A stretch of DNA of 64,000 nucleotides, taken from assembly GCF_000378205.1 (NCBI RefSeq), contig NZ_KB899413.1, positions 1 to 64,000 on the forward strand, written 5' to 3'. The position numbers and the translations under genes are program-made. Within the stretch, counting starts at the first letter, position 1; each line of letters starts with the position of its first letter. The stretch is from Sediminispirochaeta bajacaliforniensis DSM 16054. GTDB lineage: Bacteria; Spirochaetota; Spirochaetia; DSM-16054; Sediminispirochaetaceae. The notes below the pieces were generated by a model. It was not told where the DNA came from and ran no database searches. It saw only the letters and a program-made list of their open reading frames with translations. Shown here one piece after another: positions 1 through 64,000 of this stretch.

Positions 1-2
1 AG

Positions 3-107
3 TCTGTATACCAGGCGGAGGTTTTTCTTACGGAACCAGCCCATGAATCGGAGTGGGAGGGAGCTGTGGGTCAGGTGCATTCCCACGGCCTTACGATGGA
101 TGATTGA
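3..107 (+). CDS. 3' end of an unidentified upstream gene
   Basis: Frame 3 is open from the window edge and encodes about 34 residues (ending HSHGLTMDD) before a TGA at 105-107. The acidic, charged composition looks like a protein tail. It faintly recalls the cytoplasmic C-terminus of betaine/choline-type transporters (an EVFL stretch), but it is too short to name. Frame 1 is also open until 135, so even the reading frame is only the more likely one. Confidence 0.3.
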   Translation, partial: SVYQAEVFLTEPAHESEWEGAVGQVHSHGLTMDD

Positions 108-175
108 CTATCTGCCTTCTTATGCATGGGCTTAAAGGTAAAGGAATCACCACGATTCCGGACAGTAGTTAATTC

Positions 176-204
176 TTTAACAGAATTCTCATTTTATCTT
201 CACT
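176..204 (+). promoter_or_regulatory. possible weak Pho-box-like repeats upstream of pstS
   Basis: Three heptamers at 11-bp spacing (TTTAACA at 176, TCTCATT at 187, CTTCACT at 198) lie about 65 bp upstream of the pstS start. The first matches a heptamer in the better array upstream of pstC, and both arrays share a TTAT spacer. The second and third units are weak. PhoB-type regulators bind direct repeats with this period, and phoB lies in the same cluster, so control by phosphate starvation is plausible but unproven. Confidence 0.25.
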
Positions 205-266
205 ATTTCCTCATTGCCCCACTTCATTGTTACTACAACACAACATCATCCATAACGGAGGAAAAT

Positions 267-1121
267 ATGAAGAAAATTTCCATGCTGCTTGTCCTTTTTC
301 TTGCAGCAAGCTTTGTTCTTTTTGCTGGAGGTAAACAAGAATCTGGTGCAGCGGCAAGTGCTTCGCAGTTCAGCGGGGACTATGCCTTCGGAGGCTCCAC
401 AACCGTCGATCCGATCATTCAGGCTGCTATCGAAGAATGGAAAGAGCTCTATCCCGATGTTCACATCAGTTATGAAGGTGTCGGTTCCAGTACCGGTATC
501 AAGGGCATCATTGCCGGGACCTACAGCCTCGGAGCAGCCAGCCGTGAACCCAAGGATGGAGAAAAGGCCCAGGGAGTCGAAGCTACCCATATCGCCCTCG
601 ACGCCATTGCCGCCATTGTAAATCAGAGCAGTGTCTCCATCAGTAACATCTCCATGGCAAACCTTGCATCGATCTATGCAGGCGACATCACCAACTGGAA
701 AGAGGTCGGTGGCCCAGATGCTCCGATCGTTGTTTTCAACCGTGATGAGGCATCCGGAACCTATGAGACCTTTGAAGGCCATGTCATGAAAAAGGCCGAC
801 AAGGAGTTTATGGCTTCTGCTTCTGTAACAACCGGAAACGGGGATATGGCTGCTAAGGTTGGTTCAACCCCCTATGCCATCGGTTACGTCGGTCTCGGGT
901 TTACCCATGAAAAAGGTGTTAAGGCTTTGACACTTGAAGGAATCGAACCCGATGTAAAGAATGTCTACAATAAGAGCTATCCTGTATGGCGCTACCTTAA
1001 CGTAGTACACATCGGTCCCCTTTCTCAGGCCGGTGAAGTAGAGCAGGCCTTTGTCGACTATCTTCTCAGCGAAGATGGCCAGGACATTGTCGAAGACCTC
1101 GATTTCATCCGCCTCCCATAG
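267..1121 (+). CDS. pstS: phosphate ABC transporter substrate-binding protein PstS
   Basis: Periplasmic phosphate-binding protein, 284 residues, that delivers phosphate to PstC/PstA. The start at 267 is chosen because GGAGG lies 6 bp upstream and a signal peptide follows directly (MKKIS, hydrophobic core, then FAGGK). The open frame reaches back to 126 but that extension is not signal-like. PstS hallmarks are visible: GGSTTVDP near the mature N-terminus, GVGSSTGIKG, SIYAGDITNWKEVGG, then NRDEASGTYETF with the SGT phosphate loop, and YAIGYVGLGF. There is no lipobox cysteine, so the protein is probably cleaved by signal peptidase I and is soluble. It is followed by an intrinsic terminator and then pstC, so pstS can be transcribed in excess over the rest of the operon. 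Confidence 0.95.
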   Translation: MKKISMLLVLFLAASFVLFAGGKQESGAAASASQFSGDYAFGGSTTVDPIIQAAIEEWKELYPDVHISYEGVGSSTGIKGIIAGTYSLGAASREPKDGEKAQGVEATHIALDAIAAIVNQSSVSISNISMANLASIYAGDITNWKEVGGPDAPIVVFNRDEASGTYETFEGHVMKKADKEFMASASVTTGNGDMAAKVGSTPYAIGYVGLGFTHEKGVKALTLEGIEPDVKNVYNKSYPVWRYLNVVHIGPLSQAGEVEQAFVDYLLSEDGQDIVEDLDFIRLP

Positions 1122-1148
1122 TTTTACAGCAAGGAATATTCTCAAGTC

Positions 1149-1182
1149 GGCCGTCCGCTTCTCTCGGACGGCCTTTTCTTTC
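1149..1182 (+). terminator. intrinsic terminator between pstS and pstC
   Basis: A perfect 9-bp G+C-rich stem (GGCCGTCCG at 1149-1157 with CGGACGGCC at 1165-1173), a 7-nt loop and a T-rich tail (TTTTCTTTC). It lies 27 bp after the pstS stop. Partial read-through would give the usual excess of binding protein over permease. Confidence 0.9.
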
Positions 1183-1191
1183 AGAAACACT

Positions 1192-1220
1192 ATTAACCGT
1201 TTTTTAACATTATCCTGACA
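1192..1220 (+). promoter_or_regulatory. Pho-box-like array upstream of pstC
   Basis: Three heptamers at exact 11-bp spacing: ATTAACC (1192), TTTAACA (1203) and CCTGACA (1214). The array lies downstream of the pstS terminator and about 60 bp before the pstC start. Eleven-bp direct repeats containing TTAACA or CTGTCA are the known binding form for PhoB/PhoP-type regulators. A second PhoB-dependent promoter for pstCAB-phoU-phoBR is inferred; no convincing -10 box could be fixed. Confidence 0.5.
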
Positions 1221-1280
1221 AAACAGCCACATAAGCCGGGCATTCTTCACATAGCGAAACCGAAATGAGGTATTTCTAAC

Positions 1281-2174
1281 GTGAAAGAAACAAGACGAAA
1301 ACAGATAGAAAAGGTTATGGAAGCTATCCTTTTCATCTTCGCGTCGATCTCCGTGTTGAGTGTCATCTTCATTACGCTTTTTATTCTTGCCGAAGGACTT
1401 CCGCTTTTCAAAAGTGTGCGTCTTACCGACTTTCTCTTCAGCACAAATTGGAAACCCACGGCAAAGGAACCGAGCTTCGGCATATGGGCCTTTATCGTCG
1501 GATCGATCTGGGTCACCCTGGGAGCATTGATTATCGCTGTACCCATGGGGCTGGCAGTCGGGATCTTTATGGCGGAGATGGCAAAACCGCGGGCGGCAAA
1601 AATCATCAGGAGCGGTGTCGAACTTTTGGCAGGCATTCCCTCGGTCATCTACGGCCTATTCGGCTTCTTCTTTATCGCTCCGATTATTCGTAACCTTTCA
1701 AACAGTACCACCGGCCTCGGAATCCTGACGGCCTCGATCATTTTGGCCATCATGATTTTGCCTACCATTATCAACATTACCGAGGTCTCCATCAGGTCCG
1801 TTCCTTCCGAACTCAAAGAGGGAAGTCTGGCTTTGGGGGCGACCCACTGGCAGAGCATTGTAAGGACCATTATTCCGGCAGCACGAAGCGGTATCATTGC
1901 AGGGGTAGTACTTGGAATCGGACGGGCGGTAGGAGAAACCATGGCCGTTCTCATGGTCGCAGGGAACTCCCCCATCATGCCGACAGGTCCTTTGAGCCAT
2001 GTCAGAACCCTTACCATGAATATCGTCACCGACCTTAAATATGCGGAAGTTGGAAGTTTGCATGAAACCAGTCTTTTCTCAACAGGTATTGTGCTCTTTC
2101 TTTTCATTCTCATTATCAATCTCGTTGTACAGCGAACGCTGAAACGGAAACTTGACAAGGAAGGAGCGGCATGA
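1281..2174 (+). CDS. pstC: phosphate ABC transporter permease PstC
   Basis: Inner-membrane permease of the high-affinity phosphate importer, 297 residues, usual length for PstC. About six membrane segments are visible, the first just after a basic N-terminus. The binding-protein-dependent permease (EAA) motif is at [20 protein letters not shown], followed by GIGRAVGETMAVLMVAGN, typical of PstC. The start is GTG with GAGG about 10 bp upstream. The stop overlaps the pstA ATG (ATGA), so the two are translationally coupled. Confidence 0.93.
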   Translation: MKETRRKQIEKVMEAILFIFASISVLSVIFITLFILAEGLPLFKSVRLTDFLFSTNWKPTAKEPSFGIWAFIVGSIWVTLGALIIAVPMGLAVGIFMAEMAKPRAAKIIRSGVELLAGIPSVIYGLFGFFFIAPIIRNLSNSTTGLGILTASIILAIMILPTIINITEVSIRSVPSELKEGSLALGATHWQSIVRTIIPAARSGIIAGVVLGIGRAVGETMAVLMVAGNSPIMPTGPLSHVRTLTMNIVTDLKYAEVGSLHETSLFSTGIVLFLFILIINLVVQRTLKRKLDKEGAA

Positions 2175-3817
2175 GCCCACTTAGCCAGACAAAAAAAGCG
2201 CATCTTCAGGAAGGCATTGCAAAGGGTATTATCTGGTTCTTTGTTGTCCTTACGATCGTCATCCTCGCATGGATTATCCTCTATGTTCTGTATCGAGGCT
2301 TTGTCTCCGTAAATCATCTCCACTATCAAGTGACCGATGCCACCGAAATGGTGGCCACCGACCCGGACCATCCAACAGCTCCGATTTCGATGATTATTCA
2401 GCGAAAGGTCAGACTCAAAGACGACCTTACCTCGGCCGAACTGTTTGAGATGTACACAAAACGGCGTCAACCGAATTGGGGAGACATAACAGGCCAAAAT
2501 CTCGATGTCGAGCTCTTCGCCCTTGCCTCCGAATCGGAGGAGGGTGCTGCCGGAGCAGAGATAATTCTCGCAAATCGGGAAAACTACAGCAAACATGTTA
2601 CGCTGGAAAAAGACGGCAAGGCGATGATACAGGCTGTTTCCTCTACCCCGGGGGGAATTGGTTTTATCCCCTCCGCCATGGTCGAAACCCTTCCCCGGAG
2701 TGTTAAGGTCGTCCCGATCAGAAGAATAGCAGCTCCTGTAAACGCGTCGGTTGAAAAAATCGTCGATAATGTGCAGATCCAGACAATCGATAACGATGAT
2801 CTTCAGGCGATCTTTACCGGAAAGGTAAATAATTGGCAGGAGATAGGTGGTATCGATCTTCCCATCAGGCCTGTTGCCTATTCGAAAAATGCCGGAATAC
2901 GGGGAGGGCTCCTTGATTTGATCCTCGGGAAAAAGGATACGATCTTGGATCAGGGGATTCTGTATGTCGATACACCGGAAGAGTTTTTCGAAACGATAGA
3001 CTCATTGCCCGGGGCCATCGGCATGACCTATTGGGAGGATGTTAAGGATATCGACGACAGACCGATGCTCACCTTCGATCGTCTGGAGGTTCGGCAAAAT
3101 CTCGACTGGCATTACCTGGTAGAAGCCCCTGCACGTTCAGGGAAATGGGGAGGAATATCGACCATCATCATCAATACCTTCTTTCTCATCCTTTTTACCC
3201 TCCTCTTTTCCACGCCAATCGGGGTATTGGGGGCTATTTATATGGTCGAATATGCCAAACAAGGCAGGGTTGTCCGCATACTGCGGCTGGGAACGGAAAC
3301 GCTGGCGGGAATTCCATCTATTGTTTTCGGCCTTTTCGGTTTCATTTTCTTCGTCGACATGCTGGGCCTCGGCATCGGATTTATATCTGCAACCCTTACC
3401 GTGACCATGATGATTCTGCCGACCATCATACGGACAAGTGAAGAGGCGCTGAAATCGGTGCCCCTCTCCTTCAGGGAGGGAAGCCTTGCCCTGGGAGCAA
3501 CAAAACTACAGACCATTGCAAAGGTCGTTGTTCCGGCGGCAACCCCCGGGATTCTCACCGGTATCATCCTTGCCGTAGGCAGGACGGTTGGAGAAACAGC
3601 GGTACTCATCTATACCCTCGGCTCAAACTACGAGCTTGTACGAGGCCCCAGTTCCTCCGCCAGGGTACTGTCCCTCCACCTCTACAATCTCTTCTCCGAA
3701 GCGATCAGCTTCGACAGAAGCTTTGCAACCGGAGCCATTCTGATTTTTATTATCCTTTTGGTAAATTACTCAACGACCTCGCTTATCGGGCGTCTTAACA
3801 AAAAAGCGGGGAAATAG
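2171..3817 (+). CDS. pstA: phosphate permease PstA with a large PstS-like extracytoplasmic insert
   Basis: Second Pst permease, 548 residues, about twice the usual PstA length. One membrane segment lies near residues 20-44. The canonical permease portion begins near residue 323 ([16 protein letters not shown]) and carries the EAA motif [16 protein letters not shown] and [17 protein letters not shown]. Between them lies an insert of about 270 residues that should face outside the membrane. It contains two PstS-core-like units, near 86-185 and 208-310. The second has [15 protein letters not shown] and PGAIG, closely matching the PstS encoded upstream; the first has a degraded NWG.ITGQ and PGGIG. 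The SGT phosphate loop of PstS is not conserved. The gene overlaps pstC by 4 bp. The insert could be an accessory binding or docking domain; its function is not established here. Confidence 0.88.
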
Positions 3818-3837
3818 CCATGGAGAGGTATAATGCT

Positions 3838-4623
3838 ATGAATATAAGCAAAGAAACAACGGACCAGGAAAAAAAGATCAAACTTACCGTCAGGGACCTG
3901 GACCTTTTCTATGGAGATTTCCAGGCCCTGCATAAACTGAACATCGATATTGCCGAGCAGGAGGTCACCGCCCTTATCGGTCCCTCGGGATGCGGAAAAT
4001 CGACCTTCATCCGTACCCTCAATAGGATGAACGACGTGATCGACGGGGTCCATATCACCGGAACGATCAGCTATGAAACGAGAGACATTTATAGGAACTA
4101 TGATCCCATCGAGCTGAGGAAAAAAATCGGCATGGTCTTTCAGAAGCCGAACCCCTTTCCCATGTCCGTGTATGATAACGTCGCCTATGGTCCAAGAATA
4201 CACGGCATCAAAGATAAGAGGACCCTGGACGAAATTGTCGAGTGGAGTCTCAAGCAGGCCGCTATTTGGGAAGAGATCAAGGATAGGCTTCATAAACCGG
4301 CCCTCGGTATATCGGGAGGTCAGCAACAGAGGCTTTGTATCGCACGGGTATTGGCGGTGGAACCCGATGTCGTGCTGATGGATGAACCGACATCCGCCCT
4401 CGATCCGATTTCCACCAGTAGAATCGAAGATTTGATTGATGAGCTGAAAAAAAGCTATACTATCGTTATCGTCACTCACAATATGCAGCAGGCAGGACGG
4501 ATTTCCGATACCACCGCTTTTTTCCTCAACGGTGTCATTGAGGAGGTCGGTGCCACAGAACAGATCTTTTTCAGCCCGACGAACCCGAAAACCGAGGCAT
4601 ATATCACCGGTAAATTCGGTTGA
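3838..4623 (+). CDS. pstB: phosphate ABC transporter ATPase PstB
   Basis: Cytoplasmic ATPase of the Pst importer, about 261 residues. Walker A is GPSGCGKST, the Q-loop is [17 protein letters not shown] (the PNPFPMS run is PstB-specific), the signature is [19 protein letters not shown], Walker B is [13 protein letters not shown], and the switch His is in [13 protein letters not shown] 3838 is preferred because GAGAGG lies 9 bp upstream. An in-frame ATG at 3820, 2 bp after the pstA stop with GCGGGG upstream, is possible and would add six residues. It sits between pstA and phoU in one operon. Confidence 0.95.
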
Positions 4624-4652
4624 TGAATCATTGAGGTAAGGAGAATAAAGGC

Positions 4653-5321
4653 ATGGATCATAATACGCTGCGACAGCATTATAGCGATGAGATGAGGGCC
4701 AACGACAGAGAGATTCTGAAGATGGGGGCCTTTGTGGAAGAGGCGGTAAGAAAATCGATGCAGTGCATGCTCGATCAGGATATCAACCTGGCGGATAAGG
4801 TTATCCGCGATGATGAGATTATCAACAATCTTGAGTTGAAAATTCAGGATACCTTGACCCTGCTCATTGCAACAGAACAGCCGGTGGCAGGGGACCTGCG
4901 TCATGTCATCACCAGTTTGAAGATCGTCACCCAGCTGGAAAGGATGGGTGACCATGCGGTACATATTGCAAAGGCGGCGAAAAAACTTGCGGAGCAGCAC
5001 TATATCAAGGATCTAATAGACCTCCCAAAGATGGCCGAATACGGCATCGAGATGCTCCATGAGGTGCTGACCGCATTTGCGGAAAACGACCAGGATAAAG
5101 CAATCGCTGTTGCCAAGATAGACGACAGAATAGACAGCCTTCACAATCAGATATGGAGGGAACTTCTGACCTACATGATGAGCGATGTAAAGAACATCGA
5201 TCAGGCTACAACGCTTCTCTTTGTATCACGTTGGCTCGAGCGTTTTGGGGACCACGCCACAAACATCAGTGAATGGGTGGTTTATGACTGTACCGGAAAG
5301 CATATCGAACTAAATATGTAA
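4653..5321 (+). CDS. phoU: phosphate transport regulator PhoU
   Basis: Peripheral all-helical protein of 222 residues that links the Pst transporter to PhoR and represses the Pho response when phosphate is plentiful. Two PhoU repeats are visible, each with the metal-binding signature: VTQLERMGDHAVHIAKAAKKL near residues 92-112 and SRWLERFGDHATNISEWV near 190-207. AAGGAG sits upstream of the ATG. It is located 29 bp after pstB and 10 bp before phoB, as in classic pst-pho operons. Confidence 0.95.
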   Translation: MDHNTLRQHYSDEMRANDREILKMGAFVEEAVRKSMQCMLDQDINLADKVIRDDEIINNLELKIQDTLTLLIATEQPVAGDLRHVITSLKIVTQLERMGDHAVHIAKAAKKLAEQHYIKDLIDLPKMAEYGIEMLHEVLTAFAENDQDKAIAVAKIDDRIDSLHNQIWRELLTYMMSDVKNIDQATTLLFVSRWLERFGDHATNISEWVVYDCTGKHIELNM

Positions 5322-5331
5322 GGGGTAATCC

Positions 5332-6030
5332 GTGGCACACGAAACTATTCTTGTCGTTGACGACGAACACGATATTCTTGAACTATTGAAATACAACCTT
5401 GAGAGGGAGGGATACTCGGTCATCACCGTTGAAACAGGTGAGGCTGCGGCCGCAACAGCGGCTGCAAAACAACCGGATCTCATTATTCTTGACCTTATGC
5501 TTCCCGGTATAGACGGGGTCGAGGTTTGTAAGCGTATCCGCTCACGGGATGAGGTCAAGGATATACCGATTATCATGCTTACCGCAAAGAGCGAGGATTC
5601 CGACGTGATCAGCGGCCTTGAGGTGGGCGCCGATGATTATATGACAAAGCCCTTCAGTCCGAAGGTTCTGGTGGCAAGGATACGGGCACTGCTTCGCCGC
5701 AAACAGCTGAAAGAGTTTCCCCCGAGAGAGGAACCGGTCATCACAATCCACGATATCGTCATCGATACGATACGGCATGAGGTGAAATGTTCCGACGTCT
5801 CATTGGATCTCAGCGTCACGGAGTTCTCAATATTGGAATTCCTCGCTCGAAATCCGGGTTGGGTCTTCAGCCGAAGTCAGATCATAGGGGCCGTGAAGGG
5901 TGAGGACTATCCGGTAACCGAACGATCGGTGGATGTGCAGATTCTCGGTTTAAGAAAAAAACTCAAAGCTAAAGGTGACTACATCGAGACGGTCAGGGGT
6001 GTGGGTTACCGAATGAAGGAGCGGGTGTAA
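5332..6030 (+). CDS. phoB: phosphate response regulator, PhoB/OmpR family
   Basis: DNA-binding response regulator of 232 residues. The receiver domain (about 4-118) has the acidic pair D10/D11, phospho-acceptor D54 in LILDLMLPG, and the conserved Thr/Lys in MLTAK and YMTKPF. A winged-helix Trans_Reg_C domain follows (about 130-230; VTEFSILEFLARNPGWVFSR and VDVQILGLRKKL). The start is GTG preceded by AAGGGG. It lies between phoU and phoR and is the presumed regulator of the Pho-box-like repeats at 1192-1220. Confidence 0.93.
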   Translation: MAHETILVVDDEHDILELLKYNLEREGYSVITVETGEAAAATAAAKQPDLIILDLMLPGIDGVEVCKRIRSRDEVKDIPIIMLTAKSEDSDVISGLEVGADDYMTKPFSPKVLVARIRALLRRKQLKEFPPREEPVITIHDIVIDTIRHEVKCSDVSLDLSVTEFSILEFLARNPGWVFSRSQIIGAVKGEDYPVTERSVDVQILGLRKKLKAKGDYIETVRGVGYRMKERV

Positions 6031-6050
6031 AGCACCCGCAAGGTAACGCC

Positions 6051-7862
6051 ATGGTACTTTCAAAAAGACGTCCTGTTCTCAGTTACATGTTCCCTCCCCT
6101 TGTGCTTCTCTTCCTGCTGCTTGCCGTATCCGTAGCCTTCTTCTCTTTCAGGAATTTCAGGCAGCTGATCTTTAAAGAACAGTATCATCGTCTGAAAACT
6201 GCAGGAGAGCTTCTACTTGCTGCCCTCCCTTTCGAAAACGGAGAACTGGAGGCGAAAGCCAAGGAGATAACCCGAAAGATCGGTCCGGCCAGCCCTTTCC
6301 GGGTAACCTTCATCAAGCCCAACGGTTTCGTCTTCGCTGATAGCCATGAAGACCCTTTGGTGATGGAAAATCATGCACACCGAGTGGAAATTCGGCAAGC
6401 GATACGGGGAGAGGCCTCGTTCAGCCTAAGGAAAAGCCCCACCCTTGCAATTTCCATGCTTTACTATGCCTTTCCCATCGATGATGCGTCAGGGAAGGTC
6501 ATTGCGGTCCTTCGTCTGAGCCTCCCGGAAGCAAATGTCAAAAAGCTGCTTGCCGCAGCGGCCCTCTCGATAACGATCATCACCGCCCTGCTTTTAGGGC
6601 TCGCCGTTGCAGCCATGGTGGCCGTATCGCGAAAAATTACCGTACCTCTTGCAGCCATATCCAAAAGTGCTTCTGCATACGCCCGGTTCGATTTTTCTCA
6701 GCCGATTCATGTCGACGGCCCTGCCGAAATCGTCACCACGGCAGACGCCTTGCAAAAAATGGCGCAGGCTCTGACAAGCAGAATCGACGAGGTAACACGC
6801 CAAAAGCAGGAGCTGGAAGCGGTACTGACCGGCATGAACGAAGCGGTCATCGTACTCGACCGTAACCTGGTCATCACCGAGATCAACCCTGCTGCGGCAC
6901 GGCTTGTGAGCAGTTCTTACGATCCGGTTATCGGTAAAAGTCTCATTCAGGTTATGAGAAACACAGAACTCAATACCTTTGCGCAGGAAGCCCTTGTCGC
7001 ACGTGGGGTTCGTCAATGTTCCCTTGTCATTCCGGGCGAAGCAAAGGAGATTCACCTTCAGGTCAACGCATCAACAATAGAGGCTGTTACGGCTGATAAG
7101 AATAGCCGCTACCCGCAGCAACGCCTTATCCTGGTGATGAACGATATCACCACCTTAAAACAGCTTGAACGAATGCGGAAAGAGTTCGTCGCCAATGTTT
7201 CCCATGAGCTGAAGACGCCGATTACCTCCATCAAGGGCTTTGTCGAAACCCTCCTCGACGGAGCCATAGACGATAGGGAAAATGCTTTTCGATTCCTTAC
7301 CATCGTACAGAATCAGACAACGAGGTTGGGAAATATCATTGACGACCTTTTAACCCTGAGCCGTCTTGAACAGAATGATGAAGAGTCGGGGATAGGTATG
7401 GAAATAATCCCCCTCTGCCATCCGGTAAACGAAGCCATTTCCATTTGCCAAGGCAGGGCCGACGAAAAATCAATCGATATTCATGTGGAATGTGACCGCG
7501 AGCTGGAAATTCTCGGCAACGGACACCTCATAGAACAGGCTGTGGTCAACCTCGTGGATAATGCCGTCAAATACTGTCCGGAAGGCAGTGTGGTGCTGGT
7601 TCGCTGCGAGAGAGAAGAGGATAGGCGCATATTATTAGAGGTCCAGGACAACGGTCCCGGTATCCCCGAAGCGGATCAGGAACGGATCTTCGAACGATTT
7701 TACCGTGTGGAAAAGGCTCGTAGCCGAGACATGGGAGGAACAGGATTGGGGCTTGCCATTGTGAAACACATCATGCTGCTCCACGGCGGAACCGTGGCAC
7801 TGGAAAGCAGCAGGGGAGAGGGTGCCAGTTTCCTACTTCGCTTCCCCGCCCTGCCCTCTTGA
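6051..7862 (+). CDS. phoR: phosphate sensor histidine kinase, PhoR-like
   Basis: Membrane histidine kinase of 603 residues that should phosphorylate the adjacent PhoB. It has an N-terminal membrane segment (about 12-32), an extracytoplasmic region of about 130 residues, a second segment (about 166-190), HAMP (about 195-245), PAS (about 255-345, LEAVLTGMNEAVIVLDRNLVI), HisKA with phospho-acceptor H385 (FVANVSHELKTPITSIKGF), and HATPase_c with N box (NLVDNAVKYCP), G1 (DNGPGIPE) and G2 (GTGLGLAIVKH). The large external domain is more like Bacillus PhoR than the short E. coli form, and may sense something besides Pst status. Confidence 0.92.
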   Translation: MVLSKRRPVLSYMFPPLVLLFLLLAVSVAFFSFRNFRQLIFKEQYHRLKTAGELLLAALPFENGELEAKAKEITRKIGPASPFRVTFIKPNGFVFADSHEDPLVMENHAHRVEIRQAIRGEASFSLRKSPTLAISMLYYAFPIDDASGKVIAVLRLSLPEANVKKLLAAAALSITIITALLLGLAVAAMVAVSRKITVPLAAISKSASAYARFDFSQPIHVDGPAEIVTTADALQKMAQALTSRIDEVTRQKQELEAVLTGMNEAVIVLDRNLVITEINPAAARLVSSSYDPVIGKSLIQVMRNTELNTFAQEALVARGVRQCSLVIPGEAKEIHLQVNASTIEAVTADKNSRYPQQRLILVMNDITTLKQLERMRKEFVANVSHELKTPITSIKGFVETLLDGAIDDRENAFRFLTIVQNQTTRLGNIIDDLLTLSRLEQNDEESGIGMEIIPLCHPVNEAISICQGRADEKSIDIHVECDRELEILGNGHLIEQAVVNLVDNAVKYCPEGSVVLVRCEREEDRRILLEVQDNGPGIPEADQERIFERFYRVEKARSRDMGGTGLGLAIVKHIMLLHGGTVALESSRGEGASFLLRFPALPS

Positions 7863-7887
7863 CACCATAGCGGTAGGATCATACCAT
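7859..7887 (+). promoter_or_regulatory. sigma-70-type promoter for the thiamine operon
   Basis: TTGACA (7859-7864) overlaps the phoR stop codon. A 17-bp spacer leads to TACCAT (7882-7887). The predicted transcript starts near 7894, a few bases before the TPP aptamer, so the riboswitch would be at the very 5' end of the mRNA. Confidence 0.6.
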
Positions 7888-7898
7888 CATAACAGCTG

Positions 7899-7989
7899 AA
7901 TCGCGTGGGGTGGTTTTTCCTCTGATGGGAAAAGCCTGAGATTACACCCGTTGAACCTGATCCGGTTAATACCGGCGAAGGGAGCGTCC
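7899..7989 (+). ncRNA. TPP riboswitch (THI element)
   Basis: The conserved TPP aptamer blocks occur in order: GGGGTGG (P1/P2), a variable P3 hairpin (TTTTCC paired with GGAAAA), CCTGAGATTACACCC, TGAACCTGATC, CCGGTTAATACCGG and CGAAGGGA. It lies directly upstream of thiBPQ. No intrinsic terminator (stem plus U-run) is seen before the AGGAG of thiB at 8036-8040, so control of translation initiation is more likely than attenuation. Confidence 0.95.
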
Positions 7990-8046
7990 TGTATCCGTCC
8001 AAAGCCCCTCACAGATTCACCCGACACGTTATACCAGGAGACGAAG

Positions 8047-9066
8047 ATGAAACGTTACCTTCCCCTCCTTCTTGCTGTGATCGGCGTGATTTTCATCGCA
8101 ACGATCATGGTAGGAAGAACCAAACCAGAAACAGACGGGATTACCGTCTATACCTACGACAGTTTTATTTCCGAATGGGGTCCAGGTCCGGAGATCGCAA
8201 AACAATTTACCGAACAAAGCGGTATTACGGTAAACTATGTCGCACCGGGAGACGCGGGCCAGACCCTCCAGCGGCTTATCAACGAAAAAGAGGCCTCCGT
8301 TGCCGATGTGGCGATCGGTATCGACAACAACCTCTTTCCTAAGGCTGAAGAAGAGGGGATCTTTCGATCCTACACATCGCCGGAACTTAAAAAGGTCGAT
8401 TCTTCTCTCAGATTCGAAGACGACCTCCTGACCCCCTACGATTACAGCGACTTTGCCTTCATTTGGGATAGCCAGGCCCTTGAAAATCCTCCCCAGAGTT
8501 TTGCCGATCTTACCGACCCGCGGTTTAAGGAAAAAATCATCATCATGGACCCCAGAACCAGCACCCCCGGCCTGGGACTTCTGCTGTGGAGCGAAAAAAT
8601 CTACGGCGACAAGCTTTTCGACTTTTGGAAGGCCTTTGCCCCGAATATCCTTACAGTCAGCTCCAGCTGGGACACCGGTTACGGCCTCTTCACCAGCGGC
8701 GAGGCTCCTCTGGTGATCAGCTATACCACCAGCCCCCCCTATCATCTCGAATATGAAGGCACGGAACGATACAAGGCCCTTATTTTTCCCGAAGGTCACT
8801 ATATGCAAATCGAAGGGGCCGGTGTGGTGGCAGGCACAAAGCATAGAAAGGCGGCCGAGGCCTTCATCGACTTCTTAATCTCCGAAGATGCACAGGCAGT
8901 GATCCCTTTGACGAACTGGATGTATCCGGTGAGAGAAGGGACCCCACTTCCCGATTCCTTCCGCCTTGCCCCCAAACCCGATAAGCAGCTGCAGATCAAC
9001 CCTGCTCCGGACGGCAAAACCGTCGATACACTGATTGAGCTCTGGACCAAGGCCTTGCTGCAATGA
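8047..9066 (+). CDS. thiB: thiamine ABC transporter substrate-binding protein ThiB/TbpA
   Basis: Periplasmic thiamine/TPP-binding protein of 339 residues. The start at 8047 has AGGAG 6 bp upstream; the open frame begins earlier only because the riboswitch region lacks stops. A hydrophobic N-terminus (residues 5-24) acts as signal or anchor. Family features are ITVYTYDSFISEWGPG and ADVAIGIDNNLF near the N-terminus, FAFIWDS, TPGLGLLLW, and SSSWDTGYGLFTSGEAPLVISYTTSP, the part that faces thiamine in ThiB. First gene of thiB-thiP-thiQ under TPP riboswitch control; it overlaps thiP by 4 bp. Confidence 0.93.
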   Translation: MKRYLPLLLAVIGVIFIATIMVGRTKPETDGITVYTYDSFISEWGPGPEIAKQFTEQSGITVNYVAPGDAGQTLQRLINEKEASVADVAIGIDNNLFPKAEEEGIFRSYTSPELKKVDSSLRFEDDLLTPYDYSDFAFIWDSQALENPPQSFADLTDPRFKEKIIIMDPRTSTPGLGLLLWSEKIYGDKLFDFWKAFAPNILTVSSSWDTGYGLFTSGEAPLVISYTTSPPYHLEYEGTERYKALIFPEGHYMQIEGAGVVAGTKHRKAAEAFIDFLISEDAQAVIPLTNWMYPVREGTPLPDSFRLAPKPDKQLQINPAPDGKTVDTLIELWTKALLQ

Positions 9067-10757
9067 ATAACGATTCCCGAAACAGGAGCATAAGCGGCGG
9101 TGTTGCTTTGGCAGCGCTGCCGGGGCTTATCTTTCTATTCCTGTTTTTTTTCATTCCCCTGCTCACCATTCTTTCCGGTGCCTTTATCAATGAGGCGGGG
9201 GAGATCTCCCTCCTACCGCTTCTCGCTAGCGTACGGGACGAAAATCTGCTGAGGATCCTCGGATTCACCTTTCTTCAGGCCTTCTTGAGTTCCCTTATCG
9301 CCCTTGCCATGGGGCTTCCCGGCGCCTATTTTATTGCCCGGTGCGATTTTCCCGGAAAAAAGATTCTCAGGTCCCTGAGTGTCGTCCCCTTTGTCATCCC
9401 ACCGATACTGGTCGTACTCGGCTTCGTGACGATTTTCGGCAACAACGGGATTATAAATCGTTTTCTGATGCAGCTTACCGGTAGCGGTACACCGCCGCTG
9501 AAAATCTTGTACTCGCTGAAAGGAATACTTCTGGCCCACGGTTTTTACAATTTCCCCGTCGTACTTCGAATCGTAGCCTCTCACTGGGAGGCAATCCCCG
9601 AAAAGCAGGAGCAGGCTGCACAGCTTCTGGGAGCAAAACGCTCGGCAGTCTTTAGGACCATCACCCTGCCCCAGCTGATGCCTGCAGTTGTTTCAAGTAT
9701 GCTTTTGGTCTTCCTATTTTGCTTTTCAAGTTTTGCAGTCGTCATGGTACTGGGCGGCGGCCCGAAAACAACGACAATCGAAGTGGAAATCTTCCGCCTT
9801 GCCAGAATCAATCTGGATCTACAGGCAGCAGGGAGAGTGGCGCTCATTGCAGCATGCCTTACGCTCCTTCCTCTTTTACTAAATTTTGGAACGGAAAGCA
9901 GGTTCACAGGCATAGGAGCATCCGATCGGGATCATCGCATTGTTCGGGGCAGGAATCCTAAGGTCAGGCTTTTGGGTGCGGTATACGGACTTGCAATGGT
10001 TATTCTTGTTATAGGACCACTTCTCGGGGTAGTTGCCAGCGGATTTCTCGAGGTGGAAGGTCCCCTTGCTGCGCCCCGCTTCTCACTCCGCTGGTTCGCC
10101 GGAATCTTCGCCGTCTCCGGACCGGACACCTTCTCGATAACTGCAGCGAGGTCTATTGCCGGTTCTCTTCTTCTTTCGGGACTTACCCTGCTTATCACGA
10201 TACCGACGGCCACCCTCTTTGCCCTGGCCACGGTTCGTTCGGGAGGAAAACGGGCAAAGTTGTTTGAGCTGACGGCAAGCCTTCCCATGAGCATTTCCAC
10301 CGTCATCCTCGGAAGTGGATATCTCGCCATCTCCGTCGCATATCCCATGCTCACGTCCGTTCCCCTCTTCATCGCCGGGGCCCATAGTGTCATCGCCTTT
10401 CCCTTTGTCTACCGCAGCATTGTTACCGCCCTGGCAAAAATCGACGGATCGTATCGAAGGGCCGCAATATCTCTTGGAGCAAGGCCTGCCAAGGCCTTTG
10501 CCGATATCGAATTGCCGATGCTGGAATCATCTCTCTTCTCTGCCGCTGCCTTTGCCTTCGCCCTATCGGTGGGAGAGATGAATGCAACCCTTACCCTTTC
10601 CGGCGGCAGCTTTCCCACTCTGCCCATTACCATCTATCGACTGATTGGTTCATATCAGTTTCATCGGGCAAGTGCCCTCGGTACGGTACTGATCGTGCTG
10701 TGTGCCGTCGCCTTTTTGCTACTTGATCGATCGACTCGCAAAAAAAAGGAGATGTGA
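9063..10757 (+). CDS. thiP: thiamine ABC transporter permease ThiP
   Basis: Inner-membrane permease of 564 residues made of two fused permease halves with about twelve membrane segments, the known ThiP architecture. An EAA loop is seen in each half: EQAAQLLGAKRSAVFRTITLPQL (about 180-202) and YRRAAISLGARPAKAFADIELPML (about 465-488). GGGPKTTTIEVEIF is typical of ThiP and ferric-type permeases. It starts within the last codons of thiB, and thiQ begins one base after its stop. Confidence 0.93.
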   Translation: MNNDSRNRSISGGVALAALPGLIFLFLFFFIPLLTILSGAFINEAGEISLLPLLASVRDENLLRILGFTFLQAFLSSLIALAMGLPGAYFIARCDFPGKKILRSLSVVPFVIPPILVVLGFVTIFGNNGIINRFLMQLTGSGTPPLKILYSLKGILLAHGFYNFPVVLRIVASHWEAIPEKQEQAAQLLGAKRSAVFRTITLPQLMPAVVSSMLLVFLFCFSSFAVVMVLGGGPKTTTIEVEIFRLARINLDLQAAGRVALIAACLTLLPLLLNFGTESRFTGIGASDRDHRIVRGRNPKVRLLGAVYGLAMVILVIGPLLGVVASGFLEVEGPLAAPRFSLRWFAGIFAVSGPDTFSITAARSIAGSLLLSGLTLLITIPTATLFALATVRSGGKRAKLFELTASLPMSISTVILGSGYLAISVAYPMLTSVPLFIAGAHSVIAFPFVYRSIVTALAKIDGSYRRAAISLGARPAKAFADIELPMLESSLFSAAAFAFALSVGEMNATLTLSGGSFPTLPITIYRLIGSYQFHRASALGTVLIVLCAVAFLLLDRSTRKKKEM

Positions 10758-10758
10758 C

Positions 10759-11733
10759 GTGAAACTTATTATAGAGCAACTGGTAAAACAGTTCGATGAT
10801 TTCTCTTTTGAAGCATCATTTCAGGCCGACATCGGCAGTTTCATCACCCTATTGGGGCCTTCGGGCGGGGGAAAAACAACGGCCCTACAACTGATATCGG
10901 GTCTGATTCCTCCGGATTCGGGACACATATACTTCGGCGACATCGAACTTTCGCGTCTCGAGCCGTGGAAAAGGGACATCGGTTTTGTTTTCCAGGATTA
11001 TGCCCTTTTTCCTCACATGAGTGTTGAAGAAAACGTTGCCTATGGCCTACAGCAACGGCAGGGGGCGAGACAAAAGAAAGAGGAGATTACGGACAGAGTC
11101 ACTCAAATGCTTACCCTGGTCGGTCTGGAGGGCTTTGAAAAGCGTAAACCGGAAACCCTTTCCGGAGGAGAGCGACAACGTGTTGCCTTGGCCCGCGCCA
11201 TAGCACCGGATCCCCGTCTTCTCCTCTTCGATGAGCCCCTTTCTGCTCTGGATGCCCCTCTTCGCAGTCGGCTGAGGGAAGAAATACGGGAATTACAGAA
11301 AAAATTGGGAATTACGACAATCTACGTAACCCATGACCGGGATGAAGCGCTCTCTATGAGCGATTTGATCGTGATCATGAACGAAGGGAGGGTTATTGAG
11401 CAGGGCGCTCCCCGGACACTCTACAGAAGGCCGGCAACACTTTTTACGGCACGCTTTCTGGGAGAGGGATCAACCATCACCTGGGAAGGCAAAAACGATT
11501 TTTTTCGCCCGGAAAACGCCACGCTCCTTTTGGAACCGGAAGATTCCGCCCTTCGGGGGAAGATGAAAAGCCTCCGTTATCTTGGCGGACGAGCTTTGGC
11601 GACAATCATCCTGGCCGACGAGACAGAGATCAGCGCCATGGTGCCGGAACGGGAAATCGACGCCTTTGAAGAAAATAAAGGAAAGCCGGTATGGGTTCGG
11701 ATCGACAAAGAGACCCTGATCAGCGTTTCATAG
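10759..11733 (+). CDS. thiQ: thiamine ABC transporter ATPase ThiQ
   Basis: Cytoplasmic ATPase of 324 residues. Walker A is LLGPSGGGKTT, the Q-loop is GFVFQDYALFPHM, the signature is LSGGERQRVALARAI, Walker B is LLLFDEPLSALD, and the H-loop is VTHDRDEA. About 80 extra C-terminal residues form a probable TOBE-like domain, longer than E. coli ThiQ (about 230). GTG 10759 is chosen because AGGAG lies 7 bp upstream; the frame runs back into thiP. It ends 6 bp from the convergent diguanylate cyclase gene with no clear terminator between. Confidence 0.92.
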   Translation: MKLIIEQLVKQFDDFSFEASFQADIGSFITLLGPSGGGKTTALQLISGLIPPDSGHIYFGDIELSRLEPWKRDIGFVFQDYALFPHMSVEENVAYGLQQRQGARQKKEEITDRVTQMLTLVGLEGFEKRKPETLSGGERQRVALARAIAPDPRLLLFDEPLSALDAPLRSRLREEIRELQKKLGITTIYVTHDRDEALSMSDLIVIMNEGRVIEQGAPRTLYRRPATLFTARFLGEGSTITWEGKNDFFRPENATLLLEPEDSALRGKMKSLRYLGGRALATIILADETEISAMVPEREIDAFEENKGKPVWVRIDKETLISVS

Positions 11734-11739
11734 AGACAA

Positions 11740-12768
11740 TCAGACCAGAAGAACAACCCTATTCCGCCCTCCCTGCTTTGCCTGATACATTGCCCTGTCG
11801 GCCCTGCCGATCCAGTGTTCACGGCTCTCCCCCGGTCTGAAGGTGGTAACACCAAAGGAGGCCGTAAGCGATATTTTTTTTCTATCGAAAAAAAAGGGCG
11901 ATGATTCAAGCTTCTTTCGAAGGCGTTCGGCGATTCCTAATGCCTGTTCTCCATTACTGTCGGGAAGTACAACAAAAAACTCTTCCCCCCCGTAGCGACC
12001 GGCCTGATCATATCGCCTCATCTCCTGAATCAGTACCTTACCGACCATCCGAATGGCCTCGTCTCCTGCCAAATGCCCATGGTTATCGTTTATCATCTTG
12101 AAAAAATCGAGATCAACCATGATTCCCGATAAGTTGCGTCCGGTTCGTACCGCTCGTTCTATTTCGATGTCAATGGCATGAAAAAGGCTCATCCGGTTCA
12201 ACAAGCCGCTGAGAATATCAAAACGGGCGATTTTTTCAAGTCTTCGATTCGAGGTCTCCAGTTCCTGATTTATTTTTTCGATATTGGCAAAGGCCTCCTT
12301 CAGATGAAGGTGCTGGTCAAGAATGCGATTGGAAAGTTCCTCTTCATAGCGAACGGCATTCCGAAAAAAATCCCGTTCGGTGTAAATATCCCGCTGGGCC
12401 CGCTCCCGAATAAGTGAGGCCCGAATTCTTGTAAGAAATTCGAGACGGAGGATGGGCTTGCAGACGAAATCATCCCCTCCGCTATTTAAGCAGTCCTGAA
12501 CGGAATTGGGGGCCTTTGCAACCAATAATATTTGAAGCGGTATGCCGGGAAAACGCCTTCTGATTACTCCGCAAACGGCATCTCCCGCCTGGTCGGAGAC
12601 ATGCTGATCAAGGATGACCACGGCAACCGATCCTGTACCAATCAACTCATAGAGTTCGTTCGGCTGCTCGCATGAAACTACCGTATAGCCTTCTTCTTCC
12701 AGGATTGTGGTAATTTCGGCCCGATCCTCCGATTGATCGACCAGGACAGTAATGATCTCATCGTCCAT
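11740..12768 (-). CDS. response regulator with diguanylate cyclase (GGDEF) output
   Basis: Cytoplasmic protein of 342 residues predicted to make cyclic di-GMP. The receiver (about 5-120) has phospho-acceptor D54 and K104 but keeps only one acidic residue (D11-Q12) where the Mg-binding pair normally sits. A helical linker (about 125-180) leads to a GGDEF domain (about 180-342). The active site is GGEEF at 260-264, metal residues lie in VDLDFFK, and an RxxD inhibitory site (RRYD, 251-254) sits five residues before GGEEF. It should therefore be active and product-inhibited. No kinase partner is adjacent on its strand. Confidence 0.9.
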   Translation of the reverse strand: MDDEIITVLVDQSEDRAEITTILEEEGYTVVSCEQPNELYELIGTGSVAVVILDQHVSDQAGDAVCGVIRRRFPGIPLQILLVAKAPNSVQDCLNSGGDDFVCKPILRLEFLTRIRASLIRERAQRDIYTERDFFRNAVRYEEELSNRILDQHLHLKEAFANIEKINQELETSNRRLEKIARFDILSGLLNRMSLFHAIDIEIERAVRTGRNLSGIMVDLDFFKMINDNHGHLAGDEAIRMVGKVLIQEMRRYDQAGRYGGEEFFVVLPDSNGEQALGIAERLRKKLESSPFFFDRKKISLTASFGVTTFRPGESREHWIGRADRAMYQAKQGGRNRVVLLV

Positions 12769-12855
12769 ACACCACTAAGTATGAAACAGTAGTATACTTT
12801 TCGCAATGAAAGTACGAACTGTACAATCAGTTTGATGTATGGTACATATAATTAT

Positions 12856-14460
12856 ATGGGATCAACGATTGCAATTGCTTCCGGTAAAGGTGGGGTCGGT
12901 AAAACGACGGTTGCAGTAAACCTGGCACTTCAGTGGGCGAAACAAGGCCTAAAGGTTTCCATTATCGACGTCGATCCCCTTTCCGATGTGGCATCAGCCC
13001 TCGACATCGCCCCTGAAAAACTGAAGGCAATACCGGAAACAATTGACTCACGGCTGCCGTTATCGGACTACGTCCTGGATATCTTTCCCCGGGTAAAACT
13101 TCTTTTTCCCATCGCTGCTTCGCAAAAAGGACGAAACCGCGATCTCAAACGGTATATGGATAACGGAGGTGCAAAAGAGGCGGAGCAAGGGTGTGACATA
13201 CTCATCCTCGATCTGCCTGCAGGAACGGATGAAGAAGAAAACCTTGCCTTTCTTGCCTTTTCCCAGGCACTGCTGCTTGTAACCAATCCCGATCCCCTTA
13301 GCCACACCGCGGCAGGAGCCTATCTGCGAAAAGCAGCGGCTCTTGAGCGCAGGGTTCCGGTCCTGCTTTGGCATAATAAATATCGGGGAAGAGAATCTCT
13401 CAATTTTGATCCCCGGGATCTGGTGGGCAATTACAATCATAATGTTCCGGAAGAGGAAAGGCTTGATCCCTCATCGTTCTCTCTGATCCATGTTGCCTAC
13501 CTGCCGCCGGACCCGGCATTGGATCTTCTCTCGGGCGAAAGCGCCATTGAGCCGCTTCTCCTTCGCTCCATGGAAAGTAGCTGTGGCCTGTTGCTGGATG
13601 CCTTTATAGACGAAAAGGTGGGCCACATCTCCTCCGGTGCCAGAACGACATCGGTACTCAAGGGGTTCGTCTATTCTCTTGACATAGACACGGCCACCGA
13701 CTCAACAATGGTAGCAAAAGAGCTTTTTGCATACCTTGCCGCATATTCGGGGAGCAAGATGGATACGCCCCTTGTACCGGAAGGTACTGAAATCGACCTT
13801 CTGGCACATTTTTTCCATGCCCTTTTTTCCGACCCCTTTTTTCTCCAGATAAAAAAGGTTCTATCCCTTATTCGGGATGCCTCAGAGGCGGCATCGGAAC
13901 GGACAGCCCCCTTTCTTCGAAATAGAGACGAACGTAAACGGCTCGTATTTGAGAAAGAGGTTACCGCCCTTTTGATGCGTGCCGACCTTGCCGCCGAAAC
14001 CATTTCGGAATTAGGCAATCCAGCGGGACTACTGCTCTTTCAATTTGCCCTTTTCAAGCTTCTTGCATCATCCTCAGTCAGGAATCTGATCGAATCCTCC
14101 GTACCAAAACGGGAAGAGGATAATGGACAAAAGGAACGGGACAGAAGAAGGCAAATTTCCCTCCTCATCGAAAAAAGCGACCATTATCACGAAAAACATG
14201 TCGAATTGGTAAAGCAGCTTCTTCCCGTGGTATCACGACAAGTAAAAACGATGGCAAAAACCTTCGAACTGGAACATTTGATCTTTCGGAGCAAAACAGG
14301 ATCGGTCCACGTCCAGGCCTATACCCAGTTAACCGCCTCCTTTCTTCACGAGGCAGTTAACAGCGGCTTGGGCGTGATTATCGGTTTTCGTCACCGCCCT
14401 GCTGCAGAGGCTTTTCGTGAGGGAGCAGAACGGCTTCTCGCCTTCCTTTCAGAGATATAA
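12856..14460 (+). CDS. ParA/MinD-like P-loop ATPase with long unknown C-terminus
   Basis: About 534 residues. The N-terminal half is a SIMIBI-class ATPase with deviant Walker A (GKGGVGKTT), switch I-like DVDPLSD and Walker B-like LILDLPAGTDEE, nearest in feel to FlhG/MinD/Mrp. Residues from about 260 to the end form a mostly helical region I do not recognise. ATG 12856 places the P-loop a few residues in, as in MinD; TTG 12832 and ATG 12835 are alternatives and none has a good ribosome-binding site. Divergent from the diguanylate cyclase gene. No parB, ftsZ, minE or flhF neighbour is present, so the cargo (pole, flagellum, chromosome) is unknown. Confidence 0.8.
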   Translation: MGSTIAIASGKGGVGKTTVAVNLALQWAKQGLKVSIIDVDPLSDVASALDIAPEKLKAIPETIDSRLPLSDYVLDIFPRVKLLFPIAASQKGRNRDLKRYMDNGGAKEAEQGCDILILDLPAGTDEEENLAFLAFSQALLLVTNPDPLSHTAAGAYLRKAAALERRVPVLLWHNKYRGRESLNFDPRDLVGNYNHNVPEEERLDPSSFSLIHVAYLPPDPALDLLSGESAIEPLLLRSMESSCGLLLDAFIDEKVGHISSGARTTSVLKGFVYSLDIDTATDSTMVAKELFAYLAAYSGSKMDTPLVPEGTEIDLLAHFFHALFSDPFFLQIKKVLSLIRDASEAASERTAPFLRNRDERKRLVFEKEVTALLMRADLAAETISELGNPAGLLLFQFALFKLLASSSVRNLIESSVPKREEDNGQKERDRRRQISLLIEKSDHYHEKHVELVKQLLPVVSRQVKTMAKTFELEHLIFRSKTGSVHVQAYTQLTASFLHEAVNSGLGVIIGFRHRPAAEAFREGAERLLAFLSEI

Positions 14461-14492
14461 GGATACAGAAAGAGGCTTCCCACTCTTCCCCA

Positions 14493-17400
14493 TTACGAAG
14501 ATGAAGCAAGCTTTGGCGGAGTGATGGGTATGTCGATGGTAAAGAGCGCCCCCTTGCCCGGAGTGCTTTCGCAGGAAACCGATCCACCCAATTTGCCGGT
14601 AATCAGGTTGTACACGATATTCATCCCCAGTCCGCTGCCACCGCTTCCCCTACGGGTCGTGTAAAAGGGTTCGAAAACCCGCCTGACACTCTCTTCGTCC
14701 ATACCTTTTCCATCGTCGCGATAATGAATGAGGACGCTCCCTTCCCTTTGAAATCCATCGATTCTGATCGTTCCTGCATCGTCAGCGTCATAGGCATGGA
14801 TCAGAGAATTGCTGATGAGATTAGTAAATATCTGGCTAATGGCACCGGGGTAGCCTATAACGGTAATCCCTTGTGCCACCTCGACCTCAACCGAGATCGG
14901 TCGTTTCTTCAATCGCGGCCCGAGACTGAGAACAATATCTTCAATGTAGGAGCGAAGGTCAAAACTGCGTAACGCCTCGCTGGCCTGGTCGACGGCAACC
15001 TGTTTGAAGCTGCCTATCAACTCGCCTGCCCGTTTGAGATTACGTAGTATTAGATCGGAGGTCTGTTCCATGTCGTGGATATCGGGTGAAGCGGCATGTA
15101 TCTGATCTTGAAGCAATGTTGCTGCCGTAACAGCCACTCCTATCGGCGTATTGACCTCATGGGCGATTCCTGCGACAAGAGAACCGAGAGAAGCCAGTTT
15201 TTCCGACTCGATAAGCTGTTTCTGGGCCTCTTTCAGCTTCTGATACGAATCTCGCAGATCCTTGGTACGCTCTTCAACCCGATGTTCCAACTCTTCATTG
15301 AGCCGTTTCAGCTCTTTTTGCGCAGCAAGAAGCCCCTCCTCAACCTGGCTTCTTCTTAGGATCTCCTCCTGCAGGTTCCGATTGAGCGATTTTGCATGCT
15401 CATACAGCCTTGCGTTCTGAAGGCTGATAATCGCCTGTTTCGAAAGAATAGATACAATTTCAAGTCGTGTCGGCGTGAAAAGCCCGGGAACCGCATCATT
15501 TTCCAGATACAGCATACCAGAGCCGATGACCGTATCGGGAAGAGGATAACAAAGAAGGGAACGAACCCCCGCCGTCCTGAAATAGGGGTCGCTGGTAAAG
15601 ATACCCCGAATCGCGGCATCGTCAAGGACCACAGGCTCTTTTCGCTTTCGCGTATAGCGAAGAACCCCAATGGAGAGATTTATCGACTGTATAAGCCGTT
15701 CTCGTCCCCGACGCCCCGGCTCATCCGTCAGCGGATAGAGGCTAAAGCCATCCTCTTCCGGCAGATACCGAGCCCGGAGGTAGAGTTCGTCATCCTGGAC
15801 AAGGATAAGAAAGGCCTTTTGGGCACCGGTACTTTCCAGGATAACGCGCAACATTCGCTCTATGAGGACCTCTTCCCGCAGTTCCTCCGTCAGATCACGA
15901 CCGGCCCGCAAAAGGGTAAAGGCATCGAGCCCGATTTCTCCGGGCTCACGAGGGAAATCAGGCAAAGCGGTTCGATCGCTCGAAGATTCGAAGGAAGGGA
16001 AAAGCGATCCCCATTCGTTCCGCAAGGCTTCAGCCTTTCTTCTCACTCCGAGGTAGGACCAATATCGATATGCTTCCAATAGATAGAGACCGGCAACCTT
16101 TTCCCGCGAAGCCCGAGCGTGATAACGTCCGCTTAGTTCATTTGCCACGGCACAGTGGAACAGGTCTCCCTGCCGCTGGGCTCCTCTGATCGCCTCATCG
16201 TAGAGATTGGCGATCTCGACGGAATTACTCTCCCGGGATCGTAGCTCCGCTTCGAGCATGAGCCGCAGATGGGAAATATTATCGGCGCAGCCGCTCTCAA
16301 AGCGGCGCAGCCGATCAACGGCAGGGGCTGCCTTCTGGAGATTACCGACTTTGATATAGCCAAGCGCCTGAGCCAGCAAAAACGGAGCAAAGAGATAGCT
16401 TTCCTGGAGATAGAATGCTCCATTCCTGATCTGGCCTTCGTCGAAGTGAAACCCTATATCATCTTCAAATACAAGGTCGTAGAGGGAACGAAAGGAGAAC
16501 AGCAAAACCCATCCCTTGTGGTCGGGGCCCTGGATAAGGCTGTGGAACAACTCTTCTTGAGAGAGAAGAAGCCGTTGCTGTTGATCTTTCTCCTCGGACA
16601 GAAAGAGTTCGAGACAGCTGGTAAAAAGATCGAGAAGGGGGCCAGCCGTCCCATTGCGCAAGGTCCTGATGATACGCCCATATTCCTTGCTTCGCTGGTA
16701 AAGATCATGAAGATCGGAGGAGAGGAAGAATTCGTGGATCAGGTGGGCGATGAGAATATCTCCGGTAAACCATCCTTCACCATTGGCCCGTCCGATACGA
16801 AACCCCTCGGTCAAGATGGGAGAAATATCCGATAAAGGCAGGATCCAGGGGGCTATTCGAAGACCGTAGATCTCTCTACATAAAACCATGGACCGATTGT
16901 CTCTCGCCTCGTCGGCTACACGTAGGGCCCTCAGAGCAAGCCTTCCGGCCTCATCATACCGTCCCTCCGGAATAAAGAGGGCAGCGGCATGCATGAACAA
17001 AACGCTTGTATCGGGAGGGCCTCCATGCTTGGAAAAATAGATTGTCAACACACGTATGTAGGAGATGTAGAGGTCATAGTCTGTCTCATGTATTGCCGAA
17101 AGCAGACGTACGGCCATGCGGGAAAAAGCATCCATTGTTTTATCGCTGCTTACGGGAGGCAGATCAGAGACGATTGGTTCGATACCGTTTTCCGCCTCGG
17201 GAAAATCAATCCCCGCCAAGGCAAAAGCACGTCTGCCATTCGCCATTGCCTCGTCATAGCGTCGAAGTTGAGTAGCGGCATCTATCAACTCACCGTACAG
17301 CTCCAAACAGACCACGGGATCATGTTCACGCCTAATGAGATCTTCGAAAAGGCCGATCGCTTCGGCTATGTTTCCACGAATAAAAAGACATCGTGCGCGT

Positions 17401-19727
17401 AGCCCGTAGTAACGGGAAAACAACCCGTCGTCGGCATTAATGCGTGCCGCCCCGATCAGTTGTTGTGCCGCATCGATCATGGTCATGGCCGTATCACACT
17501 CTTCAGCCTCAAGACGGGCGGTTGAAATCGAAAGGGCAGCCTCACCAATCTTCCTTCGTTCCATCTCCGATAGGCGATTGACGTCGGCTTTCAGGATATG
17601 GGATACGCCTCGTTGAAGTGAAGATACCCCATCATCGGCAGTATATGAGGAAAAAAGCAGGCGACCTATGGCAAGATGCTTTTCCTCGATAAGTTCGGCA
17701 GGCAATTCGCGCAGGAACCGCTTTCGTAGCTTCGGATAGCTCAATTCCCAGCCGCCGCTTGCAGAGCGTTTGATAAAACCCAACCGGTACAGATTTTCGA
17801 GTAAAGGGAGGATATCAACCTCAGGAAGAAGCTGATTAAGTTCCGGCTCTTCGACTCGTTCACCGAAACAGAGAATAAGAGCAAAAAGCGACAGGGCTTC
17901 CGGACTCAAACGATCGAGAAAGTCAAAGATAAGCTTTCTCACGCTTTCGATCCCTTCAAGCTTTTCCAGTACCTGTTGATCAAAAAACCAGCCCTCGCCC
18001 GTTCGATATACCAATCCTTGCGAATCGTGCATATGGCGAAGTGCCTCCGCTATATGCATTGGATTACCCGAAAAGCGTTCGGCAAAAATTTTAGTCTGGG
18101 GCATGTACGAATGGGAAGCCGGTCCGAGGCTCTCGGAAATCCACTCTCCGATGGCCTTTTCTTCGAGGCCGTGCAAGAGCATGGTGGAAATACGTACATC
18201 CTCGGGTATTTTGGCGAAGATCGTAAAAAGAGAAGAAGAAGCGTCGATCTCTTCCGGACGATAGGAGGATAGGACCAACATCGGTTTCGTCGCTTCAAGG
18301 GTGAGGATGTTCTTCAAAACCTCAAGTTCCCATCTCGGAGCGTAGTGGAGATCGTCGAGGACGAGGACCAGGCCGTCGCAGTGCGAACAAACCACATGAA
18401 AAAGAGAACCAATGGCACGTGAAAGCAATCCAATAGCCTCGATTGTTTTTCCCTCTTCAGGTAGTTCCCCCTGTTCACCGGCAGCCCCGACTATCAGGGA
18501 AAGGGCCGGAATCTGGCGCCGGAGGAGAGGTAGTGCATCACCAAGTTCCTTGCGAAATATCGATGCCCAATATGCTATCTCATTCTCATGGGCTCCAAGA
18601 ATCCTATAAATAAGATCGTTCGCTGCCTCGATGAGAGCACTGCCTCCAGACTCTTCACCATGCCACTGACCAAATACAACCCATGCACTCTGAGTTTGGG
18701 CCGATTCCAGACGGACGAATTCACGCAAAAGAGCACTTTTCCCCATTCCCGTCTCAGCCGCAAGCAGAAGGAGCTCCGCCCCGGATCCCTTACTTCTATC
18801 AATGGCCTTGCGTAAGGAACCGAGCTCACGGTCACGACCGAATAATGTTCCTGACAGTAAGAAAGCGGCATGGGGATCCCTGGTTCCGGCAACAAAACGG
18901 TCGTTTTTGCCCAGCCGATAGAGTTCCAGGGCCTTATCCAGATCATTCATCAGCCCTTGGGCACTGGAGTAACGTTCCTCAGGCATTTTTGCGAGTAGTC
19001 TCATGACGATGGCCGAAACGGCATCGGGTATCTCCTCGGAACGTACCTTGGGCGCAACGGGCGTCCTGGCCAAATGAGCATAGACAAGTTCCAGGGCATT
19101 GCCGACAAAGGGCGGACGGCCTATAAGCAATTCATACAAACAGATCCCGGCAGAATAGAAATCCGAACGATAATCGATAGGACGCAGTAGCCTCCCAGTC
19201 TCCTCAGGACTGAGGTAGGCAACTCTGCTTTCCAAGGATCCTATGCCTCCACGCGCGATAACCTCATCGCGACCAAAGACAAAGGCACGGCCGAAATCAA
19301 CGAGAACAACCCTTCCCGTGGCAGATTCAAGAAGCAGGTTGGAACCGGTAATATCCCGATGTACGATCTCATGCTCCTGCAATAGTGTCAGAATTTTTGC
19401 GATCTGGAGGGCAAGATCAAACCAGCGGTTCAGCTCAAACCCCTCCCGGGGAACCACCTGGCCCAAGGGAGATCCCTCTATCCACTCCAATACAAGGAAG
19501 GCGTCCTCTTCAAGATAATCAATGAGAGTGGGAAAACAGGGAGCAATACACTGTTTAAGAATCAATTGTTCTTCACGGAGTCGCTGACGGGAAACAGGAT
19601 CCGCCGTATTGACAGGTCCCTTTAGAGCAACGGCCAAGCCGTCGCTACCCCGAAAACCGCGATAAAGGAGGGTGCGATTTCCCCGGTAGACGAGACGCTC
19701 GACTGTATACCCCGGTAGAGTGATCAT
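14493..19727 (-). CDS. trifunctional Ser/Thr kinase / AAA ATPase / GAF-histidine kinase
   Basis: Giant cytoplasmic signalling protein of about 1,744 residues. It has a PknB-like kinase (about 1-265; IVHRDITGSNLLL near 125, VDFGRAF), then an AAA/MalT-like NTPase with Walker A ETGMGKSALL near 327 and Walker B LVLVLDDLHYAP. A long helical TPR-like stretch (about 650-1230), a GAF domain (about 1290-1440) and a coiled coil follow. HisKA (LVAGIAHEVNTPIG, His near 1522) and HATPase_c (NLISNSLIHAY, DDGKGM, GSGGSGLGMNIVYNL) end the protein. ATG 19727 gives MITLPGY, the usual family beginning; GTG 19748 would add seven residues. It has no receiver partner next to it and is divergent from rex across about 130 bp. 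Confidence 0.92.
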   Translation of the reverse strand: MITLPGYTVERLVYRGNRTLLYRGFRGSDGLAVALKGPVNTADPVSRQRLREEQLILKQCIAPCFPTLIDYLEEDAFLVLEWIEGSPLGQVVPREGFELNRWFDLALQIAKILTLLQEHEIVHRDITGSNLLLESATGRVVLVDFGRAFVFGRDEVIARGGIGSLESRVAYLSPEETGRLLRPIDYRSDFYSAGICLYELLIGRPPFVGNALELVYAHLARTPVAPKVRSEEIPDAVSAIVMRLLAKMPEERYSSAQGLMNDLDKALELYRLGKNDRFVAGTRDPHAAFLLSGTLFGRDRELGSLRKAIDRSKGSGAELLLLAAETGMGKSALLREFVRLESAQTQSAWVVFGQWHGEESGGSALIEAANDLIYRILGAHENEIAYWASIFRKELGDALPLLRRQIPALSLIVGAAGEQGELPEEGKTIEAIGLLSRAIGSLFHVVCSHCDGLVLVLDDLHYAPRWELEVLKNILTLEATKPMLVLSSYRPEEIDASSSLFTIFAKIPEDVRISTMLLHGLEEKAIGEWISESLGPASHSYMPQTKIFAERFSGNPMHIAEALRHMHDSQGLVYRTGEGWFFDQQVLEKLEGIESVRKLIFDFLDRLSPEALSLFALILCFGERVEEPELNQLLPEVDILPLLENLYRLGFIKRSASGGWELSYPKLRKRFLRELPAELIEEKHLAIGRLLFSSYTADDGVSSLQRGVSHILKADVNRLSEMERRKIGEAALSISTARLEAEECDTAMTMIDAAQQLIGAARINADDGLFSRYYGLRARCLFIRGNIAEAIGLFEDLIRREHDPVVCLELYGELIDAATQLRRYDEAMANGRRAFALAGIDFPEAENGIEPIVSDLPPVSSDKTMDAFSRMAVRLLSAIHETDYDLYISYIRVLTIYFSKHGGPPDTSVLFMHAAALFIPEGRYDEAGRLALRALRVADEARDNRSMVLCREIYGLRIAPWILPLSDISPILTEGFRIGRANGEGWFTGDILIAHLIHEFFLSSDLHDLYQRSKEYGRIIRTLRNGTAGPLLDLFTSCLELFLSEEKDQQQRLLLSQEELFHSLIQGPDHKGWVLLFSFRSLYDLVFEDDIGFHFDEGQIRNGAFYLQESYLFAPFLLAQALGYIKVGNLQKAAPAVDRLRRFESGCADNISHLRLMLEAELRSRESNSVEIANLYDEAIRGAQRQGDLFHCAVANELSGRYHARASREKVAGLYLLEAYRYWSYLGVRRKAEALRNEWGSLFPSFESSSDRTALPDFPREPGEIGLDAFTLLRAGRDLTEELREEVLIERMLRVILESTGAQKAFLILVQDDELYLRARYLPEEDGFSLYPLTDEPGRRGRERLIQSINLSIGVLRYTRKRKEPVVLDDAAIRGIFTSDPYFRTAGVRSLLCYPLPDTVIGSGMLYLENDAVPGLFTPTRLEIVSILSKQAIISLQNARLYEHAKSLNRNLQEEILRRSQVEEGLLAAQKELKRLNEELEHRVEERTKDLRDSYQKLKEAQKQLIESEKLASLGSLVAGIAHEVNTPIGVAVTAATLLQDQIHAASPDIHDMEQTSDLILRNLKRAGELIGSFKQVAVDQASEALRSFDLRSYIEDIVLSLGPRLKKRPISVEVEVAQGITVIGYPGAISQIFTNLISNSLIHAYDADDAGTIRIDGFQREGSVLIHYRDDGKGMDEESVRRVFEPFYTTRRGSGGSGLGMNIVYNLITGKLGGSVSCESTPGKGALFTIDIPITPPKLASSS

Positions 19728-19804
19728 AGGGATAAATAAGTGTAACACAAACAGAGAAGATGAGAAAGCACATCAATAATCCGGCTTGCGTTTTGGGCGA
19801 TCTC

Positions 19805-19822
19805 TTGATAAGCTTTTATCGA
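19805..19822 (+). promoter_or_regulatory. Rex-box-like palindrome upstream of rex
   Basis: TTGATAA-GCTT-TTATCGA has the 7-4-7 layout of Rex operators (TTGTTAA-N4-TTAACAA in clostridia and Thermotoga). Most conserved positions match. It lies 32 bp before the rex ATG, which suggests autoregulation by NADH/NAD ratio. Confidence 0.45.
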
Positions 19823-19854
19823 ATCAATTCGTTTCATAATAAAGAGGAGAAATC

Positions 19855-20502
19855 ATGCGCGAGCATCTGATTGCAGCCCCACTTCCCACCATTCGTCGTA
19901 TCCCGCGCTACCTAAATGTTCTCGAAAATTTTGCGGCGGAACAAATCTCTTTTGTATCCGCAACGGATATTGCGAATAAATTAGGGCTTAAACCGATCCA
20001 GGTACGAAAGGATATGGCTTTTACCGGAATCGTCGGAAAGCCAAAGGTCGGATACAAAACTGATGAACTGATTGAAACAATTAAAAGTTTCCTAGGTTGG
20101 GATTCGGCAACCGATGCTTTTCTTATCGGCGCAGGAGCATTGGGCACTGCGCTTTTGGGCTACAGAGGTTTTGCGGAACGGGGGCTGCAAATTGTGGCGG
20201 CTTTCGATACAGATCCGGAAAAAGTTGGTAAAAGGATCCACGGAAAAGAGGTATTCCCCATCTCTAAGATGGCGGAACTGGCAAAACGAATGCAAGTCCA
20301 CATCGGCATTCTTACCGTCCCCGCCGAATCGGCCTCCCAATGTGCCCACGCGCTCATGGACGCAGGCATCACCGGGATTTGGAATTTTTCTCCGGCCGAA
20401 CTCGATGTCCCGGAGAGTATGACCGTTCAGCGGGAAGATCTCTCCGCCGGTCTCGCTGTCCTGTCGGTCAGGATGAGCGAAAAGAAGCAGGGGATCGTAT
20501 AA
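19855..20502 (+). CDS. rex: redox-sensing transcriptional repressor Rex
   Basis: Homodimeric repressor of 215 residues that leaves DNA when NADH rises. The N-terminal winged helix (about 1-80) includes PTIRRIPRYL and SATDIANKLGLKPIQVRKDMA. The Rossmann domain has GAGALG at 92-97, AAFDTDPEKVG, ILTVPAESAS, and IWNFSPAELDVPE, which is Rex-specific. A good GAGGAG site precedes the ATG. A Rex-box-like palindrome lies upstream. It is followed within 5 bp by the convergent M16 protease gene. Confidence 0.96.
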   Translation: MREHLIAAPLPTIRRIPRYLNVLENFAAEQISFVSATDIANKLGLKPIQVRKDMAFTGIVGKPKVGYKTDELIETIKSFLGWDSATDAFLIGAGALGTALLGYRGFAERGLQIVAAFDTDPEKVGKRIHGKEVFPISKMAELAKRMQVHIGILTVPAESASQCAHALMDAGITGIWNFSPAELDVPESMTVQREDLSAGLAVLSVRMSEKKQGIV

Positions 20503-20507
20503 TCCTC

Positions 20508-23366
20508 CTAGTTCTTAGAAAAATCCTTAGGAAGGAGCACAGCCTCCATACGGTGTTCCGGTCGGAGTATTGTCCCGGCAAGATCCACAAGGCTCTTGTT
20601 GTCAAAACGATCCACCAGCTGATCTGTTTCACTCACAGGTTCTGCCGCGAGACCGCCTGTAGCCTCTTGTACAAGGGCCGAAAACCAATAGCCATTCTGC
20701 CTATTCGATTCTTCAAGTCCGGCCTTTATAATCTGCTTGGCACGATCAAGGGCCTCTGAAGGAAAGGGGGTGGTTCGATATTTCATAAGGATTTCCTCTG
20801 CCTTTTCCTTGAGCTTCTGGCTCCGTTCAGGATCACATCCGAAGGAAATGGAAAAGAGGTACTGGGCTTCCGGTGCATAACGAAAATTTGTTCCGATGGA
20901 TACACCGTAGGTGCCTCCCTCATTCTCCCGAAGCTCATCCCGCAGCAGAATGGTATAGAGCTCCTTGAGAAGACGCATTCCCACCGCAGTATGACGTGAG
21001 CCGTCGAAGCCGCCGCTGAAAAAGAGCTTCACCTGTGCCTTCTGCCCAATCCCGTCGAAGGAACGAACAATACTCTTTTTTTCGGAAAATCGCATGCCCC
21101 GGTCCACGGGAGCGGTAGGAGTACTTGCGGGAAGTGCTGCAAGATAGCGGGCAATGAGCGGCTCCAGCTCTTCGTCTTTGGGCAGATTACCGACAAGGAT
21201 CCAGACAGTACCCGCACCTCCCTTGTGGATCGAGTCGTAGAAGTCAAAGGCCTCCTGAACAGAGGCTTCCCCCTCAACCCTTTTCGAGGTAAGCGGACGG
21301 CTACGGGGATGGTCGTCGTACAGCATCTTAAGCACCTGATCGTTAAACTGGGTTTCGGGATCGGATTCTCGATTCTTCAAAGCAGCCGAAAGCCGTTGCA
21401 CATAGGCTTTTGCCGCAGCATCATCGTAGCGAGGATCGACCACGGAAAGATAGGCAAGCTGCAAAAGTGGTTCCAGTTCCTTGACCCCACAAGTCCCTGA
21501 AAGAGCGAAAAAACGATCATCCAGAGAGGCGTTCAGCTGAAGAGCCTTACCGGCGAGAAAGTTGCGAAGGGCCGAGAGGTCATACTCCCCGATTCCTCCT
21601 TGTGAGACCAGTGAGGGTGCGAGTATCGCCGAAACATAATTCTCATCATTCGCCAAACTCGCTCCTCCGGGGCTTATCGCTCCGAAAAGAATCTGATCAC
21701 TTTTATAATCGGTCCGCATGAGCCATACCTGGCTGCCGTTGGAAAGACGTATCTTGGAAACAGGCAGCGAAGAACCGGAATGAAGAGGTTCTTTTTTAAG
21801 GATACTTCCCGGGACAGGTTCGTTGCTCAAAAGTGAATCGGGATCTTCAGCAGGCACATACGCCTGAAAATTCGTCTCTTTCGCCTCGGCGACAAGGTGC
21901 AAAAGATCATCTTCGCTTGGATAGGAAAGTCCGTCCTTTTCCGGTCCGGTAAGAACGACAACCGGAGCATCCAGAGAGAAAAGCCTGGAAGGAAGTCTCT
22001 GTACCTCTTCCCGGCTAATCTCCGGAAGCAAACGCTTTACCAATTCCAGTTCCCTGTTGATCCCCGGAGCCGCATCTCCGTTGAGAAAGAGAGAGACAAG
22101 TTCGTCGGCATATCTGGATGAATCGGTAGTATTCCTTTCATCCCAAGCCTTCTGGTAGGAACGTAGCAGGTTCTCCTTCGCTTTTTCCAATTCTCCGGTT
22201 GAGAAACCGAGGCTTGAGGCACGACCGGCCTCATAGAGAAGAGCCTCAAGGCCGCCGACAGAGCTTCCTTCATCAACTATAGTTGTCAGGACAAATGCAC
22301 GGCTTTTTCGATTTACCGGAATCAAACCGCTGTAGCCATAGATAAAGGGGGGATTACTTTCCCGGGTCCGCTCTTCCAAACGATCATTGAGCATGATGGA
22401 AAAAAGATCGAGGCCGATTAATTGACAGTAATCATCTTCGGTTCTTAAGGCCCTGGAAGGGGCCAGGTAGTAGAGAGAAACTCTGGTACCTGGCGCCTCA
22501 GGGTCGAGGGCCACCACTGCCCTGGCATGAGAGCTGTCGGGAGGTGAGATTGCAATGCGCTTCGCATCACCACGGTGGGGATCCTGAGAAGCGGGAACGG
22601 GATCAAACCATGTATGAATCATCTCCTGAGCCTTTGCCGGATCTATATCTCCCACAACAACAACGGCCATAGCCTCGGGTTGGTACCAGGTGTGGTAAAA
22701 CTCACGAAGAGCCTCGGAACTGGCATGTCTGACGATATCGGGATCTCCGATCGCCAGACGATCGGCATAGAGGCTGCCTTGAAGAAGAACGGGGAAATAA
22801 CGATCCCGAAGGCGTCCTCCCGCGCCACGTCCGAGACGCCACTCTTCGAGGATGACCCCTTTTTCTTTTTCCACCTCTTCGGGATCAAAGCTTATGTTCG
22901 TCGCCCATTCCCGCAGAACATGAATGCCCTGATTGACCACAGATAGGTCATCGGCAGGCACACTCAAGGTAAAAACCGTTTCGTCGGAAGAGGTGCTGGC
23001 GTTGATTTCCGGCCCGAACTTCATTCCCACCGATTCCAAGAAGTCGACGATTTTTTGCCCGGGAAAGTCTTTGGTTCCGTTGAAGGCCATGTGTTCGACA
23101 AAGTGGGCAAGCCCCTTCTGATCGTCACGTTCAAAGACAGAGCCGGCATCGACAGCCAGTCGGAGCACAATACGATTTTCCGGCTCACTATTGGGCCGAA
23201 TGTAATAGGTCAAGCCGTTTTCAAGGGTACCGGAAACCACTGAAGGATCAAGGCCCAGCTGGGGAGAAAGTGCATCCTCCCGCGGCACCGTCGTACAGGT
23301 GGTACAAAGGGAAACGGCAAAAACCAGTATTGAAAAACCTCGTACAAGGTTACGTATACGTTGCAT
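20508..23366 (-). CDS. M16 family zinc metallopeptidase (PqqL-like), exported
   Basis: 952 residues. An N-terminal signal peptide with cysteines near residues 21-24 suggests an envelope lipoprotein, though the lipobox is not canonical. The inverted zinc motif HFVEH is in GLAHFVEHMAFNGT (about 88-101), with the distal Glu expected in the following helix (EVEKEKGVILEEW). Four M16 half-domains follow, as in E. coli PqqL and pitrilysin; the second half lacks a zinc motif, as usual. GGAGGTG precedes the ATG. Proteolysis of small peptides in the periplasm or on the outer membrane is inferred from the family. No PQQ synthesis genes are nearby. Confidence 0.92.
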   Translation of the reverse strand: MQRIRNLVRGFSILVFAVSLCTTCTTVPREDALSPQLGLDPSVVSGTLENGLTYYIRPNSEPENRIVLRLAVDAGSVFERDDQKGLAHFVEHMAFNGTKDFPGQKIVDFLESVGMKFGPEINASTSSDETVFTLSVPADDLSVVNQGIHVLREWATNISFDPEEVEKEKGVILEEWRLGRGAGGRLRDRYFPVLLQGSLYADRLAIGDPDIVRHASSEALREFYHTWYQPEAMAVVVVGDIDPAKAQEMIHTWFDPVPASQDPHRGDAKRIAISPPDSSHARAVVALDPEAPGTRVSLYYLAPSRALRTEDDYCQLIGLDLFSIMLNDRLEERTRESNPPFIYGYSGLIPVNRKSRAFVLTTIVDEGSSVGGLEALLYEAGRASSLGFSTGELEKAKENLLRSYQKAWDERNTTDSSRYADELVSLFLNGDAAPGINRELELVKRLLPEISREEVQRLPSRLFSLDAPVVVLTGPEKDGLSYPSEDDLLHLVAEAKETNFQAYVPAEDPDSLLSNEPVPGSILKKEPLHSGSSLPVSKIRLSNGSQVWLMRTDYKSDQILFGAISPGGASLANDENYVSAILAPSLVSQGGIGEYDLSALRNFLAGKALQLNASLDDRFFALSGTCGVKELEPLLQLAYLSVVDPRYDDAAAKAYVQRLSAALKNRESDPETQFNDQVLKMLYDDHPRSRPLTSKRVEGEASVQEAFDFYDSIHKGGAGTVWILVGNLPKDEELEPLIARYLAALPASTPTAPVDRGMRFSEKKSIVRSFDGIGQKAQVKLFFSGGFDGSRHTAVGMRLLKELYTILLRDELRENEGGTYGVSIGTNFRYAPEAQYLFSISFGCDPERSQKLKEKAEEILMKYRTTPFPSEALDRAKQIIKAGLEESNRQNGYWFSALVQEATGGLAAEPVSETDQLVDRFDNKSLVDLAGTILRPEHRMEAVLLPKDFSKN

Positions 23367-23490
23367 AAAAACACCTCCGTCGCATCGTTACTTTACCGGC
23401 GGGTTTCCTTTTTGTCCATGGTGCCCCTTTCATTTCTGTCTGAGCTCTGATACGGTGGAAAATGTAATCAAATGATAAGGTGGTATATGT

Positions 23491-23958
23491 ATGGTAATTG
23501 GCGAGAAGTGTGTGGTCAGCATCGATTACAGTTTAACAAGCGATGATGGGACCCTTATTGATACAAGTGAGGGAAGGGAACCTCTTGCCTTTATTTTCGG
23601 ATCAGGGATGATCATTCCCGGACTTGAAAAGGAACTCGCAGGGAAGAATGAAGGCGACAAGCTTACGGTAACGGTACAGCCGGAAGAGGCCTACGGGACC
23701 TACGATGAAGCACGAATCATCGAAGTTCCAAAAGATCGTTTTGAAGAGACAGATAAACTTACCGAGGGAATCCAGGTCCAGGCACAGCGGCAGGACGGGG
23801 GCGTTGAAATTCTGACCGTATCAAAGATAAGCGACGAGAAGGTCATCCTCGATGGAAATCACCCGCTGGCTGGTATGACCCTTCATTTTGATGTAACAAT
23901 CAACCAGGTACGGGAAGCCACTCAGGAAGAGCTTGACCACGGCCACGTACATCAATAG
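23491..23958 (+). CDS. slyD: FKBP-type peptidyl-prolyl isomerase, SlyD-like
   Basis: Prolyl isomerase/chaperone of 155 residues. The split FKBP domain is visible (VSIDYSLTSDDGTLIDTSEGREPLAFIFG, GMIIPGLEKELAG, GDKLTVTVQPEEAYG). The insert-in-flap segment lies about 70-130, and DGNHPLAGMTLHFDVTI closes the fold. Those features place it with SlyD/FkpB. The C-terminus ends DHGHVHQ, so the long His/Cys-rich metal tail of E. coli SlyD is reduced to a stub. AAGGTGG is upstream of the ATG. The gene ends at a strong bidirectional terminator shared with the Hsp20 operon. Confidence 0.92.
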   Translation: MVIGEKCVVSIDYSLTSDDGTLIDTSEGREPLAFIFGSGMIIPGLEKELAGKNEGDKLTVTVQPEEAYGTYDEARIIEVPKDRFEETDKLTEGIQVQAQRQDGGVEILTVSKISDEKVILDGNHPLAGMTLHFDVTINQVREATQEELDHGHVHQ

Positions 23959-23963
23959 GCAGC

Positions 23964-23997
23964 AAAAAGGCGACCCGTGTGGCGTCGCCTTTTTTTG
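23964..23997. terminator. bidirectional terminator between slyD and the hsp20 genes
   Basis: An 11-bp perfect stem (AAAAAGGCGAC at 23964-23974 with GTCGCCTTTTT at 23984-23994), a 9-nt loop, a T-run on the plus strand, and A-rich sequence on the other side that becomes a T-run for the minus strand. It serves two convergent units. Confidence 0.92.
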
Positions 23998-24013
23998 TTT
24001 TTGCCTATGCCTT

Positions 24014-24349
24014 CTAGCTGATTTGGATCTTTCGCGGCTTGACAGCCTCTTTTAAGGCGAGCTCAAGCCGTAATACCCCATTCTCCATAAAGGCATCGAC
24101 CTTGTCGCGGTCTATGGTCTCATCAAGGGTGAAAATCTTTCGGTAATCGACGGTAATCCGTTCACGGACCAGGGAGTCACCTTCGGGGCTAACGTCACTT
24201 CGCTTCCCGTAGATGATAAGCTCGTCTCCGTCGATCTGAACATCGATATCCTCTTTACCGACCCCGGGCATCTCAATCCGGAGCACAACCTTTCCTTCAT
24301 CTTCGCAGATATCGGTTACAGGATTCCTATAACGTTTGGCATCGTCCAT
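24014..24349 (-). CDS. Hsp20 small heat-shock protein (second gene)
   Basis: Short alpha-crystallin-domain chaperone, 111 residues. The core has DICEDEGKVVLRIEMPGVGKEDIDV and ends MENGVLRLELALKE, the A-x-x-x-n-GvL signature of the family. N- and C-terminal tails are short and no clear I-x-I motif is seen apart from KIQIS at the end, so oligomerisation may depend on the partner encoded just upstream. GGAGGTG precedes the ATG; it is separated from the first hsp20 gene by 14 bp. Confidence 0.9.
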   Translation of the reverse strand: MDDAKRYRNPVTDICEDEGKVVLRIEMPGVGKEDIDVQIDGDELIIYGKRSDVSPEGDSLVRERITVDYRKIFTLDETIDRDKVDAFMENGVLRLELALKEAVKPRKIQIS

Positions 24350-24363
24350 GATACACCTCCTCT

Positions 24364-24819
24364 CTACTGCACCTTGACGCTGATCTGTTTCGGCTTTACT
24401 TCTTCCCGCTTCGCCAACGTAATGGTTAATACCCCATCGGCCATGGCGGCGCTAACCTTATCGGGATCGACACCATCGGGAAGCGAGAGGGTCCTCTGGA
24501 AGCTGCCGTTCCAGCTCTCACTGCGGTAGAGCTTCGCACCTTCGCGCTTTTTTTCCTCTTTCTTCTCGCCCTTGACCGTCAAAACATTTCCGGCAATGGA
24601 AACATCGACATCTTTTCGGCTAACTCCCGGTAAATCCAGCATGACCTTGAATGCATCATTGGTTTCGGTGATATCCACCGCGGGATTGAAGTGCCGGTCA
24701 AAAAGCCCACCGGCGTCTGGATAGGTGAAATCAAACAGCTTATTGATCTCATTCTGAAGCCGTTCGAACTCCCTCCCGGGATCCAGTGCGTTTGCTTTGT
24801 TCCATCTTACAAGGTTCAT
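24364..24819 (-). CDS. Hsp20 small heat-shock protein (first gene)
   Basis: ATP-independent chaperone of 151 residues. The alpha-crystallin domain spans about 45-140 (PAVDITETNDAFKVMLDLPGVSRKDVDV and MADGVLTITLAKRE), and the C-terminus is KPKQISVKVQ. Class A-type bacterial sHsp length. First gene of a two-gene operon whose upstream region carries a strong sigma-54 promoter match at 24867-24882; no CIRCE element was seen. Confidence 0.92.
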   Translation of the reverse strand: MNLVRWNKANALDPGREFERLQNEINKLFDFTYPDAGGLFDRHFNPAVDITETNDAFKVMLDLPGVSRKDVDVSIAGNVLTVKGEKKEEKKREGAKLYRSESWNGSFQRTLSLPDGVDPDKVSAAMADGVLTITLAKREEVKPKQISVKVQ

Positions 24820-24866
24820 ATCTTTGCCTCCTATCTTTGAAGGATATGTTTGCTATTAGTAATTAA

Positions 24867-24882
24867 GCATATTCCGTGCCAA
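24867..24882 (-). promoter_or_regulatory. predicted sigma-54 promoter for the hsp20 operon
   Basis: Reading the minus strand, TTGGCAC-GGAAT-ATGC gives the -24 GG and -12 GC with exactly 10 bases between them (consensus TGGCAC-N5-TTGC). It lies about 50 bp upstream of the first hsp20 ATG. Further upstream (24893-24917) CTTGTGTAAT and ATTACAAG form an imperfect inverted repeat that could bind an activator. Sigma-54 control of small heat-shock genes is known, for example E. coli ibpB. Confidence 0.65.
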
Positions 24883-25111
24883 CTATTGATACCTTGTGTA
24901 ATTCTTTATATTACAAGATATTACATATCGATATCTGCCATCACCACAAAGACTTCACAGAGAACATGAGGTCGAGCTGACACAAAACCAACCCAAAAGA
25001 GGGGTAAAATAGAGTAATAATGATACACTACGGTATAAAATGACCCTACTAACCGAGCAATTTTGACTTGACAAGCAGTGCCTCCCTGTGGAGATTAGAA
25101 GAGTGAGCAGA

Positions 25112-26014
25112 ATGGAAGATCAGATCGAGGCGTTACTCGAAAGCTATAAGGAAGATAGCGGTACCAATTTCATCGACGATACCGACCTGCCGGTGAACGA
25201 GACCATCAAGGAATTAATAGGGGCCCTTCTGGAGCTTCTCTTTCCAGGTTACACGGGCAGGAGAGCGGTCACGAAGCAGAATGTCCGCTATGTTATTGGA
25301 GATCTCCTTTGCAGCACCTATAAACAGCTGCATGATCAGGTCCTTCGGGCCTTCCGCCATGAATGCAGAATAGGTGCATGTACCCGTTGCATCTGCGAGA
25401 GTAAGGCACAAGAGGCTTGCGGCCGTCTCTTCGACGATCTGGTTTCGATCAGAAAAGCCCTCAGAAGCGATGTTCTTGCGGCCTATGAGGGGGACCCGGC
25501 GGCAAAAAGCTATGAAGAGATCGTTATCTCCTATCCGGGTATTACGGCAATCTCCATCCATCGTATAGCCCATCATCTCTACACAAACGGAGTGCCCCTC
25601 ATCCCCCGTATCATGGCGGAAATCGCCCATGCGAGAACGGGAATCGATATACATCCGGGAGCAGAAATCGGTGATTCTTTCTTTATCGACCACGGCACAG
25701 GTGTCGTCATCGGAGAAACCACGATCATAGGAAATCATGTGCGGCTCTATCAGGGGGTAACCCTTGGGTCGGCAAACTTTCCCGTCGACGATGAGGGGCA
25801 TATCATCAGGGGGAAAAAGCGCCATCCGACCATTGAAGATGATGTCACCATCTATGCAGAAGCGACCATCCTCGGCGATGTCACAATAGGATCGGGTTCG
25901 GTCATCGGCGGAAATGTATGGGTCATGGAGGATGTTCCCGCAAACACAAGGGTAACATCGGGAAGGCCCGAGATTAATTTCAAACCGGCCTCTCCTCATC
26001 CAAGGATCTACTAA
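25112..26014 (+). CDS. cysE: serine O-acetyltransferase (EpsC/CysE type)
   Basis: First enzyme of cysteine synthesis from serine and acetyl-CoA; about 300 residues. The N-terminal helical half (1-165) includes Cys-containing RIGACTRCICESKA, not usual for enterobacterial CysE. The C-terminal left-handed beta-helix has IDIHPGAEIGDSFFIDHGTGVVIGE with the catalytic Asp/His, then VTLGSAN and ILGDVTIGSGSVIGGNVWV. This longer form with plant-like helix matches EpsC-type SATs in spirochaetes and Bacteroidetes. ATG 25112 is used; GTG 25088 or 25103 are possible and no site has a convincing ribosome-binding sequence. The next gene starts 4 bp after its stop. Confidence 0.9.
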   Translation: MEDQIEALLESYKEDSGTNFIDDTDLPVNETIKELIGALLELLFPGYTGRRAVTKQNVRYVIGDLLCSTYKQLHDQVLRAFRHECRIGACTRCICESKAQEACGRLFDDLVSIRKALRSDVLAAYEGDPAAKSYEEIVISYPGITAISIHRIAHHLYTNGVPLIPRIMAEIAHARTGIDIHPGAEIGDSFFIDHGTGVVIGETTIIGNHVRLYQGVTLGSANFPVDDEGHIIRGKKRHPTIEDDVTIYAEATILGDVTIGSGSVIGGNVWVMEDVPANTRVTSGRPEINFKPASPHPRIY

Positions 26015-26018
26015 GGTC

Positions 26019-26771
26019 ATGTTACCTTCATTGATTTTTCTTGATTTCGATGGTGTAATCTGCGACTCACTCCCCGAATGTTATCTCACATCACGTCTTG
26101 CCTGGGAAAAGCTTAACGGCAGGGCCTGCGACCCTGCCAAGGCCTACAATACCGTGCCGGATACGGACCACGAGAAGACCTTTCGGCTCCTGCGCCCCTT
26201 CATCAGGGACGGAGGTGATTATTTGCTTCTCCAGCATGCCCTTTCACAGGGAAAGGCGCTTACCAGTCAAAAGAATTTCGATCAATTTGCCGAGAGTCAC
26301 AAGGCGTTTCACAAAGCATCCCTGACGCTCTTTCAGGAATGCAGGGCAGAACTGCTCGACTATGACAGGTCCAGATGGTTTAACCTCAATCCGCTCTTCG
26401 ATGGAATTCCTTCCCTGCTTAGCCTGGCCGGCCATGGCGCAGGTTTTATTCTTTCTACAAAACCCGAACATTTCATACGGGAAATTCTCCATCACCACGG
26501 AATCACCTGGCAGGCAGATCGCATTATCTGTTCCGGCAAGCGCCCAAAGGTCGATATCATCACCGAATTACTTGAGAAAGGCGAATCAACAAGGGCCTAC
26601 TTCGTAGACGATCAAATCGATCACCTACTCTATCCTCACGACGAACGCATCACATGCCTCCTGGCTTCCTGGGGCTATATCTTTCCTCAGTGGCTCGAAG
26701 AAGGATCCGTACCCGCCGTTTCACTCAGCCAGCTGGAACTGCTTATTAGGAAAGCTGATAAATCTGTTTGA
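26019..26771 (+). CDS. HAD-superfamily hydrolase-like protein
   Basis: 250 residues. HAD motif I is FLDFDGVICDS near residue 8, motif II is ILSTK near 145, motif III Lys lies in SGKRPKVD, and motif IV is AYFVDDQIDHLL. All four are present, so catalysis (phosphatase or similar) is plausible; the substrate is unknown. The start lies 4 bp after the cysE stop and the two are probably co-transcribed. The last six codons (KADKSV, stop) lie inside a 38-bp sequence repeated perfectly at 31170-31207, on the far side of an inserted cassette. Confidence 0.8.
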   Translation: MLPSLIFLDFDGVICDSLPECYLTSRLAWEKLNGRACDPAKAYNTVPDTDHEKTFRLLRPFIRDGGDYLLLQHALSQGKALTSQKNFDQFAESHKAFHKASLTLFQECRAELLDYDRSRWFNLNPLFDGIPSLLSLAGHGAGFILSTKPEHFIREILHHHGITWQADRIICSGKRPKVDIITELLEKGESTRAYFVDDQIDHLLYPHDERITCLLASWGYIFPQWLEEGSVPAVSLSQLELLIRKADKSV

Positions 26772-26788
26772 CACCACTTTCCCGGTGA
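26751..26788 (+). repeat. 38-bp direct repeat, left copy
   Basis: Begins AAAGCTGATAAATCTG and ends CTTTCCCGGTGA; identical base for base to 31170-31207. It covers the last seven codons (including the stop) of the HAD gene plus 17 bp. The repeat brackets the lacI-permease-deaminase cassette like an att or target duplication. A short CACC/GGTG inverted repeat lies at its right end. Confidence 0.95.
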
Positions 26789-26791
26789 ATT

Positions 26792-26849
26792 TTTATTGAC
26801 AGTCAATAAAGGGCGTTTTATAATGCTCTCCAAGTAAAGCGCTTAACTT
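26792..26849 (+). promoter_or_regulatory. promoter with two palindromic operators upstream of lacI
   Basis: TTGACA (26796-26801), a 17-bp spacer and TATAAT (26819-26824) form a consensus promoter. A perfect 19-bp palindrome (TTTATTGAC-A-GTCAATAAA, 26792-26810) covers the -35 box. A near-perfect 18-bp palindrome (AAGTAAAGC-GCTTAACTT, 26832-26849) covers the predicted start site and has the GCGC-centred form of many LacI-family operators. The two sites differ in sequence, so two regulators may act here. Confidence 0.8.
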
Positions 26850-26866
26850 AATGGGGTAGCATTATA

Positions 26867-27907
26867 ATGGATACGGGTCCTAACCTAAAGGATATCGCAA
26901 ACGCTGTTGGGGTATCGAGTGCTACTGTTTCATTATATCTGAATGACCCCTCAACCCACAGGGTAGGTAAAAAAACAAAAGAACATATCGATGAGGCTAT
27001 GCAGGACTTGGGATACAGGCCCAATCTTTTTGCCCGCAGTCTCGCTAGCGGTTCAAGCCACATAATTGGAATAATAAAGCCAACGCTGCGCCCTATTTTC
27101 TCAAACTGCTTTAACAATGTAATTATTGCGGGAATTCAAGATGCCCTTTCCGTGGATCATTATAGTCTGCTTTTTTTCCCAAGCAGCGGATCTACCTCAA
27201 GCGAAGTTGTCAAGTTTCAAATATATCAAGGATACGGTTGTGATGGTTATATCCTGTTTGGCAGCCGGTTCTGTTCACAGCAGGATATTGAGAAAAATAT
27301 CAAAACGTTACAGCATACTGGAAAACCATTTGTGACGGTAAATATACCTGAAATGCCTGGGGATATTGCTCAAATTATTGTACCGGAACTCTCCAGCATA
27401 AGTGGGATCAACTACCTTTTTGAACGCGGACATCGGCAAGTACTATTGTTATTAGGTAGAAAAGAAGGAATTTTCACAAAGAAAATTCTATCTGCTTATG
27501 TTCTTCTGCTCAAAAAGTACGATATTCCGTACCGAAAGGAAAATGTTTTGTACGGAGATTATAGTAAAACTGAAGCTTACCAAGCAGTGAAAACAAGAAT
27601 TGACCATGGACCCCAGAATTTTACGGCACTTTGTAGTATGTCCGATTACATGGCGGTTGGAGCTTATGAAGCTTTAAGAGAGACAGGCCTTTCCATACCT
27701 GAAGATATTTCAGTAGTGGGAAGGAATAACTCCGATTTCTCTACAGCCCTTTCTCCAACCCTCACGACAGTTGAACTACAAATGGAGAAAATAGGTTCTG
27801 AAGCAGCAAAACTTTTACATCGACTCATAAAAGGAGATAATCATGAACGGATATATCTTGAATCGAAATTGATAATACGAAACTCTGTTTACCCTTTAAA
27901 AGCTTAA
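26867..27907 (+). CDS. LacI-family transcriptional regulator of the adenine cassette
   Basis: 346 residues. The N-terminal LacI helix-turn-helix is LKDIANAVGVSSATVSLYLN with hinge RPNLFARSLASGSSHIIGII. A periplasmic-binding-protein-like effector domain follows, ending SVVGRNNSDFSTALSPTLTTVE. GGGG precedes the ATG by about 9 bp. It is the first gene after the operator-flanked promoter at 26792-26849, so it probably represses itself and the downstream permease and deaminase. A purine effector is inferred from the neighbours only. Confidence 0.9.
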   Translation: MDTGPNLKDIANAVGVSSATVSLYLNDPSTHRVGKKTKEHIDEAMQDLGYRPNLFARSLASGSSHIIGIIKPTLRPIFSNCFNNVIIAGIQDALSVDHYSLLFFPSSGSTSSEVVKFQIYQGYGCDGYILFGSRFCSQQDIEKNIKTLQHTGKPFVTVNIPEMPGDIAQIIVPELSSISGINYLFERGHRQVLLLLGRKEGIFTKKILSAYVLLLKKYDIPYRKENVLYGDYSKTEAYQAVKTRIDHGPQNFTALCSMSDYMAVGAYEALRETGLSIPEDISVVGRNNSDFSTALSPTLTTVELQMEKIGSEAAKLLHRLIKGDNHERIYLESKLIIRNSVYPLKA

Positions 27908-27920
27908 TAAAAGAAAAGGA

Positions 27921-27996
27921 GCAGTAGCGGTCTGTTTGCAGGCCGACCGCCACTGCCGGGGAATTCCCCTTATATTAACCAGTTCTATTAATATAA
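27921..27996 (+). ncRNA. structured leader between lacI and the permease gene (candidate cis-regulatory RNA)
   Basis: Three consecutive hairpins are visible. The first is a 12-bp stem with one mismatch (27921-27932 with 27945-27956); its inner part can alternatively fold as GGTCTG-TTTG-CAGGCC. The second is the palindrome GGGGAATTCCCC (27958-27969). The third is a 9-bp stem TTATATTAA/TTAATATAA (27970-27978 with 27988-27996). No T-run follows, so this is not a plain terminator. It does not match the purine riboswitch consensus. About 80 bp separate it from the permease start. Confidence 0.45.
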
Positions 27997-28079
27997 AGGC
28001 TGTTCTTCCTATGGTCAATGAAGAGCATTTAGGTTCCCCTTCTTTTATTTATAAAAACATCAGAATAAGGAGGATGCCT

Positions 28080-29417
28080 ATGAGCATTGCAACTGAAAGT
28101 AAAGAAAGACCAAAAGGAATCTCTCATTATTTCCGTTTCACTGAAAACAATACAAATCTTAAAACGGAGATTATTGCCGGTTTAACAACATTTGCAACAA
28201 TGGTTTACATTGTTGCTGTTGTTCCTGGAATGCTTGCAGGGGGAGGAGTTCCTAAAAACGCAGCGTTAAGTGTTACTATCTTGATGACAGCTATTACAAC
28301 CATAGTAATGGGGCTCTATACGAATCGTCCGTTTGTTCTTGGACCAGGACTCGGTAGCGTAGCCATTTTTAGCTTTACACTCCTTAAAGATGGAATTCCT
28401 CTCTCCATTGCAGCGGGGATAGTTTTTTTAAGCGGTGCAGTATTTATCCTCATCAGTTTTCTTGGAATTCGTGATTTTGTTGTAAAAATCATCCCCTCAA
28501 GCGTTAAAATAGCAATTGGCGCAGGTATTGGCTTGTTTATTGCCAATCTGGGGTTCAGACAGGCAGGTATAGTTGTTGCCAATGCAAACAAAAATGTGCT
28601 CAACTTTGGCGACCTAACATCTTCTACGGTCTGGTTGGCAGTTATAGGTTTCTTTCTCATTATCCTTTTTGAAAGCAAAAAAGTTAAAGGGGGCATGATT
28701 TTTGCAATCATCTTAACGACATTGCTTGGCATACCCATGGGAATAACCAAGCTACCCCATTCATTTGTAGCGATACCGGGAAGTATCCGTCCTATGGCTT
28801 TTAAACTGGATATTCTCAAAGCCATCAACATTCGTTATCTCCCTTTTTTCTTTGCATTTTTCATTCCTGATTTCTTTTCAACCTTAGGAACGCTTCTTGG
28901 AGTGAGTGCAGAAGCTGGCTATTTAGATAAAAACGGGAATTTGCCAGGAATTGAGAAGTGCTTTTATGTAGATAGCTGCGCAACAAGTTTCGGAGCACTT
29001 TTCAGTTGTCCTGTTATGACAACATATATGGAAAGCTCTGCAGGAGTTGGCGCAGGAGGCCGTACTGGATTAACAGCGATTGTGGCAGCAGGAGCGTTCC
29101 TTGCCACATTCTTTTTCTCTCCCTTATTTCTCATGATACCTTCAGCCGCTACAGCGCCAGCACTTATGTATATCGGAACCTCTATGCTTAAATCTACAGC
29201 CAAGATTGACTATTCTGATTTTAATGAATTTTTTCCAGCTCTTCTTTGCATAGTCTTGACTCTTTTTAGTTTCAATTCCGGTAACGGTATTGCAGCAGCA
29301 ATCATTGTATATGCCTTCCTGAAACTTATCAGTGGGAAGTTCAAAGAGGTCCATTGGAGTCTCTATCTTATTGCTTTACTCATGATTTATTACTTTTATA
29401 TTGTCGCGACGACATAG
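28080..29417 (+). CDS. NCS2/AzgA-type purine (adenine) permease
   Basis: Inner-membrane purine:proton symporter, 445 residues with about 12-13 membrane segments. AzgA-type features are GLTTFATMVYIVAVVPGML near the N-terminus, GLYTNRPFVLGPGLGSVA, and TYMESSAGVGAGGRTGLTAI. The start is set at ATG 28080 because AAGGAGG lies 6 bp upstream; a nearby ATG at 28074 is too close to that site. The next gene is adenine deaminase, so adenine is the likely substrate. Confidence 0.9.
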   Translation: MSIATESKERPKGISHYFRFTENNTNLKTEIIAGLTTFATMVYIVAVVPGMLAGGGVPKNAALSVTILMTAITTIVMGLYTNRPFVLGPGLGSVAIFSFTLLKDGIPLSIAAGIVFLSGAVFILISFLGIRDFVVKIIPSSVKIAIGAGIGLFIANLGFRQAGIVVANANKNVLNFGDLTSSTVWLAVIGFFLIILFESKKVKGGMIFAIILTTLLGIPMGITKLPHSFVAIPGSIRPMAFKLDILKAINIRYLPFFFAFFIPDFFSTLGTLLGVSAEAGYLDKNGNLPGIEKCFYVDSCATSFGALFSCPVMTTYMESSAGVGAGGRTGLTAIVAAGAFLATFFFSPLFLMIPSAATAPALMYIGTSMLKSTAKIDYSDFNEFFPALLCIVLTLFSFNSGNGIAAAIIVYAFLKLISGKFKEVHWSLYLIALLMIYYFYIVATT

Positions 29418-29432
29418 GAAAGGTATGCAGAC

Positions 29433-31148
29433 ATGAATGTAGATCTATTGCTCACAGAAGCAAAAGTCTTCAATGTGTATCTGAAAGAGTGGATGGTGGC
29501 TGATGTCGCCATCCATCAAGGAAGGATTCTCTTTGTAGGAAAGAGTTCCGGCCTGGAACTTTCTGCCCACAAAATTCTTTCCTGCCAGAAATATCTTCTT
29601 GTTCCTGGTTTTATCGATATCCATATGCATATAGAAAGCAGTTTTCTTTCACCTCGCCGTTTTGCAGAGGCAGTTCTTCCTCATGGAACCACCACGGTCG
29701 TAAGTGAACCCCATGAGATGGCAAACGTATTTGGCATTGAAGGAGTCCGTGAAATGATTAAAGCCGGAGAAGGAGCTGCCATTGATATTTATTATGGGGT
29801 TCCTAGCAGTGTCCCTTCAACGAATTCGGATGTAGAAGGAACCGGCGGTGTCATTGATTTACATGAACTAAAAACGCTAATGGAAGAAGAACCCAAGATT
29901 GTCTGCTTAGGTGAGGTAATGAACTACATAGATCTTGTGCAGATGAAAGAAGGGAGAGCCAGAAACTTTACTAACTTTATGCGCAAAAATTATCCATTTC
30001 GCGCCATTGAAGGACATGTTCCTCAAATTGAAGGATTTGATCTTGCAAAGGTCCTCTTTGCCGGTGTCGATTCTGACCACTGTTTACAAACGCCATCAGG
30101 GATAAAAGCTCGAGCAGAAGCAGGCATGTTTATCGAAATTCAAGAAAAATCTATAACCCCTGAAAATATGGCCATTCTCAACAATCAAAATATGGATGGA
30201 CGTTTTGCTTTGGTTACAGACGATGTGTCGCCAGATACGTTACTCAAAAAGGGTCATATCGATCACTTAATTCGAAAAGCTGTAAAAGCAGGATTACGTT
30301 TCGAATCTGCCATTCTTGCTGCGACCCGATCACCGGCAGAACGAATAGGATTTAGAGATCGAGGGGCTATCGCACCTGGCAGGATTGCTGATTTTGTCAT
30401 GTTAAACCAGCAATCTTCAACGGACATTTCTATTAATCAGGTTATAAAGGGTGGGAATCTTGAAATATCCGAAAAAGAAACCTCTTTGCAAGAGAAAAAA
30501 TTCTTTTCATTGCCCTTTTATACCTCCATAAACAAACTTTCTTGTAAAGAAAATTTGTTTTCAATAAAAGCTCCTTCTGAAAAGAAAATTCAATATTGCA
30601 GAATTATAGTGAAGAATAAAATAAACACATTTACGAAAGAAGATCACCAACCCATCCCGGTTCAGAAAGGGAGGTTAGCTTGGCAGAAGAGAGACCTTAA
30701 TTTAGTTACGGTTTGCAATCGCTACGGTTCACAAGTTTGTGCACAAGGGCTTATCGGTGGAACAATTATTCGAGAAGGCGCTTTTTGTAGTAGCTATGCT
30801 CACGATCATCACAACATTCTTCTTGTTGGAGATAATCCAAACGATATGGAGTTTCTTTTTTCGTGGTTACAAAAAGGTAGTGGGGGAATAGCCTTTGCTT
30901 CGAAGGGAGCAATTGTAGCAGAACTATCACTCCCTGTCGCAGGGCTTCTCAGTGAAGCTCCTCCTCATGAGGTAGCAAAAAGGAGCGAAGCAATAAGAGA
31001 AGCTTTGCTCAGGCATGGATTTGAACACCCGAATCCCATCATGAGCCTTTGCACGGTTACGCTTCCTGTCAGCCCTTCACTAAAAATTACAGATAAAGGC
31101 TTAGTGGATACGTCGAAAGGGGAAATTGTGTCTTTGTTTGTTAATTAA
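29433..31148 (+). CDS. ade: adenine deaminase
   Basis: Converts adenine to hypoxanthine and ammonia; 571 residues, close to the E. coli/Bacillus AdeC length (about 580). It is a metal-dependent amidohydrolase: GFIDIHMHIESSFLSP supplies the HxH metal pair, then HGTTTVVSEPHEMANVFG, EVMNYIDLV, ALVTDDVSPDTL, and the C-terminal AYAHDHHN-type segment (SYAHDHHNILLVGDN). These are diagnostic for the Ade family. Third gene of the repeat-bounded cassette, 15 bp after the permease. Confidence 0.95.
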   Translation: MNVDLLLTEAKVFNVYLKEWMVADVAIHQGRILFVGKSSGLELSAHKILSCQKYLLVPGFIDIHMHIESSFLSPRRFAEAVLPHGTTTVVSEPHEMANVFGIEGVREMIKAGEGAAIDIYYGVPSSVPSTNSDVEGTGGVIDLHELKTLMEEEPKIVCLGEVMNYIDLVQMKEGRARNFTNFMRKNYPFRAIEGHVPQIEGFDLAKVLFAGVDSDHCLQTPSGIKARAEAGMFIEIQEKSITPENMAILNNQNMDGRFALVTDDVSPDTLLKKGHIDHLIRKAVKAGLRFESAILAATRSPAERIGFRDRGAIAPGRIADFVMLNQQSSTDISINQVIKGGNLEISEKETSLQEKKFFSLPFYTSINKLSCKENLFSIKAPSEKKIQYCRIIVKNKINTFTKEDHQPIPVQKGRLAWQKRDLNLVTVCNRYGSQVCAQGLIGGTIIREGAFCSSYAHDHHNILLVGDNPNDMEFLFSWLQKGSGGIAFASKGAIVAELSLPVAGLLSEAPPHEVAKRSEAIREALLRHGFEHPNPIMSLCTVTLPVSPSLKITDKGLVDTSKGEIVSLFVN

Positions 31149-31169
31149 TGGACTGTAACACTCTCCACT

Positions 31170-31207
31170 AAAGCTGATAAATCTGTTTGACACCACTTTC
31201 CCGGTGA
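31170..31207 (+). repeat. 38-bp direct repeat, right copy
   Basis: Perfect copy of 26751-26788. Here the KADKSV-stop codons are orphaned from any gene body, 21 bp after the adenine deaminase stop. The sequence that follows probably represents the original downstream neighbour of the HAD gene. Confidence 0.95.
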
Positions 31208-31312
31208 CGTAATGTATTATATTCCTTTTTTTCGTGGAAAGGCTAAAAGAAAAGAAGACCTTGGCCGAATAATCGGCATACTTGATCTTGCAATAACGGA
31301 GGAACAATAGAG

Positions 31313-31867
31313 ATGAAACAAAAGGAAAAGCACTATCTTGTCATTACAGCCATAGGGGCGGACAGAGTGGGTTTTGCCGACGAGCTTACAAAGGAAATCC
31401 TTTCGCATAACGGAAATATCGAAGAGAGTAAGATGGCGGTGCTCGGCGGTGAATTCGCATCGCTGGTTTTAGTATCTTCCGAAGATCCCAAGGCCATCGC
31501 AGGATTGGTTGATGCACTCCCATCTTTCGGAAAAGAACGGGAAATCAGCATCTTTTTGAAGAAGACAACGCCCCCTCACAGCAGAGAAGAACGGATTGCT
31601 TTCCGTTTAGAGACGGTTTCTCTCGACACCCCGGGTATCGTCCATGCCGTTACATCGATCCTTAAAAAGTACGATATAAGCATAGAGGATCTGGAAACCG
31701 ATACTGCCAGCGCCCCCATGACCGGTGCAAGGATATTTCACATGAGGGCTATCGTGACCATCCCGAAGCGGGTTTCACCAAGAAAAATCAAGGAAGAGTT
31801 CGAAGAGCTGGAATCGATCCAAAGCCTCGAAATCACCCTTCATCCCCTTTCCGTTTCGACCGAATAG
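31313..31867 (+). CDS. tandem ACT-domain protein, GcvR-like
   Basis: 184 residues with two ACT domains: about 7-85 (YLVITAIGADRVGFADELTKEILSHNGNI) and about 96-180 (LETVSLDTPGIVHAVTSILKKYDISIEDLETDT). That is the layout of GcvR and related glycine/amino-acid-sensing proteins. ACT dimers bind small ligands, often amino acids; the ligand here is unknown. CGGAGGAA precedes the ATG. It lies immediately beyond the right 38-bp repeat and is convergent with nhaC. Confidence 0.85.
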   Translation: MKQKEKHYLVITAIGADRVGFADELTKEILSHNGNIEESKMAVLGGEFASLVLVSSEDPKAIAGLVDALPSFGKEREISIFLKKTTPPHSREERIAFRLETVSLDTPGIVHAVTSILKKYDISIEDLETDTASAPMTGARIFHMRAIVTIPKRVSPRKIKEEFEELESIQSLEITLHPLSVSTE

Positions 31868-31887
31868 AAAGGGGAGCCGGCTGCCTC

Positions 31888-33444
31888 TCAGAGTTCTATC
31901 TTTTTTCCCAGAAATCTGACGATCAGGATGAGTATGGCGGCTCCGAAGGGCAAGAGAAACCACACAGGAACGCCAAAACCCACAGGGAGAAAACCGAAGA
32001 GTGCGGAAATCGAGGCGGCTGTTGCCGCATAAGGGATTTGTGTCCGTACGTGGCTGATATGATCGGCACCGCTTGCCATGGATGAAAGGATGGTTGTATC
32101 GCTGATCGGACTGCAGTGGTCACCAAAAACGGCACCGGTAAGTACTGCACCGATGCTTGCGATTATGGTAGGCGTTAAGGTTCCGTCGGCACCGGAAACA
32201 CCGGCTGCTACGGGAATAACAAGGGGCATGAGGATGGAATTGGTTCCCCAGCTGGTTCCCGTTGCAAAGGCGACCACCATGGCAACGATGAAGGTAAGAA
32301 GCGGTACAACCTTCCCGGAGAGAATTCCTCCGGTCACCGCGACAAGCCACTGGGCCAGCTGCATTTCACCGATAACACTCTTCAGAGCAAAGGCAAAAGC
32401 AAGAATAACGACGGCAATCAGCATCGAACGCAAGCCCCCCATCCATGAATCCACCGCAGAGCTGAGGGAAAACTTTCTTTTTACGATACCGATGAGGATG
32501 GCGGTAATGGATCCGATAAACGCCGCCCAGGTGAGCACCACCGATGCATCGGCATTACCGAAAGAATCGATGATCCCCTTCCCCGCTTCGTGCCCGTTAT
32601 AGTATAAGCCGAATACCGTGACAAGAATAAAGACAATAATGGGGATGGCGGCATCCCATACCGAGCCGACGCAGCCCGCATCGGGAAGAATATCCTTATC
32701 CTCAACAATCATCGGTGTAGTTCCTTCTTCGTAAACGGCTCCGGTTTTTCGGGCCCGAAGTTCCGCCTGATACATGGGGCCGAAATCCTTCTGAGAAATG
32801 ATCAGCGTAAGGGCCAGAACTATCGAGAAAATGCTATAAAAACGAAAGGGAACGGATTGAAAAAAGACCATCAAGCTGTTGGCTTCCACATTGATACTCT
32901 TTAGCCCCGCAGCAATCAAACCCAATTCCATGGCAATCCAGGTTGAGACAGGGGCCATAGAGCTTACCGGAGCAGCAGTCGAATCGACAATATATGAAAG
33001 TTTTTCCCTGCTGATGCGATAACGATCGGTGATAGGGCGCATGGTATTTCCGACAATCATTGAGTTTGCGTAATCATCAAAAAACATGATAATCCCCATC
33101 AAGGCCGTCGATAGCTGCGTAGTCCTTCCCGACCGTGCCTTGAGAACCACCGCATCGGCAATCGCCTTGGTTCCGCCTAATTTATTAATGACGCCGACCA
33201 TGCCACCGATTACCAGACAAAAGACGATAATACCGATGTTCCAACTGTCGGCGAGTGAATTATGTACCAGATAGGTGCTGAAGGTGTCCAGCAAACCAAG
33301 AAGAGGATTCCACCCTGCAATGATCGTAGCCCCGGCCCAGATTCCAAGCACGAGCGAAACAATCACCTGGCGGGTTACTACCGCAAGAATAATTGCCAAA
33401 GCAGGTGGAATAAGGGCAAGGGCACCATACGTAAAGCCGTCCAT
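31888..33444 (-). CDS. Na+/H+ antiporter, NhaC family
   Basis: Inner-membrane protein of 518 residues with about 12 membrane segments. NhaC-family signatures are GGMVGVINKLGGTKAIADAV, IIMFFDDYANSMIVGNTMRPITDRYRISREKLSYIVDSTAAPVSS, FATGTSWGTNSILMPLVIPVA and GAVFGDHCSPISDTTILSSMASGADHISHV. The family includes Na+/H+ antiporters and a few malate/lactate or amino-acid antiporters, so the substrate pair is not certain. AGGAG precedes the ATG. A near-perfect palindrome lies about 48 bp upstream (33492-33509). Confidence 0.9.
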   Translation of the reverse strand: MDGFTYGALALIPPALAIILAVVTRQVIVSLVLGIWAGATIIAGWNPLLGLLDTFSTYLVHNSLADSWNIGIIVFCLVIGGMVGVINKLGGTKAIADAVVLKARSGRTTQLSTALMGIIMFFDDYANSMIVGNTMRPITDRYRISREKLSYIVDSTAAPVSSMAPVSTWIAMELGLIAAGLKSINVEANSLMVFFQSVPFRFYSIFSIVLALTLIISQKDFGPMYQAELRARKTGAVYEEGTTPMIVEDKDILPDAGCVGSVWDAAIPIIVFILVTVFGLYYNGHEAGKGIIDSFGNADASVVLTWAAFIGSITAILIGIVKRKFSLSSAVDSWMGGLRSMLIAVVILAFAFALKSVIGEMQLAQWLVAVTGGILSGKVVPLLTFIVAMVVAFATGTSWGTNSILMPLVIPVAAGVSGADGTLTPTIIASIGAVLTGAVFGDHCSPISDTTILSSMASGADHISHVRTQIPYAATAASISALFGFLPVGFGVPVWFLLPFGAAILILIVRFLGKKIEL

Positions 33445-33491
33445 GTAGACTCCTGTTGTCTAAAAAATAATAAAGTTATCTTTATAACATA

Positions 33492-33509
33492 TTGTATCTA
33501 TAGACACAA
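33492..33509 (-). promoter_or_regulatory. 18-bp palindrome upstream of nhaC
   Basis: TTGTATCTA-TAGACACAA, eight of nine positions symmetric, in an A+T-rich stretch upstream of the nhaC start. It resembles GntR-type operators in form. No matching regulator gene is adjacent, so the binding protein is unknown. Confidence 0.45.
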
Positions 33510-33547
33510 CAAAAGTCTTTAACGGGTTCTGGTGACTAATTGGGAGA

Positions 33548-34003
33548 CTAATCGGAAGTGGCCACCTTCACGATGATCTTTCGCATATGGCCGGTTGCAC
33601 CAAGGGGTGCATGCATATCTGAAGGGAAAAAAAGAAAAAAGGCACCGGCCGGGGCGGGAAACCAATGGCGAACGGGAAGCTTTGAATAGAATTCTATATC
33701 TTTATCCGGATCGTAGCCGTCTCCTATCGTTCCCGGCGAAAGGGGATTCCAGCCCATGAGATCTTCTCCATAGACCGTATATTGGATGTCGATATACCTT
33801 CGATGCGTCTCCAACACGGCGGCATCACAGCCCTTTCCTTCACCGTCGAGGGTAAAGGCGTATAGCCTATCTCCGTCGATATCAATCCGGCCCGAAGGCA
33901 GCTCGTCAAAGCTGCTTACTTTCGACAAAAAAGAAAAAGCCTCTTCAAAGCGTTTGTGACATCCATAATAAACGTGTGCATTATGCAGCGTATCAATGAT
34001 CAT
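33548..34003 (-). CDS. YhcH/YjgK/YiaL-family (DUF386) protein
   Basis: 151-residue cupin-fold protein. Family motifs are HRRYIDIQYTVYGEDLMGW, a metal-site-like block, and FFLFFPSDMHAPLGA with KIIVKV near the C-terminus. Members (for example YhcH/NanQ) act as sugar anomerases or in catabolism of sialic acid and uronates; the substrate here is unknown. It stands 52 bp from the glycan cluster and may follow it on the same transcript. Confidence 0.85.
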   Translation of the reverse strand: MIIDTLHNAHVYYGCHKRFEEAFSFLSKVSSFDELPSGRIDIDGDRLYAFTLDGEGKGCDAAVLETHRRYIDIQYTVYGEDLMGWNPLSPGTIGDGYDPDKDIEFYSKLPVRHWFPAPAGAFFLFFPSDMHAPLGATGHMRKIIVKVATSD

Positions 34004-34054
34004 AGGATTTCATGCTCCCTTGAAAAAATTGGTTAGGCAATAATAGCGTGCCAG

Positions 34055-35068
34055 TCATATGGATGCAATCGTCTCATATACATGCACATACTCATTTGCC
34101 ATTCGTTCCTTGGTAAACCGCTTTTCGACAAGACGACGACATTGATATCGATCAATACGATCCAATTTTCCGACACATTCCACCGCCTGCTCAACCGAAG
34201 AGACAAGATAGCCGGTCCTTTCGCTTTCAATCAGCTCGGGCATACTGCCTCTTGCAAAGGCTATGACCGGGGTTCCACATGCCATGGCCTCGACAACGGA
34301 AAGGCCGAAGGGCTCATTGAATTCTATGGGATGAAGCAAAGCCGCTGCCGATCCTAAAAGCGCATCGCGTTTTTCCGGGCCGACACTACCGAGATAGCAA
34401 ACCTCTCCCGATGTGATCGAAGGTTCAACATAGCGGTGGAAGTATTCTTTGTCCTGAATAATACCAGCCATAAGCAATTTCTTTCCACTGAGCCTTGCGA
34501 TCTCAATGGCCTCCCTCGCCCCCTTATCGGGGTGAAACCGCCCAAAGAAAAGAAGGCGATCCCGCTCAGGCTCTCTTCGAAAGGTAAAATGCTCTAAATC
34601 TATACCGTGGTAGATCGTCGCCACATAAGAAAGATCCGGATTTCTGTCGGCATTGCTGATGGAGACATAATAGTTACTGTGGTTGTACTTTCTGAAGACC
34701 GGCAGGATCGAAGGAGAGGAAAAGCCGTGAATCGTCGTAACGACGGGTGTGGAGACTAAGGCGCTGTAGGATAAAGGCAGAAAATCAAATTGATTGTGGA
34801 TGATATCGAAGTCCTCGGCATGCTCGAAGCATTCGGAAATATGAAGGCATTCCCACACCTTCGCGTTCATGTCGGGATCCTCTTCATAACCGCGGTCGCA
34901 AACGGCGCGCAACGTTGCAGCGGTTACGGAGTCACGGGTAGCGAACAGCGTGACATCTATGCCGAGACGGACCAGCTCTTCGGTTAAAAGAGAAGTAACC
35001 CGCTCCCATGGGCCATAGTGCCGTGGTGGAGTCCTCCAGGCTATGGGTGCAAGCATTGCAATCTTCAT
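34055..35068 (-). CDS. GT4-family glycosyltransferase
   Basis: 337 residues, GT-B fold. The N-terminal half includes PPRHYGPWERVTSLLTEELVRLG; a donor-binding half follows with FFGRFHPDKGAREAIEIARL and the EX7E motif in EPFGLSVVEAMACGTPVIAFARGSMPE. Cytoplasmic; the donor sugar is unknown. Third gene of the cluster GT4(two-domain)-GH130-GT4, 3 bp after the GH130 gene, so the three likely act on one glycan. Confidence 0.9.
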   Translation of the reverse strand: MKIAMLAPIAWRTPPRHYGPWERVTSLLTEELVRLGIDVTLFATRDSVTAATLRAVCDRGYEEDPDMNAKVWECLHISECFEHAEDFDIIHNQFDFLPLSYSALVSTPVVTTIHGFSSPSILPVFRKYNHSNYYVSISNADRNPDLSYVATIYHGIDLEHFTFRREPERDRLLFFGRFHPDKGAREAIEIARLSGKKLLMAGIIQDKEYFHRYVEPSITSGEVCYLGSVGPEKRDALLGSAAALLHPIEFNEPFGLSVVEAMACGTPVIAFARGSMPELIESERTGYLVSSVEQAVECVGKLDRIDRYQCRRLVEKRFTKERMANEYVHVYETIASI

Positions 35069-35071
35069 GAT

Positions 35072-36523
35072 CTACACCATGGCATCAAGAATTTCTTTGA
35101 CATCGGCGAAGGCAAAGCCGGTAGCATAATCCGACATGGCATAGGGAATGAGGAGTCTCTCCTTATAGCGCAAGGCGCCACAGGTGTAGACGACGTTGGG
35201 GACATAGCCCTCGCGCTCATTCTCGTTCGGTTCGATCAGAGGTTCTTTTAGCCGGCCGATAACGTTCGTCGGCCTTTTCTTATCCAGAAGGAAAGCTCCG
35301 ATACAGTACTTCCGCATCGGCCCCACTCCGTGGCTGAGCACAAGCCACCCCTCATCCAATTCTATCGGGGAACCGCAGTTTCCGACCTGTACAAATTCCC
35401 AGGGGAAGGTGGGGTGTATAATAAGTTGGGGATCATACCAAAAATTGATATTGTCGGAGTACATTACATACAAATTTTCGTTGTCCTGACGGGAGATCAT
35501 GGCATACTGCCCGTTTATTTTTCGCGGGAAAAGTGCCATTCCTTTGTTCTTTGCAGCAGGGCCGTTCAAAGTGATAAATTTGAATGAGATAAAATCTTCG
35601 GTCTCTATCAGCTGGGGTAAGATCATTCTGCCGTCGAAAGCGGTGTAGGTACCATAGTAGCGACGCCCCCCATCATCATCGTAAAAGAGAACAAATCGGG
35701 CGTCTTCAATCCCGTTACTCTGGCTTGGTGTCAAAGGGAAGATAGCCTTTTCCGAAGTCCGCTGTTCCGGTCTGAAGCTGACGGCATAATTGGAGTAAGC
35801 CAGGGTCAGCATTCCGTCTGAAGTCACATCTGCCTCCTGGGATGCAGGAGCCCTCCGCTTGGCACGCTCCACCGCATCGGAGAGTTCCGCGAGGGAGAAT
35901 TGATCTTCCAGCTTGGATAAAACACCTGCGCTGAAGCTGTTCTCACAGTTTAGTTCGGCAAGCTTTCGAGTAAACAATGTCTTATCATAACTTTGCCAAG
36001 GAATCCGTTTCGGCTGTGTCACGTATGGGGCGGGACGCCTCAGCCGTAAGGTAAAATCATCGGTTATCATCCCCTCGCGGAATACAATAGAAGAGATATG
36101 CCCCTCGCCGATGGCACGAAGGCTTATGATGAATCTGATCGCACCCGCCGGAAGTTCGGACTGATCGGGATGAAGAACGATAGACGGATTGAATAAGGCG
36201 GCCGATTCAAGAGAATATTCCTGAGTAAAATAGGCCCCGATCAAAAGCCTTTGTTCCTCGCTCAAAGGGGCATCGGTGATGGTCCACTGTTTTACCATGG
36301 TAAAATGTTCAATCAGCTCTTCAAGAATATTGTGATGACGGTCGGCAAAATCCGCCAAAACCTTTTCAAGTCGGACATGGACCTCGTCTTTGCCGAGAGA
36401 CATCACCCTGCTTATGGTCCTATAACGCTGGTTTTCATCCCCGGGAATAAAGGGACGAATCAATACTCGGTCATGGGAAGGCCTGAGCACAAATTTTAAT
36501 CGTTGCACTTCCACCTTGTTCAC
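35072..36523 (-). CDS. GH130-family glycoside phosphorylase/hydrolase
   Basis: 483 residues. A five-bladed propeller core of GH130 type is indicated by NGIEDARFVLFYDD, KNKGMALFPRKINGQYAMISRQDNENLY, NCGSPIELDEGWLVLSHGVGPMRKYCIGAFLLD and GYVPNVVYTCGAL. The N-terminal 170 residues (MNKVEVQRLKFVLRPSHDRV) are an extra domain seen in some GH130 members. The family mostly cleaves beta-linked mannosides, by phosphorolysis or hydrolysis; the N-terminally extended group next to glycosyltransferases is poorly characterised. It sits between two GT4 genes. Confidence 0.88.
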   Translation of the reverse strand: MNKVEVQRLKFVLRPSHDRVLIRPFIPGDENQRYRTISRVMSLGKDEVHVRLEKVLADFADRHHNILEELIEHFTMVKQWTITDAPLSEEQRLLIGAYFTQEYSLESAALFNPSIVLHPDQSELPAGAIRFIISLRAIGEGHISSIVFREGMITDDFTLRLRRPAPYVTQPKRIPWQSYDKTLFTRKLAELNCENSFSAGVLSKLEDQFSLAELSDAVERAKRRAPASQEADVTSDGMLTLAYSNYAVSFRPEQRTSEKAIFPLTPSQSNGIEDARFVLFYDDDGGRRYYGTYTAFDGRMILPQLIETEDFISFKFITLNGPAAKNKGMALFPRKINGQYAMISRQDNENLYVMYSDNINFWYDPQLIIHPTFPWEFVQVGNCGSPIELDEGWLVLSHGVGPMRKYCIGAFLLDKKRPTNVIGRLKEPLIEPNENEREGYVPNVVYTCGALRYKERLLIPYAMSDYATGFAFADVKEILDAMV

Positions 36524-36529
36524 GAAACC

Positions 36530-38809
36530 CTACTCCTCAATAAAATTTGTATAGTGAAGCTTTTTCTGGTCCGCCAGAAATCCCTGCATATATAAAAGAG
36601 AAAGGAGCCAGGCAAGTGTCGATTCGGCTCCCTCGTTCATATTCGGCCCATCCGGGGTAAGTCCGTCCCGGCATCCGCCGGTCGTATAATCATACAGAGG
36701 CTCCTTAAGATCGTTCTGACCGAGGAACCAGTTAAAGGCCATATCGGCGGCGGCTCTGTATCGCTCTTGCCCACTCATGTTGAAGGCAAGGAGGGTCGCC
36801 TCCAGCATTATCTGGGCCTCTATAGGCTGCTGATCAAACCTGGCTTTTTCGCCTTCGGGACGATACCAACCGTTGCTTCCAACCGGAGAAAAGTGATCGT
36901 CCTCTTTCTGAATATCGATGAGCCAATCAAGGCATCGATATCCGGTCTCAAGCATATCCTTTCTATTCATCCACTGTCCGGACAGGAGAAGCGCCTGAGG
37001 GATTTTTCCGCTTGCATAGGTAAGGATATCCCCCTTAAGCCAGGGCCATCCGGAATCGTCATCATGGTCAAAGTGATCAAAGAGCGTGACGGCAAGCTTA
37101 TCCCGTATTCTCCTTACCTCACTATCACCGGAGAATCTGGCTAAGTAGGCATGGATACCGACAAGTGCGAAGGCTATGGCTCTGGGATGTTCAAGGGCCT
37201 CAAGCATACTTATTCCCTTATGAAACAATGTTGTGCTTAATGCAAGGCAGCCCGCTTCCCGAGAGAGGGCCGAACAAACACCAAGGCCCCATAGGGTCCG
37301 TCCCTGACTATCTTCCGCCCCTTTCTCTTCCAACCATTGCCTGTCGTAATCCATAAAATTACGAAACCAGCCGTTTTTTTCGTTATAGGCATAGTTTATA
37401 AAGGAAAGGTATTTTTTCTGCAGCCGAACCAGTTCGGGATCTTCCGGCACAAGATCCTGGGCCATCACCGTGACGATAAGGGCCCTGGCATTGTCGTCGA
37501 TACAATAGCCGAATTGCCGCGAAGGAACGGTAAACTCCGCATGCTGAATCAATCCGGTATCGTCGGTCATGGTCTTAAGATGGCTAAAATCAATCTCAGG
37601 CAGACTTGACTCGTCCTGTTCCAAATTCTTCGTCTTCAAGTAGAAACGTGATTTGCAGGCCCGCTCGGCCTTTACTTCGTTACAGACATTGATATAGTCG
37701 ACAGCAACCTGGCTCCAGACTGCCTTTCTCGAAAAGGTATACGCCTTTTTTCTCATTGTATTGCGCTTGATATCGTCGTCGAGCAAAGAGATCACCTCAT
37801 TCGCCAGCCCCTTCGAGTCCTTAAAATCAACAAGAACTCCCCGGCCTTCGGCAAGCATCTCTTTTGCATACCAGTAAGGAGTTGAAACAGTGGCTTTCCC
37901 GACCCCCATGGCATATGCCAAGGTTCCCGAGACAATTTGGGATTCGGAAAGATAGGGGGTGACATAAATGTCACTGGCAGCCAGGAATTCACATAACTCT
38001 TTAATTTCCACAAAACGATTGAAAAAGATAACATGATCATCAACCCCGCGAAGCCGGGCAAGGCGCTGAAGATTGTGGCGATACTCTTCGCCCGAAGCCT
38101 TTCTGACATGCGGGTGAGTAGCACCTACTACAATGTAGACGGCATCGGGATGTTTCTCGACTACCGCAGGAAGGGCCTTGATCATCGTCTCAATCCCCTT
38201 GTTCGGAGAAAGCAAGCCGAAGGTCAGGATAACCTGCTTTCCTTCCACACCGAACTGATCTTTGTAAAAATTCGGATCGATGAAGGGCATATCAGGTATC
38301 CCATGGTGAATAAAGACAAGCTTCTCCCTGGGAATATGGTAGATATCAGTAAGAAATTCAATGCCTTTTTTCGACATCACCATCAATCGAGAAGATAAGG
38401 CCGCAATCTCGGTAAGAACATCTTTCTGTTTTTTCGAAGGTTTTTCGAGTACAGTATGGAGCGTCGTAACAATAGGCATTCGAAGGTCCCGTAACAGCGA
38501 AATAATATAGCTTCCGGCCTCTCCTCCATAGATCCCGTATTCATGCTGTAGGCAGACCACGTCAATTTGGTTGATATTAAGAAAATCGGCCGCAAGCTTA
38601 TACTCGCCCGCTATGTTCTGATTTATCTCAAAATGGACCTTTTCAGGATAACGGTACCCCTCCGGGATATCGTTAATCGCAACGCTCCAGCAATCAAGCT
38701 CCCCATCAGCCCCGGAGAGCGCGTTTACAAGGTCGGTGCTAAAAGTAGCAATTCCACACTTTCGCGGTAGATAATTACCGATAACTGCAATCGATTTCGT
38801 TCTTTCCAT
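36530..38809 (-). CDS. two-domain protein: GT4 glycosyltransferase plus helical (alpha/alpha)-barrel domain
   Basis: 759 residues. Residues 1-390 form a GT4 glycosyltransferase (NYLPRKCGIATFSTDLVNAL, VCLQHEYGIYGGEAG, LTFGLLSPNKGIETMIKALP, then YLSESQIVSGTLAYAMGVGKATVSTPYWYAKE). Residues about 410-750 are alpha-helical with repeated aromatic/acidic segments (YCIDDNARALIVTVMAQ, GRTLWGLGVCSAL, GWPWLKGDILTYASGKIPQALLLSG, MNEGAESTLAWLLSLL), as in six-hairpin glycosidase-like barrels. GGAGG precedes the ATG. First gene of the glycan cluster. Synthesis and trimming in one chain is possible; which sugar is involved is unknown. Confidence 0.85.
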   Translation of the reverse strand: MERTKSIAVIGNYLPRKCGIATFSTDLVNALSGADGELDCWSVAINDIPEGYRYPEKVHFEINQNIAGEYKLAADFLNINQIDVVCLQHEYGIYGGEAGSYIISLLRDLRMPIVTTLHTVLEKPSKKQKDVLTEIAALSSRLMVMSKKGIEFLTDIYHIPREKLVFIHHGIPDMPFIDPNFYKDQFGVEGKQVILTFGLLSPNKGIETMIKALPAVVEKHPDAVYIVVGATHPHVRKASGEEYRHNLQRLARLRGVDDHVIFFNRFVEIKELCEFLAASDIYVTPYLSESQIVSGTLAYAMGVGKATVSTPYWYAKEMLAEGRGVLVDFKDSKGLANEVISLLDDDIKRNTMRKKAYTFSRKAVWSQVAVDYINVCNEVKAERACKSRFYLKTKNLEQDESSLPEIDFSHLKTMTDDTGLIQHAEFTVPSRQFGYCIDDNARALIVTVMAQDLVPEDPELVRLQKKYLSFINYAYNEKNGWFRNFMDYDRQWLEEKGAEDSQGRTLWGLGVCSALSREAGCLALSTTLFHKGISMLEALEHPRAIAFALVGIHAYLARFSGDSEVRRIRDKLAVTLFDHFDHDDDSGWPWLKGDILTYASGKIPQALLLSGQWMNRKDMLETGYRCLDWLIDIQKEDDHFSPVGSNGWYRPEGEKARFDQQPIEAQIMLEATLLAFNMSGQERYRAAADMAFNWFLGQNDLKEPLYDYTTGGCRDGLTPDGPNMNEGAESTLAWLLSLLYMQGFLADQKKLHYTNFIEE

Positions 38810-39002
38810 TTTGTAATATACCTCCTCCAGAGAAATCCTTTTGCCGAATTCTCATCTCTCTTCTCGAGGTAGAAAATATTTTGCCTCAATATTCACAATA
38901 TAAGCAAAAGTTGTTACAAAAAAAAGAGAAGGAGGATATTATTTGTAAGTTTATGTGATTATGTATAATTAAAAGTAAAACTAATTGTATCAAAGCTCAT
39001 TC

Positions 39003-40055
39003 TTAGTTAAAAATATCTCCTACCAATCGTTTATCACCAAAAAGGGCAGCACAGCCGCCAGTGTGCCAGAAACAAACCTTACTTCCTTTTTTTATTATCC
39101 CTTTTTCAATGTAATCAATCATCCCTGCAACCGCTTTTGCCGTATAGACAGGATCAATAAAAAGGCCTTCATGCTGTGCCAAAAGCTTTATGGCTTGTGT
39201 TGAGATTTCAGAAGGTCTTTCATATGCCTCGCCACAATAGCGTTTGTCAATTGAAATATCTGTAGGCTTACAGGACTGCTCTATACCTAACAAGAATGCA
39301 GTCTGGTTTGCAAGATTGATAATCCTATTACTGAAATCATCGTCGGTTTCCCCAACTGTAAAGCCAACCAGTTTTGTTTCAAGGCCTAATGCCTTTTTTC
39401 CGACTGCAAGGCCCGCCATGGTTCCACCTGACCCAACCGCACAAAAAAGGGAATCAAACGCCTTCCTTCCCATCTGTTGCTCATTTAATTCCATAATCCC
39501 ACGAACAAAGCCGACAGATCCTATGGGAGTCGCACCACCACCAGGAATATCATAGTAAGTAATCGCTTTACTTTTCAGACCCTCTTTGTATTCGTCGGCC
39601 TCTTTATTTCTTCCTTGCTTTGCCTCAGTAATATTTGTATAATCTGAGAGCCTAACAATATGACATTCCGCCCCCAAAAGTCTATCCAATAGATAGTTAC
39701 CGTTGATATTGCTTGAAGAGGATTCGTCGAAATGATCAAGCAAGAATAAAACAGGCTTAAGGCCATAGCGACGACACACTGCTGCTGTTTGCATTGCATG
39801 ATTCGATTGTAGTGCGCCATATGTTATAACTACTTCAGATTTTTTTGACAGTGCATCTGCTAAAAGGAATTCCAACTTTCGTATCTTATTACCACAGAAA
39901 GCATTATATCCTGCAAGATCATCTCGTTTAAAATAAATTTCAACGCCTAACATCTTACTTAGATTTTCCAACTTTTGAAGCGGAGTTGGATAAAATCCAA
40001 TATCGAGTCGACTCAAGCTATTAAAAAGCCCATCAAAAGTATTCATATCACTCAC
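39003..40055 (-). CDS. D-cysteine desulfhydrase / ACC deaminase family PLP enzyme
   Basis: 350 residues. The PLP-binding Lys is in AFCGNKIRKLEFLLADAL (about 52-69); ITYGALQSNHAMQTAA and GSGGTMAGLAVG (phosphate loop) follow. The family covers D-cysteine desulfhydrase (DcyD), 1-aminocyclopropane-1-carboxylate deaminase and L-cysteate lyase; reading by eye cannot separate them. It overlaps the preceding C-S lyase gene by 8 bp and ends an operon with a sugar-type ABC transporter, which favours breakdown of an imported sulfur- or amino-containing compound. A+T-rich like its operon. Confidence 0.85.
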   Translation of the reverse strand: MSDMNTFDGLFNSLSRLDIGFYPTPLQKLENLSKMLGVEIYFKRDDLAGYNAFCGNKIRKLEFLLADALSKKSEVVITYGALQSNHAMQTAAVCRRYGLKPVLFLLDHFDESSSSNINGNYLLDRLLGAECHIVRLSDYTNITEAKQGRNKEADEYKEGLKSKAITYYDIPGGGATPIGSVGFVRGIMELNEQQMGRKAFDSLFCAVGSGGTMAGLAVGKKALGLETKLVGFTVGETDDDFSNRIINLANQTAFLLGIEQSCKPTDISIDKRYCGEAYERPSEISTQAIKLLAQHEGLFIDPVYTAKAVAGMIDYIEKGIIKKGSKVCFWHTGGCAALFGDKRLVGDIFN

Positions 40056-41247
40056 TACGCCCTCCGAGTGAAGCTACTGCATCGTGCAAAGAGCAAAGCC
40101 CTTTTTCGAGGATTGATCTTGGGCATGCAATATTGATACGCATAAACCCACTCCCAGAAGAACCAAACCAATGGCCTGCATCAACAGCGATCTTTGCTTT
40201 CTTAAAGAATAAATCGTCAAGCTCATCATTGGATAGCGCCAATGCCCGACAGTCAATCCACATTAGATATGTTCCTTCTGGTTCAGTCACCTTTAAGATT
40301 GGAATTCGTCGACTTATGTAATCTGACAAGAAAGCAATGTTGGTTTGTAAATATTCCAATAGCTGCTTACGATATTCCTCTCCATGAGTGTATGCCGCTT
40401 CAGTGGCGACTAAGCCAAAACAATTAGGTCCAGCAACATGGTGAATATCTAACATCTCATTATAGCGATCTAATAGATTTTTATTTTTACTTATTATCAC
40501 TGCCGTTTTTAAACCCGCAAGATTAAATGTTTTACTAGGTGATACAAGAGTGACCGTATTATTAGCTATTTCATCAGAAAGTGAAGCAAGGGGAATATGC
40601 CTCCTGCTGCCGAATACAAAATCACAGTGAATCTCATCCGAAAAAATTATAACACCATATTTTTTACAAAGATTCCCAATCGACAAAAGTTCTTCTTTTC
40701 TCCAAACTCGAGATACAGGGTTATGTGGAGAACATAAGATCATCGCCTTCACACTTGGCTCTTTGAGTTTTCTCTCGAGATCGGCAAAATCAATTTCATA
40801 TTTTCCATCATGCTTTTGGCAAAGAGGATTTTCTTCGACTACACGATTATTTTGACGTATTATCCTTGAAAAAGGATAATAGACAGGAGGCTGAATAACG
40901 ATTTTATCTCCAATATTCGTAAAGGCCCGAATCATAATTGTTAAACCTGTCACGACTCCCGGAGAGAAAGAAATCCATTCTTTTAAAAGGAGCCATTTAT
41001 GTTGTGTGGCAAACCACGAGATAACAGCATCAGAAAATGCATCATCACGAAAGACATATCCAAAAATTCCATGTTCAACTCGGGCCTTTAAGGCATCGAT
41101 AACAGGGCGAGGGGAAGAGAAATCCATGTCGGCAACCCAGAAGGGAAGAAGGTCATTACTCCCGAATTTGCCTTGGAGAGAATTCCATTTTAGACTATCA
41201 GTCCCTATGCGGTTTATGATTGCATCAAAATTATATTTCTCGGTCAT
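40048..41247 (-). CDS. PatB/MalY-type C-S beta-lyase (aminotransferase fold I)
   Basis: 399 residues. ATG 41247 is chosen because GAGAGGAG lies 11 bp upstream; the frame extends to 41289. MalY/PatB features are NDLLPFWVADMDFSSPRPVIDAL, CSPHNPVSRVWRKEEL, FSDEIHCDFVFG and the PLP Lys in LVSPSKTFNLAGLKTA. The family splits cystathionine-like thioethers to a thiol, pyruvate and ammonia. It stands in the same operon as a CUT1 transporter and a D-cysteine desulfhydrase-type enzyme. Confidence 0.9.
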   Translation of the reverse strand: MTEKYNFDAIINRIGTDSLKWNSLQGKFGSNDLLPFWVADMDFSSPRPVIDALKARVEHGIFGYVFRDDAFSDAVISWFATQHKWLLLKEWISFSPGVVTGLTIMIRAFTNIGDKIVIQPPVYYPFSRIIRQNNRVVEENPLCQKHDGKYEIDFADLERKLKEPSVKAMILCSPHNPVSRVWRKEELLSIGNLCKKYGVIIFSDEIHCDFVFGSRRHIPLASLSDEIANNTVTLVSPSKTFNLAGLKTAVIISKNKNLLDRYNEMLDIHHVAGPNCFGLVATEAAYTHGEEYRKQLLEYLQTNIAFLSDYISRRIPILKVTEPEGTYLMWIDCRALALSNDELDDLFFKKAKIAVDAGHWFGSSGSGFMRINIACPRSILEKGLCSLHDAVASLGGRSE

Positions 41248-41272
41248 AGTTTTTATAACTCCTCTCGATACC

Positions 41273-42109
41273 TCAACCTTTAACCGCACCAGCTCCCCAG
41301 CCTTTAATTAACGCTTTTTGTGTATAGAGGAAAATGATCAATGAAGGTACACTAACCAAAACACTACCCGTCAAGATAAACTCCCACAATGTATCAAACT
41401 GCCCAATAAAGCCATTTAAACCTACAGGATACGTCATTTTAGCGTCGGTGCTTATCATAACTAAGGCAATGATGTACTCACTCCAAGACAGAGTAAAAGC
41501 ATATACACTGATAGCGACTATACCGGGAACAATAATAGGCAGTACTATAGTGAATAGAGTCCTAAGGCGCCCGGCACCATCGATTGCAGCAGCCTCTTCA
41601 ACTTCTGCCGGAACCGTCATAACAAAAGAACGCAACATCCATAAACAGTAAGGAAGACACAACGCAATATAGGCTAACATCAATCCATATAGAGTGTTTA
41701 CCAATCCAAGTTTCTGGAACCAGAGATACAAGGGAATGATCAATAGAACATTTGGAAGAAAATACGCATATAAAGAGAAGGTCGCTAAAAAATTCCTTCC
41801 GCGGTAGGTAAACCTTGCCAAACTATAGGCACCCATAATTGATATAAGGGTTGTCAATGCTACAACAAACACCGTTACGATAAAACTGTTTAGAACAAAC
41901 ATGCTAAACTGCGTATCAGTGAAAAGGTGAATATAATTCTCAAACGTCCAATGTTTTGGAAGAACTGTCGGAGGTATATTAAAGAATTCCGACTTTGGCC
42001 TCACTGAGCATAAGAAAACCCAAATAATAGGCCCCATAGCAAATAAAACAAAAACAATAATACAAAGATAAAATAAAATTCGCAGTATTCGTTTCTTGGC
42101 TTTCATCAT
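41273..42109 (-). CDS. CUT1-type ABC transporter permease, MalG-like
   Basis: 278 residues, six membrane segments. The EAA loop is VEEAAAIDGAGRLRTLFTIVLPIIVPG, and the N-terminus up to FLCSVRPKSEFFNIPP is typical of MalG/UgpE-type permeases. It overlaps the upstream permease gene by 4 bp. Sugar or glycerophosphodiester import would be the default guess, but the attached PLP enzymes suggest another substrate. Confidence 0.9.
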   Translation of the reverse strand: MMKAKKRILRILFYLCIIVFVLFAMGPIIWVFLCSVRPKSEFFNIPPTVLPKHWTFENYIHLFTDTQFSMFVLNSFIVTVFVVALTTLISIMGAYSLARFTYRGRNFLATFSLYAYFLPNVLLIIPLYLWFQKLGLVNTLYGLMLAYIALCLPYCLWMLRSFVMTVPAEVEEAAAIDGAGRLRTLFTIVLPIIVPGIVAISVYAFTLSWSEYIIALVMISTDAKMTYPVGLNGFIGQFDTLWEFILTGSVLVSVPSLIIFLYTQKALIKGWGAGAVKG

Positions 42110-42993
42110 ACTTCCACCGTCTCATTCATCTTACTAAGTTTCATGTAGAGGAACACAACAATAGAAACAATTGTTGCAATAATTAAGGTAATTGCAGATC
42201 CTCTTCCCAGCTGCATTCCGGTAAAGGCATATTTATAGGCGTAGAGAGGCATAGTTGTAGTTGCAACACCAGGGCCACCACCGGTTAGCATATAAATTTG
42301 ATCAAATTTCTTGAACATGAAAATTATTCGAAGCATGGCAACAACACCAACTACATTTTTTATTGACGGCATAGTAATATACCAAAATGATGTCCAGAAA
42401 TTTGCACCATCCATTTTTGCCGATTCATAGAGTTCTTTTGGAATTGTCTGCAACCCTGCAAGTACATTAATTACAACAAATGGATAATATGACCATATAC
42501 CAATGATAATATTTATTAAAAAAGCCTTAGCAGGTGTTCCCAACCAACTAATAGTATGATCAATTAAGCCAGCACTTATAAGCATAGAATTGATAATTCC
42601 ATAACTCTCATTTAATAACCATCGCCACATCAAAGTAATAGAAATCATTGGCATAAAGAAAGGCAATAGAATAAAAGCCCTCGCTAATCCTCTTCCTCGA
42701 AAATCTTCATTCAAAAAAAGCGCAACTATTATACCAATAACCATCTGTCCAACTACAGTAGTAAATACCCAGATCATACTTAGTTTCGTTGCATTCCAGA
42801 AGTCGGGATCTCGAAATGTTTCAAGATAATTGGCAAATCCCACAAAGTGGCCTTTGATTTCATAAATTAACTGTGAATGGAAGCTTAATTTTATTGCAAA
42901 ACAAAAAGGATAAATGATAAGAGCGGCAAGCGCTATCAATGCTGGTAGCAATAGTAGGATACCCATTCCGTTTTCTTTTTTCGTGTAATGCAA
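42106..42993 (-). CDS. CUT1-type ABC transporter permease, MalF/UgpA-like
   Basis: 295 residues, six membrane segments. The EAA loop is LYESAKMDGANFWTSFWYITMPSIKN and TGGGPGVATTTMPLYAYKYAF follows, the usual MalF/UgpA C-terminal block. TTG 42993 is used because AAAGGAGAA lies just upstream; ATG at codon 10 is the alternative. Partner of the permease encoded next. No ATPase gene is in the operon, so a shared MsmK/UgpC-like ATPase elsewhere is probably needed. Confidence 0.9.
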   Translation of the reverse strand: MHYTKKENGMGILLLLPALIALAALIIYPFCFAIKLSFHSQLIYEIKGHFVGFANYLETFRDPDFWNATKLSMIWVFTTVVGQMVIGIIVALFLNEDFRGRGLARAFILLPFFMPMISITLMWRWLLNESYGIINSMLISAGLIDHTISWLGTPAKAFLINIIIGIWSYYPFVVINVLAGLQTIPKELYESAKMDGANFWTSFWYITMPSIKNVVGVVAMLRIIFMFKKFDQIYMLTGGGPGVATTTMPLYAYKYAFTGMQLGRGSAITLIIATIVSIVVFLYMKLSKMNETVEV

Positions 42994-43068
42994 AGGATTC
43001 TCCTTTATTTTCTGTAAAAAGCAGGGTAACCGTCAAAAGACGATTACTCCCGCATTTTCTCAGTATGC

Positions 43069-44382
43069 TCAATCAATAGAAAACATGCTCCGCCATTCTT
43101 TTGCTATTGTCGTTAGTGCTTCTTCAGGAGTTTTCTGGCCGCTTATTGCCTTGTGCAGTTCATTTGCAAATACAGGGGCAGAAATTGCACGTCCGAAATA
43201 GGGGTTAACAACACCATTATTTCTAAACTGAAAGTCTGTTCCATATTTATAGGCGAGATCCATCGATTTCTTTACAATATTACTCCAGCGTGCGATGGCA
43301 GGATAGTCAAAGTAGTCGTCATTGTTAAGCCAGCCCTGCCGTACAGGTAAGCTATGTCCGGGAACCGCAGCTGTAAGGAATTTATAGTACTGCTTATCAC
43401 TCATATAGAATTCAACAAACTTTTTAGCAGCTTCTACATTCTTTGAATTGCTAAATACAACAAAATCATTAATGGTTGCCTTTACCAATGGTTCTGTAGC
43501 CTTCGGGCCAACAGGGCCTGCCGCAACATCAACCTTATCGTGCAATTCCGGGTTATACCGGTCGATAATAGACATCATTCGTCCAGGGAAACGTACCATT
43601 GCGACAACTCCTTTGGCAAACATAAGGCCAAGATCGCTGGTAGTAACAGTAATTGCTCCCGGTGGACAATATTGTGTCATATCACAAAGGTACTGGAGAG
43701 CCTCAATTGCAATTGGAGAATCAATTGTTACATTATTGTTTTCGTCAAATGCATCACCTCCAAATGCCCACAAAATCTGCAAATAATCGCCACTGACATC
43801 CGATGGTGATAAAGAAATACCTAAACCCCAACGGTCTATCTGGCCATCACCATTGAGGTCTACAGTCAAAGCCTTTGCAGCGTCCTTCCATTCATCCATG
43901 GTCTGTGGAACAGCAATGCCGGCTTCAGTAAATAAATCCTTTCGATAATACAGAATTTTAGACTCGGTTGCAGCAGGAATATCATATATCTTACCATCTT
44001 GCGTCGGAGTCACGAATCTCTGCGGTATATCCCCCAATTCCTTATAAACATCGTCAAGTTCCGCAAGATATCCTTCATCAACTAGCCCTGCAATATATCG
44101 GGGAGAGAGAAAAGCCACATCAGGAGCCGTCCCGGCTCTTAACATTGCAGAAAGTTTTGGCAAGACCTGTTCCAAATCTGCATGGCTCAGAATAACTTTT
44201 ATTCCAGGATTTTCTGCTTCAAAATCACTAATAATCGAGTTGTCCGTTTCAATAGAGGTCGGATCAGTTTCCGGTGTAAGATAAGTAATCTCTACACCCT
44301 TATCCTGCTGTCCCTGACTCCACAGTGATGGTACCATCAAAACACAACACATCAACATTACAATACATGTCCGCTTAATCAT
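43069..44382 (-). CDS. extracellular solute-binding protein, family 1 (CUT1 transporter)
   Basis: 437 residues with a signal peptide (MIKRTCIVMLMCCVLMVPSLWS). ATG 44382 is chosen because AGGGGGAG lies directly upstream. SBP family-1 pattern: SDFEAENPGIKVILSHAD, GTAPDVAFLSPRYIAGLVDEGYLAELDD, YYRKDLFTEAGIAVPQTMDEWKDAAKAL, and FVEFYMSDKQYY near the C-terminus. An EF-hand-like DLNGDGQIDRWG stretch may bind calcium. Binds the unknown substrate of this operon. Confidence 0.9.
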   Translation of the reverse strand: MIKRTCIVMLMCCVLMVPSLWSQGQQDKGVEITYLTPETDPTSIETDNSIISDFEAENPGIKVILSHADLEQVLPKLSAMLRAGTAPDVAFLSPRYIAGLVDEGYLAELDDVYKELGDIPQRFVTPTQDGKIYDIPAATESKILYYRKDLFTEAGIAVPQTMDEWKDAAKALTVDLNGDGQIDRWGLGISLSPSDVSGDYLQILWAFGGDAFDENNNVTIDSPIAIEALQYLCDMTQYCPPGAITVTTSDLGLMFAKGVVAMVRFPGRMMSIIDRYNPELHDKVDVAAGPVGPKATEPLVKATINDFVVFSNSKNVEAAKKFVEFYMSDKQYYKFLTAAVPGHSLPVRQGWLNNDDYFDYPAIARWSNIVKKSMDLAYKYGTDFQFRNNGVVNPYFGRAISAPVFANELHKAISGQKTPEEALTTIAKEWRSMFSID

Positions 44383-44414
44383 AAGCTCCCCCTTCAATCT
44401 TTATATTTCTACAA

Positions 44415-44428
44415 ACGAAAGCTTTTGT
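44415..44428 (-). promoter_or_regulatory. palindrome upstream of the CUT1 operon
   Basis: ACGAAAG-CTTTTGT, symmetric but for one pair, 33 bp upstream of the binding-protein ATG. Just beyond it, AGGCAG-TCTTG-CTGCCT (44430-44446) forms a hairpin that may end the pdxA transcript, though no T-run follows on that strand. LacI- or GntR-type operator form; no cognate regulator gene is in the operon. Confidence 0.35.
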
Positions 44429-44480
44429 GAGGCAGTCTTGCTGCCTAGGAAAATCCTTTTTTCATATGCCCTCCCCTCCT

Positions 44481-45512
44481 CTATTTTCCTTTTGTCGCCA
44501 GCAGCGCACCGTAATGAATGGCTTCAATCATGCTTTGCGGATTCGCGGTGCCCTTACCGGCCTTTCCAAATGCCGTCCCATGATCCACGGAGCTTCGAAC
44601 AATTGGCAGACCGAGCGTTATATTTACTCCGCTGACAGCATCCCATTTTCCGGTATTGTTATCATATTTAAATCCAGTCAATTTTAGGGGGATATGGCCT
44701 TGATCGTGGTACATCACGACAACAACATCGTACTGACCGGCCAGTGCCTTTGAAAAAACCGTATCCGGGGGCAAAGGACCTGACACATTCAGCCCTTCTG
44801 CGCCTGCCTGCTTAATTGCAGGGATGATTTCTTTCATCTCTTCATCGCCGAACATGCCGTTTTCACCGGCATGAGGATTTAGCCCGGCCACAGCAATGTT
44901 CGGCTCATCAAAACCAAGCTGCACAAGCGCACCATGCGCCAGTCTGATGACTTCAAGGACCCTATCTTTTTTGACAAGATCACAGGCCTTGCGCAGCGAT
45001 ACGTGGGTCGATACATGTACCACACGAAGTGGATCATGAATGAGCATCATCGCGTAATGCTTTGTCTTGGTCTTCTCTGCAAATATTTCCGTATGCCCGC
45101 TATAGTGGAACCCCGCGCGATTAATAGAATCCTTATTTATTGGAGTGGTGATGACACCGGCAACCTTTTTTTCAAGCGAGAGATCGATTGCCTTGTCAAT
45201 GGATTCAAAGGCCGCCTTCCCGGAGCTCGCCAACACCTTGCCGAAAACAAGGGTATCCATATCTACATTGTTCAGTTCCAGATACTCAATCGTTCCGTAT
45301 GCTCCAACCGCCTCGAGGGGATCTTCCAACCTCTTAAGCTTCAACGGCGATGCAACCATGTTGATGGCATGCTTCAATACCGCGCCATCGGCAACGACAA
45401 CGGGAATACACTCCGCATAAACCTTCTTTTCCGACAGGGCCTTGACGATTATCTCCGGACCGATACCAGATGGATCTCCCATCGTCAGGGCAAGTCTTGG
45501 CAACTCCTTCAT
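44481..45512 (-). CDS. pdxA2: PdxA2-type 4-phospho-threonate/erythronate dehydrogenase
   Basis: 343 residues of the PdxA family: LTMGDPSGIGPEIIVKAL at the N-terminus and metal-binding His in HYSGHTEIFA and MYHDQGHIPLKL. True PdxA serves vitamin B6 synthesis, but PdxA2 paralogues beside DUF1537 kinases oxidise and decarboxylate 4-phospho-D-threonate or -erythronate to dihydroxyacetone phosphate. The DUF1537 gene two places upstream supports PdxA2. Last gene of the sigma-54-linked operon. Confidence 0.88.
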   Translation of the reverse strand: MKELPRLALTMGDPSGIGPEIIVKALSEKKVYAECIPVVVADGAVLKHAINMVASPLKLKRLEDPLEAVGAYGTIEYLELNNVDMDTLVFGKVLASSGKAAFESIDKAIDLSLEKKVAGVITTPINKDSINRAGFHYSGHTEIFAEKTKTKHYAMMLIHDPLRVVHVSTHVSLRKACDLVKKDRVLEVIRLAHGALVQLGFDEPNIAVAGLNPHAGENGMFGDEEMKEIIPAIKQAGAEGLNVSGPLPPDTVFSKALAGQYDVVVVMYHDQGHIPLKLTGFKYDNNTGKWDAVSGVNITLGLPIVRSSVDHGTAFGKAGKGTANPQSMIEAIHYGALLATKGK

Positions 45513-45529
45513 TACGTAAACATCTCCTT

Positions 45530-46684
45530 TTATTGTATCTGTTCGTAGATCGACCGTATTTGCGCCTTTGTCATGGGCTTTGCATTGTTATCGAGTAAAC
45601 GCTTTGTTTCGATCGCACCCTCAACCAAATCATCGATATCCTGATGTTTGATACCGAAATGTACCAGATTAGTGGGGATTTTCAGCTCGGAAACAAATCC
45701 ATAGATCCATTCGATAAGTGACGTCACCGTTTCATCGATGCTCTGTTTTTTCTCAAGCCCAAAATAGGGAACCGCTTCGTAAAGTTTTTCGTTTACCGCA
45801 TCTTTATTAAAGTCAATGACAGGAGCCAATAGCATGGCGTTCGCCACTCCGTGCGGAATGTGAAAAAGGGCACCCATAGGATAGGAAAGAGCATGTACCG
45901 CCGTAGTTCCCGAAAGGGTAATGCACATCCCGGCATAGAATGAGGCAAAAAGCAAATCCGTTCTGGCATCCACATCCTGTCCATTGGCAAATACCTTTTT
46001 CAGGCTTCGGCTTATTCGTTTTATTGCTTCCAGGGCAAGGAGGTCGCTAAGCGGTGTCGCCTTACGGGAAGTATAGCATTCCAATGCATGAGCCAATGCA
46101 TCAAGACCCGTAGATGCAGTTACCTGTGGCGGTAACGACAACGTCAATTCGGGATCGAGAATGACATAGTCGGGAAGAAGTTCGCTACTTATCACCGCCG
46201 CCTTCATTTTCTTTTCTGGCAGAGCAAAAATCGCATTCTTTGTAGCTTCAGAACCGGTTCCCGCCGTTGTGGGAATAAGACATGTTGGGGTGGACCGATG
46301 GAGAGCCTGGGCCGAATCGATAACAGCATCAAGTGTCTCCCCTGTTTTCAATAAGCATCCTAAGATTTTTGCCGTATCGAGAACCGATCCTCCACCCACA
46401 CCGATAATAACGCCGCATGCGTGTTTCCGGCATTCCTCAATGATGGAATTCGCATTCTGTACATTGGGTTCCCGTTCCACACTATCAACGACAAACACCG
46501 ACCATCCTGCGGTGGAAAGATTATGGATAATCGAATCGCTAAGCCCTGCAGCTCTGACTCCTTTATCGGTAAGCAGGATCGCATCCTTTTCCTTTATACC
46601 GGAAAGCATCTCATCCAGTTGAGCAATGCTCCCTGCACCGGCCTTCACCAGACCGGGTGTTTCAAGGGTAAATTGTTGTATCAT
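45530..46684 (-). CDS. iron-containing alcohol dehydrogenase
   Basis: 384 residues, NAD(P)-dependent. Group III ADH signature: GVGGGSVLDTAKILG (cofactor), IPTTAGTGSEATKNAIF, and the metal site with Asp/His in GLDALAHALECY and HIPHGVANAMLLAP. The family covers 1,3-propanediol, lactaldehyde, 4-hydroxybutyrate and phosphonate-related dehydrogenases. It overlaps the kinase gene by 23 bp and lies before pdxA2, so it should handle an alcohol or aldehyde made in the acid-sugar route; substrate unknown. Confidence 0.9.
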   Translation of the reverse strand: MIQQFTLETPGLVKAGAGSIAQLDEMLSGIKEKDAILLTDKGVRAAGLSDSIIHNLSTAGWSVFVVDSVEREPNVQNANSIIEECRKHACGVIIGVGGGSVLDTAKILGCLLKTGETLDAVIDSAQALHRSTPTCLIPTTAGTGSEATKNAIFALPEKKMKAAVISSELLPDYVILDPELTLSLPPQVTASTGLDALAHALECYTSRKATPLSDLLALEAIKRISRSLKKVFANGQDVDARTDLLFASFYAGMCITLSGTTAVHALSYPMGALFHIPHGVANAMLLAPVIDFNKDAVNEKLYEAVPYFGLEKKQSIDETVTSLIEWIYGFVSELKIPTNLVHFGIKHQDIDDLVEGAIETKRLLDNNAKPMTKAQIRSIYEQIQ

Positions 46685-47987
46685 AAGAATCTCCTACATT
46701 CACTTTTCCGCCGTATCGAAGAAAATCGATAACTTTCTCAAACGTATCAATTTCTCCAAACCCTCCGGCTTTCGTTATCATATATATGGGTTCACTAAGA
46801 TCAGGAGATGAGAGCTGGCAAAGCGGGATTCCCGGTAAGATCTCTTTCTTTAGACTTATTGACGAGGCATGAAGCTTTCTCACAATATTAAAGGCCGTAT
46901 CGCCACCTGTGGCAAATAAGGTCCTGATATTACAATGCAGAAGAACCTGCTTTACTATCTCGCCAATGCAATCAGCAACTTCTTCCCCAATATCCTTTAC
47001 GGCACTTCGAGCCACCTCATCGTTATCTTCACGATGGTTCTTGTTTCTCTCCCTGACTGTTTTTAATAAGATATGCGTTGAATCATCATCGATCGCCATA
47101 ATGCCTGCTACGGCACTCGAAATAGCTTCTTCTCTGTTCCTTATTATCGTTTCGACATCGATATCGATCTGGCGAACGTGACGCCCATTCGCCAGAAGAT
47201 GCTGAACCTGCTCCGACGACACCTGCTTGATACTGCCGACTGCAAAGAGAACCCTCGGTGAGATGAGAAAAGACTTTTTCACGGACTCTGTTTTTTTCTC
47301 AGCCAGAACTTTCCCTAAGCCTGAAGAACCGACAAACAATCTTTGTGCCCTCATAATGGAAGCAACATGTACAATTCGTGTTATATGTGCAGGCTCAAGA
47401 GCATCAAAAACAATTATCTTATTACCGGCTTTTCTTTCATGTTCCAAAGCGTGAATAAGATTCTCATCAGAAGCCTGAATAGTGCGAAAGGTTATTAAAC
47501 CAACTTTACGCTTTGTTTGCTGCGATATGATATCGGGAACAAAGGAACTATCAACCGGTGCAAACGGATCTTTTCCAAATTCCGATAGATGAAGCTTTAT
47601 TCCATGTATGTAGCACATGCCGTCTTTAACAATCCGGCCGTTCTCAGGAGCGGCCGGAACAACAAACGCCTCGGAATATCCACAGGCATCCATCAAAGCA
47701 TCAATCTCAGATCCCACATTCCCACGCAGTGTCGAATCAATCTTTTTTACAACGTTGTCTTTCGTTCTATCACCAAGAAGCTCAATTGTATGAAAGACCT
47801 TATCATATGCCTCTCTTGCCTTTAGATGCCTGGATTCCGTATCAATGATAAGAACAGGGACATTCAGGTAATCCTTTCCAAGTGGAGGATGGGGCTGAAT
47901 CAACACAACAGGGTCAATATCGCCATCAATGAATTGTATTCCGGTGTCATTTGCACCGGTAAAATCATCCGCAATGATCGTAAACAT
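46662..47987 (-). CDS. four-carbon acid-sugar kinase family protein (DUF1537)
   Basis: 441 residues. MFTIIADDFTGANDTGIQF is the DUF1537 N-terminal signature; KKIDSTLRGNVGSEIDAL and VVPAAPENGR follow. The C-terminal nucleotide-binding domain has LFATGGDTAFNIVRKL and GIPLCQLSSPDLSEPIYMITKAGGFGE. Characterised members phosphorylate D-threonate, D-erythronate or 3-oxo-tetronate. GGAGG lies 11 bp before the ATG. Second gene of the operon after the DapA-like gene. Confidence 0.92.
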   Translation of the reverse strand: MFTIIADDFTGANDTGIQFIDGDIDPVVLIQPHPPLGKDYLNVPVLIIDTESRHLKAREAYDKVFHTIELLGDRTKDNVVKKIDSTLRGNVGSEIDALMDACGYSEAFVVPAAPENGRIVKDGMCYIHGIKLHLSEFGKDPFAPVDSSFVPDIISQQTKRKVGLITFRTIQASDENLIHALEHERKAGNKIIVFDALEPAHITRIVHVASIMRAQRLFVGSSGLGKVLAEKKTESVKKSFLISPRVLFAVGSIKQVSSEQVQHLLANGRHVRQIDIDVETIIRNREEAISSAVAGIMAIDDDSTHILLKTVRERNKNHREDNDEVARSAVKDIGEEVADCIGEIVKQVLLHCNIRTLFATGGDTAFNIVRKLHASSISLKKEILPGIPLCQLSSPDLSEPIYMITKAGGFGEIDTFEKVIDFLRYGGKVNVGDSYDTTIYP

Positions 47988-48027
47988 GAGTAGTGATGCC
48001 TCCGGGATACCGCTTTATGGATTGCTG

Positions 48028-48978
48028 CTATTTGACGGTCAGACCGGTCTTAATCATCAATTCTTTCAGCTTCTTCCGTTCTTCTTCATTCGGACGAACG
48101 AATGGAAGCCGTTCATGGTCTCCCATTGGCCTTCCGGCTATTCGGGCCATCTCTTTTCCATACGCCGAAGACTTATACATATCACCGGCGAAGATATAGG
48201 CGTACAAATCAAGATACCGCTCCCACAGCTCCTGACATCTGGCAAAATCTCCACTTCTGTCTACCTCATCGATCTCCAGAGCCGCTTTGGGATCGTAATT
48301 CGCGGTAAAGTGATTGTGTCCCACGATTCCAAACTGATAATCAAGCGGCATCAAAGAACGGTAGGTATTCCCATTCAGCGTAAAGCGTTTTCCAAAATCA
48401 CGTGCAACCTGTCTGAGCTTTCTCACATCGGAGGTCGTCTCTTTGAGGGCAACGATATGATCGATGGTCGCCAATCGGCCGATACACTCCAGCGACATAT
48501 CCTTACCGGTAACCAAGGGATTGTTATAAACCATGATCCCAATCTCGGTGGCATCGGCAATAGCTTTAAAATGACGATAGACAATGTCGTCAGTGGGATT
48601 GGGATAATAGAACGGCGCAAGGACCATGATGGCATCGGCACCGGCAGCTTCTGCATACTTTGCAAGCTTGATTACCTGAGAGGTACCCGGCCTTACACAG
48701 CCGACAACGATGGGTACTTCCCCCTTGGCTTCTTCAACAACAATATTGATCAGCTTCTCATACTCGGCATCGGACAGAGAAAACCCTTCCCCATTCGAGC
48801 CTGCGATAACCTGAATGCCTTTTCCGGTAACCAAGCCTCCCTCTATCATAAATCGAGTATTTTCTCGAAGTGCCTTTTCATCGATTTCGGTATCGGATGA
48901 AAATGGAGTAAGTTGGATGTTGATGACTCCCCTCAAAAGCGGCTTCACCTCGCTGCGCGAAAGACCTTTTCTTCCCAT
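48028..48978 (-). CDS. DapA/NAL-superfamily Schiff-base aldolase or dehydratase
   Basis: 316 residues, TIM barrel. The Schiff-base Lys is K179 (HIVALKETTSD), the catalytic Tyr is Y151 (IMVYNNP), and GSNGEGFSLSDAEYEKLI is the family's GxxGE motif. ATG 48978 is used since AAGGAGAG lies 9 bp upstream; the open frame continues to 49056 through the promoter. The family includes dihydrodipicolinate synthase, sialate lyase and keto-deoxy sugar-acid aldolases/dehydratases. First gene after a sigma-54 promoter, so a catabolic role on a sugar acid is likelier than lysine synthesis. Confidence 0.88.
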   Translation of the reverse strand: MGRKGLSRSEVKPLLRGVINIQLTPFSSDTEIDEKALRENTRFMIEGGLVTGKGIQVIAGSNGEGFSLSDAEYEKLINIVVEEAKGEVPIVVGCVRPGTSQVIKLAKYAEAAGADAIMVLAPFYYPNPTDDIVYRHFKAIADATEIGIMVYNNPLVTGKDMSLECIGRLATIDHIVALKETTSDVRKLRQVARDFGKRFTLNGNTYRSLMPLDYQFGIVGHNHFTANYDPKAALEIDEVDRSGDFARCQELWERYLDLYAYIFAGDMYKSSAYGKEMARIAGRPMGDHERLPFVRPNEEERKKLKELMIKTGLTVK

Positions 48979-49023
48979 TCTAAAACTCTCCTTCTCGTAT
49001 AGATTTCTTTCATACCGGTATCT

Positions 49024-49039
49024 GCAGGATACGTGCCAA
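49024..49039 (-). promoter_or_regulatory. sigma-54 promoter of the acid-sugar operon
   Basis: On the minus strand TTGGCAC-GTATC-CTGC shows -24 GG and -12 GC with exactly 10 bases between. It lies 46 bp upstream of the DapA-like ATG, giving a start site near 49012. The divergent gene encodes a sigma-54 activator. Confidence 0.8.
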
Positions 49040-49131
49040 GAAATCACAATAAGCATAATTTATTATTACATATAGAAATATGAACTGATCTGAATGGTTA
49101 TTCTTTTTTTAAATAAAACCGGACCGGCTCA

Positions 49132-49155
49132 TTTTGCACCACCACTGATGCAAAA
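49132..49155. promoter_or_regulatory. inverted repeat, probable activator site (UAS)
   Basis: TTTTGCA (49132-49138), 10-bp spacer, TGCAAAA (49149-49155), a perfect match. It lies about 130 bp upstream of the predicted sigma-54 start site, a usual distance for enhancer-binding proteins, and within the intergenic region shared with the PrpR-type activator. Confidence 0.6.
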
Positions 49156-49156
49156 C

Positions 49157-49187
49157 CCATCATCTCCACACACTTTGAAGATGATGG
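49157..49187. promoter_or_regulatory. second inverted repeat in the activator intergenic region
   Basis: CCATCATCT (49157-49165) and AGATGATGG (49179-49187) are perfect 9-bp arms with a 13-bp spacer, one base after the first inverted repeat. It could be a second binding site or, if transcribed, a hairpin in the activator mRNA leader. Confidence 0.5.
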
Positions 49188-49236
49188 CCACGCTTTTATT
49201 GTTGACAGATGTGATATTTCAGTTTCTCATTATTGT

Positions 49237-51126
49237 ATGAGTCTTTTAGTAATTGCTCCCTATCCTGATTTGTTGCAGCAAGCGCAGGAGGTTGCGGCGC
49301 AGCACAGTTCGGAGATTATCGTTGTACAAGGTGATCTTGAGAATGGGCTTAAGCGGGCGATGCAGATCACGGAGTCCCACGATATCGATTTAATCATAAG
49401 CAGAGGAGGAACGGCTTCCCTCCTAAAAAAACAATTAAACAAGATTGTCATTGAAATACGAGTGACAGGTTATGATCTTTTACGTGCCATATATCCACAT
49501 TTTATTGCAAATAAACGTATTGCCTTAGTTGGCTACGAGAATATTATCTACGGGGTACGAAGCATAAGCGATATTCTCGATGCCTATCTGGGAATTTTCA
49601 CCATCACACAATCGATAGATGTCGAAAGTGTCATAGAGAAAGCAATCCGATGGGGCACCGATATTATCATCGGTGATGCTGTCTCCATTGGTCTCGGCCG
49701 AAAAAAAGGGATTGAAGTACAGCTCATAAAATCCGGAAAGGAAGCAATCGAAAATGCCGTCCAAGAAGCTTTGCAGCTACGGGAGCAAATGATCGAAAAA
49801 ATTGCGACCTTGCAACGTATGGACTCCATCATTGAACATTCCGAAAATGGTATCATCTATATTGATTCCAATCGTGAAATCAAGCAGGTCAATAGTGTTG
49901 CGACCAAGTGTCTTCAGAAAAGTGCGGAGCAGCTGTTGAACAAGAAGATCGATCAGACCTGCCTGCATGAAACAATCAAACAGTGTCTTTCACAGAGGAA
50001 TAGCGGTGACAAGGGAACCGTTGTCAAACTTGGAGCAAAGACCGCCTACATAGAAACTGTAGGGCTCCAAGTAGGAGACAAAAATGAGGGAACCATCGCC
50101 TTCATCCAAGACATTGGTAAGATTCAGAAACTTGAGGCTCAAATCAGAAGGGAATTATCAAATAAGGGACTGAGAGCTCACTATTCCTTCGATAAGATGA
50201 TTACAAGTGACCCAGCAAACAAGCTGATCATCGAAAAGGCAAAACAATACAGCCTTACTGATTCAACGATTCTCTTGTTAGGGGAAACAGGGACGGGGAA
50301 AGAGTTTTTTGCGCAAAGCATCCATAATTTTTCTCCGAGGAAAAACGGCCCTTTTGTTGCTGTCAATTGTGCGGCTCTGCCTGATACGCTTCTGGAAAGT
50401 GAATTGTTCGGCTATACCGAAGGTGCTTTTACCGGGGCCAACAAGGGAGGGAAACAGGGACTCTTTGAGATGGCACACCTTGGAACCATTTTCTTGGATG
50501 AGATAAACGAAATGAACATACAACTTCAAGCTCGTTTTCTCCGGGTCTTGCAGGAAAAAGAGATTATGCGAGTCGGAGATAATAAGGTCATCAGCGTAGA
50601 CGTCCGGGTGATTGCCGCATCAAATAAAAATCTTTACAAAGAGGTCATATCCGGAAAGTTCCGAAGCGATCTTTATTATCGGATAAAAGTTCTCGACATC
50701 GGGGTATTGGCATTGCGAGATAAGCCCCAAGACATCTATCCGCTTTTTAAATACTTCATCCATCACTTTTCCGAAAAATATGGATATACGCTCCCTCACT
50801 TTCCTAAAGATTTTACAGACCAGTTAACGTTATATCCGTGGCCAGGCAATATACGAGAATTAAAAAATTTCAGTGAAAAATTTGTCATCCTTTCCTCGGT
50901 TAACAATTCACCACAGAAGCTTGTTGATGAGTTGTTTGTACATGATGAATCTCTCAAAAACAGCAGTACCGAAACAGGCGCAAAGGATTTAAAGGCCGTC
51001 GAACAGGATTATATACAGTCGGTTCTCGAGCGGGTCAATTATAACATGAGTAAAGCAGCAGCCATCCTTGGCATAAACCGAAGTACGCTGAGGCGGAGAC
51101 TCAATGAGGACAGCGAGAGGGAATAA
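49237..51126 (+). CDS. sigma-54-dependent activator with PrpR N-terminal sensor
   Basis: 629 residues. A PrpR_N-type sensor domain (about 5-185; DLIISRGGTASLLKKQLNKIVIEIRVTGYDLLRAI) is followed by a PAS domain (about 195-305). The AAA+ sigma-54 domain (about 325-555) has Walker A GETGTGKE at 349-356 and GAFTGA near 398-403, needed to contact sigma-54. A Fis-type HTH closes it (MSKAAAILGINRSTLRRRL, 604-622). No clear ribosome-binding site precedes the ATG. Divergent from the acid-sugar operon and convergent with the ribose-type ABC operon; it most likely drives the promoter at 49024-49039. Confidence 0.93.
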   Translation: MSLLVIAPYPDLLQQAQEVAAQHSSEIIVVQGDLENGLKRAMQITESHDIDLIISRGGTASLLKKQLNKIVIEIRVTGYDLLRAIYPHFIANKRIALVGYENIIYGVRSISDILDAYLGIFTITQSIDVESVIEKAIRWGTDIIIGDAVSIGLGRKKGIEVQLIKSGKEAIENAVQEALQLREQMIEKIATLQRMDSIIEHSENGIIYIDSNREIKQVNSVATKCLQKSAEQLLNKKIDQTCLHETIKQCLSQRNSGDKGTVVKLGAKTAYIETVGLQVGDKNEGTIAFIQDIGKIQKLEAQIRRELSNKGLRAHYSFDKMITSDPANKLIIEKAKQYSLTDSTILLLGETGTGKEFFAQSIHNFSPRKNGPFVAVNCAALPDTLLESELFGYTEGAFTGANKGGKQGLFEMAHLGTIFLDEINEMNIQLQARFLRVLQEKEIMRVGDNKVISVDVRVIAASNKNLYKEVISGKFRSDLYYRIKVLDIGVLALRDKPQDIYPLFKYFIHHFSEKYGYTLPHFPKDFTDQLTLYPWPGNIRELKNFSEKFVILSSVNNSPQKLVDELFVHDESLKNSSTETGAKDLKAVEQDYIQSVLERVNYNMSKAAAILGINRSTLRRRLNEDSERE

Positions 51127-51144
51127 TGGCTACGCGTAAAGATG

Positions 51145-51174
51145 ACAAAGGGGGCCTTTTTAGGCCCCCTTTGT
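51145..51174. terminator. bidirectional terminator after the activator gene
   Basis: A 12-bp perfect stem (ACAAAGGGGGCC, 51145-51156, with GGCCCCCTTTGT, 51163-51174) and a 6-nt loop between two convergent genes. It serves the activator and the ribose-type ABC operon. Confidence 0.9.
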
Positions 51175-51205
51175 TATACCTGTCTATCGACGTATCGTCG
51201 ATTTT

Positions 51206-52165
51206 TTAGGACTGACTATCAAGAGCAGCCTGTGCATTTTCTTTGGTGATGATGTCGACACCACTATCGATGCGCTTTTCAATCGTTTCGCCCTTTGCTG
51301 CCTTTATGGCATTCTCTACTCCGAGGTATCCCATCATTTCAGGCTTCTGAGCGACAGTCCCGAAAAGGCCACCTTCAAGGATTGATTTCAGAGCGTCCTT
51401 GTTGCCGTCCACACCCATAACCAGAGCCTTTGCGCCTGCCTGCTGAAGTGCACGAAGAGCACCAAGGGCCATCTCATCGTTTGAGCAAAAGACGATGTCA
51501 ACATTCTTGTTGACCTGCAAGATATTCTGCATAACGGTATAAGCTTTTTCTCGGTCGCTGTATCCGGGCTGACGAGCAACTACTTCGATTCCGGCAGCCT
51601 TGAAAGCATCACCGGCACCATCGGCTCGCTCGGTTGTCGTGGGATTACCGGGAGCGCCTTCGATAAGGACTGCAGCACCACTTGTTTTTCCCAAAGCTTT
51701 TATAAGAGCCTCACCACCGGACTTTCCTGCAGTGTAGTTTTCGGTACCGATAAAGGTATCATACTCGGCAAGATCACCCATGGGGGTATCAACCAGGATA
51801 ACGGGGATTCCCATATCCTTGGCAGAGCGAAGAACATTGACAGCCGTCGGAGGCTGAGAGGGAGAGAAAACCAGAGCTGCGGGTTTTGCAGTCAGGGCAT
51901 CTTGGACCATGTTGATCTGCTGCTCAACAGCATCTTCGGTCGGCGGGCCAAGCTTAATCAGTTCGACATCGTACTTTGCAGCAGCTTCATCAGCTCCCTT
52001 AACAACACGTTTCCAATATTCACTGCTCAAGGTTTTCAGAACCACAGCAATTTCCATCTTGCCGCCGTCTTTACTATCAGCCGATTCCTGACCGCCCTGG
52101 GCGAAGATATTCAACGAAGTCAGCGCGAATGCCAGAGTCAAGAGACTCACACATACCTTTTTCAT
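51206..52165 (-). CDS. ribose/inositol-type ABC transporter substrate-binding protein
   Basis: 319 residues, RbsB-like. Signal peptide MKKVCVSLLTLAFALTSLNIFAQGGQE. The type I binding-protein fold is indicated by VLKTLSSEYWKRVVKGADEAAAKYDVEL, GIPVILVDTPM, ERADGAGDAFKAAG and VFCSNDEMALGALRALQQAG with VMGVDGNKDALKSI. Last gene of the rbsA-dehydrogenase-rbsC-rbsB set and separated from the permease by 231 bp. The sugar is not known; the inositol-dehydrogenase-like gene suggests a cyclitol. Confidence 0.92.
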   Translation of the reverse strand: MKKVCVSLLTLAFALTSLNIFAQGGQESADSKDGGKMEIAVVLKTLSSEYWKRVVKGADEAAAKYDVELIKLGPPTEDAVEQQINMVQDALTAKPAALVFSPSQPPTAVNVLRSAKDMGIPVILVDTPMGDLAEYDTFIGTENYTAGKSGGEALIKALGKTSGAAVLIEGAPGNPTTTERADGAGDAFKAAGIEVVARQPGYSDREKAYTVMQNILQVNKNVDIVFCSNDEMALGALRALQQAGAKALVMGVDGNKDALKSILEGGLFGTVAQKPEMMGYLGVENAIKAAKGETIEKRIDSGVDIITKENAQAALDSQS

Positions 52166-52396
52166 TTCATCCCTCCTGTACTATTTGGAAAACTATGATA
52201 AGCCGAGCTCTGCGGCTTTTTGCGGATACGAATGCTACCGCGACATCCTCGATTCCTTGAACGCCCGGGCTTCCTCTTGCATACATCACAAGAGATTGCT
52301 TTTCCATGCCCTGCGTTTGGGAGCAATCACATCTCCCAGCTTTCGCTATTTCTGTTCCCTTCTGCCTCCTTCATCTGATTATCATGTATGTAATCA
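52166..52396 (-). other. 231-bp gap between permease and binding-protein genes
   Basis: Holds the GGAGG of the binding-protein gene and a small hairpin (AAGCCG with CGGCTT, near 52202-52220). No gene is supported. It may carry an extra promoter or a processing site that lifts binding-protein expression over the permease; no clear -35/-10 pair was found. Confidence 0.4.
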
Positions 52397-53428
52397 TCAT
52401 GCACGCTTTGCAGCTGCCTGCCGCAAAACATCGAGGTAAACAGCCAAGATAATGACAACACCAATGGCAACCGTCTGGTATGCCGAATCGACATTGAGCA
52501 AATTCAAACCATTGCGCAGAACAGCAATGATCATAACCCCGATAATCGTATTCAGAATCTTTCCAACACCACCGGCGAAACTGGCACCGCCGATAATAAC
52601 GGCCGCAATGGCGTCGGTCTCGTAATCGGTACCGGCAAGGGGATAGGCAGCATTCACACGCCCTACAAGAAGGATACCGGCAAGTGCCGACATAAAACCG
52701 CTGAGGGTATAGACAATGCACAGTACCTTGTCGACATTGATGCCACTTAAGCGGCTGGCTTCAACATTTCCACCGACCGCGTAGATATGACGCCCTACAG
52801 CCGTATATGTCATGAAAATGTACATAACCGCATACACAATAACAACCAAAAGGGCACTTGAGGGAATCGGCCCGACGGATCTGCTTCCCAGATACTGAAT
52901 GGAAAGAGCAAATCCACTGATCGGCGCGGCCGCCGTAACGGCCAAGGCAAGGCCTCGGGCGATCATCTTGGTACCCATGGTTGAAATAAAGGGATGAGGA
53001 AGCTTCAACTTTGTAAGAAGAAGACCATTTACCAAGCCGAATAAACTTCCAACTGCAAGACAAAGTAGCATAGCCACAATGGGGTTAATCCCCAGATTGA
53101 CGGCAAATATTCCCATCATCATGATGGAAAGGGCAAGGATCGATCCTATCGAAAGATCAATACCGGCTGTCAGAATAGCCAGGAATTCACCAACGGAAAT
53201 AACGGCACTGACTGTTGCCTGCGACATGACATTTTTCAAGTTGGCAAGAGTCAGAAATCTTGGAGAAAGAACCGAAATGATCACACAAAGGACGATCAGA
53301 CTCAGAATAATGCCCAGACTTCCCCTTCGCTTCTTCTTTTTCGGCTGATTTCCGTTTGCTCCGCCTTCGGATTGCGTCACTGTCTGCTTCTCCTTGGACG
53401 CACCTTCGTTTGTTGTGTTCGTACTCAT
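52397..53428 (-). CDS. ribose-type ABC transporter permease (RbsC-like)
   Basis: 343 residues with about 8-10 membrane segments after a hydrophilic N-terminus of about 35 residues. BPD_transp_2 signatures: SVGEFLAILTAGIDLSIGSILALS, GLVNGLLLTKLKLPHPFISTMGTKMIARGLAL, YAVGGNVEASRLSGINVDK and GGASFAGGVGKILNTIIGVMII. Its ATG overlaps the end of the dehydrogenase gene. Confidence 0.93.
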   Translation of the reverse strand: MSTNTTNEGASKEKQTVTQSEGGANGNQPKKKKRRGSLGIILSLIVLCVIISVLSPRFLTLANLKNVMSQATVSAVISVGEFLAILTAGIDLSIGSILALSIMMMGIFAVNLGINPIVAMLLCLAVGSLFGLVNGLLLTKLKLPHPFISTMGTKMIARGLALAVTAAAPISGFALSIQYLGSRSVGPIPSSALLVVIVYAVMYIFMTYTAVGRHIYAVGGNVEASRLSGINVDKVLCIVYTLSGFMSALAGILLVGRVNAAYPLAGTDYETDAIAAVIIGGASFAGGVGKILNTIIGVMIIAVLRNGLNLLNVDSAYQTVAIGVVIILAVYLDVLRQAAAKRA

Positions 53429-54453
53429 TATTTCCTCCCTAACGCTACAGTACGGCCGGACACCAAAGAAGTTTGTGCCGCCTCGGCAATCTCCATCGCC
53501 GCTACCCCATCATCCACACCAACGGCCGGAGGATTATGTGCAAGAACATCCTCCACAAAATGCTCCATCTCGGAGAGGTATGCCTGCGCAAAGCGCTCAA
53601 GAAAACCGGGCACGGTTTTCATGGAAACACCCTTTGCATCCATCATTACCACTGGTTCATCTTGCATTTTACCGATAAAGGCCGCGCCCTCGGTACAGAC
53701 CACTTCCGTTCGCACATCGTAACCATATCGCGAATTGCGACTACCCTCGACAGACGCCAGGGTCCCGTTCGAAAAGCTAAGATCGATATTCACGTGATCG
53801 ATATCACCTATGGACCGTAACGCTTCATAACGAACGACAGAACCCCGTGCGTATACCTCGGTAACCTCACCTTCGAGAAACCAGCGGCATAAATCGATAT
53901 CATGAATGCAAAGATCCATGATTAATCCTCCACTGGTTTTGGCAAACTCTATGGGAGGACAGGAGGGGTCACGACTGATGCCCAACAGTGAAACAGGGGT
54001 TCCGATGGCACCCGACTCAATGCGTTCTTTCGCCGCCGCATAACCGGTGTCGAATCTGCGCATGAAACCAAGTTGAACAAAACTTCCATGATCTCTCACA
54101 AGACGCTGAAGTTCCCGAGCCTCCTGCAGATTAAGCGAAAGTGGCTTTTCACAGAAAATGGCCTTTCCGGAAGCTACTGCATCACGCAGCATCACGGCAT
54201 GCATACTTGTAGAGGAAGCGATAATTACCGCATCAATATCCGCACCTTGCAGCACGTCATGATAGTCCGTATAAACCTTCACATCCGGATAGACGGAAGA
54301 AAACCGTTTACAGGCATCAACTGATACATCCGAAACGGCAACAAGCTCCGCACCGGATATGGTACCGGCAAGATTTGCCGCATGCCGCCAACCTAATCGC
54401 CCTAAACCTATGACCGCACATTTCAATCTGTCCACAATGACCCCATTACTCAT
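53428..54453 (-). CDS. Gfo/Idh/MocA-family oxidoreductase (inositol dehydrogenase-like)
   Basis: 341 residues. Rossmann GLGRLG at 16-21, EKPLSLNLQEARE with the catalytic Lys, and GGLIMDLCIHDIDLCRWFL, where Asp and His match the active site of myo- and scyllo-inositol dehydrogenases. Embedded between the ATPase and permease genes with 4-bp and 1-bp overlaps, so it probably oxidises the imported sugar or cyclitol with NAD. Confidence 0.9.
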   Translation of the reverse strand: MSNGVIVDRLKCAVIGLGRLGWRHAANLAGTISGAELVAVSDVSVDACKRFSSVYPDVKVYTDYHDVLQGADIDAVIIASSTSMHAVMLRDAVASGKAIFCEKPLSLNLQEARELQRLVRDHGSFVQLGFMRRFDTGYAAAKERIESGAIGTPVSLLGISRDPSCPPIEFAKTSGGLIMDLCIHDIDLCRWFLEGEVTEVYARGSVVRYEALRSIGDIDHVNIDLSFSNGTLASVEGSRNSRYGYDVRTEVVCTEGAAFIGKMQDEPVVMMDAKGVSMKTVPGFLERFAQAYLSEMEHFVEDVLAHNPPAVGVDDGVAAMEIAEAAQTSLVSGRTVALGRK

Positions 54454-55949
54454 ACTGGTATTCCGGACGCAGCATACATAATCTTTTCTTGTGAGAAATC
54501 ATCACGAACCAGTTCTCCGGTAAGAGAACCTTCATGCATAACGATAATTCTGTCGGCCATACCCATGCATTCATCCATCTCAGAACTGATCATGATGACG
54601 GCAGCCCCTCCGGCAACCAGCTCGTTAATAAGATTGTAGACTTCGATTTTCGCTCCAACATCAATACCGCGGGTAGGTTCATCAAAGATGAAAATTTTCG
54701 CCTGCGTCATCAACCATTTCGCGATGACCACCTTCTGCTGGTTTCCTCCGCTCAATTGGCTGGAAACGGTAAAAACGTCCGGAACCTTAATACGAAGGTC
54801 ATTAACCATCTTGACCGATTCTTTCCTGATCTTCGGGAGATCAATAAAGAATTTTCTTTTCTTAAACTTCTTAAGGCTGACCAAAGTAGCATTGAATTCA
54901 ACGGATTGAAGAAGAATCAGCCCCTGCCCCTTCCTATCCTCCGTGAGGAAAGCAATGCCGGCATTAATGGAGTCACGAGGCGACTTGATAGTCACCTTCT
55001 GTCCGTTGATGAAGACCTCTCCCGAATCGATCGGATCGGCGCCCATCAGACCACGGGCAACCTCGGTGCGGCCTGCTCCCACCAGCCCGGAAACTCCCAG
55101 AATCTCACCGGCATGGACCTTGAAGCTTATATCCTCATAGACACCCTTGTGCGTCAAATTTTTGACTTCAAGAACGACATCACCCTGAGGAAAAATCTTT
55201 TTGGGATACTTGTTTGTGATATCGCGTCCGACCATGAGCTTAACAATATCATCGACAGAAACCTCATCGATTCTCTTGTTTGCAACGACCTGGCCGTCTC
55301 GCATGACCGTCAAAGCGTCACAAATGGACTTCACCTCTTCAAGTCGGTGAGAGATGAAAATCATTGTGACATTCTTTTCACGTAGCTTTTCAATGATTCG
55401 AAACAACTCTCCGGCTTCTTTTTCACTCAGACTGGCAGTTGGCTCATCCATGATGATGAGTTTTGCCGAGGCATTTACCGCCTTACAGATCTCAACCATC
55501 TGGCATTGTCCAACACCGAGCATGGTCATAGGCGTTTTGGGATCGATATCGAGATCAAAATCCTTGAGGACCTTCTCCGCTAATTCCTCCTGTCTGCCCA
55601 GGTCAAGAAAGCTTCCCTTTTTCAATTCTCTTCCGAGAAAAATATTCTCGGTTACCGTCATGTACGACACTTGATTAAGTTCCTGATAGATACAGGCAAT
55701 ACCAAGATTCATCGCTTCATGAGGAAGAAGAGACGGAAAACTTTCGCCGTCGAAAACAATCTCCCCAGAATCAGGAGAATGAGCACCGGCAAGCACCTTA
55801 ATAAGCGTTGACTTTCCGGCACCGTTCTCACCGACGAGCCCATGAACCTCCCCCCGTCGGACGTTCATGCTCACTTCATCCAACGCCAAAACACCAGGGT
55901 ATTTTTTCGTGATGTTCCGCAATTCCAGCAAGTGTTCTTCGGTTTTCAA
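54450..55949 (-). CDS. ribose/inositol-type ABC transporter ATPase (RbsA-like, duplicated)
   Basis: 499 residues with two ABC domains. The first has Walker A GENGAGKST, a signature in LGVGQCQMVEICKAV and Walker B LIIMDEPTAS. The second has the degenerate P-loop GLVGAGRTE usual for RbsA, LSGGNQQKVVIAKWL and IFIFDEPTRGIDVGAK. TTG 55949 is preferred because AAGGAGG lies 5 bp upstream and the length then matches RbsA (about 500); ATG 55982 would bury that site inside the gene. First gene of its operon. Confidence 0.92.
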   Translation of the reverse strand: MKTEEHLLELRNITKKYPGVLALDEVSMNVRRGEVHGLVGENGAGKSTLIKVLAGAHSPDSGEIVFDGESFPSLLPHEAMNLGIACIYQELNQVSYMTVTENIFLGRELKKGSFLDLGRQEELAEKVLKDFDLDIDPKTPMTMLGVGQCQMVEICKAVNASAKLIIMDEPTASLSEKEAGELFRIIEKLREKNVTMIFISHRLEEVKSICDALTVMRDGQVVANKRIDEVSVDDIVKLMVGRDITNKYPKKIFPQGDVVLEVKNLTHKGVYEDISFKVHAGEILGVSGLVGAGRTEVARGLMGADPIDSGEVFINGQKVTIKSPRDSINAGIAFLTEDRKGQGLILLQSVEFNATLVSLKKFKKRKFFIDLPKIRKESVKMVNDLRIKVPDVFTVSSQLSGGNQQKVVIAKWLMTQAKIFIFDEPTRGIDVGAKIEVYNLINELVAGGAAVIMISSEMDECMGMADRIIVMHEGSLTGELVRDDFSQEKIMYAASGIPV

Positions 55950-56016
55950 AAATCCCTCCTTGCCTCCATCGTCTCCTCCCATTGCATAAAATAAGGCATC
56001 ATAAATTCTTTATATT

Positions 56017-56032
56017 TTGCAAACGTTAGCAT
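56017..56032 (-). promoter_or_regulatory. LacI-type operator upstream of the ribose-type operon
   Basis: TTGCAAAC-GTTAGCAT matches the LacI-family form TGNAANCGNTTNCA with one mismatch. It lies about 70 bp upstream of the rbsA-like start, inside the probable promoter. Confidence 0.5.
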
Positions 56033-56158
56033 ATAATCATGATCCCACCTAAAATAGTATTTGTCAAATGTTTTTTACATATTTCTAAATAGGACTTATT
56101 TTTCTACAATACAACAAATTAAAAAAACATTACTTAACAATTACTTAACAAAAAATTA

Positions 56159-56172
56159 TGATAACGTTTCCA
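56159..56172 (-). promoter_or_regulatory. second LacI-type operator upstream of the ribose-type operon
   Basis: TGATAAC-GTTTCCA matches TGNAANCGNTTNCA with one mismatch and shares the AACGTT core with the site 142 bp away. Two sites could allow repression by looping. Confidence 0.4.
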
Positions 56173-56414
56173 AAAAACAAATACAAAAATATCGATATAA
56201 ACATAAAAAATGGAAAAGACATCAAACCCGTATGTTCGTACGTATCGGCGAAGGAGATAATGAAGCACCCAAAAGGGCCCACTATTGTGTTGCAAATCGA
56301 AGGAAGCAAGAAACATGATTTTCCCAGCCGATACAATGGCCCACGGCTCAACGAAGAGAATCAATAATTAAGTGTATGTGAAGGGTACGGAAAGTCAAAT
56401 AAAGAGAAACAAAA

Positions 56415-56485
56415 AGCGGGCGAGGGGAATTGAACCCCCAATTGAAGCTTGGGAAGCTTCCGTGATACCACTTCACCACGCCCGC
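56415..56485 (-). tRNA. tRNA-Gly (anticodon CCC)
   Basis: 71 nt. Seven-bp acceptor stem GCGGGCG/CGCCCGC with discriminator U. The D arm has GTGA/TCAC, the anticodon stem is GAAGC/GCTTC with loop TTCCCAA (anticodon CCC), and the T arm is GGGGG-TTCAATT-CCCCT with one G-U pair. The 3' CCA is not encoded, and a T-run follows that may end transcription. Confidence 0.95.
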
Positions 56486-56556
56486 AAAAAGTAGCCATAC
56501 ATTACCAAAGAGCGGGACCTCTGTCAACGGATATCGATAGAGGTCGCTCTTTCAAA

Positions 56557-57588
56557 TCAATCTTTTCCCTGGACCCGCTGACGAAGAACCTCTTCGCCGT
56601 TAACATTCACCACGATGGTTGTATCATCGGGAACCTCGTAGGGTATGGAAAGAAGCCCCCCCGAGTGTCGCAACGAAACGATCTCCTCTCTGGTTCCATT
56701 GGGGAGTATAGCCTCCACCTGGACCGGCACGGGAACCGGATAATCGGGAAGACTCCGTTCCACCATACCGAATTGATACCCCTCCGCAACATTATCGGGT
56801 TCAAGGATGATCAATTGACGAATCGTATCTACGGGGACCTCTGCACCTGCAGCGGGATTCTGGCCGACAACGGTACCCGGGCGTCCTTTTGCATCATTCT
56901 GAAGGGTAAAGACAAAAGGTAAGCCTGATCCGGCAATGATATCACGGGCCCGTTCCCAGTCTATTCCTATATAATCACCTACGGTAATGAGTTCTCCCTC
57001 GGCCCCTTTACTGACAACCAGTTCAAGGTCCGTCAGGGCGGAAAGCTCGGTCCCGGGTTCTGGCTTCTGTTCAAGAATGGTTCCAGCAGGCTCTTCGCTG
57101 AAGACCCTTACAAAGGGCTTCTTGAGCCTCAAAAGGGGACCGTATACCGTTTCAAGGCTTTTGAGATGACTTTCAAGCTCAGAGACGTTCCATCCAACAT
57201 AGTTGTCGAGTTTCTCAACGGCTTTCCCCTTGCTGACACGCAGCACAACCCGGGTTCCAGCCTTCACAAAGGTTCCGGGCCCGGGATCCTGACCGAGGAT
57301 CATCCCCTTATCGGAAAGGGCATTTGAATAGCGCAGCTGAATACCGGCATTCAGTGCCTTTTCCTGGAGGGAAAGCATGGCATTCTCCAGAGGCATACCG
57401 ACCAAATCGGGCACCATGGTCTCCTCTTTTGCATCCAAAGTCAGCATAAAGGTGACGGCGGTAATGATAAGCATCAAAACAACGGCGGCAAGACCAAAAA
57501 AAAGGAGAAACCTGAGATATCGCTGCTCCGGATCCGTTTGGTTCTCAGCCTGCTCCTTCTTTCTTTTTCGAAAACCCAAAACGCTCAT
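56557..57588 (-). CDS. membrane-anchored PASTA-repeat protein
   Basis: 343 residues. A basic N-terminus (about 1-25), one membrane segment (about 26-50), and three PASTA repeats outside: about 58-120 (VPDLVGMPLENAMLSLQEKAL), 127-193 and 200-262 (GDYIGIDWERARDIIAGSG). A C-terminal region of about 80 residues is not PASTA-like. PASTA domains bind muropeptides and usually hang on PknB kinases or PBPs; here no catalytic domain is attached. Its ATG overlaps the fmt stop. Confidence 0.88.
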   Translation of the reverse strand: MSVLGFRKRKKEQAENQTDPEQRYLRFLLFFGLAAVVLMLIITAVTFMLTLDAKEETMVPDLVGMPLENAMLSLQEKALNAGIQLRYSNALSDKGMILGQDPGPGTFVKAGTRVVLRVSKGKAVEKLDNYVGWNVSELESHLKSLETVYGPLLRLKKPFVRVFSEEPAGTILEQKPEPGTELSALTDLELVVSKGAEGELITVGDYIGIDWERARDIIAGSGLPFVFTLQNDAKGRPGTVVGQNPAAGAEVPVDTIRQLIILEPDNVAEGYQFGMVERSLPDYPVPVPVQVEAILPNGTREEIVSLRHSGGLLSIPYEVPDDTTIVVNVNGEEVLRQRVQGKD

Positions 57589-58532
57589 TCCTTTCCTCCC
57601 AACCGTTTTCCTGCTATATCACGATTGCCGTTATAGAAGCTGGCAAAATCAAGGGGCCTCTTTGTTTTAAGCTGCAGCCGAACAACGGCCAGCAATCCAT
57701 CTCCTGTTTGTACCAGAATTCCCCGTTTCCTGTCTACTCCCGCTATCGTGCCGGGCGCAGATAGGCTTTTTTCGGCCGACAAAGGGAAGCTATCCAAAAT
57801 CAGCAACTCCTTCCCTTCCAGGGTAGTCCGGGTTCTGGGCCAGGGATTAAATGCTCTCACCATTCTATCGATCTGCACCGCAGAGAGGTTCCAGTCGATT
57901 AAAGAATCATCCGCATCGATCTTTTCCGAATAGGAGGCGAAAACCTCATCCTGCTCTTCCTCGGTAAACTCCCCACGTTCCAAAGCATCGATGGTCGAAA
58001 CCAGCAGCTTTGCCCCCTCTTCCGCCGCCCAGGCGCTGAGAGAAGCGGTGGTTTCACGACCGTCGAGATCGCGGACAAGACGGGAAAGAACGGCACCTCT
58101 ATCCATTTCCCGAGCAAGGCGCTGAATCGTTATACCACTCTTCTCATCACCAGAGAGGATTGCGGATGGAATCGGAGAGGGGCCGCGGTGGAGAGGCAGG
58201 AGGGAAGGATGCACATTGATTCCCCCCTGAGAAAAGAGGGCCAGAAATTTCGGTCCGAATATGCGGCCAAAGGCAAACACTGCAAGCAGATCCGGTTTTA
58301 AAGCGGCAACAGCCTCCCGAGCTTCCCCTTTAAGGTGATCAAACTGGAGAAGCGGGATGGGCTTCCCGCTGTCAAGCAGGGCCTGCTTCACAGGCGACGG
58401 AGAAGGGGCACGCCCCCTCCCCCTGGGCCGATCAGGATTGGTCAATACTCCGCACAACTGATGGTTTGAGAAAAGCAAAGCCTTAAGAGAGGAAACAGCG
58501 ATTTCCGGCGTACCGGCGAAAAGAACCCGCAT
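57585..58532 (-). CDS. fmt: methionyl-tRNA formyltransferase
   Basis: 315 residues; formylates initiator Met-tRNA. Signatures: MRVLFAGTPEIAVSSLKALL, GVLTNPDRPRGRGR, INVHPSLLPLHRGPSPIPSAILSGD (the usual SLLP.RG.AP block, with S for A), ITIQRL and a C-terminal OB-fold domain. ATG 58532 overlaps the def stop (TAATG); GTG 58544 would add four residues. The def-fmt pairing is classic. Confidence 0.94.
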   Translation of the reverse strand: MRVLFAGTPEIAVSSLKALLFSNHQLCGVLTNPDRPRGRGRAPSPSPVKQALLDSGKPIPLLQFDHLKGEAREAVAALKPDLLAVFAFGRIFGPKFLALFSQGGINVHPSLLPLHRGPSPIPSAILSGDEKSGITIQRLAREMDRGAVLSRLVRDLDGRETTASLSAWAAEEGAKLLVSTIDALERGEFTEEEQDEVFASYSEKIDADDSLIDWNLSAVQIDRMVRAFNPWPRTRTTLEGKELLILDSFPLSAEKSLSAPGTIAGVDRKRGILVQTGDGLLAVVRLQLKTKRPLDFASFYNGNRDIAGKRLGGKE

Positions 58533-59017
58533 TACCCTCGCCACCGCTTTTCGTAGAGCTTCAGCAGGCGCCGTCTCTTACGCTCTTCGAGGTGGTCGAT
58601 GAACAATACACCCTTGAGATGATCCATTTCATGCTGGATGACCCGGGCGAGCATGCCCTCGGCGGCAAGTTTAAAGGCCTTTCCATTCTCATCGATTGCC
58701 TGGACCTGGATTGATTCCGGGCGCAGCACATCGGCATAGACTCCGGGAATACTGAGGCACCCCTCTTCATAGCGCACCTGTTCCTGGCTTGTGCCGATGA
58801 TCTCGGGATTGACGAATACCCGCGGAACATCGCCTCTGACGTGGCAGACGAAAAGACGCTTGAGTACCCCAACCTGAGGGGCCGCCAACCCAACACCGTC
58901 GTCCTCATGCATTGTTACTATCATATCATCGGCAAGGCGGCGAATGGATTCGTCGACATCCGCAACCGTTGCAGCACGCTCCCGCAGGAGCTCATTACCT
59001 AATGTCAATATCTTCAT
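58532..59017 (-). CDS. def: peptide deformylase
   Basis: 161 residues. All three PDF motifs are present: GVGLAAPQ (41-48), EEGCLS with metal ligand C87, and QHEMDHLKG with HEMDH at 129-133. Start ATG 59017 gives the usual MKILTLGNELLRE; the frame runs back to 59068 into priA. The Shine-Dalgarno sequence is weak. Coupled to fmt. Confidence 0.95.
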   Translation of the reverse strand: MKILTLGNELLRERAATVADVDESIRRLADDMIVTMHEDDGVGLAAPQVGVLKRLFVCHVRGDVPRVFVNPEIIGTSQEQVRYEEGCLSIPGVYADVLRPESIQVQAIDENGKAFKLAAEGMLARVIQHEMDHLKGVLFIDHLEERKRRRLLKLYEKRWRG

Positions 59018-59064
59018 CGTTTCATAATAGTATAAAAAAGAGATAGGTACCGTCAATCGCCCTG

Positions 59065-61056
59065 TCAAAGAAGTGAAACAGGATCGACATCGTACTCAAC
59101 GTAAAGACCTTTCCCCCTTTTTTGCCGCCGATACCCAGAGACAGCCGGTAACAGCATGGAAAGTTTCCGGGCGCGCAGGATCAACTGAAATCGATAGTTC
59201 TTCGCAATAATGGCGATCGGACATTCGGCGGGACCAAGAATTTCAGAACCTCGGGGAAGCTGCGACCGTAAAAAGGAAGCGGCTCCCTCACAGGCAGCTT
59301 CAGCCGCCTTTTCATTACGGCTGCGAAAAACAAGACGAAGCAGCCGAGAGGCAGGGGGAAAACCAAGCGCTCTGCGACTCTCCAGCTCCTGACGATAAAA
59401 TTCCTCTACCCTTCCCTCTGAAGCCAAGGCTATGGCAGGGTCCTCCGGGGTAAAGGTTTGAATTACCACACGTCCATCGCTGTCGTAGCGTCCTGCCCTT
59501 CCCGCAACCTGGGTAATCAGGGCAAAGGTCCGTTCACGGGAACGAAAATCGGGTAGATGGAGCGAACTATCGGCTTGAACAATGCCGACGAGAGAGACTC
59601 CGGGAAAATTGAGCCCCTTGGCAACCATTTGGGTTCCAAGGAGAACATCGGTCTGTCCCTTTTTAAAGTGATCGAGGATACGCTTAAGACTTCCCTTCTT
59701 TTTAACCGCATCGGTATCAGCCCGCTCGAGACGGAAATCGGGGAAATGGTTTCGTACATCTTCCTCTATTTTTTCCGTTCCGAAGCCGGAATAGCCGACA
59801 TCAAGGGAGCCGCATTCCGGGCAGGCCTCCACAGGAGGACGACTCCACCCGCAATAGTGACACACCATGCGTCCGCTGCTCTTATGAAAGGTAAGGGCCA
59901 CCGAACAGCGTTTGCATGTCATCTGATAGCCGCAGCTTCGGCAGTGAAAAAAGTAGCTAAACCCCCGCCGGTTCAGAAAAAGAATTGACTGGCGACCGGC
60001 CTCTTTCGCCGAACGCATCCTGGCGATGAGCTCATCGGAAAGGGTTCCGTTCCTGCCCTTCATATCGACGACCTCAACGGAGGGAAGCACGCCTCCTGCG
60101 ATCCGCTCGGTGAGGGAGAGACGCTGAATGCTCCCCTCTTCCATAAAGGCGTAGGCCTCCACCGATGGGGTTGCACTGCCCATGACAAGCCGGGCTCCGG
60201 AGACAGAAACGCGTCGCATGGCAACCTGCCGGGCATGGTATCGGGGAGAAGAACCCGACTTGTAGCTGGCCTCATGCTCTTCATCGATGATGATCATGCC
60301 GAGTTTCCTGATCGGAGCGAAGACGGCACTGCGGGCTCCCACGGCAAGCAGGGCCTGGCCCCCGCGTAACTTCTTCCATTCGGCAAGACGCTGGCTTGGA
60401 GTAAGGGCCGAGTGGAGAAGAGCAACCTGATCGGTAAAACGGCCTCGTATCGCATCGACAAGCTGGTGCGTAAGGGAGATTTCGGGCACAAGATAGATCA
60501 CACCTTTACCAGCGGCGATCGTCGCCTCCGCAGCCCTGAGGAAGACCTCGGTCTTTCCTGAGCCGGTGACCCCGTAAAGGTATTTTGCCCGCTGGTCATT
60601 ACCGAGGATTGCCTCGAGGGCGGACGACTGCTGCGTGGACAGCGAAGGGGGCTTGATCGCGGCTATCTCCTCCTCCACGCTAAAGGAGGGGACCGCACTC
60701 TCCCGCCTTCCGCCGGGAAGCATCGCGGCAAGGGCCTCACCCTTGCTTGCCAGGTACATCGACGCCATCCATGAGGCAAGTTCCAGCTCCTGATCGCCGA
60801 AAAGCGGTTCATCATCGATGCACCGAGTCACCCTGCGAATGGTAAAATCGCCTCTTGGGGGATGATCGGCAACGTCAATCACAAAACCGGTGACGGACCT
60901 GCGGCCGAAAGGGGCTATTACCCTTCTGCCTCTCCACCGGGCTGCAAAAGCTTCCAGAGAAGATGGCTCCTCTTGTGCTTCATCAAGAGGAGGAAGATAG
61001 GTAAAGCTATCATCAAGAGGAAGATTAAACAGAAGTTGAAGAAAGTAGTCGTTCAA
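59065..61056 (-). CDS. priA: primosomal replication-restart helicase PriA
   Basis: 663 residues. N-terminal DNA-binding domain (about 1-130), Walker A YGVTGSGKTEV, DEEH box in IIDEEHEASYKSG, and LLGTQMVAKGLNFPGVSLVG of the helicase C domain. The zinc-binding block comprises CRSCGYQMTCKRC and CHYCGWSRPPVEACPEC, eight cysteines. Restarts stalled forks. It overlaps the udg stop by 4 bp. Confidence 0.95.
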   Translation of the reverse strand: MNDYFLQLLFNLPLDDSFTYLPPLDEAQEEPSSLEAFAARWRGRRVIAPFGRRSVTGFVIDVADHPPRGDFTIRRVTRCIDDEPLFGDQELELASWMASMYLASKGEALAAMLPGGRRESAVPSFSVEEEIAAIKPPSLSTQQSSALEAILGNDQRAKYLYGVTGSGKTEVFLRAAEATIAAGKGVIYLVPEISLTHQLVDAIRGRFTDQVALLHSALTPSQRLAEWKKLRGGQALLAVGARSAVFAPIRKLGMIIIDEEHEASYKSGSSPRYHARQVAMRRVSVSGARLVMGSATPSVEAYAFMEEGSIQRLSLTERIAGGVLPSVEVVDMKGRNGTLSDELIARMRSAKEAGRQSILFLNRRGFSYFFHCRSCGYQMTCKRCSVALTFHKSSGRMVCHYCGWSRPPVEACPECGSLDVGYSGFGTEKIEEDVRNHFPDFRLERADTDAVKKKGSLKRILDHFKKGQTDVLLGTQMVAKGLNFPGVSLVGIVQADSSLHLPDFRSRERTFALITQVAGRAGRYDSDGRVVIQTFTPEDPAIALASEGRVEEFYRQELESRRALGFPPASRLLRLVFRSRNEKAAEAACEGAASFLRSQLPRGSEILGPAECPIAIIAKNYRFQLILRARKLSMLLPAVSGYRRQKRGKGLYVEYDVDPVSLL

Positions 61057-61775
61057 CCCAACTCCCCGAGCAGCCCCCGCAGGGCTTTAAGATCTTCCCA
61101 TACAGGGGCACGATATTCCGGATTACGAAGCACTCCGCTTGGATGATAGGTGGGAACAAGAGGAATACCGCGATACTCAAAGCGCTTGCCGTGACGCCGT
61201 CCGATTCCATCGGTGGTATCGAGCAAAAGCTGCATGGCTATCCGTCCCACCGTCAGAATGGCCTTCGGACGTAGGATATCGATTTGCCGGTCAAGGAAGG
61301 GACGGCAGGCCGCCGCCTCGTCGGGAAGAGGATCACGGTTGCCCGGGGGCCTGCACTTGATGATGTTCCCTATGAAGAGATGCTCCGACCGTGAAAGGCC
61401 GATGGCCTTCATCCATTTGTCGAGATATTGCCCGGCAGGACCGACGAAAGGCCTTCCGCTGGCATCCTCCTGGGCCCCCGGTCCCTCACCGATGATCAGG
61501 ACCATGGGACGGACCACTCCCTCACCGGGAACCGCGTGGTGCCGTCCTTCGTGGAGCCTGCAGGCGGTACAGGAGGAGACCTCCTGAGCAATCTCCTTTA
61601 AGAGCAGGGCGGGATCCGTATCCTTTGCAGGAGCGGACCGAAGTGCAGGAGAGGCCTTGAGCCCCGTGAATCCCGCATCCCGGAGGCTGGGATGGCTCCT
61701 TTTCCTGCCACAGCGCAGATAATCATCCCCAAGATTCAATAGGTTCCAATAGCCTTCAAGAAGTTTTTCATCCAT
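61053..61775 (-). CDS. uracil-DNA glycosylase, family 4 (Fe-S type)
   Basis: 240 residues. Four cysteines for a 4Fe-4S cluster (C69, C72, C141, C157), GEGPGAQED (motif A) and HPSGVLR (motif B), as in family-4 UDG. ATG 61775 is used because GGAG lies upstream and the protein then begins at a family-like length; it overlaps the truA end by 8 bp. Removes uracil arising from cytosine deamination. Confidence 0.93.
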   Translation of the reverse strand: MDEKLLEGYWNLLNLGDDYLRCGRKRSHPSLRDAGFTGLKASPALRSAPAKDTDPALLLKEIAQEVSSCTACRLHEGRHHAVPGEGVVRPMVLIIGEGPGAQEDASGRPFVGPAGQYLDKWMKAIGLSRSEHLFIGNIIKCRPPGNRDPLPDEAAACRPFLDRQIDILRPKAILTVGRIAMQLLLDTTDGIGRRHGKRFEYRGIPLVPTYHPSGVLRNPEYRAPVWEDLKALRGLLGELG

Positions 61776-62529
61776 AAAGCTGCTCCATGGTGTAATGAAC
61801 CCGCCAGAAAAAAAGCCCCCTTGCCGGGGCAGTCGTTCCGGCGAGGCTCCGATCCTTCTCATCAAGAATGAGCCTCATGGCTCGGGCGGGGTCCTCGGCA
61901 GAAGCCACCTCAAGAGCGGTTCCGACAATCGAACGGACCATACGCCACAAGAAGGCGTTTCCCGTTATCCTAAACTCTATCATACCCCTGTGCTGCAGGA
62001 AAACCGCCTGATAGATCACCCTGACTTTTGAGGGCGATGGATCGCCAGCTGCGGAAAGGCTAGAAAAATCATGGCTGCCCAATAGCGGAGAGACGGCCCT
62101 GTTGAGAGACCCAATAGACGGCAGGGACCTAGGAGCATAACAATAGGGGCGTAGAAACGGGGAAACGCAAACTCCCGGGTAAAGGAAATAGCGATAACTT
62201 CGGGCCTTCGCAGAGTAGCGGGCGTGAAAATCATCGGGAACGGCAGAGGAGCCGACAATACGTACGTCGGCGGGCAGGATGGCGTTCAAGGCAGGAGCGA
62301 ATCTATCCGCTTCAATTGAGGAAAGGGTCGTATCAAAATGGACGACCTGGCCCCTGGCGTGGACCCCCGAATCGGTACGACCGGCGGCGGTCACCCTCAC
62401 CGTTTGCTTCTCCATCGACTCCAGGGCGGCTTCAATAACACCCTGGACGGTTCTCTCTTCCCTTTGGACCTGCCATCCGGAAAATTTTTTTCCGTCATAG
62501 GCAACGATCATCTTTATCCTTCGAGCCAT
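61768..62529 (-). CDS. truA: tRNA pseudouridine(38-40) synthase
   Basis: 253 residues. Catalytic Asp D53 in AAGRTDSGVHARGQVVHF; YDGKKFSGWQVQREERTVQG at the N-terminus and FRITGNAFLWRMVRSIVGTAL in the second half are TruA signatures. One base separates it from the upstream DUF2225 gene, which is in the same operon. Confidence 0.95.
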   Translation of the reverse strand: MARRIKMIVAYDGKKFSGWQVQREERTVQGVIEAALESMEKQTVRVTAAGRTDSGVHARGQVVHFDTTLSSIEADRFAPALNAILPADVRIVGSSAVPDDFHARYSAKARSYRYFLYPGVCVSPFLRPYCYAPRSLPSIGSLNRAVSPLLGSHDFSSLSAAGDPSPSKVRVIYQAVFLQHRGMIEFRITGNAFLWRMVRSIVGTALEVASAEDPARAMRLILDEKDRSLAGTTAPARGLFFWRVHYTMEQLYG

Positions 62530-62530
62530 G

Positions 62531-63400
62531 TTACCCCAAAGAGTCCTGAAGGTGTTTTACCTCATTGCCGATGGCGGAATGCAGCTCCTTGGCCTTTTCA
62601 AGAAGAGCCGCAGGCTTATTCTTAGAGGCCTTGCCCATTCCGAAGATACGGGCTACGGTCCTTTTGGCACGCTCAAGGCTCTTAATCCTGGAAGAAATAT
62701 CATCGTCGCTGCCGTGATAGTACTCAAGCAAAGCCGCAATGTAGAGTGCACCGTCATAACCGTAATTCTTGTCAAGATCGGGGCCAAGGTGACCTGCGTC
62801 GCTGATACTCTGATGTCCGTCCCCTTCATACTCAATGGCAAGGGTGTAAAAAAAACGGGCCTTGTTGTAAAGGACATTTGCGAGGTAGTCGTAGTTTTCC
62901 TCAGGATACTTATGATGAAGGTCTCCTGCGAGCCAGGCGGCCCGGAGAGAGGAGAGTCCCTGTTTGATGGTGGGGCTCCTATCGGAGGGAAAGGCGTCCA
63001 TGGAGGAAGTGGTGAGAATATAGCCGGCCGTTCCTTCGGCAAGCGTTCGCCGTCCACGAAAATCGAGGGAAGGGAAAAGTGAATCGACAAGCCGGTGTCT
63101 CTGATCCTGCTGATCACGCAGCTTAGCAGCAACAGACTCTTCGACCGTAGGAAAATCTGCCGCAAATGCCGCATAAAAGCAGACGGGGCAGACGGTGATG
63201 GTATAGATGAGGGGATAGACCTCGCCATATTTTTGGCTGGGCTCATAGAGACGACGAAGTTCGTCGGTCAATTCACCGGCAATTAAACGCCCCCTACCGG
63301 TACGGAGCTCTTCCCGGTAAAATGTGGCGCCACAGACAGGGCATTCGATCTCATCCTTGCTGAAAAAGGTCAAAGTGGAAACAGCTTGTTCATCACTCAT
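62531..63400 (-). CDS. DUF2225-family protein
   Basis: 289 residues. Two CPVC pairs (IECPVCGATFY near 20 and ITVCPVCFYAAF near 70) suggest a zinc ribbon, then a helical TPR-like region (residues 110-289). DUF2225 proteins are common in spirochaetes and Firmicutes without assigned function. It overlaps acpS by 4 bp. Confidence 0.82.
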   Translation of the reverse strand: MSDEQAVSTLTFFSKDEIECPVCGATFYREELRTGRGRLIAGELTDELRRLYEPSQKYGEVYPLIYTITVCPVCFYAAFAADFPTVEESVAAKLRDQQDQRHRLVDSLFPSLDFRGRRTLAEGTAGYILTTSSMDAFPSDRSPTIKQGLSSLRAAWLAGDLHHKYPEENYDYLANVLYNKARFFYTLAIEYEGDGHQSISDAGHLGPDLDKNYGYDGALYIAALLEYYHGSDDDISSRIKSLERAKRTVARIFGMGKASKNKPAALLEKAKELHSAIGNEVKHLQDSLG

Positions 63401-63777
63401 ATGGGATCTCCTTCTATGACAACCATTGCCACGGCAGCCTTTTTTTCATGGGTGAGGCTGAGATGGAGAAACCTGCCGCCGGAGCGCCTGAAGGCCCTGA
63501 GGGCCGTTCCGTAGAGCTGAATCTCCGGTTTTCCGTTATGTTGATTGATTACCTCTATATCACGCAAAACGAGCCCCCGCATACCGGTACCGAGGGCCTT
63601 GCCAAAGGCCTCTTTTGCGGCAAAACGCGCCGCAAGGGAGAGAACCGCGGCTGCCCCCCGATCCAGGGCGGCGGCTACCTCAGCGGGATGAAAGAAACGG
63701 GCGAGCATCTTTGGATTGTTGACCCAATGCTCAAGCCGTTCCGTGTCGACGACATCCACCCCTATTCCGATAATCAC
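63397..63777 (-). CDS. acpS: holo-acyl-carrier-protein synthase
   Basis: 126 residues. IGIGVDVVDTERLEHWV with the Mg-binding Asp and FAAKEAFGKALGTG with Glu/Lys are the 4'-phosphopantetheinyl-transferase motifs; SLTHEKKAAVAMV ends the fold. Transfers phosphopantetheine from CoA to ACP. It overlaps genes on both sides by 4 bp. Confidence 0.95.
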   Translation of the reverse strand: MIIGIGVDVVDTERLEHWVNNPKMLARFFHPAEVAAALDRGAAAVLSLAARFAAKEAFGKALGTGMRGLVLRDIEVINQHNGKPEIQLYGTALRAFRRSGGRFLHLSLTHEKKAAVAMVVIEGDPI

Positions 63778-64000
63778 TGTTGCTGCTCCTGAACTTCGGC
63801 ATAACGCACATCAACCCTCACCTCCGCAGGATCATAGCGCAAAACGAGGATTCCCTGAGGCACATCGGGAACCAGCGGCAGGAGATAGGTTCCCGGACGT
63901 TCAATGGCGCTGCAATCGATGGTAAATCGAATATCCCCCTGACCAAGCCCTTCAAGGAGAAGCTGCCGTCCCTGAATCCGCATCTGATTCGGCGGCATCT
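63774..64000 (-). CDS. C-terminal part of a YbbR-domain protein (runs off the window)
   Basis: At least 75 codons, open to the window edge. FTIDCSAIERPGTYLLPLVPDVPQGILVLRYDPAEVRVDV matches the repeated YbbR/CdaR pattern (Gly-Tyr-x-Leu-Pro, then Pro-x-x-Val-x-Val). YbbR-like proteins often sit next to acpS or the cdaA/glmM genes. The N-terminus is outside, so the number of YbbR repeats is unknown. Confidence 0.7.
   Translation of the reverse strand, partial: MPPNQMRIQGRQLLLEGLGQGDIRFTIDCSAIERPGTYLLPLVPDVPQGILVLRYDPAEVRVDVRYAEVQEQQQ

Follow-up and report, generated by a model that had tools for sequence, protein, structure and literature searches.

The four adjacent genes at 44481–48978 of the 64,000 nt stretch of Sediminispirochaeta bajacaliforniensis DNA analysed here (the window) are probably a variant of a four-enzyme cassette that is widespread among bacteria and degrades a 2-keto-3-deoxy C7 diacid, most likely Dha (3-deoxy-D-lyxo-2-heptulosarate). 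The broader proposition, a new, phylum-spanning Dha pathway with entire divergent versions exchanged between sister species at a single chromosomal slot, is about evenly balanced. Dha is among the rarest plant sugars, and the pectin rhamnogalacturonan-II (RG-II) is its sole site in land plants; it also occurs in the scales of marine prasinophytes and in the theca of Tetraselmis. Enzymes that free sugars from this polysaccharide have been described, but a literature search found no published account of Dha catabolism by bacteria after its release from RG-II.

The four open reading frames had been read from the sequence as DapA-like, DUF1537 kinase, iron alcohol dehydrogenase and PdxA2 genes, and this reading held: they are intact, neighbouring and on the minus strand (Table 1). 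The gaps between them (+40 bp for dapA-kinase, −23 bp for kinase-Fe-ADH, and +17 bp for Fe-ADH-pdxA) indicate a single operon, in which the kinase gene and pdxA are separated only by the Fe-ADH gene. The operon is larger than first noted, and continues beyond pdxA with genes for a solute-binding protein, two permeases, a PatB-type protein and a desulfhydrase-like protein (44397–39003).

Table 1. Features of the dapA operon and its control region in the window.
Feature	Position	Strand	Remarks
DapA/NanA-family Schiff-base aldolase	48028..48978	-	First gene; PF00701, 184 bits; Lys179/Tyr151; GSNGE motif; AlphaFold model
DUF1537 four-carbon acid sugar kinase	46662..47987	-	PF07005/PF17042; best NCBIfam model D-threonate kinase
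Iron-containing alcohol dehydrogenase (Fe-ADH)	45530..46684	-	PF00465/PF25137; conserved metal ligands
PdxA/PdxA2-type decarboxylating dehydrogenase	44481..45512	-	PF04166, 356 bits; sole genomic copy
ABC transporter solute-binding protein (SBP_bac_1), sugar-type	43069..44397	-	83 bp past pdxA; presumed substrate uptake
ABC permease 1 (MalF/UgpA type)	42106..42993	-	Domain match
ABC permease 2 (MalG/UgpE type)	41273..42109	-	Domain match
PatB-family C-S lyase	40048..41289	-	TIGR04350, 482 bits, over cut-off
D-cysteine desulfhydrase/ACC deaminase-like PLP enzyme	39003..40055	-	TIGR01275, 290 bits, at cut-off
PrpR_N-PAS-AAA+-Fis sigma-54-dependent activator	49237..51126	+	PF06506, PF00158, PF02954; divergent from dapA
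Sigma-54 (−24/−12) promoter TGGCACGTATCCTGCA	49023..49038	-	45 bp before dapA ATG
Inverted repeat, 12-bp arms	49157..49187	-	Between regulator and promoter; candidate enhancer site of activator

All four genes were found together at 40 loci in Spirochaetota, Bacillota, Bacteroidota, Synergistota, Pseudomonadota and Ignavibacteriota; the order of the genes, the transporter and the DapA subfamily vary among them. In the proposed route, the DapA/NanA-type aldolase would split open-chain Dha into pyruvate and D-threuronate, a C4 semialdehyde acid, which the Fe-ADH would reduce to D-threonate with NAD(P)H. The DUF1537 kinase would then act as a D-threonate 4-kinase, and PdxA would oxidise the resulting 4-phospho-D-threonate at C3 and decarboxylate it to DHAP, CO2 and NADH. 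The net conversion would be Dha + ATP to pyruvate + DHAP + CO2 + ADP; by calculation the formula balances and the route is redox-neutral, and the stereochemistry of Dha, derived by hand, yields exactly D-threonate. The reactions, their order, the substrate and the role of the transporter are all predicted from sequence comparison, and the comparative evidence favours the earlier suggestion that the DapA-like enzyme would make the first cut in a longer acid sugar. For the window locus, the order of the enzymes and the substrate are assigned more weakly, given its lone DapA type, the absence from its genome of the pectin and sialidase families tested, and two unexplained PLP enzymes.

The route would do for a C7 acid what the glucarate/galactarate pathway (GarL, GarR, GarK) does for C6 acids, with the lower half of D-threonate catabolism joined on. 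Both would use a 2-keto-3-deoxy-aldarate aldolase, a semialdehyde-acid reductase and a kinase to give pyruvate and a phosphorylated C3 compound, but the route suggested here is longer by one carbon, has an additional decarboxylating step, and uses unrelated enzyme families (DapA for GarL, Fe-ADH for GarR, and DUF1537 for GarK). If correct, it would assign a definite function in bacteria of gut, soil and sea to four weakly annotated protein families (DHDPS family, iron-containing ADH, PdxA, four-carbon acid sugar kinase).

The first enzyme belongs to the DapA/NanA Schiff-base aldolase superfamily, as it has the DHDPS fold (AlphaFold model pLDDT 86; Z 38 to DHDPS structures), the Schiff-base lysine and the catalytic tyrosine; the fold search confirmed the superfamily only. 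It does not qualify as a biosynthetic DapA (DHDPS), as the protein scores 153 bits against the dapA equivalog cut-off of 206 and reads YNNPLVTG where DHDPS reads YNxPxRTG, so that the carboxylate-binding Arg is absent; a stronger PF00701 copy (321 bits) lies elsewhere in the genome, at C4:71240. The window protein is not close to the other cassette DapAs: against an HMM of these it scored 153 bits, which does not exceed the 156–216 of its own-genome paralogues. At least three DapA types are found among the other cassettes, so a shared DapA subfamily is not a strict criterion for membership, and the window protein is a separate type, lying outside the groups of other cassettes in the DapA tree on a long branch of unsure placement. 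Single-protein genome scans returned no close relatives of the window DapA or kinase, and plasmid searches gave distant matches only.

The kinase (SBD_N 197 bits, NBD_C 102 bits) lies in a clade of five sequences with 98% support, four of which are cassette kinases; its top NCBIfam model is D-threonate kinase (291 bits, under the cut-off of 450), which is the best-scoring model for kinases from three lineages. Apionate was rejected as a substrate, since the match of the window kinase to OiaK, of the apionate branch of DUF1537, reaches 65 bits, versus 291 for D-threonate kinase. The Fe-ADH ligands D195, H199, H264 and H278 are at least 95% conserved across 49 homologues, and this Asp/His×3 metal site places the protein among the Fe-dependent alcohol dehydrogenases. 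Its NCBIfam neighbours are aldehyde reductases, some of them acting on acid-bearing substrates (SarD, 4-hydroxybutyrate DH), all below cut-off. PdxA retains H170, H214 and H269, is 52–58% identical to cassette PdxAs, and carries the 11-aa insert before GVN that is found in 43 of 46 PdxAs from ADH-bearing loci. It scored 333 bits against the D-threonate 4-phosphate dehydrogenase model (cut-off 583); with both it and the kinase below their equivalog cut-offs, the locus is not classed as a plain D-threonate pathway. In NCBIfam, neither the window DapA, ADH and kinase nor most cassette members tested passed the threshold of a model that would name their function.

The clues to Dha come from neighbouring genes in other genomes. 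BT_1020-type propellers (E 1e-231 to 5MQR) adjoin the cassette in Larkinella, Pedobacter, Bacteroidales and Prevotellaceae, with GH127, GH78 and GH106 added at the Larkinella and Pedobacter loci. The two-domain BT_1020 protein (GH143/GH142) is named beta-L-arabinobiosidase in the PDB; we take its propeller half to be the Dha hydrolase, GH143, a family acting on RG-II, a role reportedly established by Ndeh et al. in 2017. The propeller was present in 19/19 cassette-bearing Bacteroidota/Ignavibacteria genomes versus 10/295 random Bacteroidia and, once kinases in the random sample had been checked, in 20/20 cassette-bearing versus 8/293 other genomes (p 2e-25); cassette kinases in Bacteroidota were traced by alignment, a PF17042 count being too insensitive for them. 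In the opposite direction, of the 10 random-sample Bacteroidia with BT_1020, only 2 had a cassette kinase. No propeller was found among the Bacillota and spirochaete cassette genomes searched, and the link is confined to Bacteroidota/Ignavibacteria.

Among 80 PdxA loci picked without regard to neighbours, a sialidase-family protein occurred at 15 of 38 loci with Fe-ADH versus 0 of 42 without it; the predicted model of such a neighbour matches GH33 sialidases (Z 37), and Dha would be a candidate substrate for this uncharacterised family. At five loci a DUF386/YhcH-type anomerase gene lies beside the cassette, and a studied member of that family opens cyclic 2-keto-3-deoxy acids, feeding a DapA-family aldolase (PMC8141875). 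Sialidase-fold, DUF386 and DapA/NanA genes, which share loci in other phyla, are features of sialic acid catabolism too, but no NanK/NanE-type genes were noted at these loci, where the aldehyde would pass instead to Fe-ADH, DUF1537 kinase and PdxA. Sialic acid was rejected as the substrate because NanA products require NanK/NanE-type steps rather than a threonate kinase and PdxA, and Kdo because its aldol cleavage gives arabinose, for which the other three enzymes are not needed.

The window locus lacks the sialidase-like and DUF386 genes and any BT_1020-type hydrolase, and the described work on RG-II degradation concerns depolymerisation. A BNR_2 sialidase-fold ketosidase, linked or elsewhere in the genome, accompanies several Bacillota, Bacteroidota and spirochaete cassettes but is absent for the window; a profile search of its genome, in which PF24067 was not separately covered, found no BNR_2, GH88/105 or GH106, so free Dha would need to be scavenged. 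These absences, the separate DapA type, the different transporter and kinase scores that point just partly to D-threonate kinase would all suit a different substrate for the same enzyme logic, at least in the window spirochaete: another 2-keto-3-deoxy acid giving a C4 semialdehyde acid, such as a heptulosarate stereoisomer or derivative. This is unlikely, though it is the strongest of the alternatives. For kinase, Fe-ADH and PdxA, the window and the BT_1020-linked cassettes clearly share their protein families, and Dha, whose stereochemistry suits D-threonate, is to our knowledge the natural heptarate of this kind.

D-threonate and D-erythronate catabolism by DtnK or DenK kinase and PdxA2 is said to have been described by Zhang et al. 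(PNAS) in 2016. It shares with the cassette the DUF1537 kinase and the PdxA-type decarboxylating dehydrogenase leading to DHAP and CO2, but not the upstream aldolase and Fe-ADH, nor the extra loop of most cassette PdxAs. That the operon reduces to this pathway, the DapA and Fe-ADH genes being dispensable or having no link to it, is strongly disfavoured and quite improbable. A kinase does accompany PdxA at 24 of the 42 loci lacking Fe-ADH, and the pair matches the described D-threonate route. However, in the same sample DapA was present at 33/38 Fe-ADH loci versus 3/42 others (Fisher 9e-14, the loci not being independent), Fe-ADH, DapA and kinase co-occur strongly across phyla, and the PdxA insert is usual where Fe-ADH is present. 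The DapA subfamilies differ, yet the slot is always filled by a DapA, which argues for a needed activity, and the window locus, with its kinase, Fe-ADH, PdxA and DapA-family gene, fits the wider cassette definition. In S. smaragdinae the same chromosomal slot, with flanks 95–96% identical, holds divergent content (12.2 kb versus 11.8 kb), and the two species share only the regulator, kinase, ADH, PdxA and DapA there. The gene association is well supported by sequence comparison, and DapA and Fe-ADH are more than passengers in it. The sequence-only reading had regarded them as additions to the kinase-PdxA2 core and had named their dispensability as the refuting outcome; the neighbourhood comparison and the congener slot both contradict that outcome.

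The patB gene overlaps permease 2 by 17 bp and the desulfhydrase-like gene by 8 bp, and all are probably co-transcribed. Together with an Fe-ADH score near that of the sulfoacetaldehyde reductase SarD, this raises a cysteine or sulfur conjugate as substrate, from which the two PLP enzymes would free pyruvate, ammonia and thiol while the core four handle the sugar-acid part. Such a role is very improbable: neither PLP gene has a homologue at 20 spirochaete comparison loci, both are grouped with the transporter outside the core, and no sulfur enzyme was noted elsewhere among the cassettes. The desulfhydrase-like protein scored 291 bits against the CuyA model in NCBIfam, under the cut-off of 450. 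Action of the kinase and PdxA on 4-hydroxy-L-threonine, in relation to vitamin B6, is extremely improbable; the genome has a single PdxA, and such activity has been shown for some DUF1537/PdxA2 pairs, recycling of 4-hydroxythreonine being on record for certain DUF1537 kinases (Thiaville 2016, cited in PMC9997740), but the operon is a catabolic one that includes a transporter, an aldolase and an ADH under sigma-54 control, and B6 synthesis gives no reason for DapA or ADH.

The −24/−12 promoter ahead of dapA is the sole match within the 64 kb (0.07 expected) and adjoins the gene for the AAA+ activator, the arrangement of a sigma-54-dependent operon. The divergent PrpR-type protein is presumed to be the regulator, and would turn on the operon through this promoter, with the inverted repeat as its candidate enhancer site. 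PrpR-type regulator genes repeatedly adjoin cassettes in other genomes.

The four genes that the sequence-only reading had grouped (DapA-like enzyme, DUF1537 kinase, iron-dependent alcohol dehydrogenase (Fe-ADH) and PdxA) were confirmed, and the gaps between them, in the order dapA, kinase, adh, pdxA, are small (+40, -23 and +17 bp), which marks them as a single operon. Catalytic residues are retained in DapA (K179, Y151), ADH (D195/H199/H264/H278) and PdxA (H170/H214/H269). The window DapA, kinase and ADH reach no NCBIfam cut-off.

Features of the operon and its surroundings
Feature	Position	Strand	Remarks
DapA-like gene	48978-48028	minus	intact, expected domains
DUF1537 kinase gene	47987-46662	minus	intact, expected domains
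Fe-ADH gene	46684-45530	minus	intact, expected domains
PdxA gene	45512-44481	minus	intact, expected domains
ABC transporter genes	44397-41273		downstream of pdxA
PatB C-S lyase and D-cysteine-desulfhydrase-like genes	39003-41289		after ABC transporter
PrpR_N-PAS-sigma-54 activator gene	49237-51126		divergent from operon
-24/-12 promoter match TGGCACGTATCCTGCA	49038-49023		45 bp upstream of dapA ATG
Inverted repeat, 12-bp arms	49187-49157		between promoter match and regulator gene; candidate enhancer site

The promoter match TGGCACGTATCCTGCA is the only one of the -24/-12 type in the 64 kb (0.07 expected), and its position suggests that the divergent activator controls the operon through it. 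The PatB-type and D-cysteine-desulfhydrase/CuyA-like genes overlap one another and a permease gene; the spirochaete loci used for comparison showed no homologue of either PLP gene. A GH130 phosphorylase gene between two glycosyltransferase-family genes adjoins the operon (34055-38809).

Neighbourhoods of up to 20 kb around spirochaete relatives of the kinase repeat the set regulator-kinase-ADH-PdxA-DapA with varying transporters (Opp-type ABC, TAXI TRAP, DctP TRAP). A scan with a PdxA alignment gave 80 PdxA loci, one genome per species, chosen regardless of neighbours. DapA occurs in 33 of the 38 loci with Fe-ADH versus 3 of the 42 without, and the kinase in 37/38 versus 24/42, p-values being indicative only as the loci are non-independent samples. 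All four genes occur together in 40 loci, the window included. Gene order (kin-ADH-PdxA-DapA, kin-ADH-DapA-PdxA, ADH-DapA-PdxA-kin, kin-PdxA-DapA-ADH), kinase lineages and DapA subfamilies all vary, suggesting that the association was kept or rebuilt repeatedly. In one spirochaete locus (L055:9565-12158) a DUF1537 kinase adjoins a LarA-type racemase, possibly for C2 epimerisation of a tetronate ahead of phosphorylation, and a TRAP transporter.

In Sediminispirochaeta smaragdinae, identity to the window across the two flanks of the locus is 95.6% (5.1 kb) and 94.9% (434 bp), but between them 12.2 kb (38932-51146) is exchanged for 11.8 kb (L048 7297-19063) almost without DNA similarity. By sequence, this is an exchange of the whole slot between congeners: the cassette is kept, in divergent form, and its transporter is a different one. 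The slots share only the regulator (37% identity), kinase (29%), ADH (41%), PdxA (58%) and DapA (31%), which argues that what counts is this five-gene core, the PLP genes being accessory. The window slot adds the ABC transporter, PatB and desulfhydrase-like genes; that of S. smaragdinae adds TRAP, D-2-hydroxyacid dehydrogenase and amidohydrolase-like genes, all three read by eye.

Three kinds of neighbouring gene, recurrent in other phyla, point to 3-deoxy-D-lyxo-heptulosarate (Dha), a seven-carbon acid sugar, as substrate. A BNR_2 protein is encoded in 15/38 Fe-ADH loci and 0/42 others, and is likely a ketosidase of a 2-keto-3-deoxy acid, since its AlphaFold model (pLDDT 87) matches GH33 sialidases (Z 37, 22% identity). 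These cassette-adjoining proteins (L116:14764-15948, L086:6605-7765, L109:18175-19335 and others) are uncharacterised and of about 385 aa; a signal peptide is apparently present in Bacteroidota members, with none obvious in those of Bacillota. Five loci carry a DUF386/YhcH gene, and YhcH acts ahead of NanA, opening the rings of Neu5Ac and KDN (PMC8141875). Shortly upstream of ADH in Larkinella is a BT_1020-type propeller matching PDB 5MQR (E 1e-231) over residues 24-612, the N-terminal half; the family also occurs in three other loci (L082, L108, L119). We take this half of BT1020 to be the GH143 Dha hydrolase, as Ndeh et al. reportedly found in 2017. The propeller family (PF24067) is present in 19/19 cassette-bearing Bacteroidota/Ignavibacteria genomes versus 10/295 random Bacteroidia; two of those 295 carry the cassette kinase, both PF24067-positive; pooled, the counts are 20/20 cassette-bearing versus 8/293 others (p 2e-25, for phylogenetically non-independent genomes). 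GH127, GH78 and GH106 also lie within the Larkinella and Pedobacter loci. Eight of the ten BT_1020-bearing genomes of the random sample have no cassette kinase, and would therefore use another Dha route or none. At L132:749-6552, DUF6298 and DUF3826 proteins, possibly new enzymes for rhamnogalacturonan-II (RG-II), adjoin a BT_1020-type hydrolase and the cassette.

In the proposed scheme, retro-aldol cleavage of the C3-C4 bond of Dha would yield pyruvate and OHC-CHOH-CHOH-COOH. Drawn as a Fischer projection, Dha has C5 on the left and C6 on the right; once the aldehyde is reduced and the drawing turned by 180 degrees, C2 would lie left and C3 right, i.e., D-threonate (derived by hand from nomenclature), the substrate that names the best-scoring kinase family. 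Each of the four enzymes would take one step; the computed formulae balance, the reductase hydrogen being regained at the PdxA step. The GarL-GarR-GarK route is parallel and one carbon shorter. The earlier proposal that the DapA-like enzyme first cleaves a longer acid sugar is supported, and is made specific with Dha as the proposed sugar. No description of the gene set, of Dha catabolism or of threonate with an aldolase was found in the open-licence literature, where absence is not proof. Our verdict is a new pathway assembled from known families, with the Dha pathway rather probable for the cassette family and somewhat less so for the window's own member.

Against models built without the window, its kinase (354 bits), ADH (453) and PdxA (524) fit the cassette families by sequence. 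Its DapA, which at 153 bits scores no better than its own paralogues, is thus of a separate type. The closest neighbour of this DapA in the tree, at 30% identity and with weak placement, is the one at L099, which likewise lies close to a kinase and PdxA. The 4.57 Mb genome encodes no BNR_2, GH88/105 or GH106, so the organism probably differs from typical RG-II degraders. Marine prasinophyte scales and Tetraselmis contain Dha too, a source that suits a halophilic genus, and the organism may take up free Dha. The second DUF1537 kinase of this genome (L062 8000-18100, G000:C12) has neighbours that, read by eye, resemble class II aldolase and tripartite tricarboxylate transporter genes, together with a PrpR-type regulator, an arrangement like that of the known OtnK-OtnC threonate/erythronate route. 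Elsewhere in this genome, an aminotransferase-like gene and an ABC sugar transporter come after a further DapA-family gene (L065 5431-10713, G000:C15).
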